From Xiphydria camelus (Eukaryota; Arthropoda; Insecta; Hymenoptera; Xiphydriidae): DNA of 64,000 nt. The position numbers and the translations under genes were made by a program. The stretch is taken from contig OY783200.1 of NCBI GenBank assembly GCA_963678675.1, positions 14,875,246-14,939,245 of the forward strand. The letters are read 5' to 3'. Below are positions 1-64,000 of this stretch, piece after piece. Numbering within the stretch: the stretch's first letter is position 1; every line of letters starts with the position of its first letter. The notes below the pieces were generated by a model. The model was given only the letters and a program-made list of their open reading frames with translations. It was not told the origin of the DNA and ran no database searches.

Positions 1-146
1 ATCGAAGCGTCTAACCTCGAAATTGTGAATTTGTGAATAATGGAAATTACGAAAATAATTATAATTACGGTATAAATGTCTCGATTACCGACCAAGCCTA
101 TCCGAAGGTAACTTTCAAACTGGCCAGTATAGAGACGGACATACGG
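1..146. repeat. Arm of CCGTATGTCC foldback family (partial)
   Basis: This is the right-hand arm of a foldback element whose inverted end (GGACATACGG then TA) stops at about 146. The same sequence recurs near 45.7, 46.25-46.42, 44.0-44.3 and 55.6 kb. The left part lies outside the window or is missing. There is no coding potential. Confidence 0.7.
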
Positions 147-272
147 TATTATGAAGAAAGATTTTGCTAAAGAGAATTAAAATTTAAAATAAATGATTAT
201 GCGACTTTTTAATAGTACAGTTTAGTTTCAAATTTCTTTTTGAAGAAGTTTAATTTTTAGAGAGTGGAAGTA

Positions 273-728
273 CAGTAGAGTCTTGTTTCTCAGAGTTTGT
301 TCGAAGGGGGCATATCTTAGTTAACCAAAATCTTAAATTATATGGAACAATATGCACAATAAGCAACATTTTATTGCAATATCGCATTACTGATTTGATG
401 TAATAAAGTCAATACATATTTATTCAGAACATAGTCGCTTTGTCCATTTTATCCGAGCTTAACCCTTTCAGGATGGCCGCCGTACATGTACGTTATGTAT
501 ACATGTGAGGAGCTCATTTCCAAAGTGCAACAAGTTCATTTTTCAACTTTTTGGCTAAGAAGGTATAACTGATTCCACTATTTCTACAGGAGTACAGTGC
601 CACCTCTACTTGAAATTGGATAAAAATGGACTTGTTGCACTTTGGAAATGAGCTCCTCATGTACTCGGATAATTTGATCAGCATGGGTAACACAGAACCT
701 CAGGTATTGAATAAACAGGACTCTACTG
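273..728. mobile_element. pogo/Tigger-like MITE, TA target site
   Basis: The ends are inverted (CAGTAGAGTC at 273, its complement ending at 728) and flanked by TA at 271-272 and 729-730. The TIR start CAGTAGAG resembles pogo/Tigger elements. A second small hairpin sits inside at about 500-664 with arms reading CATGTGAGGAGCTCATTTCC. No transposase is present, so both are non-autonomous. Confidence 0.65.
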
Positions 729-841
729 TAACATCATTTCATGGTATATATTATGTTACACCTATTATTTCTTTGGTAAAACACATCTGACTACCATACA
801 ACAATTAAAAATAACATTATCATTGCTGATGAAGATCATAC

Positions 842-1072
842 CTCGTAGAATAACTTATAGCACTTTTTACATATAACAAGAGAGTGCACGCTCTCCTCAT
901 TTAGCTCCACTCGGATGACGGAACATATTAAGTCAATTAGTGGTCTTTCAGAAGTGGTAACTGCAGCTTCACCAAATATGCGTACACTATTCCTGGTCGA
1001 TACACCGACTTTACTATCACAAATCAAGCAGTGGGTGCAATTCTTCTCAAAATCTGCAGTCATCTTCGACAC
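842..1072 (-). CDS. ZAD-type zinc-finger protein, first exon (partial)
   Basis: The 77 codons from the ATG at 1072 contain a CTHCLIC motif (Cys-x2-Cys) and, about 50 residues later, CKKCYKLF (Cys-x2-Cys). This spacing is that of the zinc-finger-associated domain (ZAD) found at the N-terminus of many insect C2H2 transcription factors. ZAD mediates dimerisation. The exon closes exactly at a GTATGA donor (GT at 841-840), so the protein continues toward lower coordinates. No further exon or C2H2 finger is visible between 841 and 1, so the rest lies outside the window or is lost. I cannot tell whether the gene is live. Confidence 0.6.
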
Positions 1073-2143
1073 GACTGAAAGAATGGTATGAACAGTAAGT
1101 CATTCAATTCAATAAAGTGCTAGAGTGTACCAATTATTTTTTGTAATTTTTTTCAATTATTTATCATACGCTAAATATCAAATGCATTTTGTCGATGAAA
1201 TTAAAGAAATTAAATTCTTGCATCAAATAATAAAACTGTTGAACTTTATTTCTCAGCCATCTACAGGGTAGAATGTCACATACGGATCTATATAGCATAT
1301 CATCATTGAACGAAATGAAGTGATTCGAAAGTTAGAAAATTATAAAATATGTGTTACCTACATCAAGGATGAATGCGATGATCTCATTTAGACGCTGCTT
1401 AGATAATGCTAAATGGATATGGACCGATCAAAAGGTTAAGAGCATTAAATTAAAAACTACCGAATCACAGCTAATAAAATAGCAATAATCGTTGCTCAAC
1501 TCCCATGGTTAAGCTAATTAAGGTAATAGCATAAGTTGTAATATTTTTATGACTACACTGTTGGAATATCAGTTTTTGAAAAGCGCATTCTTTATGTACA
1601 CCTAATGCGGCATATAGCAAATATAACACATCTATACTCGTACCATCAAAAATAAGCGACGGTAAGATACTACCGTCTAATAAGTACCATTATTAGCGAA
1701 TTGAATTTTAAAATACAAAATATAGAGTAGCGCTATGCAAGATAAATCGTTACGTATATAGCTGTAGATATCGAACACAGTGATGCGAACAGCCAATTAT
1801 AACCCTAAAAATTATATCTTGCCAAGTGCATGAAAACATTTCGCCGCTGCATTAATTCTTGCAACAAACAATCAAAATAATGTGTAAAAAGTTGCCAGCA
1901 CTGACTTGAATTTTTTTTTCAATTCGAACGATTGGCAGCGAGGGAAGTAATGTAGAAACAATCTTGGTGGTACCAACGCCATTCGGGTCTTCGTAAACAG
2001 TAAGGTTGAATAAGAACGTCCTGTAAACTCGTCGAGTGAGATTTTTAGAACGGTGAGTAAGGGTCTATGCACAATGGCAGGAATAAGAAATAGGAAACAG
2101 AGAGAACAACGCTTTTGGCCTATCCCGTCACTGCTTTAGAACA
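1073..2143. other. No recognised gene
   Basis: AT-rich sequence. It would hold the promoter of the ZAD gene if that gene is real. The short open frame at 1872-2072 on minus shows no recognisable domain and no codon structure I trust. I see nothing else supported here. Confidence 0.5.
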
Positions 2144-2672
2144 TGTAGTTGACAAAAGAATAACAGGATTGGTCGGAAGCGCTGTCCTCTAGGGGGCTAC
2201 TCTTGAATTCATGTGAGAATTGTCACCGCCTTTCTCAACTCATCCGAAATTCTCAACTAACATTCTTGCCACGAAATCTGTCGCTGGTGACTTTTTTTAA
2301 ATGTTATTTTTAAACGTATTAACCAATTATTAATCAATCCTCATGCTTTCATTAATGAGAGTAGACGCCGCCATAGGTAATGAGGGCTTGAGGATTAATT
2401 GCACATTGGTTAGGTACGTTCAAAAATGACATTTAAAAAAATTCCTCAGCGACAGATTTTGGGGCGCCCGGTGTAGGAGATATCGGCGTGACGTCTGTGG
2501 CAGATGATAAAGTAGCCCAGAGGGCGCTTCCATATTTGAGACTAGAGAGATCACCTTCTAGAATATATATAACCCCAGCCGAGCGTGAGGCACGAAGCAC
2601 GTGTCATGTAAAATACAACCTTTTAATTAAAGCACCAATAAATATCACTTACTAATGACGCAAGTTGTCACA
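2144..2672 (+). mobile_element. LTR of a retrotransposon, with internal MITE
   Basis: The segment starts TGTAGTTGAC and ends GTTGTCACA, giving TG...CA ends. It has a TATA-like run at 2561-2571, a poly(A) signal AATAAA at 2637-2642 and, directly after the end, TGGTGTCAGAAGT at 2673. That last sequence looks like a tRNA primer-binding site, which orients the element on plus. A palindromic MITE of the CACCCG family (about 2275-2465) sits inside it. Leader-like sequence follows to about 2870, with no gag or pol in this orientation. A solo or 5' LTR fragment is the best reading. Confidence 0.5.
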
Positions 2673-3084
2673 TGGTGTCAGAAGTAAAGCTAGTGTCTTA
2701 CCAATACAAGGAAGACTGAAGAAAATAGATGAGAAGTGGAGAAGACGATATTTTTTATAGACGCTAACGGTAAAGAAAACGTGGGTTATTAATACGAGCT
2801 CCCACCAGAGAGTATTATTAATAGTGTCGACTGTTATACTCGGGTTTGGTCAAGGGTAACGCTTAATTATGTGGATATTAATACCGGGTCTCCACGTATG
2901 TTGTATACATAGGACGATATGGTACGTAGCGATTTGTAAACTCTAGGTTGTCCGCTATTGGTCGGAGACGCAAGGACGCCGAACGATTGGCTCTGTCAAT
3001 CGCCGGCAGACGTCAATCGTTGCGACAGAAGTTCCCTAGGGCGCAGACACCTAGCAGACGAGAAAGTATGGCGGTTGACACATA

Positions 3085-3283
3085 CACCCGGGGACACGGT
3101 ATCTGTCGTTGGTGACTTTTTTTAAACGTTATTTCTAAACGTACTAACCAATGAATAATTAATTCTCATGCGCTCATTAGCTACGGTGGCGTCTACTCTC
3201 GTTAATGAAAGCATGAGGATTATTAATTATTGGTTAGTACGTTTAAAAAAAGTCACCAGCGACAGATACCGTGTCCCCGGGTG
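3085..3283. mobile_element. Palindromic MITE, CACCCG family, TA target site
   Basis: The inverted ends CACCCGGGGACACGG are flanked by TA (3083-3084, 3284-3285). The inner arms share CTGTCGYTGGTGAC. The empty site is preserved in the inverted arm near 12,984 as ACATACGTTTG. Relatives lie at about 2275-2465, 39014-39226 and 50914-51125. TA duplication and palindromic form suggest mobilisation by a Tc1/mariner transposase. No ORF is present. Confidence 0.75.
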
Positions 3284-3445
3284 TACGTTTGTTTACAAAG
3301 TGGAATTTTTCAGAGTAATTATATTTTTTAAAAATAAAACGTGGTTTTCAAAGTTAATAAAATATTTCCATTTGCGAAACGATTTCCTTCGCGTTTATTC
3401 CGACGCTCGGACGCGCTTATTAATAAAAAGTAAAAATACAGTTAA

Positions 3446-4736
3446 ATCGGAGTAATGATGGAAGAGCGATAAATCTTGGGAGAAATGTAATATAATTAAC
3501 GAGTGACGATAAGAGACAGGTGAACCGACGTGGAAAATTACAGTGACCAGGCAGTTCTCAGGATTTTTGAGTAGGGTAAGTGTAACGATAAATCGAGAGG
3601 AATAACAAAAATGAATTGTTTTGAAGTCATTCAATTTCTTTATACTTTACAAAGGCAATATAATACAAAAATTATTCGTAGAATTAAAGAAAATGCTGAA
3701 GTCTTCATGGAAATCACTTCGACTATGGCCGAAGCAAGACGACACTAAACGAATGGATGACGGAAGAGTTCGGCAATGTGCGTCAGCCTCCATGGAGAAA
3801 TGTGCCAAAGACGAAGGACGATTGGTGTGCCGCTCATGAGTTAGAAATAAATGAAACGTAAGATATTATTCATACAGAAATAGAATGTAGTGTATAGGTA
3901 TTTATTTACCAGTATGACTCACATTACCATCCGCTAACCAACGATATTGAATATTTCAGTAAGCCACCAGCAAGCAGAATTCACCATTGCTTCATCTTTA
4001 CAGGAGACGTTCTAAATGATTTCCTTGTTCAGCCGAGCAATAATCCAAATGGTCGTGCAATGCTGAGATCGCGACAACGAGCATCAACTCCCCCGGAGGA
4101 CACGAAAAGCTTTATCTCAGCATTGCACGACCATTTGGATTATTGCTCGGCTGAACAAGGAAATCATTTTGAACGTCTCCTGTAAAGATGAAGCAATGGT
4201 GAGTTCTGCTTGCTGGTGGCTTGCTGAAATATTCAATATCGTTGGTTAGCGGATGGTAATGTGAGTCATACTGGTAAATAAATACCTATACACTACATTC
4301 TATTTCTGTATGAATAATATCTTACGTTTCATTTATTTCTAACTCATGAGCGGCACACCAATCGTACTTCGTCTTTGGCACATTTCTCCATGGAGGCTGA
4401 CGCACATTGTCGAACTCTTCCGTCATCCATTCGTTTAGGGTCGTCTTGCTTCGGCCATAGTCGAAGTGATTTCCATGAAGACTTCAGCATTTTCTTTAAT
4501 TCTACGAATAATTTTTGTATTATATTGCCTTTGTAAAGAATAAAGAAATTGAATGACTTCAAAACAATTCATTTTTGTTATTTCTCTCGATTTATCGTTA
4601 CACTTACCCTACTCAAAAATCCTGAGAACTGCCTGGTCACTGTAATTTTCCACGTCGGTTCACCTGTCTCTTATCGTCACTCGTTAATTATATTACATTT
4701 CTCCCAAGATTTATCGCTCTTCCATCATTATTCCGA
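3446..4736. mobile_element. Near-perfect hairpin element flanked by TTAA
   Basis: About 630 bp of sequence is followed by its inverted copy; the centre is near 4080-4110. TTAA lies on both sides (3442-3445, 4737-4740), the signature of piggyBac-type insertion, though the ends do not start CCC. Each arm carries a gene-like stretch. In one frame (about 3705-3855 plus) it reads as a hydrophilic C-terminus including NEWMTEEFG and ending NET-stop. In the ORF frames the arms encode 72-aa near-identical products. I do not recognise the protein. A transcript of the unit would fold into long double-stranded RNA. Confidence 0.6.
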
Positions 4737-5062
4737 TTAAGGGCCGGTTTTACCAACACGGTATAAACGCCGTATAGCGCTATACTGAGAATAACCTGTA
4801 CGCAAGCGTTTTACCACGATGGTATAAGTCTGGAATAGGATAAACTTTGGAATAAATGCAGGGATAGCTTATCCGGCAGTTTCAGCGCTGGATAAGCTAG
4901 CTATCCTCGGGATAACCTAACTTTTTGTTTGCGTCTGTTATTCCGTGACAGAATCACAACCGTGACAGAATCATAATAATTGTTATTAGTTGTGAAATAG
5001 AGTTGATTGATGTGCCAGTTGTCAAATCATCATCTGATGATGAAATTGACGTCTTACAAAGA

Positions 5063-5849
5063 ATGAGAAATCCTAGGAAAATACGTGCCCGGTAAGTAAA
5101 TAAAGGATACCTATACCTACTAATTTATAACCAATATCTAATACAAAACTATTCCAGAGTTGACTATTTCGAAGAATACAATGGTTGTAGAATTCTTCAC
5201 TTGCTTTCGTTTGGAAAAACAAACCTGTCAGAGATTATTGGGACAAATACGACATCGCATTGCTTCGAGGTCGCCAAGAAATGCAGCAATTCAGCCAGCA
5301 ACAAAATGATTGCCGACTTTAAGATTTCTTGCTTCGGGATCAATGCTAATTACTGTAGGTAATCGTTTTTATCATAATGTTAAAACTTTTAATTAGTCAT
5401 TATTATATGCCGCCACCTCAGCAACCTCCAACGACTCCTAACATCGCGAGGAGAGCTAGTTTACAGGGCTACAAGTTCATCGATCGGCATAAACCGCCAC
5501 TGATCTCCCAGAAATCAATGGGCGACATACTGAAAAACATCAACAAAGTCAAAATGAAACTCGTCACAAGGTACGATTAAACAATTTTATCGCGGTAAAC
5601 TTTTTATTCGCCAGGAACAAAGAGGAGTTTCGCATTGTCAGAATGTCGTGGCTGCGAAAGATTGATTTTGTTCACAGTGGGCTTTTAAACGTGTTTTTAT
5701 GATCGCCGGGTGGGAGACCTTTGCGAGCCAAACGAGAAAATAGCTCTTGCAACGACCTTCAAGAGATCTTACGGAAACGATATATCGCAATGCAATCGCC
5801 GGACAGTAGAAATTCCACCGCGACGTTGACGTTCGATAATTCGTTCTAG
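5063..5849 (+). pseudogene. Chimeric Harbinger/fission-regulator-like gene, copy 1 (broken)
   Basis: The exons correspond to 5063-5091, 5158-5358, 5397-5570 and 5702-5849. The last acceptor has changed: where copies 2 and 3 read TTTTTCAG, copy 1 reads TTTTTATG (5694-5701), so the final exon cannot be joined normally. This copy also lacks about 80 bp of 3' flank present in the others. Exon 2 differs at a few bases. It is the most diverged copy and is presumably non-functional as a chimera. Confidence 0.6.
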
Positions 5850-7805
5850 ATTAAGAACTCGATGATACTCAAGTTCTCTGGGTCGCAGCAATCGCGTCGG
5901 ACGGTGCTCCGAGGAACGGCTATTGTAGCCTTCTTTTATAAATGAGTCTTTCTCTGCGAGGTAATTTCGCACGACACATTTTAGATTATAGTTCTTTTTT
6001 AATAGGAGGATAGAAGCTCATAGAAACGTCGGGAAAATTTTGTTTTCTCTCTTCACTCTTTTACTCAGAAAATGCAAGTTTAAATTTAAAATTGACGCAC
6101 GCGGGTCTCTAATCGCGAGAATCTCAACGGTATCCAATAATATCAACCAAAGAAGTCATCTACCATTGCATTGTCTTGTATAAGTAACATTTAAATTTAT
6201 CTAGGTAGACATTATACCTTTCTTCAATTCGCGTGATTGCAGTTTTCAGGAGCAGAAGTGATACATCCGTCGTACGATGTAGAATATGAAAAAATTTTAG
6301 ATTTGCATTGATACACTTTTGTAAGATACCTCGGCATTAGACATCAAGTCGTACAACGCTCTTTGTATACTTTTTAGATAGGGTCGCGTATACTTAAAAA
6401 AACGATAACATTGTACCGCTCTATGTAATCTCAGAGTAATGTCACCGCGTGATAAATCTTAAGTTGTAGCGATTTAAAAGTTTATAGATTTTAGAATATA
6501 TTTTGTCCGATACGAGATTTGGATCAAATGGTGCAATTTTACGTTGTAATTACTATTATTGTGTGACGACCCTTATAGTTTTTTGAGACTGAACACATTC
6601 TTGTTGGTGAGATATCGAATGTTTGGACGTGTTTTGTACCTGATGCTTTTATCGACGACTCGAAAATAAAAGTTATTGTTACGAAAATATAAATATATTG
6701 TTATAGATATCTTTTATTTACCGGGCACGTATTTTCTTTGGATTTCTGATTCTTGGTAATACGTCAATGTCATCATCAGATGATGATTAAAAAACTGGTA
6801 CATCAATCAACTATTTCAAAATTAATAACAATTTACCACAACGATCAGGTTATGATTATATCATGAAAGAATAAAGACGTCAAAAACAAAAAGTTAGGTT
6901 ATACTGAGAATAACAACTCCGAATTTCATTTATGGCGCCGGAACAGCTGTCAAAACGACCAAATGTCATGCGCAGTACGTACTTCTTACTACCAACCTAA
7001 AAATAATTTTAGATGGCCAACGCTTATACCTGGAATAGTTATCCCAGGCAAACTTGGAGCTGGTAAAACGCCTGCGCTTTGTACCAGGTATAAAGAAGAG
7101 TATAAATTTATCCTCGGTATACTTATTCTAGGTATAACTTGGCTTTGGTAAAACTGGCCCTTAGGGCCGGTTTTACCAACACGGTATAAACGCCGTATAG
7201 CGCTATACTGAGAATAACCTGTACGCAAGCGTTTTACCACGATGGTATAAGTCTGGAATAGGATAAACTTTGGAATAAATGCAGGGATAGCTTATCCGGC
7301 AGTTTCAGCGCTGGATAAGCTAGCTATCCTCGGGATAACCTAACTTTTTCTTTGCGTCTTTATTATTCCGTGACAGAATCACAACCGTGACAGAATCATA
7401 TTAATTGTTATTAGTTGTGAAATAGAGTTGATTGATGTGCCAGTTGTCAAATCATCATCTGATGATGAAATTGACGTCTTAGGGCCGGTTTTACCAACAC
7501 GGTATAAACGCCGTATAGCGCTATACTGAGAATAACCTGTACGCAAGCGTTTTACCACGATGGTATAAGTCTGGAATAGGATAAACTTTGGAATAAATGC
7601 AGGGATAGCTTATCCGGCAGTTTCAGCGCTGGATAAGCTAGCTATCCTCGGGATAACCTAACTTTTTGTTTGCGTCTTTATTATTCCGTGACAGAATCAC
7701 AACCGTGACAGAATCATAATAATTGTTATTAGTTGTGAAATAGAGTTGATTGATGTGCCAGTTGTCAAATCATCATCTGATGATGAAATTGACGTCTTAC
7801 AAAGA

Positions 7806-8592
7806 ATGAGAAATCCTAGGAAAATACGTGCCCGGTAAGTAAATAAAGGATACCTATACCTACTAATTTATAACCAATATCTAATGCAAAACTATTCCAG
7901 AGTTGACTATTTCGAAGAATACAATGGGTGTAGAATTCTTCACTTGATTTCGTTTGGAAAAACAAACCTGTCAGAGATTATTGGGACAAATACGACATCG
8001 CATTGCTTCGAGGTCGCCAAGAAATGCAGCAATTCAGCCAGCAACAAAATTATTGCCGACTTTAAGATTTCTTGCTTCGGGATCAATGCTAATTACTGTA
8101 GGTAATCGTTTTTATCATAATGTTAAAACTTTTAATTAGTCATTATTATATGCCGCCACCTCTGCAACCTCCAACGACTCCTAACATCGCGAGGAGAGCT
8201 AGTTTACAGGGCTACAAGTTCATCGATCGGCATAAACCGCCACTGATCTCCCAGAAATCAATGGGCGACATACTGAAAAACATCAACAAAGTCAAAATGA
8301 AACTCGTCACAAGGTACGATTAAACAATTTTATCGCGGTAAACTTTTTATTCGCCAGGAACAAAGAGGAGTTTCGCATTGTCAGAATGTCGTGGCTGCGA
8401 AAGATTGATTTTGTTCACAGTGGGCTTTTAAACGTGTTTTTCAGATCGCCGGGTGGGAGACCTTTGCGAGCCAAACGAGAAAATAGCTCTTGCAACGACC
8501 TTCAAGAGATCTTACGGAAACGATATATCGCAATGCAATCGCCGGACAGTAGAAATTCCACCGCGACGTTGACGTTCGATAATTCGTTCTAG
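7806..8592 (+). CDS. Chimeric Harbinger/fission-regulator-like gene, copy 2
   Basis: Predicted exons are 7806-7834, 7901-8101, 8140-8313 and 8445-8592, all with GT donors and AG acceptors. Joined they give 552 nt, 183 codons plus stop, with no internal stop. Exon 2 matches a HARBI1-type transposase N-terminus only in another frame (LLGQIRHRI...LRFLASGS); the joined frame reads it shifted. Exons 3-4 read MPPPLQPP, then GDILKNINKVKMKLV, then RSPGGRPLR and LQEILRKRY. This resembles the C-terminal half of the MTFR1/FAM54 mitochondrial fission regulator family (proline run, then a helix with NKVKL-like sequence and SPGG). Upstream ATGs could block translation. Expression is unknown; host-gene capture is inference. 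Confidence 0.5.
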
Positions 8593-10636
8593 ATTAAGAA
8601 CTCGATGATACTCAAGTTCTCTGGGTCGCAGCAATCGCGTCGGACGGTGCTCCGAGGAACGGCTATTGTAGCCTTCCTTTCCACGCGTGAGATTGAATCA
8701 TGATTATAATTTTATCTGAGTCAGAGCTTTGGAGAATCAAAATTAATAGATCTCTCTTCTTTTTTTATAAATGAGTCTTTCTCTGCGAGGTAATTTCGCA
8801 CGACACATTTTAGATTATAGTTCTTTTTTAATAGGAGGATAGAAGCTCATAGAAACGTCGGGAAAATTTTGTTTTCTCTCTTCGCTCTTTTGCTCAGAAA
8901 ATGCAAGTTTAAATTTAAAATTGACGCACGCGGGTCTCTAATCGCGAGAATCTCAACGGTATCCAATAATATCAACCAAAGAAGTCATCTACCATTGCAT
9001 TGTCTTCTATAAGTAACATTTAAATTTATTTAGGTAGACATTATACCTTTCTTCAATTCGCGTGATTGCAGAGTTTTCAGGAGCAGACGTGATACATCCG
9101 TCGTACGATGTAGAATTTAAAAAAATTTTAGATTTGCATTGATACACTTTTGTAAGATACCTCGGCATTAGACATCAAGTCCTACAACGCTCTTTGTATA
9201 CTTTTTAGATAGGGTCGCGTATACTTAAAAAAACGATAACATTGTACCGCTCTATGTAATCTCAGAGTAATGTCACCGCGTGATAAATCTTAAGTTGTAA
9301 CGATTTAAAAGTTTATAGATTTTAGAATATATTTTGTCCGATACGAGATTTGGATCAAATGGTGCAATTTTACGTTGTAATTACTATTATTGTGTGACGA
9401 CCCTTATAGTTTTTTGAGACTGAACACATTCTTGTTGGTGAGATATCGAATGTTTGGACGTGTTTTGTACCTGATGCTTTTATCGACGACTCGAAAATAA
9501 AAGTTATTATAACGAAAATATAAATATATTGTTATAGATATCTTTTATTTACCGGGCACGTATTTTCTTTGGATTTCTGATTCTTGGTAATACGTCAATG
9601 TCATCATCAGATGATGATTAAAAAACTGGTACATCAATCAACTATTTCAAAATTAATAACAATTTACCACAACGATCAGGTTATGATTATGTCATGAAAG
9701 AATAAAGACGTCAAAAACAAAAAGTTAGGTTATACTGAGAATAACAACTCCGAATTTCATTTATCGCGCCGGAACAGCTGTCAAAACGACCAAATGTCAT
9801 GCGCAGTACGTACTTCTTACTACCAACCTAAAAATAATTTTAGATGGCCAACGCTTATACCTGGAATAGTTATCCCAGGCAAACTTGGAGCTGGTAAAAC
9901 GCCTGCGCTTTGTACCAGGTATAAAGAAGAGTATAAATTTATCCTCGGTATACTTATTCTAGGTATAACTTGGCTTTGGTAAAACTGGCCCTTAGGGCCG
10001 GTTTTACCAACACGGTATAAACGCCGTATAGCGCTATACTGAGAATAACCTGTACGCAAGCGTTTTACCACGATGGTATAAGTCTGGAATAGGATAAACT
10101 TTGGAATAAATGCAGGGATAGCTTATCCGGCAGTTTCAGCGCTGGATAAGCTAGCTATCCTCGGGATAACCTAACTTTTTCTTTGCGTCTTTATTATTCC
10201 GTGACAGAATCACAACCGTGACAGAATCATATTAATTGTTATTAGTTGTGAAATAGAGTTGATTGATGTGCCAGTTGTCAAATCATCATCTGATGATGAA
10301 ATTGACGTCTTAGGGCCGGTTTTACCAACACGGTATAAACGCCGTATAGCGCTATACTGAGAATAACCTGTACGCAAGCGTTTTACCACGATGGTATAAG
10401 TCTGGAATAGGATAAACTTTGGAATAAATGCAGGGATAGCTTATCCGGCAGTTTCAGCGCTGGATAAGCTAGCTATCCTCGGGATAACCTAACTTTTTGT
10501 TTGCGTCTTTATTATTCCGTGACAGAATCACAACCGTGACAGAATCATAATAATTGTTATTAGTTGTGAAATAGAGTTGATTGATGTGCCAGTTGTCAAA
10601 TCATCATCTGATGATGAAATTGACGTCTTACAAAGA

Positions 10637-11423
10637 ATGAGAAATCCTAGGAAAATACGTGCCCGGTAAGTAAATAAAGGATACCTATACCTACTAATTT
10701 ATAACCAATATCTAATGCAAAACTATTCCAGAGTTGACTATTTCGAAGAATACAATGGGTGTAGAATTCTTCACTTGATTTCGTTTGGAAAAACAAACCT
10801 GTCAGAGATTATTGGGACAAATACGACATCGCATTGCTTCGAGGTCGCCAAGAAATGCAGCAATTCAGCCAGCAACAAAATTATTGCCGACTTTAAGATT
10901 TCTTGCTTCGGGATCAATGCTAATTACTGTAGGTAATCGTTTTTATCATAATGTTAAAACTTTTAATTAGTCATTATTATATGCCGCCACCTCTGCAACC
11001 TCCAACGACTCCTAACATCGCGAGGAGAGCTAGTTTACAGGGCTACAAGTTCATCGATCGGCATAAACCGCCACTGATCTCCCAGAAATCAATGGGCGAC
11101 ATACTGAAAAACATCAACAAAGTCAAAATGAAACTCGTCACAAGGTACGATTAAACAATTTTATCGCGGTAAACTTTTTATTCGCCAGGAACAAAGAGGA
11201 GTTTCGCATTGTCAGAATGTCGTGGCTGCGAAAGATTGATTTTGTTCACAGTGGGCTTTTAAACGTGTTTTTCAGATCGCCGGGTGGGAGACCTTTGCGA
11301 GCCAAACGAGAAAATAGCTCTTGCAACGACCTTCAAGAGATCTTACGGAAACGATATATCGCAATGCAATCGCCGGACAGTAGAAATTCCACCGCGACGT
11401 TGACGTTCGATAATTCGTTCTAG
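10637..11423 (+). CDS. Chimeric Harbinger/fission-regulator-like gene, copy 3
   Basis: This is the same four-exon structure shifted by 2,831 bp: 10637-10665, 10732-10932, 10971-11144 and 11276-11423. All splice signals seen in copy 2 are kept, and the ORF translations of the two copies are identical. The near-identity points to very recent tandem duplication, gene conversion or an assembly duplication. No promoter is evident beyond the TIR. The start codon is chosen as the first in-frame ATG of exon 1; the frame is open further upstream without ATG. Confidence 0.5.
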
Positions 11424-13484
11424 ATTAAGAACTCGATGATACTCAAGTTCTCTGGGTCGCAGCAATCGCGTCGGACGGTGCTCCGAGGAACGGCTATTGT
11501 AGCCTTCCTTTCCACGCGTGAGATTGAATCATGATTATAATTTTATCTGAGTCAGAGCTTTGGAGAATCAAAATTAATAGATCTCTCTTCTTTTTTTATA
11601 AATGAGTCTTTCTCTGCGAGGTAATTTCGCACGACACATTTTAGATTATAGTTCTTTTTTAATAGGAGGATAGAAGCTCATAGAAACGTCGGGAAAATTT
11701 TGTTTTCTCTCTTCGCTCTTTTGCTCAGAAAATGCAAGTTTAAATTTAAAATTGACGCACGCGGGTCTCTAATCGCGAGAATCTCAACGGTATCCAATAA
11801 TATCAACCAAAGAAGTCATCTACCATTGCATTGTCTTCTATAAGTAACATTTAAATTTATTTAGGTAGACATTATACCTTTCTTCAATTCGCGTGATTGC
11901 AGAGTTTTCAGGAGCAGACGTGATACATCCGTCGTACGATGTAGAATTTAAAAAAATTTTAGATTTGCATTGATACACTTTTGTAAGATACCTCGGCATT
12001 AGACATCAAGTCCTACAACGCTCTTTGTATACTTTTTAGATAGGGTCGCGTATACTTAAAAAAACGATAACATTGTACCGCTCTATGTAATCTCAGAGTA
12101 ATGTCACCGCGTGATAAATCTTAAGTTGTAACGATTTAAAAGTTTATAGATTTTAGAATATATTTTGTCCGATACGAGATTTGGATCAAATGGTGCAATT
12201 TTACGTTGTAATTACTATTATTGTGTGACGACCCTTATAGTTTTTTGAGACTGAACACATTCTTGTTGGTGAGATATCGAATGTTTGGACGTGTTTTGTA
12301 CCTGATGCTTTTATCGACGACTCGAAAATAAAAGTTATTATAACGAAAATATAAATATATTGTTATAGATATCTTTTATTTACCGGGCACGTATTTTCTT
12401 TGGATTTCTGATTCTTGGTAATACGTCAATGTCATCATCAGATGATGATTAAAAAACTGGTACATCAATCAACTATTTCAAAATTAATAACAATTTACCA
12501 CAACGATCAGGTTATGATTATGTCATGAAAGAATAAAGACGTCAAAAACAAAAAGTTAGGTTATACTGAGAATAACAACTCCGAATTTCATTTATCGCGC
12601 CGGAACAGCTGTCAAAACGACCAAATGTCATGCGCAGTACGTACTTCTTACTACCAACCTAAAAATAATTTTAGATGGCCAACGCTTATACCTGGAATAG
12701 TTATCCCAGGCAAACTTGGAGCTGGTAAAACGCCTGCGCTTTATACCAGGTATAAAGAAGAGTATAAATTTATCCTCGGTATACTTATTCTAGGTATAAC
12801 TTGGCTTTGGTAAAACTGGCCCTTAACTGTATTTTTACTTTTTATTAATAAGCGCGTCCGAGCGTCGGAATAAACGCGAAGGAAATCGTTTCGCGAATGG
12901 AAATATTTTATTAACTTTGAAAACCACGTTTTATTTCAAAAAAATACAATTACTCTGAAAAATTCCACTTTGTAAACAAACGTATGTGTCAACCGCCAAC
13001 TTTCTCGTCTGCTAGGTGTCGCGCCCTAGGGAACTTCTATCGCGACGATTGACGTCTGCCGGCGATCGACAGAGCCAATCGTTCGGCGTCCTTGCGTCTC
13101 CGACCAATAGCGGACAACCTAGAGTCTACAAATCGCTACATACCATATCGTCCTATGTATACAACATACGTGGAGACCCGGTATATTTATTAGTGCACGC
13201 CTTTAAGGCCAAGACACAATGAAAGATATAAGGAATAAGAAATAAGAGATAAGGAATAAAAATCCAATCAACGTAATGCAATGGCCGAAGGCACAACATG
13301 AAAATAAGGAATAAGAATACGATTTTCGTTACGTTGGAATTTTATTTCTTATTCCTTATTGCGAGCCAATCACAGCAAGGTATACTGACACAGTACCCTA
13401 ACCTCCCATCAGCTTTTCCAGACCCCGATAGCAAAGTGGCACCACAGTGACTGCACCCTGCTTTCACGCGGTGCATTCGAGTGC

Positions 13485-14475
13485 TGTGGCGGCCCGCCAC
13501 CAGATGGCGCTGCCTTTCTCACTAGTGGTCGAACGCGAGTACGTTTCTACATAAGACCGAAGCTGTTCGATAACCACGGAGGACAGAGCACACAGAGCGT
13601 CTAAGGCAGGAGTCGGCCTAGCCTTACTGACGAGTCCACAGGCCGACTCCGGGACGAAACGCTCCGCCGATAACATGGCGATCGCTTTTTTCGCCAAAGT
13701 GGTGACCCCGAGTGATGCAGCGGAGAAGATCATCATTCCTGCAGCATACCTTCTGGACCAAGGAACTCCCATGATAGGACACCTTCATCCGGAAGCAGAG
13801 CCAACCACACGCACACGGCCACGACGCTCTCAGCCAGCACCAGCCACACCAGCGCTCACGCACACGGCCACGACGCTCACAGCACCAGCCACACACACAC
13901 GGCCACGACGCCCCAGAGCACCAGCCATGCCAGCGCACACACACACGGCCATGCTAGACCCACGCAGGCAGCAGCCACAGCACCAGCGCTCACACACAAG
14001 GCCATGCTAGACCCACGCAGGCAGCAGCCCCAGACCAGCGCACGCACACACACGGCCATGCTGGACCCACGCAGGCAGCAGCCGCATCATCACACACACA
14101 CACACAGGATCGATCTCTCACACGCTGCGACGAACACCGGCGGAATTTCCAACTCACGATGTCCCAGTCACATAGAACCACGCTCACACAGCCATCGCCA
14201 CGCACACCACCATCTTCCACATCGTTACGCCTGCCTCCAGCAGCCGTCACTGGGGGGAGTACTGTGGCGGCCCGCCACCAGATGGCGCTGCCTTTCTCAC
14301 TAGTGGTCGAACACGAGTACGTTTCTACATAAGACCGAAGCTGTTCGACAACCACGGAGGACAGAGCACACAGAACGTCTAAGGCAGGAGTCGGCCTAGC
14401 CTTACTGACGAGTCCACAGGCCGACTCCGGGACGAAACGCTCCGCCGATAACATGGCGATCGCTCTTTTCGCCAA
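13485..14475 (+). mobile_element. TRIM: miniature LTR retrotransposon
   Basis: Two direct LTRs of 213 bp (13485-13697 and 14263-14475) both start TGTGGCGGCCCGCC. The flanks carry an exact 5-bp duplication, AGTGC (13480-13484, 14476-14480). A primer-binding-site-like TGGTGACCCCGAG starts at 13700, and a purine tract (GGGGGGAG) ends just before the second LTR. The 565-bp interior encodes no gag or pol. It is largely a C/A-rich minisatellite built from units such as CACACACGGCCATGCTAGACC. This is a non-autonomous LTR element. The last base of the LTR is ambiguous because of an A run. Confidence 0.85.
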
Positions 14476-14652
14476 AGTGCATGCACTGGGGTGTCCATCT
14501 GTCTGTGCACCGTGAAGCCACACTGCAGTCACACAGTGTAAGTACGATGGTAAAAGTAGAATTTTGCAAAAAGGGGGCGATAAAGTAGGATTTCCCGCCT
14601 GCCTTATCCGCCTACTAGAGAGAGAGAGAGAGAGTGTCGGTTTTTTTTTCTC

Positions 14653-14738
14653 AAACCCGACCCGGCCAGGACTCGAACCTGCGATCTTTAGAAGACTGGG
14701 AACGCTTCTCGCATTCTACCAATTGCGCCATCGACTCT
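14653..14738 (-). ncRNA. tRNA-like SINE head
   Basis: Read on minus there is a box A-like TGGCGCAATTGGTAG followed about 40 bases later by a box B GGTTCGAGTCC, the split RNA polymerase III promoter of a tRNA. The cloverleaf is imperfect. Two related copies (44535-44640, 56390-56485) are embedded in a longer repeated unit, so this is a SINE-type sequence rather than a tRNA gene. Confidence 0.55.
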
Positions 14739-15216
14739 TTGTGGTGGAAGTTGACTAAGTTATACATATAATATCAATACCTGAAAGCAACAGTACTGTA
14801 ACTAGTGAGATAAAGCCGAAAGCCGATTTCGAGCTATGTCAAACGTAAACTAAATTTTAAATATTTTTGCCGAGATATCTCAGTGTTGCATTGTGTAAAG
14901 GCCGGTTTATATATATATATATCTCATTAAATTTTTAAAAATAATTTGATACTTTCTTTTTCAAAACAGTAGCGATTATGATAATTAATTATTCATTATT
15001 TATGAAATAATTCAGTACAATTTGCACTGTTTGAAACATTATTATAATATCAATTTTGTTATTTTCTAATTTAAAAATTCTTCTATCGGGGTGTGAAATC
15101 AATTAATTGTAAATTTACAACCGCACACATCCGCAGATCAAAATTTGTAACTAGTCACAAATTGCTTTCTGGGAACAAACCTATTATTATATCAATTTTG
15201 TTATTTTCTAATTTAA

Positions 15217-15620
15217 CACATTCGCTGCCACTTTTAGATTGATTGCATCGCGCTCAGTGCCGGTAACAGACTGAATAATTATATATAATGTGCACGTCAA
15301 TGTGTCTCCGATCGGAGCCGGCGGCACAGGCGCGAAGTGTCGACTGGCTCCGATCGGAGCCGGCGGCAGCAAACGACGTGTTAAAAATTTTGTGAAGACA
15401 ATGAAGTTACCGACATTCATGGTCGGTAAATTTACGAAGTGTGAACGTCAAAAAGGCACCTTGATTGCACTGAGTGTAACTACTGTGTCTTTACGCTGTG
15501 AACCACTCAGTGTATTCACTGTGTAGCCACGGTGCTTTTAGTTTGTGTACGCCACGCGATCACGCCACGGTGAGACCATAGTGGTGCCACTACGTGGCAG
15601 CACTGCGTGCGGCTAGCGTG
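15217..15620. repeat. Small hairpin and GTG-rich repeat, no gene
   Basis: At 15306-15365 the pair CTCCGATCGGAGCCGGCGGC occurs twice and each copy is partly self-complementary. The flanking ACACATTCGCTGC is shared with a hairpin inserted at 57017. GTGCCAC-type repeats follow to 15610 and resemble those near 46.4 and 51.5 kb. No coding potential that I trust. Confidence 0.4.
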
Positions 15621-15692
15621 TAAATCCACGCTTTGCTGTCGGGGGATACATGAGTTCCTACGTACGACCTATCGAGATGGATCACTCCTATA

Positions 15693-15939
15693 CCGTATGT
15701 CTGACAGCAAGCGCAACAGGAGCTGTGACCTGAAAATTTTACTTCGGCAGTGTTTGGAGGATGCTCGAGTCACTCATAAACGCTGCTCGCACAGCGTAAG
15801 GGCGAAAAGTGTCAAAATGTCTGATTTCTCGATAGCTGTCAATTATTTCTTATTTGTGAGTGACTTGAGCACCCTCCAAACACTGCCGAAGTCACATTTT
15901 AGGTTACAGCTCCTGTTGCGCTTGCCGTCAGACATACGG
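15693..15939. mobile_element. 247-bp hairpin MITE, CCGTATGTC ends
   Basis: Inverted ends CCGTATGTCTGACAGCAAGC with arms of about 110 bp are flanked by TA (15691-15692, 15940-15941). A near-identical copy of equal length is at 58483-58729. It lies directly upstream of the MADF reading frame. Non-autonomous. Confidence 0.8.
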
Positions 15940-15967
15940 TATATCAGAGAGTACGAATTCGAAGATA

Positions 15968-17315
15968 CGGTGGAAAGCGAAATTGTTACGCTCTCTCTCT
16001 TTGACCGAAAAGAATAGTGACGAGATATTGATTGATTTAGTACGATCTCTTATCCTTTTTTTATATAACAAATCGGTCAAAGAATTTCGAGACTCCAACA
16101 TGAAAGAAAATGCGTGGCAAGAAATCGCCACAGCGATGAATCTTGTAGGTAAAGGATATTAATTAATTAACTTCGGTGAGATCCAGTATCATATATAATT
16201 TCTCCTCATATTTTATACATCACAGTACCAGAGTGTCAATCGCGCTGGATGCGGCTTCGGCAGCAATTCTGCAGAGAGAGGCAATGTTGTGAAGAGGAAA
16301 CGAGAAGTGGTGCGGGACAGACAAAGAGAAGGAAGTGGTACTATTATGAACAAATGGGATTTCTACACCAGCATGTTGCAAAACGAAGGTCAGTGTAGCT
16401 CAAATAGCAAAAGCAGTAATCCCTTATCACATATTTTATGTAGACCACACATCATTCTTGCCAGTATATGTATACCGAGTGATATTATTTCAGATCTTTC
16501 ACTAATATAGCCCCGAAGATACCATTACCTCGTCCAATTCAAACATCAACGAATTATACCCTGTCGCAGAGTTCATCAGAAATCGAGAAGAGTATTGATG
16601 AACCGATGTCTCTTGTTCCACCAAATTCTTGGCAAGCCAACCACGCTACGAAGTTATTCTGTCCTATATCGCTGACTGAATTAGAACAGTCCAAAAGAAA
16701 TCTAAACGAGGTTTAAAAGCTTTTCAATGCAAAAGAGTTCTTTTTGAACTCAATATTACTTGGGATACATTCAGAACTTGGAGATATGCATCAATAATTA
16801 ATTATTTCTTTTTTCAGTTACCATTACTATCACCTACCGCGTCTGCTACGAATGCAGAACCATCAAGTGATAAAGCAACATCCCGCGATGTTACACCTAC
16901 TTCTCTCTTAAAACCAGTGAGCACTTTTTTCAAGTTATAAATTGAAAACTGTGGATCATGCATAAGCAAGTATCAAGTATTTATTCCCCCTTTTTTTCAG
17001 TCACCGTCGCCAGCACAATCTCCTTCTAGTATGGATGCATCAAGGGACTCAGAAACACCCACTAGATGCTATACTAGTGGGAGACAGTTTAAAAAGCAAA
17101 AAACAGATGCAGTAGAATCAGCTTTTCACCGACTAAATAATACATTGGAAACAGTGGCTACGAAAATAGTGTCGAAGCGAGGCAAAGAAAACGAATCGTG
17201 TGATGACGATCCGGATGTTCTCATCGGAAAACTCGTCACGTCTGAATTAAGAAAGGCTGAGGAACCAAGGAAAGGACAGTTGAAACGGAAGTTCATGGAA
17301 ATATTATATTTTTAA
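15968..17315 (+). CDS. MADF-BESS protein of the Harbinger element
   Basis: Predicted exons: start uncertain..16148, 16226-16388, 16494-16710, 16818-16916 and 17001-17315, with GT/AG borders and phases that agree throughout. Exons 1-2 encode a MADF (Myb/SANT-like DNA-binding) domain: DEILIDLVRSL, WQEIATAMN, then CQSRWMRLRQQF and a Tyr-rich KRRKWYYYEQM. The C-terminus (VTSELRKAEE..QLKRKFMEILYF) resembles a BESS protein-interaction motif. In PIF/Harbinger the Myb-like protein helps the transposase reach DNA. The first exon stays open to about 15968 without an ATG because the 15693-15939 hairpin abuts it, so the true start may be lost or displaced. The exon 3 donor GTTTAA is weak. Confidence 0.7.
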
Positions 17316-18912
17316 TTTAAGTTAGGTCGTTATTACATACAGACGCGTCTTATTCTCCATTTCCATTTAAAAACAATCATAGGAAAGTCATCTTTCTTTT
17401 TCTACTATTTATATATCGTATATAATAAAACTCGTTTGAGAGAAATATATTATTATTTATTGACCTCTTCGTTGAAAAAGATTAACATTACATAACTACC
17501 ATTTTATAAAAGTAAATTATTTTAAATGTGACATCTTATGGAATATCTCTATTCTGTCCTCGTCTAATATAATCGTACTGCTATGGGGCGAAGGCCAGCG
17601 GGAGTTATAAAATATGACGCAAGAGCGTCTCTCATTTCATATGCTTCCCTTTTAGCTCGGTGCGCTCCAACGTTTCCTATCGATCTGAGCTGATTATCCT
17701 GCAGTATTTCTCGCCATTCTCCACCAATTCTGTCTCCTTCACTACTTTCATGATCTGTGAAATTGGGAGGGCAATATCGTTGTTGCTGGGGTGCAACTTC
17801 ATCGTTTTTGCATTTTAAAAAATTATGTAAAGCTATTGTTGCCATTACTATTTTATCTACAACATCTAGACCGGCACAAATTGGTTTCCGGAATATTCTC
17901 CATCTCGACACGAGAATTCCAAATGCGTTTTCGATGGTTCGCCTAGCACGTGAGAGACGATAATTAAAAATTCGATGTAGTTCATTCAAATGTCTGCCTG
18001 GATAAGGTCGCATAAGCGTCGTTGACATTTGAAATGCTTCATCGCCAACGAAATAATACGGAGTTTCAATGTCTGATCCAGGTAAACGTGCCTTTCCTCC
18101 TGGTATATTTAAATGACGTCCATATAATGCTGAACCAAGCGTTGATCTGGACAATACTCCACCATCACTTTCACTACCGAATGCACCAACATCAAATAAT
18201 ATGAATTTGTATTTGCTATCACAATAACTTTGCTATAACGATACTAAATGTCTTCTTATAATTGAAGAATGTCGATCCCGAATTTGGTGGTGCTTGGATA
18301 GTTATGTGTTTGCCATCTATGACCCCAATGCAGTTCGGCATGTTCCAATTCATTAAAAAATCAAAGCAGATCCTCTTCCATTTTTCCTCCGTAGGAGTTT
18401 GTACATATACTGGTATCACAACATCCGCTATGACATCACATGTCTCTTTTATGATCTTGCGAGCAGTGGACTCACCAACTCTATAAGCTAAAGCTACAGA
18501 GAACACTTGATCGCCAGTTGCTAAATATCTGTAACAGATTTATTAAGAACTTGTTACTGCAACACTAAATAGTCAATATAATTATGTTTCCTTCATTGAA
18601 TACCATTTATGCCAGTCTTATTAGCCCGTGATATTAGATTTTTTAACTACTAACTATATAACGTCTATTATAGAAATATATTTTATTCAAATTAAGTAGA
18701 CCATAAGTACCTCAGTGTTATTGCAAGACGCTGTTCAGGACAAATCGGTGCTCTTATACTTGTTTTTGTCAGATATGGCTCCAGCATACGTAGCAATTCA
18801 TAAAATGTTGTTTCAGTCATTCTTGTATATAGAATAGAATTGATGGGTGGCATAAACCGGGCGCTCAGTCCTGTTGGACCATTGTGCCCGGGCCCCAGCT
18901 GGGGCAGCCCAA

Positions 18913-21291
18913 TCAAACGTGACATCGGGGTATGTCGGCCTCCCTCGCAAGGCGCAGAAGCCCACTCACCCCGATGTCCCCAATATCGACATCATCAACA
19001 AAGGGGGCCCCCAGGATAGTAGTCCTTAGGGCCATCAACCTCTCGCAATGCGCTAGTACGTGCAGAGGAGTCTCCTCCTCATTACCGCACCTGGGGCATA
19101 GGGTCTCCGTACAGATGCCCATGTTCCTCAGGTGCCTCCTCGTGAGCCACTGCCCAGTGACCAGCCCCACGACTAATCGAAGCTGGGTCCTATCCAGGTT
19201 CAGTAGCGCGGTGCTCAGCTTCCTAGACGGTCCCTTGAAGAAGGCCCTCGTGTGTCTCATGCCTGGAGACTGTGTCCAAAGGTCGGCGAAGCGTTCCTTA
19301 ATCCAGTTATGAGCCGCCTCCCTCACAGTCCCCATTGAGACACCTATTACCCGTCCGGCCTCAGGGTTAGGCTGCGCAGAGCCTAACCGAGCCAGCTCGT
19401 CGGCTTTCTCGTTGCCATGGATTCCGGTATGACCCGGCACCCACAGCAGCTTTACCTGATTCTCATAAGAGAGTCGCTCCAGCAGATTCCTACAGTCCCG
19501 GACCAGCTCTGACGTGGCTCTCACTGAGGAGAGCGATCCGAGCGCAGCCCGGCTGTCACTGCAGATGTAGATGTGCTTGCCCCTGTAGCTCTTGTTTAGC
19601 ATGAATCTGACACAGGCCCAGATGGCAAACACCTCTGTCTGGAAAACCGTGACGTCGCTGCCCAAGGCGAAAGATAGTTCCACCCTAGGCCCGCCGCACC
19701 ATATTCCCGCCCCGGCTCCTCTCCCCATCTTGGACCCGTCCGTGAACCAGACGAGTCCCTTCGGAGACAGAAGGCCATTTTTGTCCTCCTCCCAAGACGA
19801 TCTGTCCGGAAGGAGAACATGGAATCGACGCTGAAAGAAGAAGTAGCTCTCCTGGCATCGATCCCCCTTCTTTGAAGCGAACCTTTCTAGCACTCCGTTC
19901 CCTCGAAGGATCGCGGCGTGCCCCCTAGCCGCCTGCCTCCAGTGTCCACTGAAGTGCAGGCGCAGCGCCGTCTTCCTCGCCCCAACCTCCGCCATAAGGT
20001 GCGGAGGTGCCAGGTTGAGGAGGGCCCCCATGGCCAGGGTCGGAGTGGTACGCAATGCACGGGTGATTCCCAGGCATGCGAGTCTATAGACTCTAAGTAG
20101 AGTCTTGCGGTTTATGTCCCTTGCGAGAGAGGGCCACCATACCACCGACGCGAAGCAGAGTTGAGGTACCAAGATGGCGGTGTAAATCCATGCCACCACC
20201 TTCGGCCTCAACCCCCATGTACAGCTAAACATCCTTCTGCAGGCCCAGATGGTGGAAATTGCCTTCTGAGCCTGTTTATTGATGTGATTCCTCCAGGAGA
20301 GTTTGCTATCCAGCGTCACCCCTAAATAGCGCACTGCCCCAGAGGTCTTCAGCTTTACGCCGAAGATGGAAGGAGCCACAAAGGTGAGATTCCTCTTATG
20401 CGTGAACAGTACCATCTCTGTCTTGTTAGGATTAACCTTCAGCGACTGAGACAGGCACCAGTTCTGCACAAGGACCAGCGCGCGTTGCATCCGCCACGCT
20501 AGAAATCCATGATCTTTACCTTTAACAGAGATAGCCAAGTCATCGGCATAACCCTGTACGGTAAAGCCAGCCTTCCTGAGCCTAACCAGAAGCCCGTCCA
20601 CCACCAGAGTCCACAGGAGTGGAGAAAGTACACCCCCCTGCGGACAACCCCTGGCAGCCCGGGCCTCTACCTCGGCACCCCCAAGACTGGCCCAAACCAT
20701 CCGCATTTGCAGCATATTTTGGATCCAGCAGACGATAGATTCATCAATGCCGAACCCTCTCGCCGCATCGCATATAGCTTCGAAGGAGGTATTATCAAAT
20801 GCCCCCTCAATGTCCAAAAACACACTCAGAACCGATTCTTTCCTATCGAGAGACCCCTCTATCTCGCGGACGAGACAGTGAAGAGCCGTCTCTACGAATT
20901 TACCGGTCTGGTATGCGTGCTGAGTCCGCTCTATCGGTCTTTCAACCAGAGCGGTATCTCTAATGTATCTATCAACCAGTCTCTCCAGCGTTTTAAGCAT
21001 GAAGGACGTAAGACTGATAGGTCTAAAAGACTTGGCCTGGTCATAGTAGCTCTTACCCGGTTTGGGTATGAAAACTACCCTGACTTTCCTCCAAGCCTTA
21101 GGGGTATAACCCAGAGCCAGACAGGATCTGAAGATGGTACAGAGGTGTTTAAATAGGTCCTCTCCTCCCTCCTGTAGGAGAGCCGGAAAGATCCCATCCA
21201 CCCCAGGGGTTTTGTATCTCTCAAAGGAGTTAATGGCCCACTTGATCCTGCTGAAAGTGACCACCTTCGTGGCCGTTTTCCAGTCCCCCAT
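18913..21291 (-). CDS. Reverse transcriptase-RNase H (ORF2)
   Basis: 792 residues. The reverse transcriptase spans about 15-330: KTPGVDGI (28-34), FRPISLT (89-95), catalytic Asp at 160 (VFLDIEGAFD), CPQGGVLSP (216-224) and YADD (248-251). RNase H spans about 512-640 with D518 (FTDGS), E553 (TEVFA), D579 (CSDSRA) and D631 (KADELA), so its catalytic set is complete. A C-terminal Cys-His knuckle CPRCGNEEETPLHVLAHC lies at about 732-749. The frame closes upstream at a TGA (21334-21336), so no endonuclease precedes the RT. The protein itself looks intact. In non-LTR elements it copies the element RNA at the nicked target. Confidence 0.9.
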   Translation of the reverse strand: MGDWKTATKVVTFSRIKWAINSFERYKTPGVDGIFPALLQEGGEDLFKHLCTIFRSCLALGYTPKAWRKVRVVFIPKPGKSYYDQAKSFRPISLTSFMLKTLERLVDRYIRDTALVERPIERTQHAYQTGKFVETALHCLVREIEGSLDRKESVLSVFLDIEGAFDNTSFEAICDAARGFGIDESIVCWIQNMLQMRMVWASLGGAEVEARAARGCPQGGVLSPLLWTLVVDGLLVRLRKAGFTVQGYADDLAISVKGKDHGFLAWRMQRALVLVQNWCLSQSLKVNPNKTEMVLFTHKRNLTFVAPSIFGVKLKTSGAVRYLGVTLDSKLSWRNHINKQAQKAISTIWACRRMFSCTWGLRPKVVAWIYTAILVPQLCFASVVWWPSLARDINRKTLLRVYRLACLGITRALRTTPTLAMGALLNLAPPHLMAEVGARKTALRLHFSGHWRQAARGHAAILRGNGVLERFASKKGDRCQESYFFFQRRFHVLLPDRSSWEEDKNGLLSPKGLVWFTDGSKMGRGAGAGIWCGGPRVELSFALGSDVTVFQTEVFAIWACVRFMLNKSYRGKHIYICSDSRAALGSLSSVRATSELVRDCRNLLERLSYENQVKLLWVPGHTGIHGNEKADELARLGSAQPNPEAGRVIGVSMGTVREAAHNWIKERFADLWTQSPGMRHTRAFFKGPSRKLSTALLNLDRTQLRLVVGLVTGQWLTRRHLRNMGICTETLCPRCGNEEETPLHVLAHCERLMALRTTILGAPFVDDVDIGDIGVSGLLRLAREADIPRCHV

Positions 21292-21438
21292 CCTCCCATC
21301 CTCTGGGGCGGATTCGGTGCCCCACCCGCGGGCTCAAAGGGTCTGGCCCCGGAGGTCTCCGCGGTAGGACACCGCTCCGCAACATCGCACGAAGGGCCGG
21401 ATGTCGAGGTCGAGCCGGATCCCCGAGTCAAAACTGGC

Positions 21439-22589
21439 TCAGGGGCCCTCTGACCCTCCCCAGAACCTCCACTCGTGTCCTTCGATGATGCTTTGGCGGC
21501 TGTGGAAGAAGCCTCGCGATCCTCCCGGGCACGCGGGGGACTGAGCCTCCCTAAAGAGTACTCGTCCGATACCTAGGTGAGCCGCTAGTCCCCTCTCCTT
21601 TAGCCACTTCAGTGACATGGCGTCCACTCCTAGGGCGAGTTGGACAGAGCGCTGCCCAATCTTCCTATCCCACACCCTCCAAAGTTGGGTATGAAGACCG
21701 GGATTCTGCCTCTTTAGTCTCCCCAAGATGACACCGGTATCCTCCGGGATACCCGGGACAATCAGCGTCATCTTGCTGAGTCTAGGAATATTCTCTCCCT
21801 CCAACAATGTCAGAGAGGCATCCCTCCAAGGCATTAAGGTTGGGACCGTGGCCCTCAACCATGTTTTTTCCGCCTCCGTTGGGCAGAGAATCACCAGGAG
21901 CTCTTGTTCGAGCCTGTACCCGTCGAAGCACGGGATCTCCGCCCCCAAGGGCATGGAGTCCATAGCTCGTCCGAGCGCCAGCCCGATCAAGTCCCCCTGT
22001 CGTTAGTCGAAGGCGGCCTCCGGATAGCCGGATGGTGCGATTGCCACCCTGCTGCTCCTCGCAGCCGTCTCCCCATAGGAAGCAGGTTTCGGGAAAAACC
22101 TACCTCTCTTGGGTTTATTAGTCACCTCCGGGGGGTACCATCCGACGGCCGAGCCCTTTTTCGGCTCTCGTCGTTGATCCCCTCCGAAGGTGCGTTTTGT
22201 CGCCCGTCGATAAGGGGTTGCCCACTGACTGAGCCTCCCGCCTCAACGGACGCTACATCCAATCCTAGTATCGCCTCCGGGTTCGGCGCCGGAGAAGACC
22301 CGAGCCCGGCCAATTTGGCCATGCGAGCCCTCATCCTCGCCGCTTCCGAGCGATTCTTCCTCTTTCGTTTGGGAACCAAGGCCTCAGAGGGAACAGCAGA
22401 AGCTTCATCCCTCCCGGCCTTAGGTTCCTCGGTTCCGGTTAAGGACAGGCAACTGTCCGCCAATGAGGCCAGAGCCCCATCGCCTTCCAGAGCCCGCCGC
22501 CCATCCGTCCCCATTTCAGCGAGTGGAGTAGCCTCCGAGGAGGCCTCCCCGTCCGCCAGTATGGTAGTACTTTTAATAATATAGTCCAT
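21439..22589 (-). pseudogene. ORF1 (nucleic-acid-binding, DUF4780-like), broken
   Basis: The first part (22589 to about 22130) is basic and Ala/Ser/Glu-rich with a KRKRKNRSEAARMRARMAKL segment. The second part (21990-21439) has a folded-domain look (EKTWLRATVPTL, LVPGIPED, VQLALGVDAMSLKWLKE), resembling the DUF4780 domain common in ORF1 of insect non-LTR elements. The two are joined only by a frameshift at a C/G run near 22130-22137 and by passing a TAA at 22003-22005. Such ORF1 proteins bind element RNA. The family call is from pattern memory. Confidence 0.65.
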
Positions 22590-23080
22590 AAAAGTCCCAC
22601 GAGTAGACAGGAATTAAACGGTCCGCCCCCGCAGAGCCTGCCATGCGAAGGTAAGGCTAAATACAATGGGGTGGCGCCTGGTGCCCCAAGGGCATCGTTT
22701 GCGGCGCTGTAACCCCAGTGTCATACAGCTCTCGGCGCGATAGCTTACACCTTAGCTTGGGGAGCTGGTCCGCGGCGGGGCTTTAGCTTCCCTGGGGCGA
22801 TTTTTACGTCACCCGGGTTGCTGTATGGCACCCGCTAACCAGGGTCCTCCATGGGCCTCTAGGAGGACCACTTCATCCCCTGGCCATCCTCCTATCCGCC
22901 ACCCGGAGACGCGCCCGGTTGGAGCTCACCCAGTGTTCCCCGCACTCCTTTACGGAGATTAAGGAACCCGGGCATTCTTGTATAACGAAAGAAAAGGTCT
23001 GAATCTTTTTTTAATTCCGTGAAAAGAGTTGCAAAATCACCCAGATAATCTCGTCTCATATCACAGTAAATCACTAAATT

Positions 23081-24765
23081 GGGTATTGAAATCTGACTTC
23101 AGTTTATGTTTCGGGCTGGTCCACCATTAACAAAACTGATTTTGGTTTGGTTGTTGCTGCTCAGTTAAGCGTTTTTTTTTCAATTTTGTAGTTTTAGGAA
23201 ATATGAAGAGAAAACGGTCATTATTAAATTAAAAAACAATGTTTTTTTTCACAAAATAGTTGTAGTGGGGGTTTTTAGGTATGAGGAATTTTATTTTTGC
23301 TAAAAATATCCGCCAGATGGCGCTACAGATAAGTTTCCTATAAACTTTACGTATTTTCGATGAAAGATCATGCTTGTTTTATATATTTTCATACATTTTC
23401 TTACTATTTCTGTTTTATTTGCTCCTTTTTTTGCAAATAATAAAAATTTTAAAAAAAGTTAAAAAATATTTTTAAAAGTTTTTATTATTTATTCTTAGTC
23501 GCTCTCGCTACTATAAATTACAGAGCGGGTTTCTTCTTCTTCGCCTTCAGCAGCCTCCGCTTCTATTTCACTCTCCTCGTCTTAGTCCGTCAGATAGTGA
23601 CAGATTCTGGGGTGCCCCATTTTCACATACAAGCCTCGAAGAGGGTTGAAAAGTACTTCGATTTTGAGTAGAATGAAGGGAACATTTACGAATGGTCCCT
23701 GGGGATAACATATGCAAAATTAAATTTTTCTTAACAAAAAAATAAAAGGTGTCTCTTGCCCATTTTTTCACGCAAGCCTTGTTCACTAAATGATTAATTA
23801 ATAAAACCTGGCTTCGGAAAACCAAAGGCTTGAGTGTTGCAGGTGGCTAAAGGATTGAAATAAGGGCGTAATCTTGTAAGGAAAAATCGAGATTCTCTGA
23901 CCGATTTTCCCACACAAGCCTTTGATTTCCGAAGCCAGGTTTTATTAATTAATCATTTAGTGAACAAGGCTTGCGTGAAAAAATGGGCAAGAAGTACCTT
24001 TTATTTTTTTATTAAGAAAAATCGAATTTTCCATATGTTATCCCCAGGGACCATTCGTAAATTTCCCTTCATTCTACTCAAAATCGAAGTACTTTTCAAC
24101 CCTCTTCGAGGCTTGTATGCGAAAATGGGGCACCAGAATCTGTCATTATCTCACGGTCTATCTGTATCATATGCGTCAGCATCACGTCTGAAAGTCCAGC
24201 ATAGATCGGCGATCATAGAATTTAATTTCTTTCCTTGATAACGTGCTAAAAAATGTATGAAATATAAAAAAAAGACAACATTTATTACATTAATGTTATA
24301 AACCGTAAAAGCATTCTTTACCTTCAAAAGGCATGCACACTTGGTGAAATCTCTCACCCTGTTCATCACTTTCTGGTTTCGATATTCAAAATTTTATACT
24401 TTAAAAATGAGTAAATAAAACAAATAATGAGAAAATGTATGAAAATATATTAAACAAACACATGATCTTTCATAGAAAATACGTAAAGTTTATAGGAAAT
24501 TTATTTGTAGCACCCTCTGGCGGATGTTTTTAGCAAATATAAATATCAGAAATGAATTCCTCGTACCGAAAAACCCCCACCACAACTATTTTGTGAAAAA
24601 AAAAATATTTTTTTTAAATTTAATAATGACCGTTTTCCCTTCATATTCCCTAAAAACTACAAAATTGAAAAAAATGCTTAATTGAGCAGCAACAACCAAA
24701 CCAAAATCAGTTTTGTTAATGGTAAACCAGCCCGGAACATAAACTGAAGTCAGATTTTAATACCC
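23081..24765. mobile_element. Foldback element inside the Harbinger
   Basis: Inverted arms start GGGTATTRAAATCTGACTTC and run about 380 bp, followed by a second inverted pair (23590-23830 with 23900-24150) sharing CCAGGTTTTATTAATTAATC. It sits between the first two coding pieces of the Harbinger transposase. I could not define a target-site duplication. ORFs in the arms (for example 23568-23825 minus and 23960-24238 plus) are images of each other and look non-coding. Confidence 0.65.
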
Positions 24766-25227
24766 TCTTCATGACCCCCAAAATGACTTACAGTGTATTT
24801 ATCGGACGAACCCACCATCTCCTATTTCTCCATCGTTTATTTCTCTTGGCTCTCCACGCTGCATACAACGCTATTCCAGCTACTTGAACGGTAGCAAGAA
24901 ATAATGCCAAATCTGTATCCATCATTAACTGGAAGAACATTTTTAAAACCACGATATAGTAGAAATAAATTATTTGATGTGACTTGAGAAAGTTTTATAT
25001 TATGTTAGCAGTAACAGTCTAGAAACTATTTACTTCAGGTTAGAAAGAAATAGCAGAGAGGTTATTTAATTAAAGCTTATTTACCTATTATTACGATGTT
25101 ATTCAAAGTTTAACCACTGTCTATTGAGGTTATACGCACAGTACTTGAAGATTACGTTGCACGACCGAGAAATTGTCTTCTGATTGGCTAATTTAACGTG
25201 CATTGTGTCTTGCGCGCTGTGCTTATT

Positions 25228-25275
25228 TCTTTTCTTATTCCTTATTTCTTATTCCTTATTCCTTATTCCTTATCT
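25228..25275. repeat. TATTCCT-type short tandem repeat at Harbinger end
   Basis: Repeats of CTTATTC/CTTATTT form a low-complexity block just inside the right TIR. The mirrored block AAGGAATAAG lies inside the left TIR (13233-13260, 13298-13362). Such subterminal repeats are often transposase-binding sites; that role is inference. Confidence 0.5.
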
Positions 25276-25296
25276 CTTTCATTGTGTCTTGGCCTT

Positions 25297-25375
25297 TACA
25301 CTCGACCTACTCGACTTCTCTCAGACGCCATCTTCCATCAACTGCCTGCCCTCTATGTCAACTCCCTGTATTACA
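25297..25375 (-). mobile_element. Start of Gypsy 3' LTR and polypurine tract
   Basis: On minus, after the Gypsy stop codon, a purine-rich run (AAAAAAGGAAAA, 25377-25388) is followed by TGTAATACAGGGAG from 25375, as expected for a polypurine tract and the first bases of a 3' LTR. The LTR is cut at 25295 by the Harbinger; its continuation should lie below 13205 but I could not trace its end. Confidence 0.4.
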
Positions 25376-28300
25376 TTTTCCTTTTTTATTTTAAATAATA
25401 AAGACTTAGAACTAACAACTTACTTAGACTTATAAATTTGGATCTCAGCAATAATGACAATGATAGTAGTAATGATACTATTTTTAAAAACATAGTTTAC
25501 TTATCAACCCATTCGCCATATAACTTTGGTGCCTTGATGGTTCGTCCGAATCGGGACTGTTTGGATGTTTTAATGGCAGTGTCTTTGACGGATTGCAATT
25601 CACCCTGACTTGGTGACTGTTCTAGCCCTTCGCTTTGCTGACCTCCAAGTTCAATCACGTTCGGACTTATCTGTGGCTCGTCCTTAGCTTCTAAATCATC
25701 CTACCATCCCAGGTAGCACACTGACGTTAGAATAACGTCTCAGACGTCATTTTTGGTCAGTACCGGGTGTACGCCGAGAAGCCCCACTTTTTGAATTTCC
25801 CTGACATTTGACTTCGATAGTGGTTGGGTCGGCGCTCTAGTCCTGATAGGCCAACATTAACTATCAGGACTAAAGCACCGACCCAATCACTACCGAAGTC
25901 AAATATCAGGGAAATTCAAAACCCAGGTAGCACACTGACGTTAGAATAACGTCTCAGACGTCATTTTTTGGTCAGTATAGGGTTTCAGACGTCAGTTGTC
26001 GTAATATTAACGTCATAGGGACGTCAATTTAGGACGTACCTTGGACGTCAAAATTCAACGTCTTTTTGACGGAACTTTTCCGTCATTTTTAATGACGAAC
26101 GAGACTTAGAAAAATTTCGGTCTCCTGCATATACCGTATGTCCAATGGCTAGTCGAGCAGGTGCAGCGACCTGAATTTTTCTGAAATTTGACTTCGGCAG
26201 TATTTTAGTTAGAGTTGGCTTTGGAAGATGGCGCTACGTACGAGCGAAATATTTGAAATGGTAAAAGCGGGAGGTAGATAAATGCGGGAGAAGTGAAGTT
26301 TAACCTCAAAATTGTGAATGTTGGAATAATGGTGAGTAATTGTTTGAAACGATAAGACATAATAATTCGGGTTTCTTTTCGATGTTCAACCAAATAACAC
26401 GACTGATATTTAATTGCAGAGAGAAACTGATGCGACTGGTAGTCGTGGAGGAAGGGTCTACCGTCAACGTGGTCCTCGCCAGAGTGGTCGAGCTCTGCCT
26501 CGTCGACGAAAGGTGCAATTGAAATGAAATTAAAGTCTGAGTCAAGGTGAAAATTGGAAGACATGGAAAGAAAACGCGGCAGAGTCGCCGACAGAAGGAG
26601 TGAGTAAAGTGCGAAAGAAAAGTGCAGTGACGCCGAAAAACCATGTGGAAGACAGTGACGAACAGCAGCAGCAGCTGGTCGACACTGCTCAACTCCGCAC
26701 CAGCTCCTGAATGATATCTCGCCGATCGCGATACGCGGCCGCTCCGATGGACAACGATTCCAGACATTCGAGTCGTAGTAGCAGCAAGGACAGCAGCAGC
26801 AGCAGCAGCGTCAACGGCAGGGGCACTCTTTTAAAGCGAAGGCAGTCCAAGACCGACTCGAATAGCTGTAAGAGAAAGACGCATCGGCGGAAACATGAAA
26901 TATCGAAGCAAGACTTGCAATGAGAGTGCGGTAAAAGAAAGAAAAAAAATGACAGAGACGAGGCGACGAGATAGAGGAGGAAGTCGTCACCACGAACGGT
27001 TCCTGAAACGGTACCAGTACTAGCAACGTGTGAAGAGTTCAAGAGAACGGGACATCTACACCCAGTCGCAAATCATGCAGTTCCTGTGACATCCGACAGC
27101 GGCATCACGTCAGGAGTATGAACGGTGGAGAAGAACGGGAGCCTCGCTGAAAAAGGAAGGAGCAGTGTTGGCGATGGCGGTGACAGCCCGGATCATGAGC
27201 AAAGGCTGAAGAACCTTGAGCGTTTTGAATAAAAAGTGGACGTGACTCGAAGCAGTTATCGTAATCGATTTACGCCGACACTGGTGCCGTAGCCAATCTC
27301 GATCACAATGGATTCTTCCAACTAGAGGCGGTTTCTATATCACTCGTCGCCGTTGATCCTTTCCCTCTCAATCCTTGTACATAATGCATCTGTTAATATG
27401 AAGTTTGATCCGAAACCCTTCCATCCTTCCTATTGTAACACTCTCATAACAATACGGTCCGATTATTTTATATTCATAAGGTTTTATCAGCTTTACGCGT
27501 TATTCCTCGTTATTTTCGTTATTTAACCTTGCATTCATACATTATTACTGATGGATTATTAATAAATTAATTCATGAAAGTGACTCTACTGGCTTGTGCT
27601 ATTTTTCGTCCGGTATTTCCTTCCGCAAGATATTTGGATAAATGTACCCCTTCGATCTTGAAGAGTTTGGTTGGAATAAGCAAGACGGATAGTGGACAGA
27701 GTTTAGGCATTAGGAGGCATACAAGATGTCACAATCAGCGGGACAGGATTTCGTGTAGTCATGATTTATTAGAATTTTTTCATTCATAAAATTAGCTCCC
27801 GCAGGGGAAATTACATTTTGTACTGTAAACTATGAGATAGATGTATCTCATTTAGAGCTACTAATGAAGTATAAAATATCAATTGAACACAGATTTGTTG
27901 GTACAGAAACGATTACTATCCACTTTACTTACTATAAATCATGATTACACGAAATCCTGTCCCGCTGATTGTGACATCTTGTATGCCTCCTAATGCCTAA
28001 ACTCTGTCCACTATCCGTCTTGCTTATTCCAACCAAACTCTTCAAGATCGAAGGGGTACATTTATCCAAATATCTTGCGGAAGGAAATATCGGACGAAAA
28101 ATAGCACAAGCCAGTAGAGTCACTTTCATGAATTAATTTATTAATAATCCATCAGTAATAATGTATGAATGCAAGGTTAAATAACGAAAATAACGAGAAA
28201 TAACGCGTAAAGCTGATAAAACCTTATGAATATAAAATAATCGGACTGTATTGTTACGAGAGTGTTACAATAGGAAGGATGGAAGGGTTTCAGATCAAAC

Positions 28301-29797
28301 TTCATATTAACAGATGCATTATGTACAAGGATTAAGAGGGAAAGGATCAACGGCGACGAGTGATATAGAAACCGCCTCTAGTTGGAAGAATTCATTGTGA
28401 TCGAGATTGGCTACGTCACCAGTGTCGGCGTAAATCGATTACGATAACTGCTTCGAGTCACGTCCACTTTTTATTCAAAACGCTCAAGGTTCTTCAGCCT
28501 TTGCTCATGATCCGGGCTGTCACCGCCATCGCCAACACTGCTCCTTCCTTTTTCAGCGAGGCTCCCGTTCTTCTCCACCGTTCATACTCCTGACGTGATG
28601 CCGCTGTCGGATGTCACAGGAACTGCATGATTTGCGACTGGGTGTAGATGTCCCGTTCTCTTGAACTCTTCACACGTTGCTAGTACTGGTACCGTTTCAG
28701 GAACCCTTCGTGGTGACGACTTCCTCCTCTATCTCGTCGCCTCGTCTCTGTCATTTTTTTTCTTTCTTTTACCGCACTCTCATTGCAAGTCTTGCTTCGA
28801 TATTTCATGTTTCCGCCGATGCGTCTTTCTCTTACAGCTATTCGAGTCGGTCTTGGACTGCCTTCGCTTTAAAAGAGTGCCCCTGCCGTTGACGCTGCTG
28901 CTGCTGCTGTCCTTGCTGCTACTACGACTCGAATGTCTGGAATCGTTGTCCATCGGAGCGGCCGCGTATCGCGATCGGCGAGATATCATTCAGGAGCTGG
29001 TGCGGAGTTGAGCAGTGTCGACCAGCTGCTGCTGCTGTTCGTCACTATCTTCCACATGGTTTTTCGGCGTCACTGCACTTTTCTTTCGCACTTTACTCAC
29101 TCCTTCTGTCGGCGACTCTGCCGCGTTTTCTTTCCATGTCTTCCAATTTTCACCTTGACTCAGACTTTAATTTCATTTCAATTGCACCTTTCGTCGACGA
29201 GGCAGAGCTCGACCACTCTCCCAGGTAGCAGTGGCACGTCAAACTCACGTCAATATTTCGTCACTCGATTCGTCGAAATAACGTGATTAGTTCGGTTATA
29301 ATGTCGTCATAAATGACGTGATTATGTCTCGTTAAAGAGACGTCATACTTCGACGTCAATATGTCGTCACTATAGTCACGTTTTATTTACGTTCGTTTTT
29401 ATTGATTCGGGTCGTCATATTGACGTTAAAAGTTACGTGATAATGCCATCCTAAAGACGTCACACTTTAAAATCTTATTCTCAGTGAAAAGCTTTGCAAT
29501 ATTATTTAAACTCAAGGAAATTTTAAAGAAGAGTGTAAAAAATGTAAGTAAAGCTCTAGTCGCAATATTGTTAAACAGTGAAATATGATCATTAGAATTA
29601 CAATAATAGGCATTGAAAAATATTAATACACAATTGCATATTCGAGAAATAACATCTACATATATTTGAGAATATACATATATATGTACGTAATACATAT
29701 TGTATGTTAAAACTTCTAACGTACGGTATGTGTATAACTTCTAACGTACGTGTTATGTATTTCGGTACTATTGAAGGATATTATACATTAATTATTC

Positions 29798-31888
29798 CTA
29801 AGTATAAATCGAGTGTATTAAAGGCAACGAAACCCAACAATCTTTATCATTCTTTTGAGTAATAGGTAGAACTAGACATTTAGCAGTAATAACGTTGATA
29901 GGCCATGTTTCATAATCATTTGAAATTCCTGTGATGACATAAATATCTAATTCTTTAGAATCTATTGGATTACAATATAATGATGTATGAAATGAAAATC
30001 GTTTCCCGACTATCGTAAAAGAATTGTTGTGATCCATCAAAATATTATGAATTTGCACAACTGATCTAGATTCTTTTATAAGGCAATACGAATCAGCTTT
30101 AGAATATGCATGGACAGAAATCTGGAAATTCTGCAAGCGTAGTTGTTTAAATTGTTTACTGTTTCTGAAAATAATATTTGTAGGAAGAGGGCCACAGTTA
30201 TATTCAAATTTAGGAATTATTGGTCCTTTTAATTTGATATTTTCATTAATAAATGCACTTTCAATTTCACTTATACGGCGGCAAATTTGCTGTAGTGGTC
30301 TATTAGGTGACTTCACTAAGCGTTTAATTTGTCCTAAAAAGTTTTCGAAAACAAACGCTGAGAAATTATCCAAAGGTCCATACATTTCTGCATCATCGCT
30401 GAGGTGAGATAACATATGAATATTATGAATTAAAAATTGTTTGCCATACAATTTTTCACAATGCTTAACAAATACGTTTAAAACATTGCCAGCAGTCCTG
30501 CAGCCGAATGTGGAAATGTGTTTGTATGAAATCAGAATAGTAATAGCAGAATGAAAGAGCAAGAAATGTTCATATATCGAGGGATCTACGATATTTCTTA
30601 ATACAATCGGACCTAGGTATAATACAAAAGTTCTAAATTCTGTTGCTTTCCAGCGTGGCAATTCTTCCAAGCTGCGGGGTTTGCGGTTAAACTCTACAGG
30701 AATGTAAAATCGCGATGACAATAAGCGTTCTGATAATAGATGAACTGATCTACTGCCTAGGCGGACTTGTAAAGAACCAGAAATCCAAGTATTTAATAAC
30801 TTTTTAGCAACACCTAAACATACATTATGCATATAATCTATGGGGAAATTTGACACTAATCCTATTGTTGGAATTTTCGATAAAGGTGAAACGCCTAAGT
30901 GGTGGTCGCTATCTATTTGTAGAGAGAATGAAGTATCAGTTCTCTTAGGCGCATGAATACCTTGCAATGTAACTCTTCCATCGACATACTCGCCAGATTC
31001 TGTACATTTTTCACAAGAAGAGTATCCGCCATGAGATTTTATACATTTTAAGTATGCCCTAGCTGGAGCATCGCAAACGAAGCTATGTAAAGTGACAATA
31101 TATTTTTTGTTATCAAGTTTAATGCCATTTTCCAATAAATGACTAAGATCATTTACAAAATTTTCTAAAAACTCGGTTAGTGGCTTTGGTTTGCCGTTGC
31201 CACAAAAAATTCCAACAACAAAAGGTTGACATTTTATTTTTTTTATTAACCCCAAAATAGGCCACAACTGCGTTTTCGAACTTGCAAATAAGGGCAAACC
31301 ATCAACATTGAAACTTATTTCTATTACATTACTAGAAATATCCTTCAGATATGGGGAAATTACTTTTTTAATTCCATTCAATAAACCCAAGTGGCAGTAT
31401 TCCCCGTTTTCTAGTTTCTTAGTGTCTATATTTAATTTAGTTACTAATAAACTTCGTGAATCAAGCGGTAAATCTGGATGATAGGGCGAAAGAATGTGTA
31501 ATAGATCATTAACTGTCGAGCGAGGTACATTCCTAGTTATTGCCCAAAGTCTCAGCTTCTGAGAGAGATCAGGTGTTTCAATCGTACTGCTACTATCGGA
31601 AAGCATTTCAAAAGTATCATTGTTATAGACTAATTCTGATGTGGTAGCACTGTCATTCAAAAATACGCGATTCATGTGGGTACTATTTTGAAGTAGCGGT
31701 GAAACATTGCTATCACAATCGCTTCTATATACATTTTCGCTTTTATGATTATGTGCAATAGACTCCTTCGTTACTTGAATTCTATTACTTTCCTGTTTTA
31801 TTTCATGTAATGCATTTTCGACAGCTTTTGCAATTTTTCTATTCCGCTGACGTTTCCCTGTAGTTGCATTTGTCGTCTTTCTGCTCAT
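29798..31888 (-). CDS. CACTA/tnp2-like transposase
   Basis: 696 residues in one open exon. After a basic, low-complexity N-terminus (1-105) come a small helical segment (KLRLWAITRNVPRSTVNDLL, 111-130) and the catalytic-looking core: FNVDGLPLF (193-201), FVCDAPARAYLKC (270-282), a Cys cluster GGYSSCEKC (287-295) and PIDYMHNVCLG (349-359). A C-terminal region HNIHMLSHLSDDAEMYGPLDNFSAFVFENFLG (488-519) resembles the DUF4218 domain that follows tnp2 transposases. These match the layout of CACTA-type transposases, which cut at the element ends. Which acidic residues form the triad is inference. The ATG lies three bases after the DUF4806 stop. Confidence 0.75.
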   Translation of the reverse strand: MSRKTTNATTGKRQRNRKIAKAVENALHEIKQESNRIQVTKESIAHNHKSENVYRSDCDSNVSPLLQNSTHMNRVFLNDSATTSELVYNNDTFEMLSDSSSTIETPDLSQKLRLWAITRNVPRSTVNDLLHILSPYHPDLPLDSRSLLVTKLNIDTKKLENGEYCHLGLLNGIKKVISPYLKDISSNVIEISFNVDGLPLFASSKTQLWPILGLIKKIKCQPFVVGIFCGNGKPKPLTEFLENFVNDLSHLLENGIKLDNKKYIVTLHSFVCDAPARAYLKCIKSHGGYSSCEKCTESGEYVDGRVTLQGIHAPKRTDTSFSLQIDSDHHLGVSPLSKIPTIGLVSNFPIDYMHNVCLGVAKKLLNTWISGSLQVRLGSRSVHLLSERLLSSRFYIPVEFNRKPRSLEELPRWKATEFRTFVLYLGPIVLRNIVDPSIYEHFLLFHSAITILISYKHISTFGCRTAGNVLNVFVKHCEKLYGKQFLIHNIHMLSHLSDDAEMYGPLDNFSAFVFENFLGQIKRLVKSPNRPLQQICRRISEIESAFINENIKLKGPIIPKFEYNCGPLPTNIIFRNSKQFKQLRLQNFQISVHAYSKADSYCLIKESRSVVQIHNILMDHNNSFTIVGKRFSFHTSLYCNPIDSKELDIYVITGISNDYETWPINVITAKCLVLPITQKNDKDCWVSLPLIHSIYT

Positions 31889-31891
31889 TGT

Positions 31892-34006
31892 TTAAGGATT
31901 CTGTTTCTTCAATTCTTGAATTTTGTACCGTTGAGGTGCGTGTTTAAGCCAAATTTTGATACTGTCGTTGATTTCTTGTTCTGAACAATCAGTTGAGTTT
32001 ATTGCACCTGGAATTAAACAATTTCAAACAAGTTTGTTAAACATATTGCCACTCAAAATACAAGAGTAATCTGTTCCACCACTCTGATGTGTAATGGGAA
32101 TTTGTAGCGGCACGCAGCATAACTCATTCTTCAAAGTATGTCAGAATACTTACGAACGACGGCAGTCTTCAACTTTAGTTGTGAAAAAACTTTCTTATCT
32201 GCACGCTTGCCAAAGAAACTATATTCTTTTGCGAGATTGTCTGTTATGCATCGACGTAATATATTATTTACTTTGGATGATGTGTTTTTACCGCCCAATT
32301 GTGATAGGTATGTAGACTGAAACAAAACGTTATTCCTTTTTTGTATAGGCTTATTTATGTCTGGAAATATGTTGTGATGTGACTTTTGAAATTGAGTTAA
32401 AGTGATAAATTGAATTCTTGAATTGCGGTATACGTATATGTATGCTATTCATATGATTTACGAAGTATGATAATAAAAAGAAGTAATCAAATATAGAGAA
32501 GCTTGAATCAAATTATATGTCAATATGTTTATAAGTAAAGAGACAATTCTTACGAAGCCAATCAAATTTTCTTTTTCTTCTAAATAACGTTCGAATCCAT
32601 CTAGATCATCAGTAGTATTAATCGGTAAATTTGATGGTAAATGTGCTGCTTGACATTGGTTTAACGTGGCAGTTGTTGACTGCTTTTCAATCCATCGAAG
32701 TATTTGGGTATTTTGTTCTTTTATAATAAAAATTTCTCGTAATAACTTCCGTTGAAACACTACAATAAATTAATCAAAGTATTGGTAAAAATATATAGAC
32801 ATACGTCTGTTAATTTTCCTACATAAAATCTGTATATTAGGTTGGCGGAAACGTTTTGTCGTATTGCAATATGTGCAGGCAATTTTACCCGCACATATTG
32901 AAATATTGGATTTCAAATATAATTACCATAGGCTTACCGATATTATTAACATTATTTGCTGCTAGGTCATCTAAATCATTATTCAAAGTACCGGTAGATT
33001 GCGATACTTTTGAAAGATGAGAGATCGTTGAATGAGATGGTTGAACTGAATAATCATCATCATTTCTTGTATTAATAGAATGTGGATCGGAATTAACTAA
33101 AAAATATTCAGATCATACATTTCTAATTCATACAAAGATATGATACAAAACTGTTAAATAGCTTATTTCATGTAATAAGATTGCTCGTAATTGTTGGATC
33201 ATGTCCATAAAATGATACAAATCAAGTTTTAAATTTCCTATAATTATTTAATGAAGGCTCAATTTGAAAATCTTCTTAAATTTATCGAAATGCCAGCGCG
33301 AAAAATATAATCAGCCATGTTCATTAATAATTCTTCAGGTGTACGTACCATCCTCTCCCAGTTTCAATCTTTTGCACTCAGAACCAGACTTTTTATAGAT
33401 TTCTACCTTCGGTGGTCTAGGAAGAAGACTGATATTTTCTTCGTCACTCGAATCAGACAAAATTTTGCGGGTAGCAGAGACTTTTCTCTTCCACGATTGC
33501 TTTTTTTTTGGTGTTTCAATACCTGACTGTATATCTGAGGTTACTTCGGCTTGTTTTATTTTATACGAAGCTTTTTCAAAATCATCTGTATAGAAATATA
33601 ATGATTATAGTTTTTTAATATCGAATTGAAGAATCTGATGAAATAAAAAAAAATGTTATCGAACGATATCTCGTGCATTCGTTCAGCGCTCAACCATATC
33701 ACAAAGAAAAGATAATGAGGAGCTCCAAAAATTCGGCTTTACGTTGTTATCCCCCTTTTGTTAAGAAGGAATAAGCATATGTGTGTACTTACCGCACTCA
33801 AAAAAACGACGGCAAATACCATACACTGTCCAGGTCTCCTCATCTGGATTTTCCCCACGTTTTAATAATTTATTGTATTCATTTTGCGTCTTGCATGGTG
33901 GCCACAAGACTTCTTTTTTTCGTGGCGTTAACCAGCGGCTATTTACTACAGCTATGCCGCCTGCACATTCCTCGGAAGCAGAAAACTCGACGCCTACATA
34001 TGTCAT
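31892..34006 (-). CDS. DUF4806-domain protein of the transposon, six exons
   Basis: Exons on minus: 34006-33793, 33585-33349, 33096-32938, 32759-32554, 32316-32154 and 32007-31892. All have GT donors and AG acceptors, and the phases agree, giving 1,095 nt (364 aa plus stop). The N-terminus (MTYVGVEFS... KKEVLWPP ... WTVYGICRRFFE) and the C-terminal domain (REIFIIKEQNTQILRW, LPINTTDDLDGFERYL, LSQLGGK, LAKEYSFFGKRADKKVFSQLKL) match the insect DUF4806 family. Several members of that family are transposon-linked; its biochemical role is not known to me. The middle is Ser/Asp-rich with a basic patch (KKKQSWKRK). It probably serves as accessory protein to the transposase; that is inference from linkage. 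Confidence 0.8.
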
Positions 34007-34989
34007 TATACGCGACGTCTTATACAGTCACTCTTTTTTCGCTCGCTCTCACTTTTATTTTCCTGTCACTTTGCTGCTTTAAGAAATCGTATATGCACTG
34101 CACTGAAAATGCCACGAATGTTCGAATATCGTTTGAACTGTACGGGACTACCGACGTGACTGAACCGAAATTTTCAAACTCAAAGAAATAAACCGTTTCT
34201 GCCGTGGTGACGGTACGTTAGTATAGGGAAAGACCCACCTCGGTCTACGGCATTTGGTCAGCACATGGAACTCATTAAACGCGGATACCAAGGAAAGTGG
34301 CAGGTAACACGGGTACCCGCAATGCCGTGATTTTCTATTCCGTTGGAGTTCTTGTAAAAAGTATCCCGCAGAGGTATCAAGGGAAAATCCCGTTTATTTC
34401 CGTTATTTGTAATTTTATGAAAATATATTTCAAATAAAATTTGTTTGGTATTGAAAGATACATATGGTAGATGCAACAGATTTTCAATGACACGCATTAT
34501 TTACGAGATATGAAGGTTACTTTCATCTTTTTAAGTGGAATTCGGTATTTTAATTCCTACAAAAGTAGTAGAGCTCGTCAAGATGAACAAAAAAAGGTAA
34601 AAGGTGAAATGTCCATTCGCTGAACCGTTTGTGAGATATTTCCGCTCAAAGTACAAGAGTAAATTTCGCTGGGCGCTGGAAACTTAGTCGCACGCAGCGC
34701 AATTTACTCTTGTACTTTGAACGAAAATATCTCACAAACTTTTCAACTGATGGGTATTTCATCTTATACATTTCTTACAGTTACACACCTGATTATGCGT
34801 AGGGAAATAATAAATTATGTGACTGTTTCGTCAACAAATTACGTGAAAAAAACGTCATTTCAATGACGTCATAATATGATCTTCAAATAACACGTGATTA
34901 AAACGTCGAATTTAAGGCATATGACGTCGTCGACGAACAATCACCTTCAAGCGACGTGAATATGACGTGTCACTGCTACCTGGGTCTGG

Positions 34990-35500
34990 CGAGGACCACG
35001 TTGACGGTAGACCCTTCCTCCACGACTACCAGTCGCATCAGTTTCTCTCTGCAATTAAATATCAGTCGTGTTATTTGGTTGAACATCGAAAAGAAACCCG
35101 AATTATTATGTCTTATCGTTTCAAACAATTACTCACCATTATTCCAACATTCACAATTTTGAGGTTAAACTTCACTTCTCCCGCATTTATCTACCTCCCG
35201 CTTTTACCATTTCAAATATTTCGCTCGTACGTAGCGCCATCTTCCAAAGCCAACTCTAACTAAAATACTGCCGAAGTCAAATTTCAGAAAAATTCAGGTC
35301 GCTGCACCTGCTCGACTAGCCATTGGACATACGGTATAGGGGCTTGAAAATTCTTATGTGAATAAATGGACAAAAATTGTAATTTGTTCAATTATTAAAT
35401 CAATAAATTATTTCATTTCGAGTCTCCAGAGTATGTTGAGCAAGTTATAAACTATACTGTTTATTAAAAAGCACAGATTATTAAAGTAAATGAAAGACAA
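34990..35500. other. End of foldback arm, then host-element sequence
   Basis: From 34988 to 35334 this repeats the foldback arm seen at 26134-26480 in inverted order. From 35337 on it is the CCCAGG element, here AT-rich with TTTA repeats (35535-35595). The ORFs here are images of those in the left arm. Confidence 0.6.
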
Positions 35501-35819
35501 TCAATTAATGTAGGATGAGTAAACATTCATATAATTATTTATTTATTTATTTATAATTAATTAATTATTTATTTATATTTATTTATTTATTTATTGATAT
35601 CAATATCAATTTGCGTCTATGCAAGAATATTTATCAAAAGATACAATCATAAATTTAGAAAAATGTTGAGAAAAGAATAATACAATTATAAAATCTTATT
35701 TATTCAAGCTCACTCTTGTTGACAGGAAAAGCAATATACATTTATTCATCACAAACTTCATATGAATACCAATAGTAATAATATTCTTAACCACAGGAGC
35801 GTGCAGCAGATAAGGACTC

Positions 35820-36950
35820 GAGGACACCGACCGATCAACGAAGTTAAGGAGTCTCGTCAGTGAAATTTTTCAAGACACATTTTTATTAGATTTTTTTCAT
35901 GTATTTAGCCAAGTATCTTATAGATGAAAATCAAAAACCAATCAATTTTCACTTAACCGTTTCTTTGTAATTAATTTTTAAAAGTAGGCATTTTAACATT
36001 GTGGCTCATGCACATACTGCTAAACAGACGTCAAACACAGTTTTAGCAAGACAGAAAATTCACAAAATATGCTCAAATTATATGGTAAGATGCGTAGTTT
36101 TGTTTTTGCATGAAATAAATCACTTTTACTTAGCGGTTTTTGTATAATAAGAAAACATGTGAGGGAAAACGCGAATTTTCAGGCAAAACCGGCGGCCATA
36201 TGCAAAATCGTAGCAACGCAGAGGCTATGACGTTTTGCTGTGACTCTCAGGGCCGCGTCTAACGGGGGGCCATTTCGTGCCACGCACGAAGGTGCACTAG
36301 CCATGAGGCGCCAAAAGGCCTCATACCTTCTCCAGAAAAGGGCGCTAAGCACGAAGGCGTCTCAACATCTAGAAGCGGCCCTGGTGACTCTCCACGACCC
36401 ATTCGTAGACATTGAATCATTTTCCTATAATATTTTTCTGTTACAAATTTTCCGTTCCACCGAATCTTCTGGGGTTTCAAAAAATTAAACATTTTTTCTT
36501 TTCTTCGAATATTTTTCACTCATGCTACTTTTCATGAGAAGTTACACTTGTTCTAGGTTATGAGTAAACGCTGTGTGGTAAATCAGATATTCTACGTTAT
36601 CTACAGAACTAGTACCAACTGCGGAATATTCTAATCCACCGTTGCCACGTCTTGCACACATTTTATAATTTTATAATAAAATCAATTTAACGCAAAAAAT
36701 AAATTATAAACATATTCATCATCTTTAAAATGCATAAGAAATCTGAAATTAACAGATCTTGAATCTGCCTAACCATGTATTTACTATTTTTTCTTCTGTA
36801 AATTAACTTATCTAGGATTGGCAATAACCGTCGGTTTCTTTGATGTTTCGCCCCGCGTACCTCACCCCGCAAAGTACTGACGAGACTCCTTAAGCAGCGA
36901 AAAGTTCGGATACTAGTTGGATGGGTGATCGCTCACGATGGAAAGATATA
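35820..36950 (+). ncRNA. 5S rRNA-like promoter region, split by an insertion
   Basis: Two pieces, 35829-35847 (CCGATCAACGAAGTTAA) and 36894-36945 (GCAGCGAAAAGTTCGGATACTAGTTGGATGGG and GTGATCGC), together resemble bases about 36-100 of metazoan 5S rRNA, the internal control region read by TFIIIA. The TTAA element 35848-36889 sits between them. An unsplit relative is at 50517-50585. It is part of the CCCAGG element, not a 5S gene: the 5' and 3' ends of the rRNA are missing. Confidence 0.6.
35848..36889. mobile_element. TTAA-flanked non-autonomous element
   Basis: Inverted ends GGAGTCTCGTCAGT are flanked by TTAA (35844-35847, 36890-36893). The empty site is known from the homologous copy (GAAGTTAAGCAGC at about 50530). 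The 1,042-bp interior has no recognisable transposase; the 36259-36519 minus frame is GC-richer but matches nothing I know. TTAA suggests piggyBac-type mobilisation, although the TIR does not begin CCC. Confidence 0.75.
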
Positions 36951-37200
36951 CGTCAGACCTAAGCTTTTAGAACCGTCATTTTTTACGTCATCATAACGTA
37001 CGGTAGAACGTCATTATGACGTGATTTTTCTGACGTGTGGATGTGCAATTAAGCTGTCTTTGCGACGTTAAAATGACGTCATATTTTTCGTCATCTGACG
37101 TCAGAACTGACCTTCAAAAAACGTCATTTCGACGTTAGTGTGCTACCTAGGTTACTTCGGGATCAATTCTAAACTCTTTTTCATTTGAGTCTTTGATTAA

Positions 37201-37785
37201 CCCTTCGTTGCTCACGGGGGGTGTAGGCGACACCCCAGCCTCCTTTTTTGCATGCCATGCCTAGAGTTTTTTTTTCGAGGTTGACACTTTCAGTACCTTT
37301 CGAGAAAATTTCATTAAAGAATTTGGCACCAAAAGCGCAAGACAAAACCGATTTCTTTATCCGACAGAACGCTGCAAAGTGTTAAAAAGGGATTTTTAAC
37401 AATCTGTAATCAATTAATATTTAATATTTCTCTATAAAACTTTTTCCAATTTGTTAATTTGTCCTTCGTTAATAAAACGAGAGTATGATGACTATCCTCA
37501 GTCTATTATTTATACTATTTTTTAATAAAAATCGGCAGGGAGATCTGAGCGTCTGAAAACCGGGACCTCATGTACCCAGACTTCCAGTTTTATTTTCAAT
37601 TAGAAAATTACGAAATTTTTTTTTTGAAATGTTGAGATCATTAGGCAATATCTCAAGCTTTAAAATAAAAAAAAGTATTTAAAAATTTCACCTTTTCGCT
37701 AAGAAAACGTTAATTTTTAACTGGGGTGTAGGGTACACCCCAGGTGAACTCTTATGTTTCAAAAACCCACGTGAGTAACGAAAGG
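37201..37785. mobile_element. piggyBac-type MITE
   Basis: Ends CCCTTCGTTGCTCACG and complement (CGTGAGTAACGAAAGG) lie between TTAA copies (37197-37200, 37786-37789). Inner arms repeat GGGGTGTAGG/ACACCCC. Removing it and one TTAA restores the Gypsy tail reading frame around KYLIKD. 585 bp, no ORF. Confidence 0.8.
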
Positions 37786-37839
37786 TTAAATATTTTCTAT
37801 TATGAGTAAAAACTCTTCCATTATTTGTGTGAGGACTTG

Positions 37840-38113
37840 ATATCTGTGGTACTAAGATAACCCGATCTTGAGATCTGTGGTAACCCGATATGTCAAGAAA
37901 GTTGATTTTTCAGGAGACGCTTCAAACCACCGATCAATTCAACGGGCGTAGAGCGTAATCGGAATATTATTTTGTTAACCTACAAGTTGTAGGTGATTTG
38001 GAGCCATATCGGGTTTTGCCATCCTATTCTTCATTACTGACTGTACATATTGACATTAAAAACAAAAAATCGCTTTTTTTCACATATCGGGTTTTGACTT
38101 AGTACCACAGATA
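37840..38113. mobile_element. Short inverted-repeat element in Gypsy tail
   Basis: The ends ATATCTGTGGTACTAAG and complement CTTAGTACCACAGATAT bound about 270 bp, with a second ATCTGTGG at 37870. It interrupts the Gypsy reading frame after NKDNRSY. The exact target duplication is unclear. No coding sequence. Confidence 0.55.
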
Positions 38114-38698
38114 TGATCTATTGTCTTTGTTTTTTCCTAGTACCATTCCAGTCTTTTCAAAATTTTTCTTTTCTAAATTTCTTACTCTGACCTTCTCCCC
38201 CTCTTCAAATTCTGGAATTGTTCTTGATCTCTTATCATAATAAATTTTTTGATCATTTTGCCTTTTTATTAGTAACTTTTAACTTTTCAATGGATTCTTG
38301 ATCAAACTTATTGTTCGTGTTTGGCAGTAGACCAGCCACGTTTCTACCTAATAAGATTTCGTTTGGTGATTTTATCTTTTGAGAAATCGGGGTGTTACGA
38401 AATTCTAATAGTGCTAGGTATGGATCTTTACCATCATGTTTAGCTTTCTTCAAGATTTTTTTATTGTCTGTATGTGTCTTTCAGCAAGTCCATTATTTTG
38501 ACGGTACTCTGGTGACGATTTCACGTATTCAAAGTCCCATTTTTCTGCAAATTCTTTGAATTCTCTTGAAGCAAACTGTGGACCACCATCAGAAATGAGT
38601 TTTCTTGGAATACCAAACTTTGAAAAAATATTGATTTTAATTTTCTTATTACTTCAGCACTAGTGGTTTTCGTCAACGCCTCTATTTCCACATACATA

Positions 38699-39011
38699 CC
38701 ATATGTCCGCGATCAATTTTACCATAGGAAAATTGCGATTATTGCATGAGCACCTCTGCGGGTCTCCTCGTCCAATAGAATCACCGGAGAAGCGTGACTG
38801 CACATGCGTAGTCATCCGCGAGTGCAGTTCGACTTCGACGCGAGAATCGAAATCGAAATCGAACTGCACTCGCAAACGTCACGCCAACACTCGCGGTGAC
38901 TACGCATGCGCATTCACGCTTTTCCGATGATTCTATTGGACGAGGAGACCCAAGCAGTGCTCATGCAATAATCGCAATTTTCCTATGGTAAAATTGATCG
39001 CGGACATATGG
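38699..39011. mobile_element. Hairpin element, CCATATGTCC ends
   Basis: Arms of about 150 bp (CCATATGTCCGCGATCAATT and complement) are flanked by TA. A TTCGATTTCGATTTCG-like stretch marks the loop. It lies next to the MITE 39014-39226, with which it shares a TA, so one jumped beside the other at a single TA of the Gypsy integrase. The end resembles the CCGTATGTCC family. Confidence 0.7.
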
Positions 39012-39013
39012 TA

Positions 39014-39226
39014 CACCCGTGCTCACGGAATCTGTCGCTGGTGAGTTTTTTTAAATGTTATTTTTAAACGTACTAACCAATGATTAATCAATCCTCGTGC
39101 TTTCATTAACGAGAGTAGACGTCACCGTAGCTAATGAGGGCATGAGAATTAATTGTTCACTGGTTAGTACGTTTAAAAATAAGGTTTAAAAAAAGTCACC
39201 AGCGACAGATTCCGTGAGCACGGGTG
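39014..39226. mobile_element. Palindromic MITE, CACCCG family
   Basis: Ends CACCCGTGCTCACGGAATC and complement are TA-flanked (39012-39013, 39227-39228). It is closely related to 50914-51125 and, more distantly, 3085-3283. It disrupts the Gypsy integrase core between DYFLK and VEIEAL. Confidence 0.8.
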
Positions 39227-39338
39227 TACTTCAAGAAATAATCGACTACCACATGAGGTAATTTTGTCCTTTGTACAAAAATAAGTCTGTTCCTAGTTTG
39301 TTTCACGGACCCGCTGGTACTTCATGTGGTAACAATGG

Positions 39339-39818
39339 GCGTTTTCCAATAAGGAGGCACAGTATTACACAGTGTGACACTGCAGTACACAGTGTCGGGG
39401 TGCTTATTGGAACACATTTTAATTTCTCAAAGTAACCACCAGAGTGTGCTCATATCATTATGTGCATAAAGCCACTAGATAGATTACCTAGTGGCTTATA
39501 ATTAAGTAATTTTATAATTTTACTTGTTGCTGAAATCTCTGCCATGGCTGCATTTCTTTTTCTTTCTTCGCTAAGAGCCGGAAATACATACATATGACGC
39601 TAAACGGTCAAGTGATCTGTCATCAAGGCAATTTCAATATTAAGTACCACAATTAGAACCAAAAAATTTCTACGTCTGTTGGCAGCTCTGAGACACTCGA
39701 CATGCTCAAACTCAGCTTCTTGCTGTGTCGAGTAGTGTTGCACGGTGTCGCTGTTGGAACGCTGTGTGTTCAACACTGGGTTACACTGTGTCATCTGTGT
39801 TCCTTATTGGAAAAGCCC
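39339..39818. mobile_element. Short inverted-repeat element (hAT-like?)
   Basis: Ends GCGTTTTCCAATAAGG and CCTTATTGGAAAAGC are flanked by CAATGG (39333-39338, 39819-39824). Removing it joins the Gypsy frames NTREPL and PHEVPAG. The duplication is 6 bp exact, or 7-8 bp with a mismatch, so hAT is only a suggestion. The interior is rich in ACACTGTG-type repeats. Confidence 0.65.
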
Positions 39819-40154
39819 CAATGGTTCTCTCGTGTTACTGCGTTTATACTGGAGACCTGTTTGACAGTTCTCAAACATTTTTTCAATTTCAGTTGATATT
39901 CCAGGCCAGAACAAGATTTCACGTGCTCCGGATTTTGTTTTTTCTACACCCAGATGGCTGTAATGTAGTTTTTTGAGCATTTCTTTTCTCAAATTCTTAG
40001 AAACAACAATTTGATGACCTTTTAACAACAATCCATCTTTCATGTAAATATCTGAGCTAAATACGTAATACTGTTTTAATTCTCGTGGTATCTCGTTTCG
40101 ACTTGGCTAGCCCTTCAATACAAAGTCCTTCGATAGATTTAATTCTGAGTCCCA

Positions 40155-41780
40155 ATAAACACGATTACGTATAATATACGTATAATATATGGAAAAAGAT
40201 GTATAAAAACGGTTCCGTATAAAAAATATACGTATATTAACTATACGTTTATTTAACGGTACGTTACAACCCGTGTATTTTACCTATATTTTATACGTAA
40301 AATAATGAGAAACGTAAAATCTACGTATAAAACAGGTTCTCCGATAACTAAAATGAAGACGTTTTTGGATACGTATATTATACTTATTCGATATACGTAC
40401 AATATACGTTTTTCGTTAAGGTTTATCAAACCGATCATAGGCCCGTATTGCTCTCTCTCTCTGATACGAATTTTATACGTATTTTATACGTACATTTGTA
40501 CCGGTGCGTATAAAATGTATAGGTATTAACTATACGTTTATTTAACGATACCTTACAACCCGTATTTGTTATGCACATTTTATACGCGCGGTAATAAAGA
40601 ACGTAAAATCTACGTATAAAACCGGTTCTCCGATAACTAAAATGAAGACGATTTTTGATACGTGTATTATACTTATTCGATATACGTACAATATACGTTT
40701 TTCGTTAAAGTTTATCAAACCGATCATGAGCCCGTATTGCTGATACGAATTCTATACGTCTTTTATTCGTACATTTGCACCGGTGCGTGTAAAATGTATA
40801 GGTATTAACTATACGTTTATTTAACGATACTTTACAACCCGTGTTTGTTATCCACATTTTATACGCGCGGTAATAAGGAACGTAAGATGTAAGTATAAAA
40901 ACGGTTCTCCGATAACTAAAATGAAGACGTTTTTTGATACGTATATTATACTTATTCGATATACGTACAATATATGTTTTTCGTTAAAGTTTATCAAACC
41001 GATCATGAGCCCGTATAGGCCTTTTGCGTACTTTCACAAGCGTAGCTTTTGTTTGTGTTACGCATGTACACTGCTATTCATGAATGCCTGGACTTGACAG
41101 TTCTCGGGTTATCCGTGTGTGTGCTACTGTCAATTGTCGAAGTTTGGCGAAGGTCGCACGAGTTTCACGTTGATCGGTCATGTAAACGACTGAGATGTGT
41201 CTTCTATTGTAAGTGTCTTCTCGCCAGAACATTCATCTGACAATGAGCCGAGAATAGTCTTTTTTATCATGTCCTGGAGGTTATTCCTTGCAGGATCATT
41301 CGTCTGAGCCAAGCGTTATGAATTTTTTTATATGTCCTGGAAAAATGATATCTGTTTAAATATCCTGTAGAATTCTCTTCACCGGCATTGACCTGAACCA
41401 AGCTCTAAGTCTTTCCTGGAAAATGTCCTGGAGGTTTCTCAGCACCGGAAAAGTCGCACGAGCCGAGTATCAAGTATTTTTTTTTAAATGTCCTTGAGAT
41501 TTAGGCTTTCACATGACCGATCAACGTGAAACTCGTGCGACCTTCGCCAAACTTCGACAATTGACAGTAGCACACACACGGATAACCCGAGACTGTCAAG
41601 TCCAGGCATTCATGAATAGCAGTGTACGTATAGAGAATTTACACCCCAGTTTTTCGCCAAGAAACCCAGTTTGGCGGCGCTGTTTTCCGTATACATACAA
41701 TACACATTTATACTTATGATAGTGTGCATGGGCTCTACGCAAAAGGCGTATTGCTCTGATACGAATTCTATACGTCTTTT
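40155..41780. repeat. TATACGTA-rich tandem repeat with inserted foldback
   Basis: Three units of about 280-290 bp (the landmark AACTAAAATGAAGACG recurs at about 40346, 40636 and 40917) contain many TATACGTA/ATACGTAT words. The third unit is interrupted by a foldback at about 41018-41741 (ends TAGGCCTTTTGCG and complement; arms 41066-41187 and 41510-41627) and resumes at 41745. Nothing protein-coding is recognised. It separates the Gypsy 3' half from whatever lay upstream. Confidence 0.65.
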
Positions 41781-41786
41781 ATTCGT

Positions 41787-42690
41787 GTGAGGAACGATTT
41801 TGACGGGGAAAACCTAGGGGCTACGGGCCGTCAATAAAATACCCCGATGACGCACGGATGACCATACCGATCGTCCGACTAACGGGACACCGACGCTACC
41901 TGAGAACGCGCGGTGACCGACTGGAAACAATATAGTCCAGTCAAATTTCCGTTTAAATCGAAAATTGAGACATACGGGCGAAAACTTGGGAAAAGGTGTG
42001 TTTTTATGTTATTAATGGAGGGAACATATTAAAAGAAAAATCACCAACCGGGTACGGCTGTAAAAAATTATTTATTGTTGAAAAAATCGGTTCTTCGCTA
42101 ATATTTTGAAAACTACGTGACATATTGAAAAATAGTTAAAACAAAAGTTGTAGATAATAAAATTATCTACAAAAAAGCTATTCACTTTTTACCCTATTTT
42201 CAACGTCTAAGAAGCTAGGACGTCCAGATGAGTTGAAATGTTCAAATATTCATAACAAATCCAAAAATTAAGATTTTTGCAATTTTCTTTTTTGTAACCA
42301 GTTTAGAAAAATCTCACCATTTTTCCTAGCGAAACCAAATTTTGTTTTTCATTGTTGTTTACACATGATTGATTTTTAAAGTTTTAAATGCTTGAATTTA
42401 CATAGAAATTTGCAATTAAAAAATTTTTTAATTATACCATCGTTTATTTCGGATTGTTTGTGAAGAAAAATATAAATAGCAATTCAACGTATCTCACCTG
42501 ATTTGCAGGATATGCTAAATTGAAAAGGAAGGAGATTTATGCGATGATCACCACTGACTACGCAAACCATGCCAAACATATATAGTGTCGCACCGTTCTC
42601 ACTCACGTTGCCCTGACGTTTATGTGCCCGCGCTGCTGCAGTTGCTGCGAGTGTCAGTGAGACTGAGGGTTGCTCTCGGCCTTCCGGACG
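41787..42690. other. No recognised feature
   Basis: AT-rich unique-looking DNA starting TGTGAGGAACG, then a GC-richer patch (42560-42680) with CTGCTGCAGTTGCTGC. No ORF over 60 codons with recognisable content and no clear repeat ends. Confidence 0.4.
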
Positions 42691-43640
42691 TTGCAGGGGT
42701 TTCGTAGCATCCCGACCATGAATACCTCACCAACCTATTAGCCCAGGCAGTATGCATTATCTTATTTCCATTAGCTTCTTTCCAGCGCCTCCTAGGTGAA
42801 CGTTTCTACTTTTGGTTGATCAACGAAATTGATTAAATTTCATTGAACAGTGCTTTGAGAAACAAATTTTTGAAAATTGCGTCGCGCGAGCGTTCCAAGT
42901 GTCTGGGATTGGCGTACATTATATCATCAATGCTTTGATAGCGCAACGGTCAAGTTGCCGGGCTGGAAGTCTTGAGGTCGTGGGTTCAATTCTTGTTGGT
43001 TTTTTTTCTTTTTTTTTATTAACTCTTTTTTTCATTTGATTGCAACCCCTTCTTGTTACAGAAAGTGGTTTACATTACCGAATAAAATAATAGTTCCAAT
43101 GTTTTTCATAGTTTTCCATTATTTTCTTCCTCATTGAAGTGAACTCCAATATTATTTGTAAGAACAGTTGGAAACATCGTTGCATTATTTTACTCTTACA
43201 TTTCGTCATGGGAATTTTTGGCTGCCGAAGATTTTGTTCATGATTTTGGATGATAATTGTCGAAAAAACATTTAAAGCATACCGTATTTTGACACCATGA
43301 GCATTTATTTTGACGAATGGAACATTGCCACACGCACATTTACACTTTAAAAGTGTTATGGGAAAGCAAATTTTATTGTTTCATTCAGTGTTTTAAATGT
43401 TTTTTCGACAATTTAATAATTGTCGAAAAAACATTTAAAACACTGAATGAAACAATAAAATTTGCTTTCCCATAACACTTTTCCAAAATCATGAACAAAA
43501 TCCTCGGCAGCTGAAAATTCCCATAACGAAATGTAAGAGCAAACAAATGCAACGAGGTTTCCAACTGTTCATACAAATAATATTCTGCCCTGTTAAGGAA
43601 GTCGTACCTACAAAAACATCGATTTTTTTTACTTTTTCGG
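42690..43640. repeat. Inverted arm, copy of 62.9-63.84 kb
   Basis: The sequence from GCAGGGGTTTCGTAGCATC onward (42690-43060) reappears inverted at about 63480-63840, and 43180-43640 reappears inverted around 62960-63340. Within it, 43377-43456 is a perfect palindrome (TGTTTCATTCAGTGTTTTAA and complement). It carries a tRNA-like block at 42935-43003. Confidence 0.7.
42935..43003 (+). ncRNA. tRNA-like sequence (SINE head)
   Basis: It has box A-like GATAGCGCAACGGTCAAG and box B GTGGGTTCAATTC with CTGGAAG in the anticodon-loop position, followed by a T-rich run. The acceptor stem does not pair. Related copies lie on minus at 62757-62838 and 63522-63600. It is better read as a tRNA-derived repeat than as a tRNA gene. 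Confidence 0.5.
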
Positions 43641-43739
43641 CTATTTGAACATATCTATCTGCTTTATTACTGTGCCAAGTGGGTAAGAAGTACCTGCAGC
43701 TCTTATATATCAATAATCTCGGTCGAGATTATCGAATTA

Positions 43740-44300
43740 ATAAAACCGTCCGACCGTCCGACCGACCCTCCAACCGAGAGTATCTATACAGGAATTGGAA
43801 CACCTTTGCGTTCAATAGTCAATAGTCAATACGAGATTTTGGTTCTGGCATTTCGTGCTTTCGCCACTGGTCTGCTGGCGTCGCCACCGTCCGGCCTTCA
43901 TACTCACGTACACTTCCCTTTGCGGCGACGACCCGTGACCAGTCGGTATTTGTACCGTACCGTATGTCCCACTCTGTACGGGCCAGTTTGAAGTTACCTT
44001 CGGGGAGGCTTGGTCGGTAATCGAAGCATTTAATACCGGTAGAAGTCGAGTCGGTAGTTAGAGTTGGTGTCAATCCGGGAGATCGAAGCGTCTAATCTCG
44101 AAATTATGAATTTGTGAATAATGATGAGTAATTTCCATTATTCACAAATTCATAATGTCAAAGTTAGACGCTTCGATCACCCGAATTGACACCAACTCTA
44201 ACTACCGACTCGACTTCTACCGGTATTAAATGACTCAAGTACCGACCAAGCCTCCCCGAAGGTAACTTCAAACTGGCCCGTACAGAGTGGGACATCCCCG
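43740..44300. repeat. CCGTATGTCC-family foldback copy
   Basis: Arms 43964-44120 and 44128-44295 are inverted (TGTCCCACTCTGTACGGGCC and complement). The right terminal bases are replaced by the SINE-bearing unit starting at 44297. Confidence 0.6.
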
Positions 44301-44650
44301 ATAGCCAGGTGGCTTTACAGTGGTGGCACTGTGGGACCACGCGGTGACTTTGAGAAACATCACAGTGATGTCTTGGTGCGTGCCCACTGGGGTACCACTG
44401 TGGCATCACGCAGTGCACACGGTGGATAAAGTGGATAAAGTAGGATTTTGCAAAAGGGGAACTGCATGCAGTGACTTTACCGAGGTTTTTCACTGCAGTG
44501 CCGCCGCCTGCCACCAGTCTAGTAGTGTCGCTTTTTTTTTCACGCCCTAGTGGGATTTGAACCTGCGATCTTTAGAATACGAGATGCTTCGAAACTGGGA
44601 ATGCTTCGCATTCTACCAATTGAGCCACCGACTCTTCAAGCGCGATGTTG
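44297..44650 (-). repeat. SINE-bearing repeat unit, copy A
   Basis: It contains a tRNA-like head on minus (44535-44640: TGGCTCAATTGGTAGAATG, GGTTCAAATCC) followed by a tail through 44300. The whole is repeated at 56127-56530 with high similarity. Both tails share CCCCGATAGCCAGGTGGC. Confidence 0.6.
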
Positions 44651-44699
44651 CTCCACTCCGGTCATAATATAGAAACCGGACATGACAGTGACTGCTTTC

Positions 44700-45590
44700 G
44701 AAAGTTCTCATTAAATTTTTAAAAATAATTTGATCTTTTTCTTTTTGAAAATAAATGTCAACATAACCACGTAACATAAACAAAGAATTAGTAAATAAAA
44801 GTAGTTTTAAAAGTGCAAGTGCAATAATGCCGCTAGTGGAAGGAGAAGCGGTATTGAAAGCAGAGAGAGAGGGTTTGTATTTTCCTGCGGAATCAAAAAG
44901 AGAAACCAAAATGCAGTGAAAATCGTCGCTTCTTGCGTACAATCGTCACACATGGTACTATTTGCCCTACCGATTTACGTACAGAAGCGTTGCAAAAACA
45001 TGTTTGCGTCTTCCTCTGGCCCAGCTGCACTTGCACGTTACTTCTTTATTGTTGTTTACTAGTAAGATGTTCACTTCAACTTCGTGAGGAGCACTTGTTA
45101 CATGTGACGATTGTACGCAAGAAGCGACGATTTTCACTGTATTTTGGTTTCTCTTTTTGATTCAGCAGGAAAATACAAGCTGCTTTTTCAATACCGCTTC
45201 TCCTTCCACTAGCGGCATTTTTGACTCTCCTAGAACTGACAAGATATCTTCGATATCGATATTCATCACTTATGAATTGGGTTTATTGCACTTGCACTCT
45301 TAAAACTACTTTTAGGTATTTACACAAATACTTTGTTTACGTTACATGGTTATCTTGACATTCGATCCGCAACGACGGCCACCTTATAGGAAGAACGAAA
45401 CGCCACCATACAGCGGTGTCTGACGCGAATAAAAGTTCCGTACGGCGTCAGCGAATAGACCAATCAGGATCAAGTATTCCATTCTGGCAAAAATTCGCAC
45501 TCCGGATCCTCACTGTGGCATCAGAGTAACGTCACTCAGTGACGCCACCGCGTGACTTTTGGGTGAAAGTCACGCTTGGCTATCGGGGAT
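44700..45590. repeat. Foldback repeat, copy of 58975-59907
   Basis: About 900 bp shared in the same order with 58975-59907. The outer parts (44755-44830 and 45285-45365) form inverted arms containing ATAACCACGTAACATAAACAAAG. The ORFs inside (44613-44942 minus, 44933-45160 plus) are shadows of this repeat. Confidence 0.65.
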
Positions 45591-45594
45591 ACGG

Positions 45595-46430
45595 TATGTC
45601 CCACTTTGTCCGGGCCAGTTTGAAAGTTACCTTCAGGGAGGCTTGGTCGGTAATCGAAACATTTAATACCGGTAGAAGTCGAGTCGGTAGTTACCCCAGT
45701 ACCGTATGTCCGTCTCTGTACTGGCCAGTTTGAAAGTTACCTTCGGATAGGCTTGGTCGGTAATCGAGACATTTACCGTATGTCCGTCTCTGTACTGGCC
45801 AGTTTGAAAGTTACCTTCGGATAGGCTTGGTCGGTAATCGAGCCATTTATCGTATGTATCATGCCAAATTAAACAAGCAGATATACCGACATTGCCGAAA
45901 CTTTACCGACGGTCAAGAATTTTATAGTTAGAGTTGGCTTGAGAAGAGTGCGCTGTGTGTGCTGCGTGAGAGCGAAAAGTGTCAAACGTCTGATTTCCCG
46001 ATAGCTGTTAATTCAAGAGATCGAAGTGTTTCGTGTATTATTCAATACTTCGATTTTCCGAATTGACAGCTATCGGGAAATCAGACGTTTGGCACTTTTC
46101 GCTCTCACGCAGCACACACAGCGCACTCTTCTCAAGCCAACTTAACTATAAAATTCTTGACCGTCGGTAAAGTTTCGGCAATGTCGGTATATCTGCTTGT
46201 TTAATTTGGCATGATACATACGGTATACCGTAATTATAATTATTTTCGTAATTTCCATTATTCACAAATTCACAATTTCGATATTAGACGCTTCGACCTT
46301 CTGAATTGACATCAACTCTAACTGCCGACTCGACTTCTACTGTATTAAATGACTCGAGTACCGACCAAGCCTATCCGAAGGTAACTTTCAAACTGGCCAG
46401 TACAGAGACGGACATACGGTAGTACAGTGG
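45595..46430. repeat. Cluster of CCGTATGTCC foldback copies
   Basis: Starts at 45592, 45702 and 45776 all read CCGTATGTCC-like and continue GTACTGGCCAGTTTGAAAG. The matching right end is at 46421. Between them is another inverted pair (45850-46025, 46050-46225) containing TGTGTGCTGCGTGAGAGCG. Successive self-insertion at TA is the simplest reading. Confidence 0.6.
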
Positions 46431-47160
46431 AGCCACCGTGGCTGCACTGTGACTGCACGCGGTGCACTTGAAATTTAGCGCGGTGCGACTAAGGTGCATG
46501 TCCAGTCTGCAGGTACTGTACCTGCACGCGGTGCCCACACTACGTGCAGGCACCGTAACAGCACAGTGTTTGATCAAGTGCACATGGGGTGAACTTTAGG
46601 AAAAGAAAATGCACGGGGTGACGGCACAGTGCTTGCACTGTGACGACATTGGTGGCACTATTGTAAATGTATACTATTTTAGGTTAGGTACTTAATTTTT
46701 TTAAATTATCGACTAAATGAATTGAAAATGCATTTCAAATTTATGTTTGCTTTTATTTATAAAACAATAAACGTCGGTTACTCCATAAAGGTTTGTACAT
46801 AGAAAGTTTTTTAATGAATGGGAGAAATAGGTTAAATACAAAAGTTTAATGCTAATAAAATTGCAAGTATAATATTGCGAATTTACGAAGAGACTATTTT
46901 CGAAAGAAATGAAAATTCTTCAAAGGCTTTGTCTTATTGAATTTTCATGAACTTAAAGGTTTTTACAATATTCGCAATTTTCAAAGTATATAATTGCTGT
47001 ACTTTACCTATTTTTCTCATTCATTTTCCACAATTAAACATAAATAAAATAAAAAATGGGTCATCTGAATGTTTGTCTAATACCAGAGATAATGTTAATA
47101 ATTTCACACATTTTAAACTTCAATTTTCATTCCGTATGTCCGCGATCAATTGAGGGGCTA
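46430..47160. other. GTGCA-rich repeats, then AT-rich DNA
   Basis: 46430-46660 is full of GCACGCGGTGC-type words, shared with 51487-51720. 46670-47160 is AT-rich with no recognised gene. Confidence 0.4.
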
Positions 47161-47164
47161 GTTA

Positions 47165-47440
47165 TTAAAACGCATTATGTCCTTTCGGAGTATTGATTTC
47201 AACTAATACTAAAAAAATATACTTACTATCAATAGGATCTATTGCCTTCGCCGTTAGTCTCATCAAATTTTCAAAAATTCGGTAATGTTGAACTACAAAA
47301 ATGATCAACATAGGGATAAACATATATCTATCGATCACTATAGCTTTGACGACATCCACATTTTTTGTATTGTTTCCATTACAGTTAGATTCGTATAAAA
47401 GTACATATTTCAATGATTCTTGCAACAGTGTGGTTAAATG
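47165..47440 (-). pseudogene. Possible odorant-receptor-like exon fragment
   Basis: The frame ends FENLMRLTAKAIDPIDS before a GTAAGT-like donor and contains a hydrophobic stretch (YMFIPMLIIFVVQHYRIF). The style recalls insect odorant receptors (7tm_6), but no diagnostic motif is complete. An inverted second copy lies at 47825-48032 and direct partial copies at 47480-47570 and 47620-47830. A local duplication of an exon is certain; the family is a weak guess. Confidence 0.3.
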
Positions 47441-47824
47441 TTATAGCATATTTTCCAGAAACTCGAGAAGACAGAAAAATTACTCCGATAGGTAGCGATG
47501 AATCCTTCCGTTGAATAAAGCAGACTTCGAATCGAAAGAAAAAAGAAGAGAACTGAGAAAAATTGTATATGCTGCCCCGGTGAAATACTTTCTTCGAGGG
47601 TATGAATTATTTGTATAAAAATACATATTTCAATGATTCTTGCAACAGTGTGGTTAAAAGTTATAGCACATTTTCCAGAAACTCGAGAAGAGATAAAAAT
47701 TACTCCGATAGGTAGCGATAAATCCTTCCGTTGAATAAAGCAGACTTCGAATCGAAAGAAAAAAGAAGAGAACTGAGAGAAATTTTATAGGCTGCCCCGA
47801 TGAAATACTTTCTTCCGAGGTATG

Positions 47825-48032
47825 AATTATTTCTTGCAAGAATCATTGAAATATGTACTTTTATACGAATCTAACTGTAATGGAAACAATACAAAAAATA
47901 TGGATGTCAAAGTTATGGCGATCGAGAGAGATATAGATTTATTCCTATGTTGATTATTTTTGTAGTTCAACATTACCGAATTTTTGAAAATTTGATGAGA
48001 CTAACGGTGAAGGCAATAGATCCTATTGATAG
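47825..48032 (+). pseudogene. Inverted copy of the possible receptor exon
   Basis: It matches 47215-47440 in opposite orientation (TGATGAGACTAACGGTGAAGG), ending before AGTAAGTATC. The reading frame is broken in the middle (ATAGATTTATTCC replaces the intact version), so it looks decayed. Confidence 0.35.
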
Positions 48033-48049
48033 TAAGTATCTTCTTGTGA

Positions 48050-48199
48050 TTACTCGGTGTATCCGTCATTCATATCCACATCAGTGAAATCTTCTTCCTT
48101 CTCTTCTGTGATGTCATCATCCGAGGCGCCTGAAGTGCGACGATTCTCTGCTGTTCTCTCCAACTCGTCGAAATTGGAAGCTCCAGTTTCGTCAAGATC
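48050..48199 (-). CDS. Candidate last exon of an unknown gene
   Basis: 50 codons from an AG acceptor (48201-48200) to TAA: it begins DLDETGASNFDELERTAEN and ends VDMNDGYTE. It is strongly acidic and uses codons like a real exon, but I do not recognise it and see no preceding exon in the next several hundred bases on minus. It could be the tail of a gene whose other exons were displaced. Confidence 0.35.
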   Translation of the reverse strand, partial: DLDETGASNFDELERTAENRRTSGASDDDITEEKEEDFTDVDMNDGYTE

Positions 48200-48201
48200 C
48201 T

Positions 48202-49095
48202 AACAAAGAAAAAAGTACAATTGGGAATGAGAAAAAAAAATGAATTCAATAATGTCATAAGACAAACCGAAGTACAGACTTTTAAAACCAATTATAATAA
48301 ATACATAAAATTACAAACAAATGGCCAACTAAATTTTTCACATAACCTCAATTTCTCTGTAGTACTACATTTACTACGATTTATTAATTAATTTAGTGAT
48401 ATTTTTAGAAACCCGTACCTTTTTTAAAACTGCTTTACATACTACTCCTCTCAGATAGAAAAGAATCCTTCAGAATTACGGTAGAATGCCACGGTAGGAA
48501 TATTAAGTTCTATCGACACGACGTGCTCAACTTAACTTTGGCGTGTTACGTACCGAACCGGTCTAGGTCGTTTATAGATGGCGGGTCCGCGCCCGTGGAG
48601 CGCTAAAGCACTCTGCTTCAAAGGTGCGGAAATGGATAACGAATAAACATGAACACTGCACTCACTGTAAGACTTACATTCGCCGAAATATGCCGCTTTG
48701 CAGATCCCGAGATTAGCTATAAATTGGCGAAGTATTTATGACTGTGATACTAATAAATGGTACGAATCATTGTGTCGAATTTCGTTTATCCGCTCGTTAT
48801 TTCTCGATAGAATAGCAGCCCTAAATTCTAGGATGCCCGGGAAAAAGAGTACTTATAAGTCAAAAAATGGTCAATATGAGATAAGTCGCTTTCTTCTACG
48901 TACCTAGAGATATTTGTGTGCTACATGCATTTAACGGTTCTTATGAGAAGTGTTATTTTCATTTTATACATTTTTTCTCAACAGTTTATGTTTCAATATA
49001 AACAAATAAAGGTGTTTTCTGAGCAATACCCTTTTTTATCTTGTACTCTTTTTCCCGAGCATCCTAGAATTAGTATAGAATATTTTGAATTTTAC
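48202..49095. other. No recognised gene
   Basis: AT-rich sequence with one GC-richer patch (48530-48610). Short ORFs on plus (48698-48907, 48916-49209) show no domain. Confidence 0.4.
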
Positions 49096-49096
49096 C

Positions 49097-49910
49097 GCTA
49101 TACCGCATGTTCTATGGCCAACCGCGCAGGTGAGCTGCGACCTGAACTCTTGACTTCGGCAGTATTTATGGTACAGTTAGAGTGGGCTTCAGAGGAGTGC
49201 GCTGCATAAGAACGAAAAGTGTCGATTGCTCTTCTAATAGCTGTCATTTCGGGAGATCGAAGCGTTTCATGTAACCTCAAAATCGTAAAGATTTGAATTA
49301 GTAGTGAATAATTTGTAGAAGTGATGAGAAAAATAATCATAAATAATCTTCCGAATTGACAGCCATCGGGAAATCAGACGACGCTTTTCGCCCTTACGCT
49401 GCGTTCTTACGAAAAGTGTGAAACGTCTGATCTCCCGATGGCTATCAATTCGGGAGATCGAAGTCTAAGCTCGAAATGGTGAATCTTTGAATAAAAATGA
49501 TAAGTAATGTTCAGAAGTGAGAGTTAGCAATCATTCGGGTTTTTTTCGATGTCCAACCGAATTACACGCCTCATTCCTATTTGTTTCAGAAAGTATTTCC
49601 GCGCGTGTCTAGGAAGTAGTTTTACGAAGTGGCGTGAGCGATACCTAAGGTGTCAATTCGGAAGATTATTTATGATTATTTCTCATCACTTCTACAAATT
49701 ATTCACTACTAATTCAAAACTTTACGATTTTGAGGTTACATGAAACGCTTCGATCTCCCGAATTGACAGCTATTAGAAGAGCAGTCGACACTTTTCGTTC
49801 TTATGCAGCGCACTCGTCTGAAGTCCACTCTAACTGTACCATAAATACTGCCGAAGTCAAGAATTCAGGTCGCAGCTCACCTGCGCGGTTGGCCATAGGA
49901 CATGCGGTAT
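49097..49910. mobile_element. CCGTATGTCC-family foldback with intron-like interior
   Basis: Ends CCGCATGTTCTATGGCC and complement near 49908, TA-flanked. Arms are about 260 bp with further internal inverted repeats. At 49525-49590 it shares with 26347-26419 the intron-like stretch CATTCGGGTTT...CGATGT.CAACC that runs into a pyrimidine-rich acceptor (TTTGTTTCAG). Confidence 0.65.
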
Positions 49911-49918
49911 AATCTTAA

Positions 49919-50900
49919 CCCAGGTAGCAAGCTGACGTAAACTTGACGTCACTTTTAGGGCATATTTCGTCGGCGACGTCATTCTACCAAAAAATGACGT
50001 TTTAATGTCGTCATTCAAGAAACGTCTTTAAGACGCCTTAAATATGACGTTAAAAAGACGTTATTTTTACGTCGTAATAAAATTTTTAAATAACTATACT
50101 TATTATACAATATACATTGAATATTTTTATATTTTTTTATAATGTATAATATAAAAATATTTGTATAGTGTGGTCTACTCTAATTCTCGATTCTTATATC
50201 TCTGTACCATTTTACCAGTACGTTTTTTTTGTAATAAATAAAAGTAAGATTTTTTATATTGCGGTCGTTTCTATACTCATATAATTATTTATTTATTAAT
50301 ATCAATTTGCGTCTATGCAAGAATATTTATCAAAAGATACAATCATAAATTTAGAAAGATGTTGAGAAAAGAATAATACAATTATAAAATCTTATTTATT
50401 TAAGCTCTTTCTTATTGACTGGAAAAGCAACATACATTTATTCATCAAACTTCATATGAACACCAATAGTAATACTTGATACCACAGAAGCGTGCAGCAG
50501 ATGAGAACTCAAAAATACCGACCGATCGACGAAGTTAAGCAGCAAAAAGTGCGGACAGTAGTTGGATGGGTGACCGCTCACGATGAAAAGATATACGTCA
50601 GCCCTAACCTTCCAGAACCGTCATTTTTTACACAATCACGTTATATTTTTCGTTATCTGCCGTCAGAGCTGACCTTCAAAAACCGTCATTTCGACGTTAG
50701 TGTGCTACCTGGAAAATCGCTAAAATTAAACGTCATATTTCACGTCATAAAGAACGTTAGAAAGACGTCATTAAATGACGTCAGTGGGATGTGACTTTCG
50801 AACGTACTTTTAACGTCATTTATACGTCTTTTACTGACGTCGTCTATGACCAGATCTGACCAAAAAATGACGTTAATTTCACGTTAGTTTGTTACCTGGG
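49919..50900. mobile_element. CCCAGGTAGCA-family non-autonomous element
   Basis: Left end CCCAGGTAGCAAGCTGACG, right end complement CGTTAGTTTGTTACCTGGG at 50900. A second right end (GTGTGCTACCTGG) occurs at about 50693-50712, implying a nested or truncated relative. Subterminal ACGTCA/TGACG words are frequent. It shares 35500-37151 sequence, including the 5S-like block. No transposase; the element at 29220-34984 is a plausible source of one. Confidence 0.65.
50517..50585 (+). ncRNA. 5S rRNA-like promoter region in a transposon
   Basis: CCGATCGACGAAGTTAAGC, then GTGCGGACAGTAGTTGGATG and GGTGACCGC follow the order and spacing of the 5S rRNA A-box, intermediate element and C-box. The rRNA ends are not present, and no T-run terminator lies close by. 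It might allow TFIIIA binding or transcription of the transposon; that is inference. Confidence 0.6.
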
Positions 50901-50913
50901 AAGATCTAATCTA

Positions 50914-51125
50914 CACTCGGGCTCACGGAATCTGTCGCTGGTGACTTTTTTAAACCTTATTTTTAAACGTACTAACCAGTGAACAATTAATTCTCATGCC
51001 CTCATTAGCTACGGTGACGTCTACTCTCGTTAATGAAAGCACGACGATTGATTAATCATTGGTTAGTACGTTTAAAAATAACATTTAAAAAAACTCACCA
51101 GCGACAGATTCCGTGAGCCCGGGTG
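50914..51125. mobile_element. Palindromic MITE, CACCCG family
   Basis: Ends CACTCGGGCTCACGGAATC and complement are TA-flanked (50912-50913, 51126-51127). It is nearly the same length as 39014-39226, whose interior it matches in inverted order. Confidence 0.8.
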
Positions 51126-51149
51126 TACCTATGTATGTATGTAGTTGCA

Positions 51150-52480
51150 TACGCGACAGGCGATGTATTGGCGGCACTGCACTAATCCTGTGGCAGAATT
51201 TTTTATCTGGGCTACGAACACTATTTTTACGTGTTACTTATACAGTTGCATAAAATCTTATTGAAAAAAGGAATTGCGCATCTCTTACGTAGTTGCAAAT
51301 ACTTTGAGGTTTGGAACGCAACTGAAGTCCACGTGCTCGACTTTTATGATTTAATTGACTTTTCACATATTTTGAGACTCTATTGTGGTCAAGAAAAAAA
51401 ATTAAATTACTCGTTTAATTTGTAAATTATTTTTAACCATTATAAGTCCATATGTTTGTTAAATTTGCAAATAATTTTTTATAAACGATGAGTGAAGGCA
51501 CCGTGTATTCACTGTGCCGTCACAAGGTTTTGGGCACGCGGTGCAAAAAAAGTGCAAACACAGTGATTGTACTGAGTGCAAACGTTGTGACTTCCCGCCC
51601 AGAGCACCAGATCATTCACCGTGCAGACGCCGTGCGCTCACGCTGTGCAACTCCACCAAGAAACTGCACGGTGTAGTCACGGTGGAGCCACAGGCTGTCA
51701 GCACTGCGTGCATCTACCGTGCGCTACGGCTTAACTGCACGCTTTGCTATTGGAGTAGAGTTGGTGTCAATTCGGGAGATCGAAGCGTCTAACCTCGAAA
51801 TTATGAATTTGTGAATAATAGTGAGTAATTTCCATTATTCACAAATTCATAATTTCGAAGTTAGACGCTTCGATCACCCGAATTGACACCAACTCTAACT
51901 ACCATATGTATCATCCCAAATTAAACAAGCAGAGATACCGACATTGTCGAAACTTTACCGACGGTAAAGAATTTTATAGTTAGAATTGGCTTGAGAAGAG
52001 TGCGCTGTGTGTGCTGCGTGAGAGTGAAAAGTGTCAAACGTCTGATTTCCCGATAGCTGTCAGTTCGGAAAATCGAAGTATTGAATAATAGACGAAACAC
52101 TTCGATCTCTTGAGTTAACAGCTATCGGGAAATCAGCCGTTTGACACTTTTCGCTCTCACGCAGCACACACAGCGTACTCTTCTCAAGCCAACTCTATAA
52201 AATTCTTGACCGTCGGTACCCAGATAGCAAAATGTAGTCACAATGCACGCACTGTGAGTGCACGCGTGCGCTTCAAGTCGCACGCGTGCGACGCATTTGG
52301 CCTTACATATGTGCGCGCATATGCGTCGCATTTGAGGCGCACGAGTGCTACTTGATGCATGCGCGAAAATGTCGCGGGAAATTCAACACCGTTAGAAAAT
52401 TAATATGGATTCTCTACGTAAATGTTTATAATAAATGACACAATTTTTATGAGTAAATCCGTTATTCATTTATTATTATA
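51150..52480. repeat. Unique DNA, GTGCA repeats and foldback remnants
   Basis: 51150-51480 shows nothing. 51487-51720 has GTGCAAA/CACGGTG repeats. 51755-51905 is a small hairpin, and 51905-52215 is inverted copies matching 45850-46225. 52220-52380 is rich in GCGCACGCGTGCG. No gene. Confidence 0.45.
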
Positions 52481-52499
52481 ATATAATACATAGTGTTAT

Positions 52500-53250
52500 A
52501 CATGACAAATAGTTATACATGACAATACATTTTGAGAAGTACATTTTGAGAGTTACGTTGTTATCAGTCTGTTAAGTAAGAGCGCGTACGGCGTTATTCA
52601 TAAAAGACTTATTCGACAATGTTTTTTCCACATACATATGTTTGACATGTTCCAAGGCAATACGCTATTATATTAATAATGAGTCCAATCACCACCGTCG
52701 ATAATCGCTTGGCATCTCCGAGGCATACTATCCATCAAATTTTCGTTGGTGATGATTGGATTCATTATCAACTGTAATTGCGCAATGCGTTGGAATATGT
52801 AAAACGTATGTATGTGGAAAAAACATTGTTGTGTGAAATTATACATAAGTAATATTAATATATATACATAGTTATACATGACAAATAGTTATACGTGACA
52901 TAGTTATACATGACAATACATTTTGAGAAGTACATTTTGAGAGTTACGTTGTTATCAGTCTGTTAAGTAAGAGCGCGTACGGAGTTAATCATAAAAAACT
53001 TATTCGACAGTGTTTTTTCCACATACATACGTTTGACATGTTCCAAGACAATACGCAATTAATAATGAGTCCAATCACCACCGTCGATAATCGCTTGGCA
53101 TCTCCAAGGCATACTATCCATCAAATTTTCGATGGTGGTGATTGGACTCATTATCAACTGTAAATGCACAATGCGTTGGAATATGTAAAACGTATGTATG
53201 TGGGAAAAACATTGTTGAATACATTTTTTATGAATAACGCCGTACACGCT
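52500..53250 (-). pseudogene. Duplicated Tc1-like transposase C-terminal fragment
   Basis: Two related blocks (52500-52880, 52885-53247) each encode on minus IFQRI..LQLIM and NLMDSMPRRCQAIIDGGDW followed by a stop soon after. The phrase SMPRRCQAII is typical of the end of Tc1-family transposases, where it follows the catalytic domain. Nothing of the DDE core remains. The blocks also share flanking GTTAAGTAAGAGCGCGTACG. Confidence 0.5.
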
Positions 53251-53259
53251 CTTACTTAA

Positions 53260-53645
53260 CCCTTACTTGCCACACTGCTATAGAATCACGTACTTGCCAC
53301 ACTGGGGTTGATTTACACCCCAGCGAGAAAAATTGTTATAACAAACAAATTATTGCATATTTGGACTGGAAAATTTTATCAGCTCTTCTTAAGAGCGTGC
53401 TTTAAAAGGCAGTGGAACTTGTATAGCCAGAACTTAAAATTAAGTATGCGAAAAAAATCAAATATTAAAGTTACACGGTCTTTTAAAGTACGCTCTTAAG
53501 ATGAGCTGGTAAAATTTTCAAGTACAAATATGCTATAATTTATTTATTATAACAATTCTTCTCGCTGAGGTGTAAATCAACCCCAGTGTGGCAAGTACGA
53601 ATTTTACCATGGGGTGGTTTCGAACCCCAGTGTGGCAAGTAAGGG
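53260..53645. mobile_element. piggyBac-type MITE
   Basis: CCCTTACTTGCCACACTG and its complement lie between TTAA copies (53256-53259, 53646-53649). Inner arms repeat CACACTGGGGTTGATTTACA. 386 bp. It interrupts the CTGTTAAGTAAGAGCG motif of the adjoining Tc1-like repeat. Same type as 37201-37785 but a different sequence. Confidence 0.8.
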
Positions 53646-53977
53646 TTAACAGACCTATCTTATGAGATACACTGTCAAATTAAGGATTAAACAATTGAAG
53701 GGTTCCTTTCAAAAACAACACTTGTCAAAAACTACGACATGTCGGTTACGCGTTCCTCTGGCTCAGTTGTCGACTGCTCCTGCCGACCTGCGAAAACGAC
53801 GCGTGTTTTTCAATATAGCATCGGTACGCATTTGCGCGCACACTCGCGAGCTCTGAACGCACTTGCCGATTTGGAGGTGATGGGCATCAATGCCTGCCTG
53901 ATACTCGTTTTCCAGGTCCTCGCCAAGTGAGCGCTAACGCCACTTTCCGGCGGTGGAAGCTAACCAATCGCACCTGC

Positions 53978-54563
53978 GTAGAGGGGATCTTCGCCGACGT
54001 AGTAATCGACGTTGGCCGTTCTCAACTCGAAACAATGCATCGTGCCTGGAAGGAGAGAACGCGTGCATTGTACATCGACTAAACGCGCGCAGACAATTTC
54101 TAACGATATAGATATGTACTTACGAGAATGTTGTTGAATCTTTTTGTACTTGGAACTGCTGTCGCTTTGGAACAGGGTTATGGCCTTTGTGTCCAATCAC
54201 CAGTAGTGTCTCTTCCTCTGAAAACACGAGAGTCTTAATGACGGAGGAAGCGAAACCGAATCAGCGCCACGTCGTCGACCTACCATTGGATCGCGATTCA
54301 TCGAATGCACCATCCATCCTTCCTTCAGGATCTTGGAGCCGCGTCGTTTTGTGTGCTTGACGCTTTGAACTATTCGCATCTGCAACTGCGTTATCGCGTA
54401 TGAGGTACCAAGTGTGACGGAGGGTGTGATGGAGAAGAAAAAAAGATAAAGTATTGCAAGTGTCGAGATACGACATTGATTGAATAATTACCTCGATGGT
54501 CTGGACCTTTGAAATGCGTCGGAAGATGCGTCGTCGTGGCATGGAAAGAGGTCCTACGGAAAT
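53978..54563 (-). pseudogene. Protein kinase D-like pseudogene (PH-domain exons)
   Basis: Exons on minus: about 54562-54493 (reading DLFPCHDDASSDAFQRSR), 54390-54285 ([24 protein letters not shown]), 54219-about 54122 (RKRHYW, stop, LDTKAITLFQSDSSSKY) and about 54048-53980 (MHCFELRTANVDYYVGEDP). This is the start of the PH domain of protein kinase D, a diacylglycerol-regulated Ser/Thr kinase. Splice sites are kept, so it is a genomic fragment, not a retrocopy. A TGA stands where the family has Arg after HYW, and the end of the third exon is shortened. C1 and kinase domains are not in the window. Confidence 0.7.
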
Positions 54564-54599
54564 ATCAAACGCGTAAAATGATTCGTAGTGCACTTTCCT

Positions 54600-55560
54600 C
54601 GTGTTTCCTTGTATTTATGCGATGAGAGGGGGGAGGATGACAGGTTGGCTTATTGAATTAGTTAAGTTAGGTTAATTAGTTGATTAGTGTGGTATTTGGA
54701 TCAGCCCATCCGCGCACAGTACCTGTAACTGGAAATATTACGCCAACGTTGGAGAAACAGTAGATCATGCGGCGAGAGAGCCCTCGGTTAATCCGGAGCC
54801 TCGGTTAACCGAGAGTCTACTGCACAGTCGCGGGCGCGACTTGGCGACGGCGTCATGCCGGCCGCCATTCGCACGCGTCGCAACTTGTTGCGCGCCGTTG
54901 TCACTTCACTGTAGATTCCCAGCATAGCTCGGTCGTTCGCAAGGGCCTCTTCGGTGTCCCGGAGCTCCCCCCCCCCCCCCCCCCGAGGCGGCTTCTCGCG
55001 AGGGTCGATCGTCCGGTGTCTCTCTTCTGGCCTTTGCGGTCTTTCGTTAACCGACGATGGCGTCCGTGCCACGAGGGAACTCGGCACGGCAGACTTCGTA
55101 ATCGTCGAATAACTCCTAAACGCCGGCCTCGCCGCACTTTCACTTCACTCAGTGAGCTTCGCACTGCTCCGCGAACACCACCATGAATTCTTTATCGCAC
55201 TCACTCGCGAAAAACCCGACTAAAGTTCCGAATTTCGCAGGAGCGATCCGCTACACGTCCGCACTGCTCGACCACCGAACCTTTAAATTTAACTACGAAC
55301 ACGTTCCCTGCGTATCAAAATGATTGAATTAACCCCCGTACTAAAATCTTGAAATTTACGTAAAACTATGTTGGCATGCCGTGTAAATCCACGCTTTGCT
55401 ATCGGGGTTGGTGCTACTTGGTTACAAAAAGCACTCAAGTCTCATCGCGTGCGCTCAAAACTCACGCGTGACTTCATTTTGACTGCGTAGTAGAGCGCAC
55501 GCGTGAGACCGCACGTCGTGCGTCCTACGTGCGACGCACGATTGCTATCTGGGTAAAATT
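54600..55560. other. GC-rich block with an 18-C run; no gene recognised
   Basis: 54780-55170 is GC-rich with CG dinucleotides and a homopolymer of 18 C at 54967-54984. ORFs on minus (54788-55087, 54901-55164) cross it but show only low-complexity sequence. It could be the old promoter or first exon of the kinase fragment; nothing proves this. Confidence 0.35.
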
Positions 55561-55569
55561 TCGACAATA

Positions 55570-56120
55570 TATGTCGGTATTTCTGCTTGTTTAATTTGGG
55601 ATTATACATACGGTACCGACTCGACTTCTACCGGTATTAAATGACTCAAGTACCGACCAAGCCTCCCCGAAGGTAACTTCAAACTGCGCAGGCCATGGCC
55701 CGTACAGAGTGGGACATACGGTACAAAGCCCAGCCGACGGTAAATTTCAAGGTCCCTGTAACTGTGTGGTGCTGCTCGGGTCGGGACATCATGTACGTGT
55801 GTACGAAGGCTCGCACACTGGAACGCGCTGTCCATACAAGACTTTAAAGAACGCTCCGTACTGCTTCGTACATCAATACAGTGAGCGTGTAGTAGGTATG
55901 TTCGTTCATCTCGGCGTAAAGCGAGCAGCGAGAACCCGTGTATCTTTATGTCTGCCCCCTCCACCCATCAATTTTTACATCGAATTTTCTCAATATATAT
56001 ATGTATGTTTATAACCAAAACTGTGCTTAGTTATACCATATAAATTGATTATTCTCTAATGATAGATTGATAAAGACCAGAATAAATTTTTCATTTATAC
56101 CGGTAGAGATCGAGTCGGTA
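55570..56120. repeat. CCGTATGTCC foldback fragments
   Basis: Ends at 55612 and 55723 (GACATACGG) and shared blocks (CGAAGGTAACTTCAAACTG) mark broken members of the family. 55740-56110 otherwise holds nothing recognised. Confidence 0.5.
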
Positions 56121-56126
56121 GTTAGA

Positions 56127-56530
56127 CCCCGATAGCCAGGTGGCTTTACAGTGGTGGCACTGTGGGACCACGCGGTGACTTTGAGAAACATCACAGTGAT
56201 GTCTTGGTACGTGCCCACTGGGGTACCACTGTGGCATCACGCAGTGTACAAAGTGGATAAAGTAGGATTTTGCAAAAGGATAAAAAAAGTAGGATTTTGC
56301 ATGCAGTAACTTTACCGAGGTTTTTCACTGTGTGCCCGCGCAGTGCCGCCGCCTGCCACCCGCCTAGTAAAGTCGCTTTTTTTTTCACACCCTACCGGGA
56401 TTTGAACCTGCGATCTTCAAGATACGAGATGCTTCGAAACTGGGAATGCTTGCATTCTACCAATTGAGCCATCGACTCTTCGAGCGCGATGTTGCTCCAC
56501 TCCGGTCATAATATAGAAACCGGACATGAC
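56127..56530 (-). repeat. SINE-bearing repeat unit, copy B
   Basis: Same unit as 44285-44640, with a tRNA-like head on minus at 56390-56485 (GGCTCAATTGGTAGAATGC, GGTTCAAATCC). It differs by a small insertion near 56275-56300. Confidence 0.6.
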
Positions 56531-56950
56531 AAACAGGGAGGCTTCTCCACCTTTTGTATACATTTTGCGGAAAATCACGGGTAATCCTAAGCGGATGTGT
56601 GAGTTCAACTAATTGTTGAAACGTAAGTTTCTTTCAATTGCTATTTTTCAAATAGACACCATTTAGAAGTTACGGATAATCCCCTTCGCGCTGCTCTAAC
56701 CTACAAACGTCCCGGAATGCAACTGTAAACATTCTTGACTCGTGTTTTACATTTTCAGTTTATTGGCGTAAATGATTGAAGGGGTCGCATTCTCGTGTCC
56801 ACCTGTATTATACATTTTCTGGATCTGGGTTGTGTTTATCATCATGTGTTTAGATCATGCCAAAGGGATTCAGGGATACTGCAAAAGACGCGAAGTGAAC
56901 TATCGGAGTATGCTTGATATCTAATTTTAATTGTATAAAGTATTCCAATA

Positions 56951-57770
56951 CTCTTCTGTTTCAGGATTCAAATGGCTAATCCGACCTTATATGGTGCTTC
57001 AAAAGGAACATCAATGCTTAACACATTCGCTGCGGACCGCGCAGCTCCTGCTTTAAAATACATACACCCTCACGCGGGAGCCGCATGATCCGCAGTGAAC
57101 GTGTAAAGGAAACTCTTTCAGAACTTGATAGTCCTATAGTATATGCTCACAATGATCTTCTACTGGGAAATGTATTGTACAATGAAAAAGAAAATAGCGT
57201 TACTTTCATTGACTATGAGTACACTGCTTTTAACTTAGGCTTTTGATATATCCAATCATTTTATTGAATTTGCTGGTAATCAAATTATCCATTTATCACA
57301 AACTAATCATTTTTATAGCATAGAAGTAATACAAAATCTCTTATTTCTTTTTTTAGGTATAGATAATCCTGACTTTTCTCTGTATCCGGAGGAAACATTG
57401 CAAAGGGCTTGGCTTAGAATATATCTTCGTACGTACAATGAAGCCACAGATGTATCCGAAGATACTGTTACTAAACTTTATACCAAGGTTCAAGTTTCCT
57501 CCTTTATCTTATTTCTTCCGGGTTTGCCGGGCGCTTATACAGAGTGAACATTCAAATATCGACTTCTCGATTTTCTGGAGTAAGTTTATTTAGTTATTAT
57601 CAGATTGTAATCAGGATATTTTCATTTTATAATATTCATATTTCATTTGATTATAATCGTTTTGATAATAGGTACGCTTCTTTCAGATTTAACGAACACT
57701 TCAAAATGAAGGACGAATGCCTGAACATGAAGTATAAAATTTACGCCAGGACAAAATCATTCCATACAAT
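56951..57770 (+). pseudogene. Ethanolamine kinase pseudogene
   Basis: The stretch ETLSELDSPIVYAHNDLLLG, NVLYN, then FIDYEYTAFNLG is the Brenner-type catalytic core of choline/ethanolamine kinase (HND and DYEY). These kinases phosphorylate ethanolamine in phosphatidylethanolamine synthesis. One extra T in CTTTTGATATA shifts the frame in FDISNHFIEFAG; an intron (GTAATC to TTTTTTTAG, about 57272-57357) is kept; the next exon reads GIDNPDFSLYPEETLQRAWL; a further shift lies near 57500-57540; the last piece is YASFRFNEHFKMKDE. A hairpin insertion at about 57017-57105 breaks the region before ETLSEL. N-terminal exons are absent. It is a decayed genomic copy. Confidence 0.75.
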
Positions 57771-57829
57771 GAAGAATTTTAATAATTCCCAACGATGTAT
57801 TCTATATGATACTATTTAATTTTACCAGC

Positions 57830-58205
57830 TTGTTAACTTGATTTCTCAAGGAAATTATCTCCTTTTATTCTGATTTATTATATGTAACAGCAGTTGAAAA
57901 AAATTGCGAATGAAAATACTATGATATAATAGCTTAAGTCGTACAGTATTTTATATAAAGAATAGGATAATATACACATAATAGAATCATGTACATATTA
58001 TATTACTAAATAAAAAAATGTTTTCTGTTATCCATCATGTTTTTCCCGCAATTTCTAAAAATGTCCTTTGACCCTTTTTAACGTTATCATCGGAATTAAC
58101 ATTTCAGTTTTTTCTCCGTACTAGTACTTAAACCTTTGCCAGTAAACGATATTTGTTAGAGCAAGTTTAGCATATTTTAAAATATCCTTCAATGCTTCCG
58201 AATAG
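57830..58205. other. No recognised feature
   Basis: AT-rich 3' flank of the kinase pseudogene; an AATAAA-like signal occurs near 58008. Nothing else is supported. Confidence 0.4.
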
Positions 58206-58208
58206 AAA

Positions 58209-58478
58209 TGAATCGGTGAATCCAAGAACAGTATAAGTCCAAAAAATGGCGTTTTGAGTTAAGATAGGTAGCCAAAATGTTTAAAATTCTAAGCTCCATA
58301 TATTGTCAAGAACCGATTCCTATCAGTCATAAGAAAATCCACGTATTTAGCATCTCTCATTACAGTTTTCAAGAGCTTGAAATGATGGCCATTAACTCAT
58401 TGTGAAGTTATTATGTTTTTTCATTTTTTCTCGAAACTATCTTTATGCATTTGTACTGTTCTTGGACTCACCGATTCA
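58209..58478. mobile_element. Inverted-repeat MITE
   Basis: TGAATCGGTGARTCCAAGAACAG and complement bound 270 bp. The target duplication is unclear. It lies right next to the hairpin element at 58483. Confidence 0.6.
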
Positions 58479-58482
58479 AATA

Positions 58483-58729
58483 CCGTATGTCTGACAGCAA
58501 GCGCAACAGGAGCTGTGACCTGAAAATTTGACTTCGGCAGTGTTTGGAGGATGCTCGAGTCACTCATAAACGCTGCTCGCACAGCGTAAGGGCGAAAAGT
58601 GTCAAAATGTCTGATTTCTCGATAGCTGTCAATTATTTCTTATTTGTGAGTGACTTGAGCACCCTCCAAACACTGCCGAAGTCAAATTTTAGGTTACAGC
58701 TCCTGTTGCGCTTGCTGTCAGACATACGG
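58483..58729. mobile_element. 247-bp hairpin MITE, CCGTATGTC ends
   Basis: Nearly identical to 15693-15939, TA-flanked on both sides (58481-58482, 58730-58731). The near-identity of two distant copies suggests recent movement. Confidence 0.8.
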
Positions 58730-58974
58730 TAGAGTACGTCTCGCGCCTTACTACGCATGTGCTAGAAAATCGTTCCAACTCAGAACTAGGGACTGAAATT
58801 ACCGTTCGAGAACCAGTTCTGTTACAGTTCGCAGTTGGAACGCTCTTTGGAATCGTTCCAGAACTAGTTCTGTGTTTGTTGGAACAGCTGGGTCAGACTG
58901 CGCACACTCCGTCGAGTTAAGAACCAGTCCTCGTGTTAGTTGGAACGAACCTAGTGACTGTTCTCGAAGGTTCT

Positions 58975-59907
58975 CATTAAATTTTGTAAAATAATTTGAT
59001 ATTTTTCTTTTTCAAAATAAATGTCAACATAACCACGTAACATAAACAAAGAATTTGTAAATAAAAGTAGTTTTAAAAGTGCAAGTGCAATAAACCCAAT
59101 TCATAAGTGATGAATATCGGTATCGAAGATATCTTATCAATTCTAGTAGTCAAAAATTCCGCTAGTGGAAGGAGAAGCGGTATTGAAAAAGCAGGTTTGT
59201 ATTTTCCTGCGGAGTCAAAAAGAGAAACCAAAATGCAGTGAAAATCATCGCTTCTTGCGTACAATCGTCACATGGTACTATTTGCCGTACTGATTTATGT
59301 ACAGAAGCGTTGCAAAAACATGTTTGCGTCTTCCTCTGGCCCAGCTGCACTTGCACGTTACTTCTTTATTGTTGTTTACTAGTAAGATGTTCACTTCAAC
59401 TTCGTGAGGAGCACTTGTTACATGTGACGATTGTACGCAAGAAGCGACGATTTTCACTGTATTTTGGTTTCTCTTTTTGATTCAGCAGGAAAATACAAGC
59501 TGCTTTTTCAATACCGCTTCTCCTTCCACTAGCGGCATTTTTGACTCTCCTAGAACTGACAAGATATCTTCGATATCGATATTCATCACTTATGAATTGG
59601 GTTTATTGCACTTGCACTCTTAAAACTACTTTTAGGTATTTACACAAATACTTTGTTTACGTTACATGGTTATCTTGACATTCGATCCGCAACGACGGCC
59701 ACCTTATAGGAAGAACGAAACGCCACCATACAGCGGTGTCTGACGCGAATAAAAGTTCCGTACGGCGTCAGCGAATAGACCAATCAGGATCAAGTATTCC
59801 ATTCTGGCAAAAATTCGCACTCCGGATCCTCACTGTGGCATCAGAGTAACGTCACTCAGTGACGCCACCGCGTGACTTTTGGGTGAAAGTCACGCTTGGC
59901 TATCGGG
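58975..59907. repeat. Foldback repeat, copy of 44700-45590
   Basis: Same order and nearly the same sequence as 44700-45590, with a deletion and an extra GATATCTTATCAATTC inverted pair (59120-59140 with 59563-59585), which makes the hairpin longer here. Ends CACGCTTGGCTATCGGGG in both. Confidence 0.65.
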
Positions 59908-59929
59908 GGAGTTGGCTTACAGCCAGCAA

Positions 59930-60050
59930 ACACTGTACAGTTTATTCACTGTTTCGATAATTTTAACAAATCGGTGCAAATCGAATGCTATGTTATGAAT
60001 CCGGTTTGCACCGATTAGTTAAAATTACTGAAACGGTGAATAAACCGCAT
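59930..60050. repeat. Small hairpin
   Basis: TTTATTCACTGTTTCG and AATCGGTGCAAATCG pair with their complements across a short loop at about 59985-60000. No further identity. Confidence 0.5.
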
Positions 60051-60305
60051 AGTTTTTTTATTTACGATTTTTATGACTTCTTTCACGAACGAATTGTTCT
60101 GGGGAAAATGTAAATATTATCGAAACATTAATTATAAAATCATTACATGTTGATGATTTTATTTATCATTCATAATTTTTAAATCAGTCATCTAAGCTGA
60201 AAACATTTTTACCGATTTTCCGTTTATCATTGAGTGCGCTCTAGTTGCGAAATTCGATGTTCAATTGTTTTTAAACTGTTAACACGCGATACGTCGGCTG
60301 ACAAC

Positions 60306-61092
60306 AATGGGTGCTTTCATTTTACTGACACAAGTCGACACGAGTCGACTCGTGTCGCCGAAAGTGCTTTCCATTTAGTTTGTGTCGCCGTGAGTCGGCG
60401 ACACGAGTCACCTCAAACAGACTCCGCTAGAGAGCTGAGTTCACTCTGAGTTTGAGTGTAAAAGGAGCGAAAGTTTGAACGAACGGGGCAAAGGAAAAAT
60501 ATATAATGGAAAGTTAATGCAAAGTCTGATTGAAGAAAATGAAGGTAGGTGAAAAATGTAATTATTTGCAGTAATCTGTAGATATTACAGATATTAGATC
60601 CGTAGATTTGAGTTATTCATTCTTAAATACCAGGTCGACTGTACATGTCCGTACAGGTTAGCATCATTTTGTACACACATTCATCTGAAATGCTGAATGT
60701 GTGAAATAAATGAATGAATAACCTTTCAAAAAGTGTAAGATTTTACATATATACCTAAAAAATGTATATTAATAATGAGTATTACTATTATATTTGAAAA
60801 CGTTTTATACTTACGTTTTATACCGTAGCCAGTTCAAAGATTTTATGAATATACTTATGCTATAAGTATATTCATAAAATTGCTATAAATGTGAATTGCT
60901 ATAAATGTGACTTGGCGGGTTTTGCATCTAAGTATACCCCCCCAGTCCTAAATTAGTATAGAAAATATTCGAATTTACCGCTCTACTAGCCTAGCGAGCG
61001 TTCCATTACCCTTGTGGTGAGAGTCGACACTAGTCGACACGAGTCGACACAAAAGTCGCTGGGAGTCGTGTAAATGGAAAGCACCCAATGTG
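60306..61092. mobile_element. Element with AATGGGTGCTTTC ends and GTCGAC subterminal repeats
   Basis: Ends TGGGTGCTTTCATTT (60309) and ATGGAAAGCACCCA (to about 61088) are inverted. Near both ends are repeated GTCGACACGAGTCGAC-type palindromes (60335-60420, 61020-61060). The middle is AT-rich with a 37-bp perfect palindrome at about 60845-60882. The target duplication is not clear; hAT-like by style only. Confidence 0.55.
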
Positions 61093-61154
61093 TGAATGTG
61101 TAGTGACGCGCCACGCCGCTCTTTTCTCCGCCTTGTCGGAAACTACGCGATAAA

Positions 61155-61325
61155 GCGATCAGGGGCCCCTTTCTCTAACTCACTCGCAAAGTTGCGTATA
61201 CGCATATTAGCCAATAGACCAATCAGGATCAAGTATTCCGTTGCGGAGGGGGTCCTGATCGGTCTACTCGCTAAGAAACGTATACGTTTCTCTTGCGAGT
61301 GAGTTAGAGAAAGGGGCCCCAGGGG
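61155..61325. repeat. Hairpin element with GGGGCCCCTTTCTC arms
   Basis: Arms AGGGGCCCCTTTCTCTAACT and complement surround a core sharing GACCAATCAGGATCAAGTATTCC with 45460-45480 and 59780-59800. Confidence 0.55.
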
Positions 61326-61460
61326 TCTCCTTACCTGAGAACCCTGCCTACGTCATAACTAAGGGCCTTTGCACACGACGTTTTTTAAACTAGCTGACGA
61401 CGCGCGTTATACGCGATTAGGACGCTCAGCAAACGCAAGGCAGTCGGCAAGTTGTGACTT

Positions 61461-61991
61461 TTACTCAAAATTTGGAAGACCTGAGACATCGCATTCGAGT
61501 CGAGATCCAGATGATCACTCCAGCGGTACTAGCGAACGTACAGCGCTCGTTTGTGGAGAGAATGGCCCACTGCCAAGCAGTTCACGGTGGCCACTTCGAG
61601 CAACTGCTCTAATTGGTTACCCCTATCAACTTTTCTTCATTACTTTTTTCTTTCAGCGGTCGCAGCGAGTCAAGTTTGCCAAAATACGAAAACCTACTTC
61701 GTCATAATAAACCTGCATTTTCTCAAAAATTTTCTTATGTAACCCCCCACACGTGGCACACCGCTGTACTCAGGACAACAGTGGCTACCCAAAAATGCAA
61801 TAAAAAATAGGTCTTGCAATTTAAGAAAAAAATAACATCGATCGTGGCGTCTTCATGCGGCAAGTTTTGGAAAAACTACCTAGGCCAAAACATTGCTAGG
61901 AAAATAAAAAAGTTGACGTGTCAGGGCGTTTTTTGAAAAAATATTCCGTTATCGAAATAACTGCAAGTTGCGGGACTTTACGGACACACTG
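61461..61991 (+). pseudogene. Mariner-like transposase C-terminus and right TIR
   Basis: The frame NLEDLRHRIRVEIQMITPAV, LANVQRSFVERM, then HCQAVHGGHFEQLL-stop (to about 61611) is the usual end of a DDE_3-type mariner/Tc transposase. About 360 bp later the sequence GTTGCGGGACTTTACGGACACACTGTA (61969-61990) looks like a mariner right end, closing at TA. The catalytic part is missing, so this is a 5'-truncated copy. Confidence 0.55.
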
Positions 61992-62235
61992 TATTTCATT
62001 CTCTATCCGACAACAGGTAGTGTCCGGCTAACCGGTGCTTTCACCCTATTTCTCTCATTAACGCAACATACCTTGATAACACACTTGCTTTCATTAATTT
62101 GGCGGTAATAATTTCATTACTTTTTTATCATAATTTTTTCATTATCTTTGGTGATTCGTAAGTTGTTACATGATTACTTTGGAAAGGGAGCTATTTTATT
62201 AATTCGTGCTATCATACATCGTCGATGTTTTGAAG

Positions 62236-62254
62236 GGGGGGGGGGGGGGGGGGT
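62236..62254. repeat. Run of about 19 G
   Basis: A G homopolymer stands alone in AT-rich DNA; it could form a G-quadruplex or be a misassembled or slipped tract. Confidence 0.8.
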
Positions 62255-62309
62255 TCGCTAAAACAAAAATCGGATGCGTTTCTACGAGCACGGCATGAAA
62301 CAATTGAGC

Positions 62310-62550
62310 CGTTGAAAATCAGAATGGTGTAAGTCACATTTCATGTAAGCTGAGGTTATTTGACTGCAAAGTTATGTACAATTTTAAAAATCTGTCTAGA
62401 TGATACAAACAGATATTTTAAATCGTAAATATCTGCTTTGTATCATCTAGACAGATTTTTCAAATTGTACTTAACTTTGCAGTCAAATAATCTCAGCTGA
62501 CGTGAAATGTGACTTACACCATTCTGGTTTTCAACGGCTCAATTCAGAAA
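62310..62550. repeat. Hairpin element
   Basis: Arms of about 105 bp (CAGAATGGTGTAAGTCACATT; ATCTGTCTAGATGATACAAA) with complements around a loop at about 62425. No target duplication determined. Confidence 0.65.
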
Positions 62551-62756
62551 AACTGTTGTATTTTGTAATGTGTTAAAGTGTAGATACGACGTCCTGTCTT
62601 AGCACGGCAGTATTTGTTCACCTCAATGAGGGAGAAAAAAAATGTAAAACTATGAAACAATTGAAACTATTATTTTATTCGATAATGTAAACCGCTTTCT
62701 ATAACAAGAAGGGGTTGCAATCAAATGAAAAAAAGAGTTAATAAAAAAAAAAAGAA

Positions 62757-62838
62757 AAAAAAACCAACAAGAATTGAACCCACGACATCGAGACCCGCAA
62801 CCCGGCAACTCGACCGTTGCGCTATCGAATCATTGTTG
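62757..62838 (-). ncRNA. tRNA-like sequence (SINE head)
   Basis: The inverse of the 42935-43003 block with several changes; box A- and box B-like motifs are visible. T/A-rich tail. Confidence 0.45.
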
Positions 62839-62929
62839 ATATAGTGTACGCCAATCCCAGACACTTGGAGCACGCGCGCGACGCGATTTTCAAAAAATTT
62901 TCTCTCAAAGCACTGTTCAAGAGATGATT

Positions 62930-63840
62930 TTTTCTCATAGATATGTTCAAATAGCCAAAAAAGAACAAATCGATGTTTTTGCAGATATGACTTCCTTAGC
63001 AGGGCAGAATATTATTTGTATGAATAGTTGGAAACCTCGTTGCATTTTTTTGCTCTTACATTTCGTTATGGGAATTTTCAGCTGCCGAGGATTTTGTTCA
63101 TGATTTTGGATGATAATTGTCGAAAAAACATTTAAAACACTGAATGAAACAATAAAATTTGCTTTCCCATAACACTTTTAAAGTGTAAATGTGCGTGTGG
63201 CAATGTTCCATTCGTCAAAATAAATGCTCCTGGTGTCAAAATACGGTGTGCTTCAAATGTTTTTTCGACAATTATCATCCAAAATCATGAACAAAATCTT
63301 CGGCAGCCAAAAATTCCCATGACGAAATGTAAGAGTTAAAAAATGCAACGATGTTTCCAACTGTTCTTACAAATAATATTGGTTCACTTCAATGAGGAAG
63401 AAAATAATGGAAAACTATGAAAAACATTGAAACTATTATTTTATTCGGTAATGTAAACCACTTTCTGTAACAAGGAGGGGTTGCAATCAAATAAAAAAAA
63501 GAGTTAATAAAAAAAAAAAAAAAACCCAACAAGAATTGAACCCACGACCTCAAGACTTCCAGCCCAGCAACTTGACCGTTGCGCTATCGAAGCATTGATG
63601 ATGTAATGTACGTCAATCCCAGACAATTGGAACGCTCGCGCGACGCAATTTTCAAAAATTTGCTTCTCAAAGCACTGTTCAATGAAATTTAATCAATTTC
63701 GTTGATCAACCAAAAGTAGAACCGTTTACCTAGGAGGCGCTGGAAAGACGCTAATGGAAATAAGATAATGCATAGGTACTGCCTGGGCTACTAGGTTGGC
63801 GAGGTATTCATGGTCGCGATGCTACGAAACCCCTGCAACG
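62930..63840. repeat. Inverted arm, copy of 42.69-43.64 kb
   Basis: The inverse of the left arm, including a tRNA-like block at 63522-63600 and the TTTTTTCGACAATTATCATCC hairpins (63110-63280). From about 63840 the sequence departs from the other arm. Confidence 0.7.
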
Positions 63841-64000
63841 GGACAGTTAACCCCGCCGCACATTGAGAGGCAGGCGACGTAGGCGACGCAGGGCAGGACA
63901 GTGCAGGTTTCTGTATCCTGTACAATTCAATAGACCCGCGCGAATTGGGACGCAGAGTAGGATAGTGCAGAACTGTGCCTACGTGGCGCAGTCTCCTGGA

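What the first reader, a model, noticed from the sequence alone, without database searches (positions are those of the whole stretch)
29220..34984. Compact two-gene transposon: DUF4806 protein and tnp2-like transposase separated by three bases
A six-exon DUF4806 gene ends TAA, then ACA, then the ATG of a 696-aa transposase on the same strand. Both frames are intact, the TIRs are intact, and the empty site and TCT duplication are visible. The stop-start spacing suggests one bicistronic transcript with reinitiation, or alternative splicing that skips the last DUF4806 exon. Pairing of DUF4806 with a CACTA-like transposase in one element, with CCCAG ends, may be undescribed.
Basis: partly seen in the sequence, partly recalled or inferred. 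Interest (0 to 1): 0.9.

Follow-up and report, generated by a model that had tools for sequence, protein, structure and literature searches.

The report
CACTA-like transposon with BEN-type partner protein
This is a complete, recently inserted jumping gene of the CACTA-like kind that carries, besides its cutting enzyme, a second gene for a protein with a DNA-binding (BEN-type) fold, and related pairs of genes recur in beetles and ants, so the pair looks like the working kit of this transposon group.

Summary
A 5,765-bp element (29220-34984) has 32-bp inverted ends (29/32 identical), a TCT duplication, and an empty site in the window's own inverted duplicate (flanks match at 676/677). On the minus strand lie a six-exon gene (364 aa, DUF4806) and, three bases after its stop and in frame, an intact 696-aa transposase ORF.

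It belongs to the CMC group and is closest to animal TRC elements. CCC/CCCAG ends, alternative transcripts and tandem ORFs are in print; I found no description of the DUF4806 partner in my searches. Most likely the partner binds the ends (a TnpA analogue; inference). How the second ORF is translated is open: leaky scanning is unlikely; alternative 5' splicing or reinitiation remain. The genome-wide copy test did not complete.

The parts
29220..29251 (+). left terminal inverted repeat, CCCAGGTAGCAGTG...
   Evidence: 29 of 32 identical to the other end
34953..34984 (-). right terminal inverted repeat
29217..29219 (.). target site duplication TCT, left copy
   Evidence: single copy in the empty site
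34985..34987 (.). target site duplication TCT, right copy
29236..29463 (.). left subterminal array of ACGTCA/ACGTGA-type repeats
   Evidence: 16 CGT[CG]A sites in the outer 300 bp against a mean of 2.7 in shuffles, 0 of 1000 shuffles as high
34829..34968 (.). right subterminal array of ACGTCA/ACGTGA-type repeats
   Evidence: 9 sites in the outer 300 bp against a mean of 2.4 in shuffles, 1 of 1000 as high
33793..34006 (-). DUF4806/BEN gene exon 1 (conserved N-terminal domain begins here)
   Evidence: alignment; model
33349..33585 (-). DUF4806/BEN gene exon 2
32938..33096 (-). DUF4806/BEN gene exon 3
32554..32759 (-). DUF4806/BEN gene exon 4
32154..32316 (-). DUF4806/BEN gene exon 5
31892..32007 (-). 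DUF4806/BEN gene exon 6, coding part, ends TAA; carries the conserved WLKHAPQR motif
29798..31888 (-). transposase ORF, 696 aa: RAG1/Transib-like DDE core (D196, D273, E515; C292, C295; H491, H495) and C-terminal BAH-like domain (about 555-687)
26481..26483 (-). empty (pre-insertion) site with one TCT, in the inverted duplicate of the flanks
26130..26806 (-). uninterrupted copy of the two flanks (28894-29219 plus 34988-35338)
   Evidence: 676 of 677 identical

Best explanation
An apparently autonomous, recently inserted cut-and-paste transposon of the CMC/Transib/RAG1 group, closest to the animal CACTA elements called TRC. Shown: complete ends, 3-bp target duplication, empty site, two open genes, DDE and zinc-site residues, clustered subterminal repeats. 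Inferred: the transposase, a RAG1-like DDE enzyme with a C-terminal BAH-like domain, cuts the element out and inserts it, making 3-bp duplications. The DUF4806 protein, whose C-terminal domain models as a BEN fold, binds the subterminal ACGTCA/ACGTGA repeats through that domain, may dimerise through its long helix (196-232), and brings the two ends together for the transposase, as TnpA does for TnpD in maize Spm (Spm roles recalled). The two proteins come from one transcription unit read from the right end; the transposase is most likely made from an alternative transcript in which a leader is joined to the exon-6 acceptor, leaving the transposase ATG as the first ATG of exon 6, with reinitiation after the DUF4806 stop as the next possibility.
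Against: No copy in the same genome could be examined: the genome search did not complete. Pfam does not name this transposase above cut-off. Ends are not CAC and the duplication is not the 2 bp reported for TRC. The BEN call rests on fold: Foldseek's best E is 0.034 with none at 0.001 or below, the BEN Pfam model matches 1 of 24 rows at E 0.026, and no BEN chain appears in the sequence search of the PDB. The BAH call has no sequence support. No LOC number is shared between the X1 and X2 rows, and one of the four X2 rows (P0161) matches only 36% of the query, so the isoform pattern is indirect. 12 ATGs stand in the 978-bp stretch between the right end and the DUF4806 start, so a leader taken from there could carry ATGs of its own. 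One search found 912 transposase relatives while searches found 28 and 43 relatives of the DUF4806 protein (45 in all); 5 of 14 genera show no such relative. Binding of ACGTCA by this protein is inference.
Confidence: 0.75

Rival explanations
1. Bicistronic mRNA with reinitiation: one spliced mRNA carries both ORFs (3,189 nt from the DUF4806 ATG to the transposase stop); ribosomes that finish DUF4806 restart at the ATG three bases after the stop.
For: Stop and start are three bases apart, with A at -3 of the second ATG; the same order is implied by the Rhamnusium composite models. Tandem ORFs on one transcript are reported for SmTRC1 and Spm TnpD (section 8 of PMC1636069).
Against: Reinitiation after a 364-codon ORF is usually inefficient in eukaryotes (recalled). 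Exon 6 lacks ATGs before the transposase start, which also suits an alternative transcript.
Confidence: 0.3
2. Stop-codon readthrough or fusion: the two ORFs are in one frame, so a DUF4806-transposase fusion is made by reading through the TAA.
For: Same frame; merged proteins in databases: five Rhamnusium, one Cyphomyrmex.
Against: Same frame is a one-in-three coincidence. In P0014, read by eye, the merged model lacks the conserved transposase N-terminus, as expected if an intron was predicted to avoid a stop. In the 36 aligned rows a conserved N-terminal motif (R13 and R17 invariant, VGxRQxYRR in the consensus) follows soon after a Met start; these starts are largely those of ORF callers.
Confidence: 0.06
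3. DUF4806 is a passenger: a multi-exon host gene carried along with no role in transposition.
For: No functional test exists; DUF4806 genes are also reported in zebrafish and Hydra (passages of PMC11075544 and PMC7642931), whose context I did not examine.
Against: Relatives accompany relatives of the transposase in beetles and ants; the protein is conserved at both ends across 24 rows; it models with a DNA-binding fold.
Confidence: 0.12
4. DUF4806 protein is a self-regulator rather than a structural partner: a BEN repressor that binds the ends and damps transcription of the element.
For: BEN domains are found in neural transcriptional repressors (title of a reference seen; otherwise recalled); repeats lie at the presumed promoter end too.
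Against: The arrays are at both ends, not only upstream; not exclusive with end-binding.
Confidence: 0.2

Closest known systems
TRC elements (animal CACTA): SmTRC1 of Schistosoma and the Tribolium and Aedes elements, PMC1636069 (passages, section 8)
   Same: CCC ends; the 27-bp Tribolium end (element of about 5.2 kb) matches this one at 9 of its first 11 bases; transposase of the Transposase_21 kind there, weak DUF4218 match here; alternative transcripts and tandem ORFs there.
   Different: 2-bp duplications in the Tribolium and Aedes elements, 3 bp here; no DUF4806/BEN partner in the passages and the section read; in the SmTRC1 tandem clone the transposase part comes first, here second.
Maize En/Spm (CACTA): TnpA and TnpD
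   Same: Two proteins from one element, tandem ORFs on the TnpD transcript; subterminal repeat arrays and 3-bp duplication (recalled).
   Different: Ends are CACTA there, CCCAG here; no BEN domain in TnpA that I know of (recalled, not tested); gene order reversed.
Transib / RAG1-RAG2 and the amphioxus RAG-like transposon
   Different: No RAG or Transib chain in the PDB sequence search; 3-bp rather than 5-bp duplication (5 bp recalled); partner models as BEN, not RAG2-like.
Harbinger / Nuwa with a Myb/SANT partner
   Same: Transposase plus separate DNA-binding protein (passage of PMC12730594).
   Different: Different transposase superfamily and different DNA-binding domain.
Spongebob / EnSpm-4N1_HM of Hydra (PMC4298943, passages)
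   Same: CCCAG ends, 5.8 kb, CACTA group.
   Different: 2-bp duplication; no exact transposase could be found there; no partner described in the passages read.

Membership tests
[quoted passage not shown]
   D196, D273, C292-x2-C295, H491-x3-H495, E515; 36 of 36 rows, pattern in 109 of 120 listed homologues
CMC/Transib group (filed here) | RAG1/Transib-like core fold | tested here: met
CACTA/EnSpm in the strict sense | Transposase_21 / DUF4218 homology | tested here: inconclusive
   window protein 24.5 bits to DUF4218, below cut-off 27, and no Transposase_21 hit; among 36 aligned rows DUF4218 in 32 and Transposase_21 in 6 at E up to 0.01
CACTA/EnSpm in the strict sense | 3-bp target site duplication | tested here: met
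   TCT, shown against an empty site; one insertion only
CACTA/EnSpm in the strict sense | termini begin CAC / CACTA | tested here: not met
   termini are CCCAG; so not filed as a CACTA-ended element
TRC (animal CACTA) | CCC termini and a CACTA-type transposase in an animal | tested here: met
   animal origin inferred from beetle and ant relatives
TRC (animal CACTA) | 2-bp target site duplication, as reported for the Tribolium and Aedes elements | tested here: not met
   3 bp here, so called TRC-like, not a TRC member; a 982-bp relative at 49919-50900 is flanked by AA/AA
RAG1/Transib proper | sequence homology to RAG1 or Transib chains | tested here: inconclusive
   no RAG or Transib chain in the PDB sequence search with the 36-row profile
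BEN domain | BEN fold | tested here: met
BEN domain | sequence match to Pfam BEN (PF10523) | tested here: inconclusive
   1 of 24 rows at E 0.026; DUF4806 in 23 of 24
BEN domain | sequence-specific DNA binding | not testable with these tools
   needs a binding assay
BAH domain (transposase C-terminus) | BAH fold | tested here: inconclusive

The most novel reading that the evidence does not exclude
A widespread insect lineage of RAG1-like (CMC) transposons works as a two-protein machine that parallels RAG1/RAG2 with different parts: a RAG1-type DDE enzyme that carries its own chromatin-reading BAH domain, and a separate BEN-domain protein that recognises arrays of ACGTCA repeats and joins the ends. 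DUF4806/BEN proteins of animals would then in part be descendants of such transposon end-binding proteins.
Probability: 0.3. Interest if true: 0.7.

Novelty: new variant of a known kind. Interest (0 to 1): 0.5.

Why it matters
CACTA elements are best understood in plants, where a second protein binds the ends (recalled). This element gives an intact animal example with a named candidate for that role, a DUF4806/BEN protein, and with clear candidate binding sites, so the role can be tested directly. It also suggests a source for part of the uncharacterised DUF4806 genes of insects, and it links a domain known from host repressors to a RAG1-like transposase.

Tried and rejected
Other copies in the same genome: the genome search 'own' did not complete in 16 calls, so copy number, pairing in sister copies and empty sites elsewhere were not tested.

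Relatives as DNA: three scans of viral contigs and one of genome contigs found no relative. These collections are viral, bacterial and archaeal, so the pairing rests on protein records and their names.

Leaky scanning: judged unlikely, because 20 ATGs, the DUF4806 start included, precede the transposase ATG in the predicted spliced message.

Skipping the last DUF4806 exon: rejected as written, because the transposase ATG is in that same exon.

912 transposases against 45 relatives of the DUF4806 protein (28, 43) looks like transposases without partners. I do not read it so, because 86 of the 120 listed transposase rows carry only the source tags lgn, ena or jgi, against 3 of the 45 DUF4806 rows; I take those tags to mean contigs without gene models, where a six-exon gene is invisible (my reading of the tags). 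Among rows with annotated sources the listed numbers are 34 and 42; the transposase list is cut at 120.

Genus count: 14 genera are named in the 120 listed rows (of 912). A relative of the DUF4806 protein is listed for 9: Aquatica, Photinus, Callosobruchus, Psylliodes, Diabrotica, Cyphomyrmex, Pyrocoelia, Temnothorax (a partial match, 36% of the query) and Rhamnusium (composite models only). None is listed for Sitophilus, Anthonomus, Ceutorhynchus, Diorhabda and Exocentrus; with a word-based, length-limited search that is not proof of absence.

Structure: the N-terminal domain of the DUF4806 protein (about 1-88) was not folded alone, so its fold is untested. In the viral library two bracovirus proteins lead the DUF4806 model's list, best E 3.2e-3; not followed. 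PDB sequence searches with both profiles gave no relevant chain.

Literature: ten searches. 'DUF4806' occurs in 4 papers of the library; I saw passages of three and only the listing of the fourth. None of what I saw pairs it with a CACTA element. 'BAH domain' with 'transposase' and 'CACTA': no paper. 'BEN domain' with 'CACTA': two papers; passages of one show no link, the other was seen only in the listing. Passages only were also seen of PMC4298943, PMC12730594 and PMC3985635. Repbase could not be consulted. Pan 2023 on BEN domains is not held; I saw only its citation.

On re-reading my calls I corrected: the name TRC member to TRC-like (2-bp duplication not met), the Temnothorax match to partial, and the count of BEN chains solved with DNA. 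Confidence was lowered from 0.78 to 0.75 for the first and second.
Full report
What is there. The window holds a complete element of 5,765 bp at 29220-34984. Its two ends are inverted repeats of 32 bp, 29 identical. Both flanks show TCT. The window also shows where it landed: a large inverted duplication lies around it (arms 26775-27769 and 27934-28928, 98%; 26130-26483 against 34985-35338; 26481-26806 against 28894-29219). The arm without the element has one TCT at 26481-26483, and joining the two flanks of the element gives that arm at 676 of 677 positions. The inner parts of the arms are 98.9% alike over 1,289 aligned bases. So the insertion is younger than the duplication, unless gene conversion or an assembly of two alleles explains the arms; in each case the empty site is evidence of a 3-bp duplication.

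Genes. On the minus strand a predicted six-exon gene with five GT-AG introns encodes 364 aa. Its stop TAA, then ACA, then ATG opens a 696-codon ORF without introns, in the same frame. Pfam finds DUF4806 above cut-off in the first protein; in the second it finds DUF4218 below cut-off.

Likely binding sites. CGT[CG]A, the core of ACGTCA/ACGTGA, occurs 32 times on either strand in the element, 25 of them in the outer 300 bp of the two ends. The left end has 16 against a mean of 2.7 in shuffles (0 of 1000 as high), the right 9 against 2.4 (1 of 1000). ACGT-rich subterminal sequence also follows several other CCCAGGTAGCA-type ends in the window, among them a 982-bp relative at 49919-50900 flanked by AA on both sides. 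That this protein binds these repeats is inference.

Is the pairing general? Two pairs of consecutive locus tags join a DUF4806 protein with a transposase: Aquatica leii RN001_002793/002794 and Pyrocoelia pectoralis RI129_012829/012830, with the same stated contig length within each pair. Five Rhamnusium proteins, about three distinct sequences, hold a DUF4806 part followed by the transposase, and one Cyphomyrmex protein holds the N-terminal part of the DUF4806 protein followed by the transposase. Of 14 genera named in the listed transposase rows, 9 also have a listed relative of the DUF4806 protein, one of them partial. All of this is from protein records; no second element could be read as DNA, because the genome search did not complete and the other collections gave no relative.

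How the second ORF is made. Twenty ATGs stand before the transposase ATG in the predicted spliced message, the first being the DUF4806 start, so scanning past them is unlikely. Exon 6 has none before the transposase ATG. A transcript that joins some leader to the exon-6 acceptor could therefore present the transposase ATG first, if that leader has none; the 978 bp between the right end and the DUF4806 start hold 12. RefSeq-style names point the same way: 7 of 7 isoform-bearing transposase rows among the 120 listed read 'isoform X1' and 4 of 4 such DUF4806-relative rows 'isoform X2', although no LOC number is shared. Alternative transcripts and tandem ORFs are described for SmTRC1, and for maize Spm as told in the same paper (section 8 of PMC1636069). 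Reinitiation remains open; readthrough is unlikely.

Against what is known. Animal CACTA elements with CCC ends were named TRC in 2006, with a Tribolium element of about 5.2 kb whose end agrees with this one at 9 of 11 bases (passages); CCCAG ends are also printed for Hydra (passages). The element is therefore of a known kind. It differs in the 3-bp duplication (2 bp reported there) and in the identified BEN/DUF4806 partner, for which I found no description in ten searches (listed under Tried and rejected). Repbase was not available. I file it in the CMC/Transib group, TRC-like, as a new variant of a known kind. It is not filed as a CACTA-ended element (termini CCCAG) nor as a TRC member in the strict sense (duplication 3 bp).

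Noticed in passing
window 26130-29219 with 34985-35338: Large inverted duplication, arms about 1.6 kb and about 99% alike around a 164-bp spacer; one arm carries the transposon. A true palindrome or a join of two alleles in assembly.
   Followed up: partly
window 49919-50900: 982-bp likely non-autonomous relative with CCCAGGTARCA ends, ACGT-rich subterminal sequence and AA on both flanks.
   Followed up: partly
window 25708, 25922, 37141-37151, 50703-50713: Further CCCAGGTAGCA-type ends followed by ACGT-containing sequence; the two at 25708 and 25922 share their first 60 or so bases almost exactly and look like remnants of one small element family.
   Followed up: partly
window 34590-34776: Imperfect palindrome of about 185 bp (79% self-complementary) inside the element, upstream of the DUF4806 start; by eye a similar degenerate stretch lies in intron 5 (about 32030-32150), which BLAST did not report.
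   Followed up: partly
window 18913-21291: Open 792-aa minus-strand ORF that reads by eye as a non-LTR retrotransposon reverse transcriptase with an RNase H part.
   Followed up: no
window 17564-18154: 196-aa minus-strand ORF that reads by eye like a Harbinger-type transposase fragment.
   Followed up: no
window 4938-12202: Repeat array of three copies spaced 2.74-2.83 kb, most parts 98-99% alike.
   Followed up: no
DUF4806 model m68f538d5363c: Best viral fold matches are two uncharacterised bracovirus proteins, in line with BEN domains reported in DNA viral proteins (title of a cited reference).
   Followed up: no
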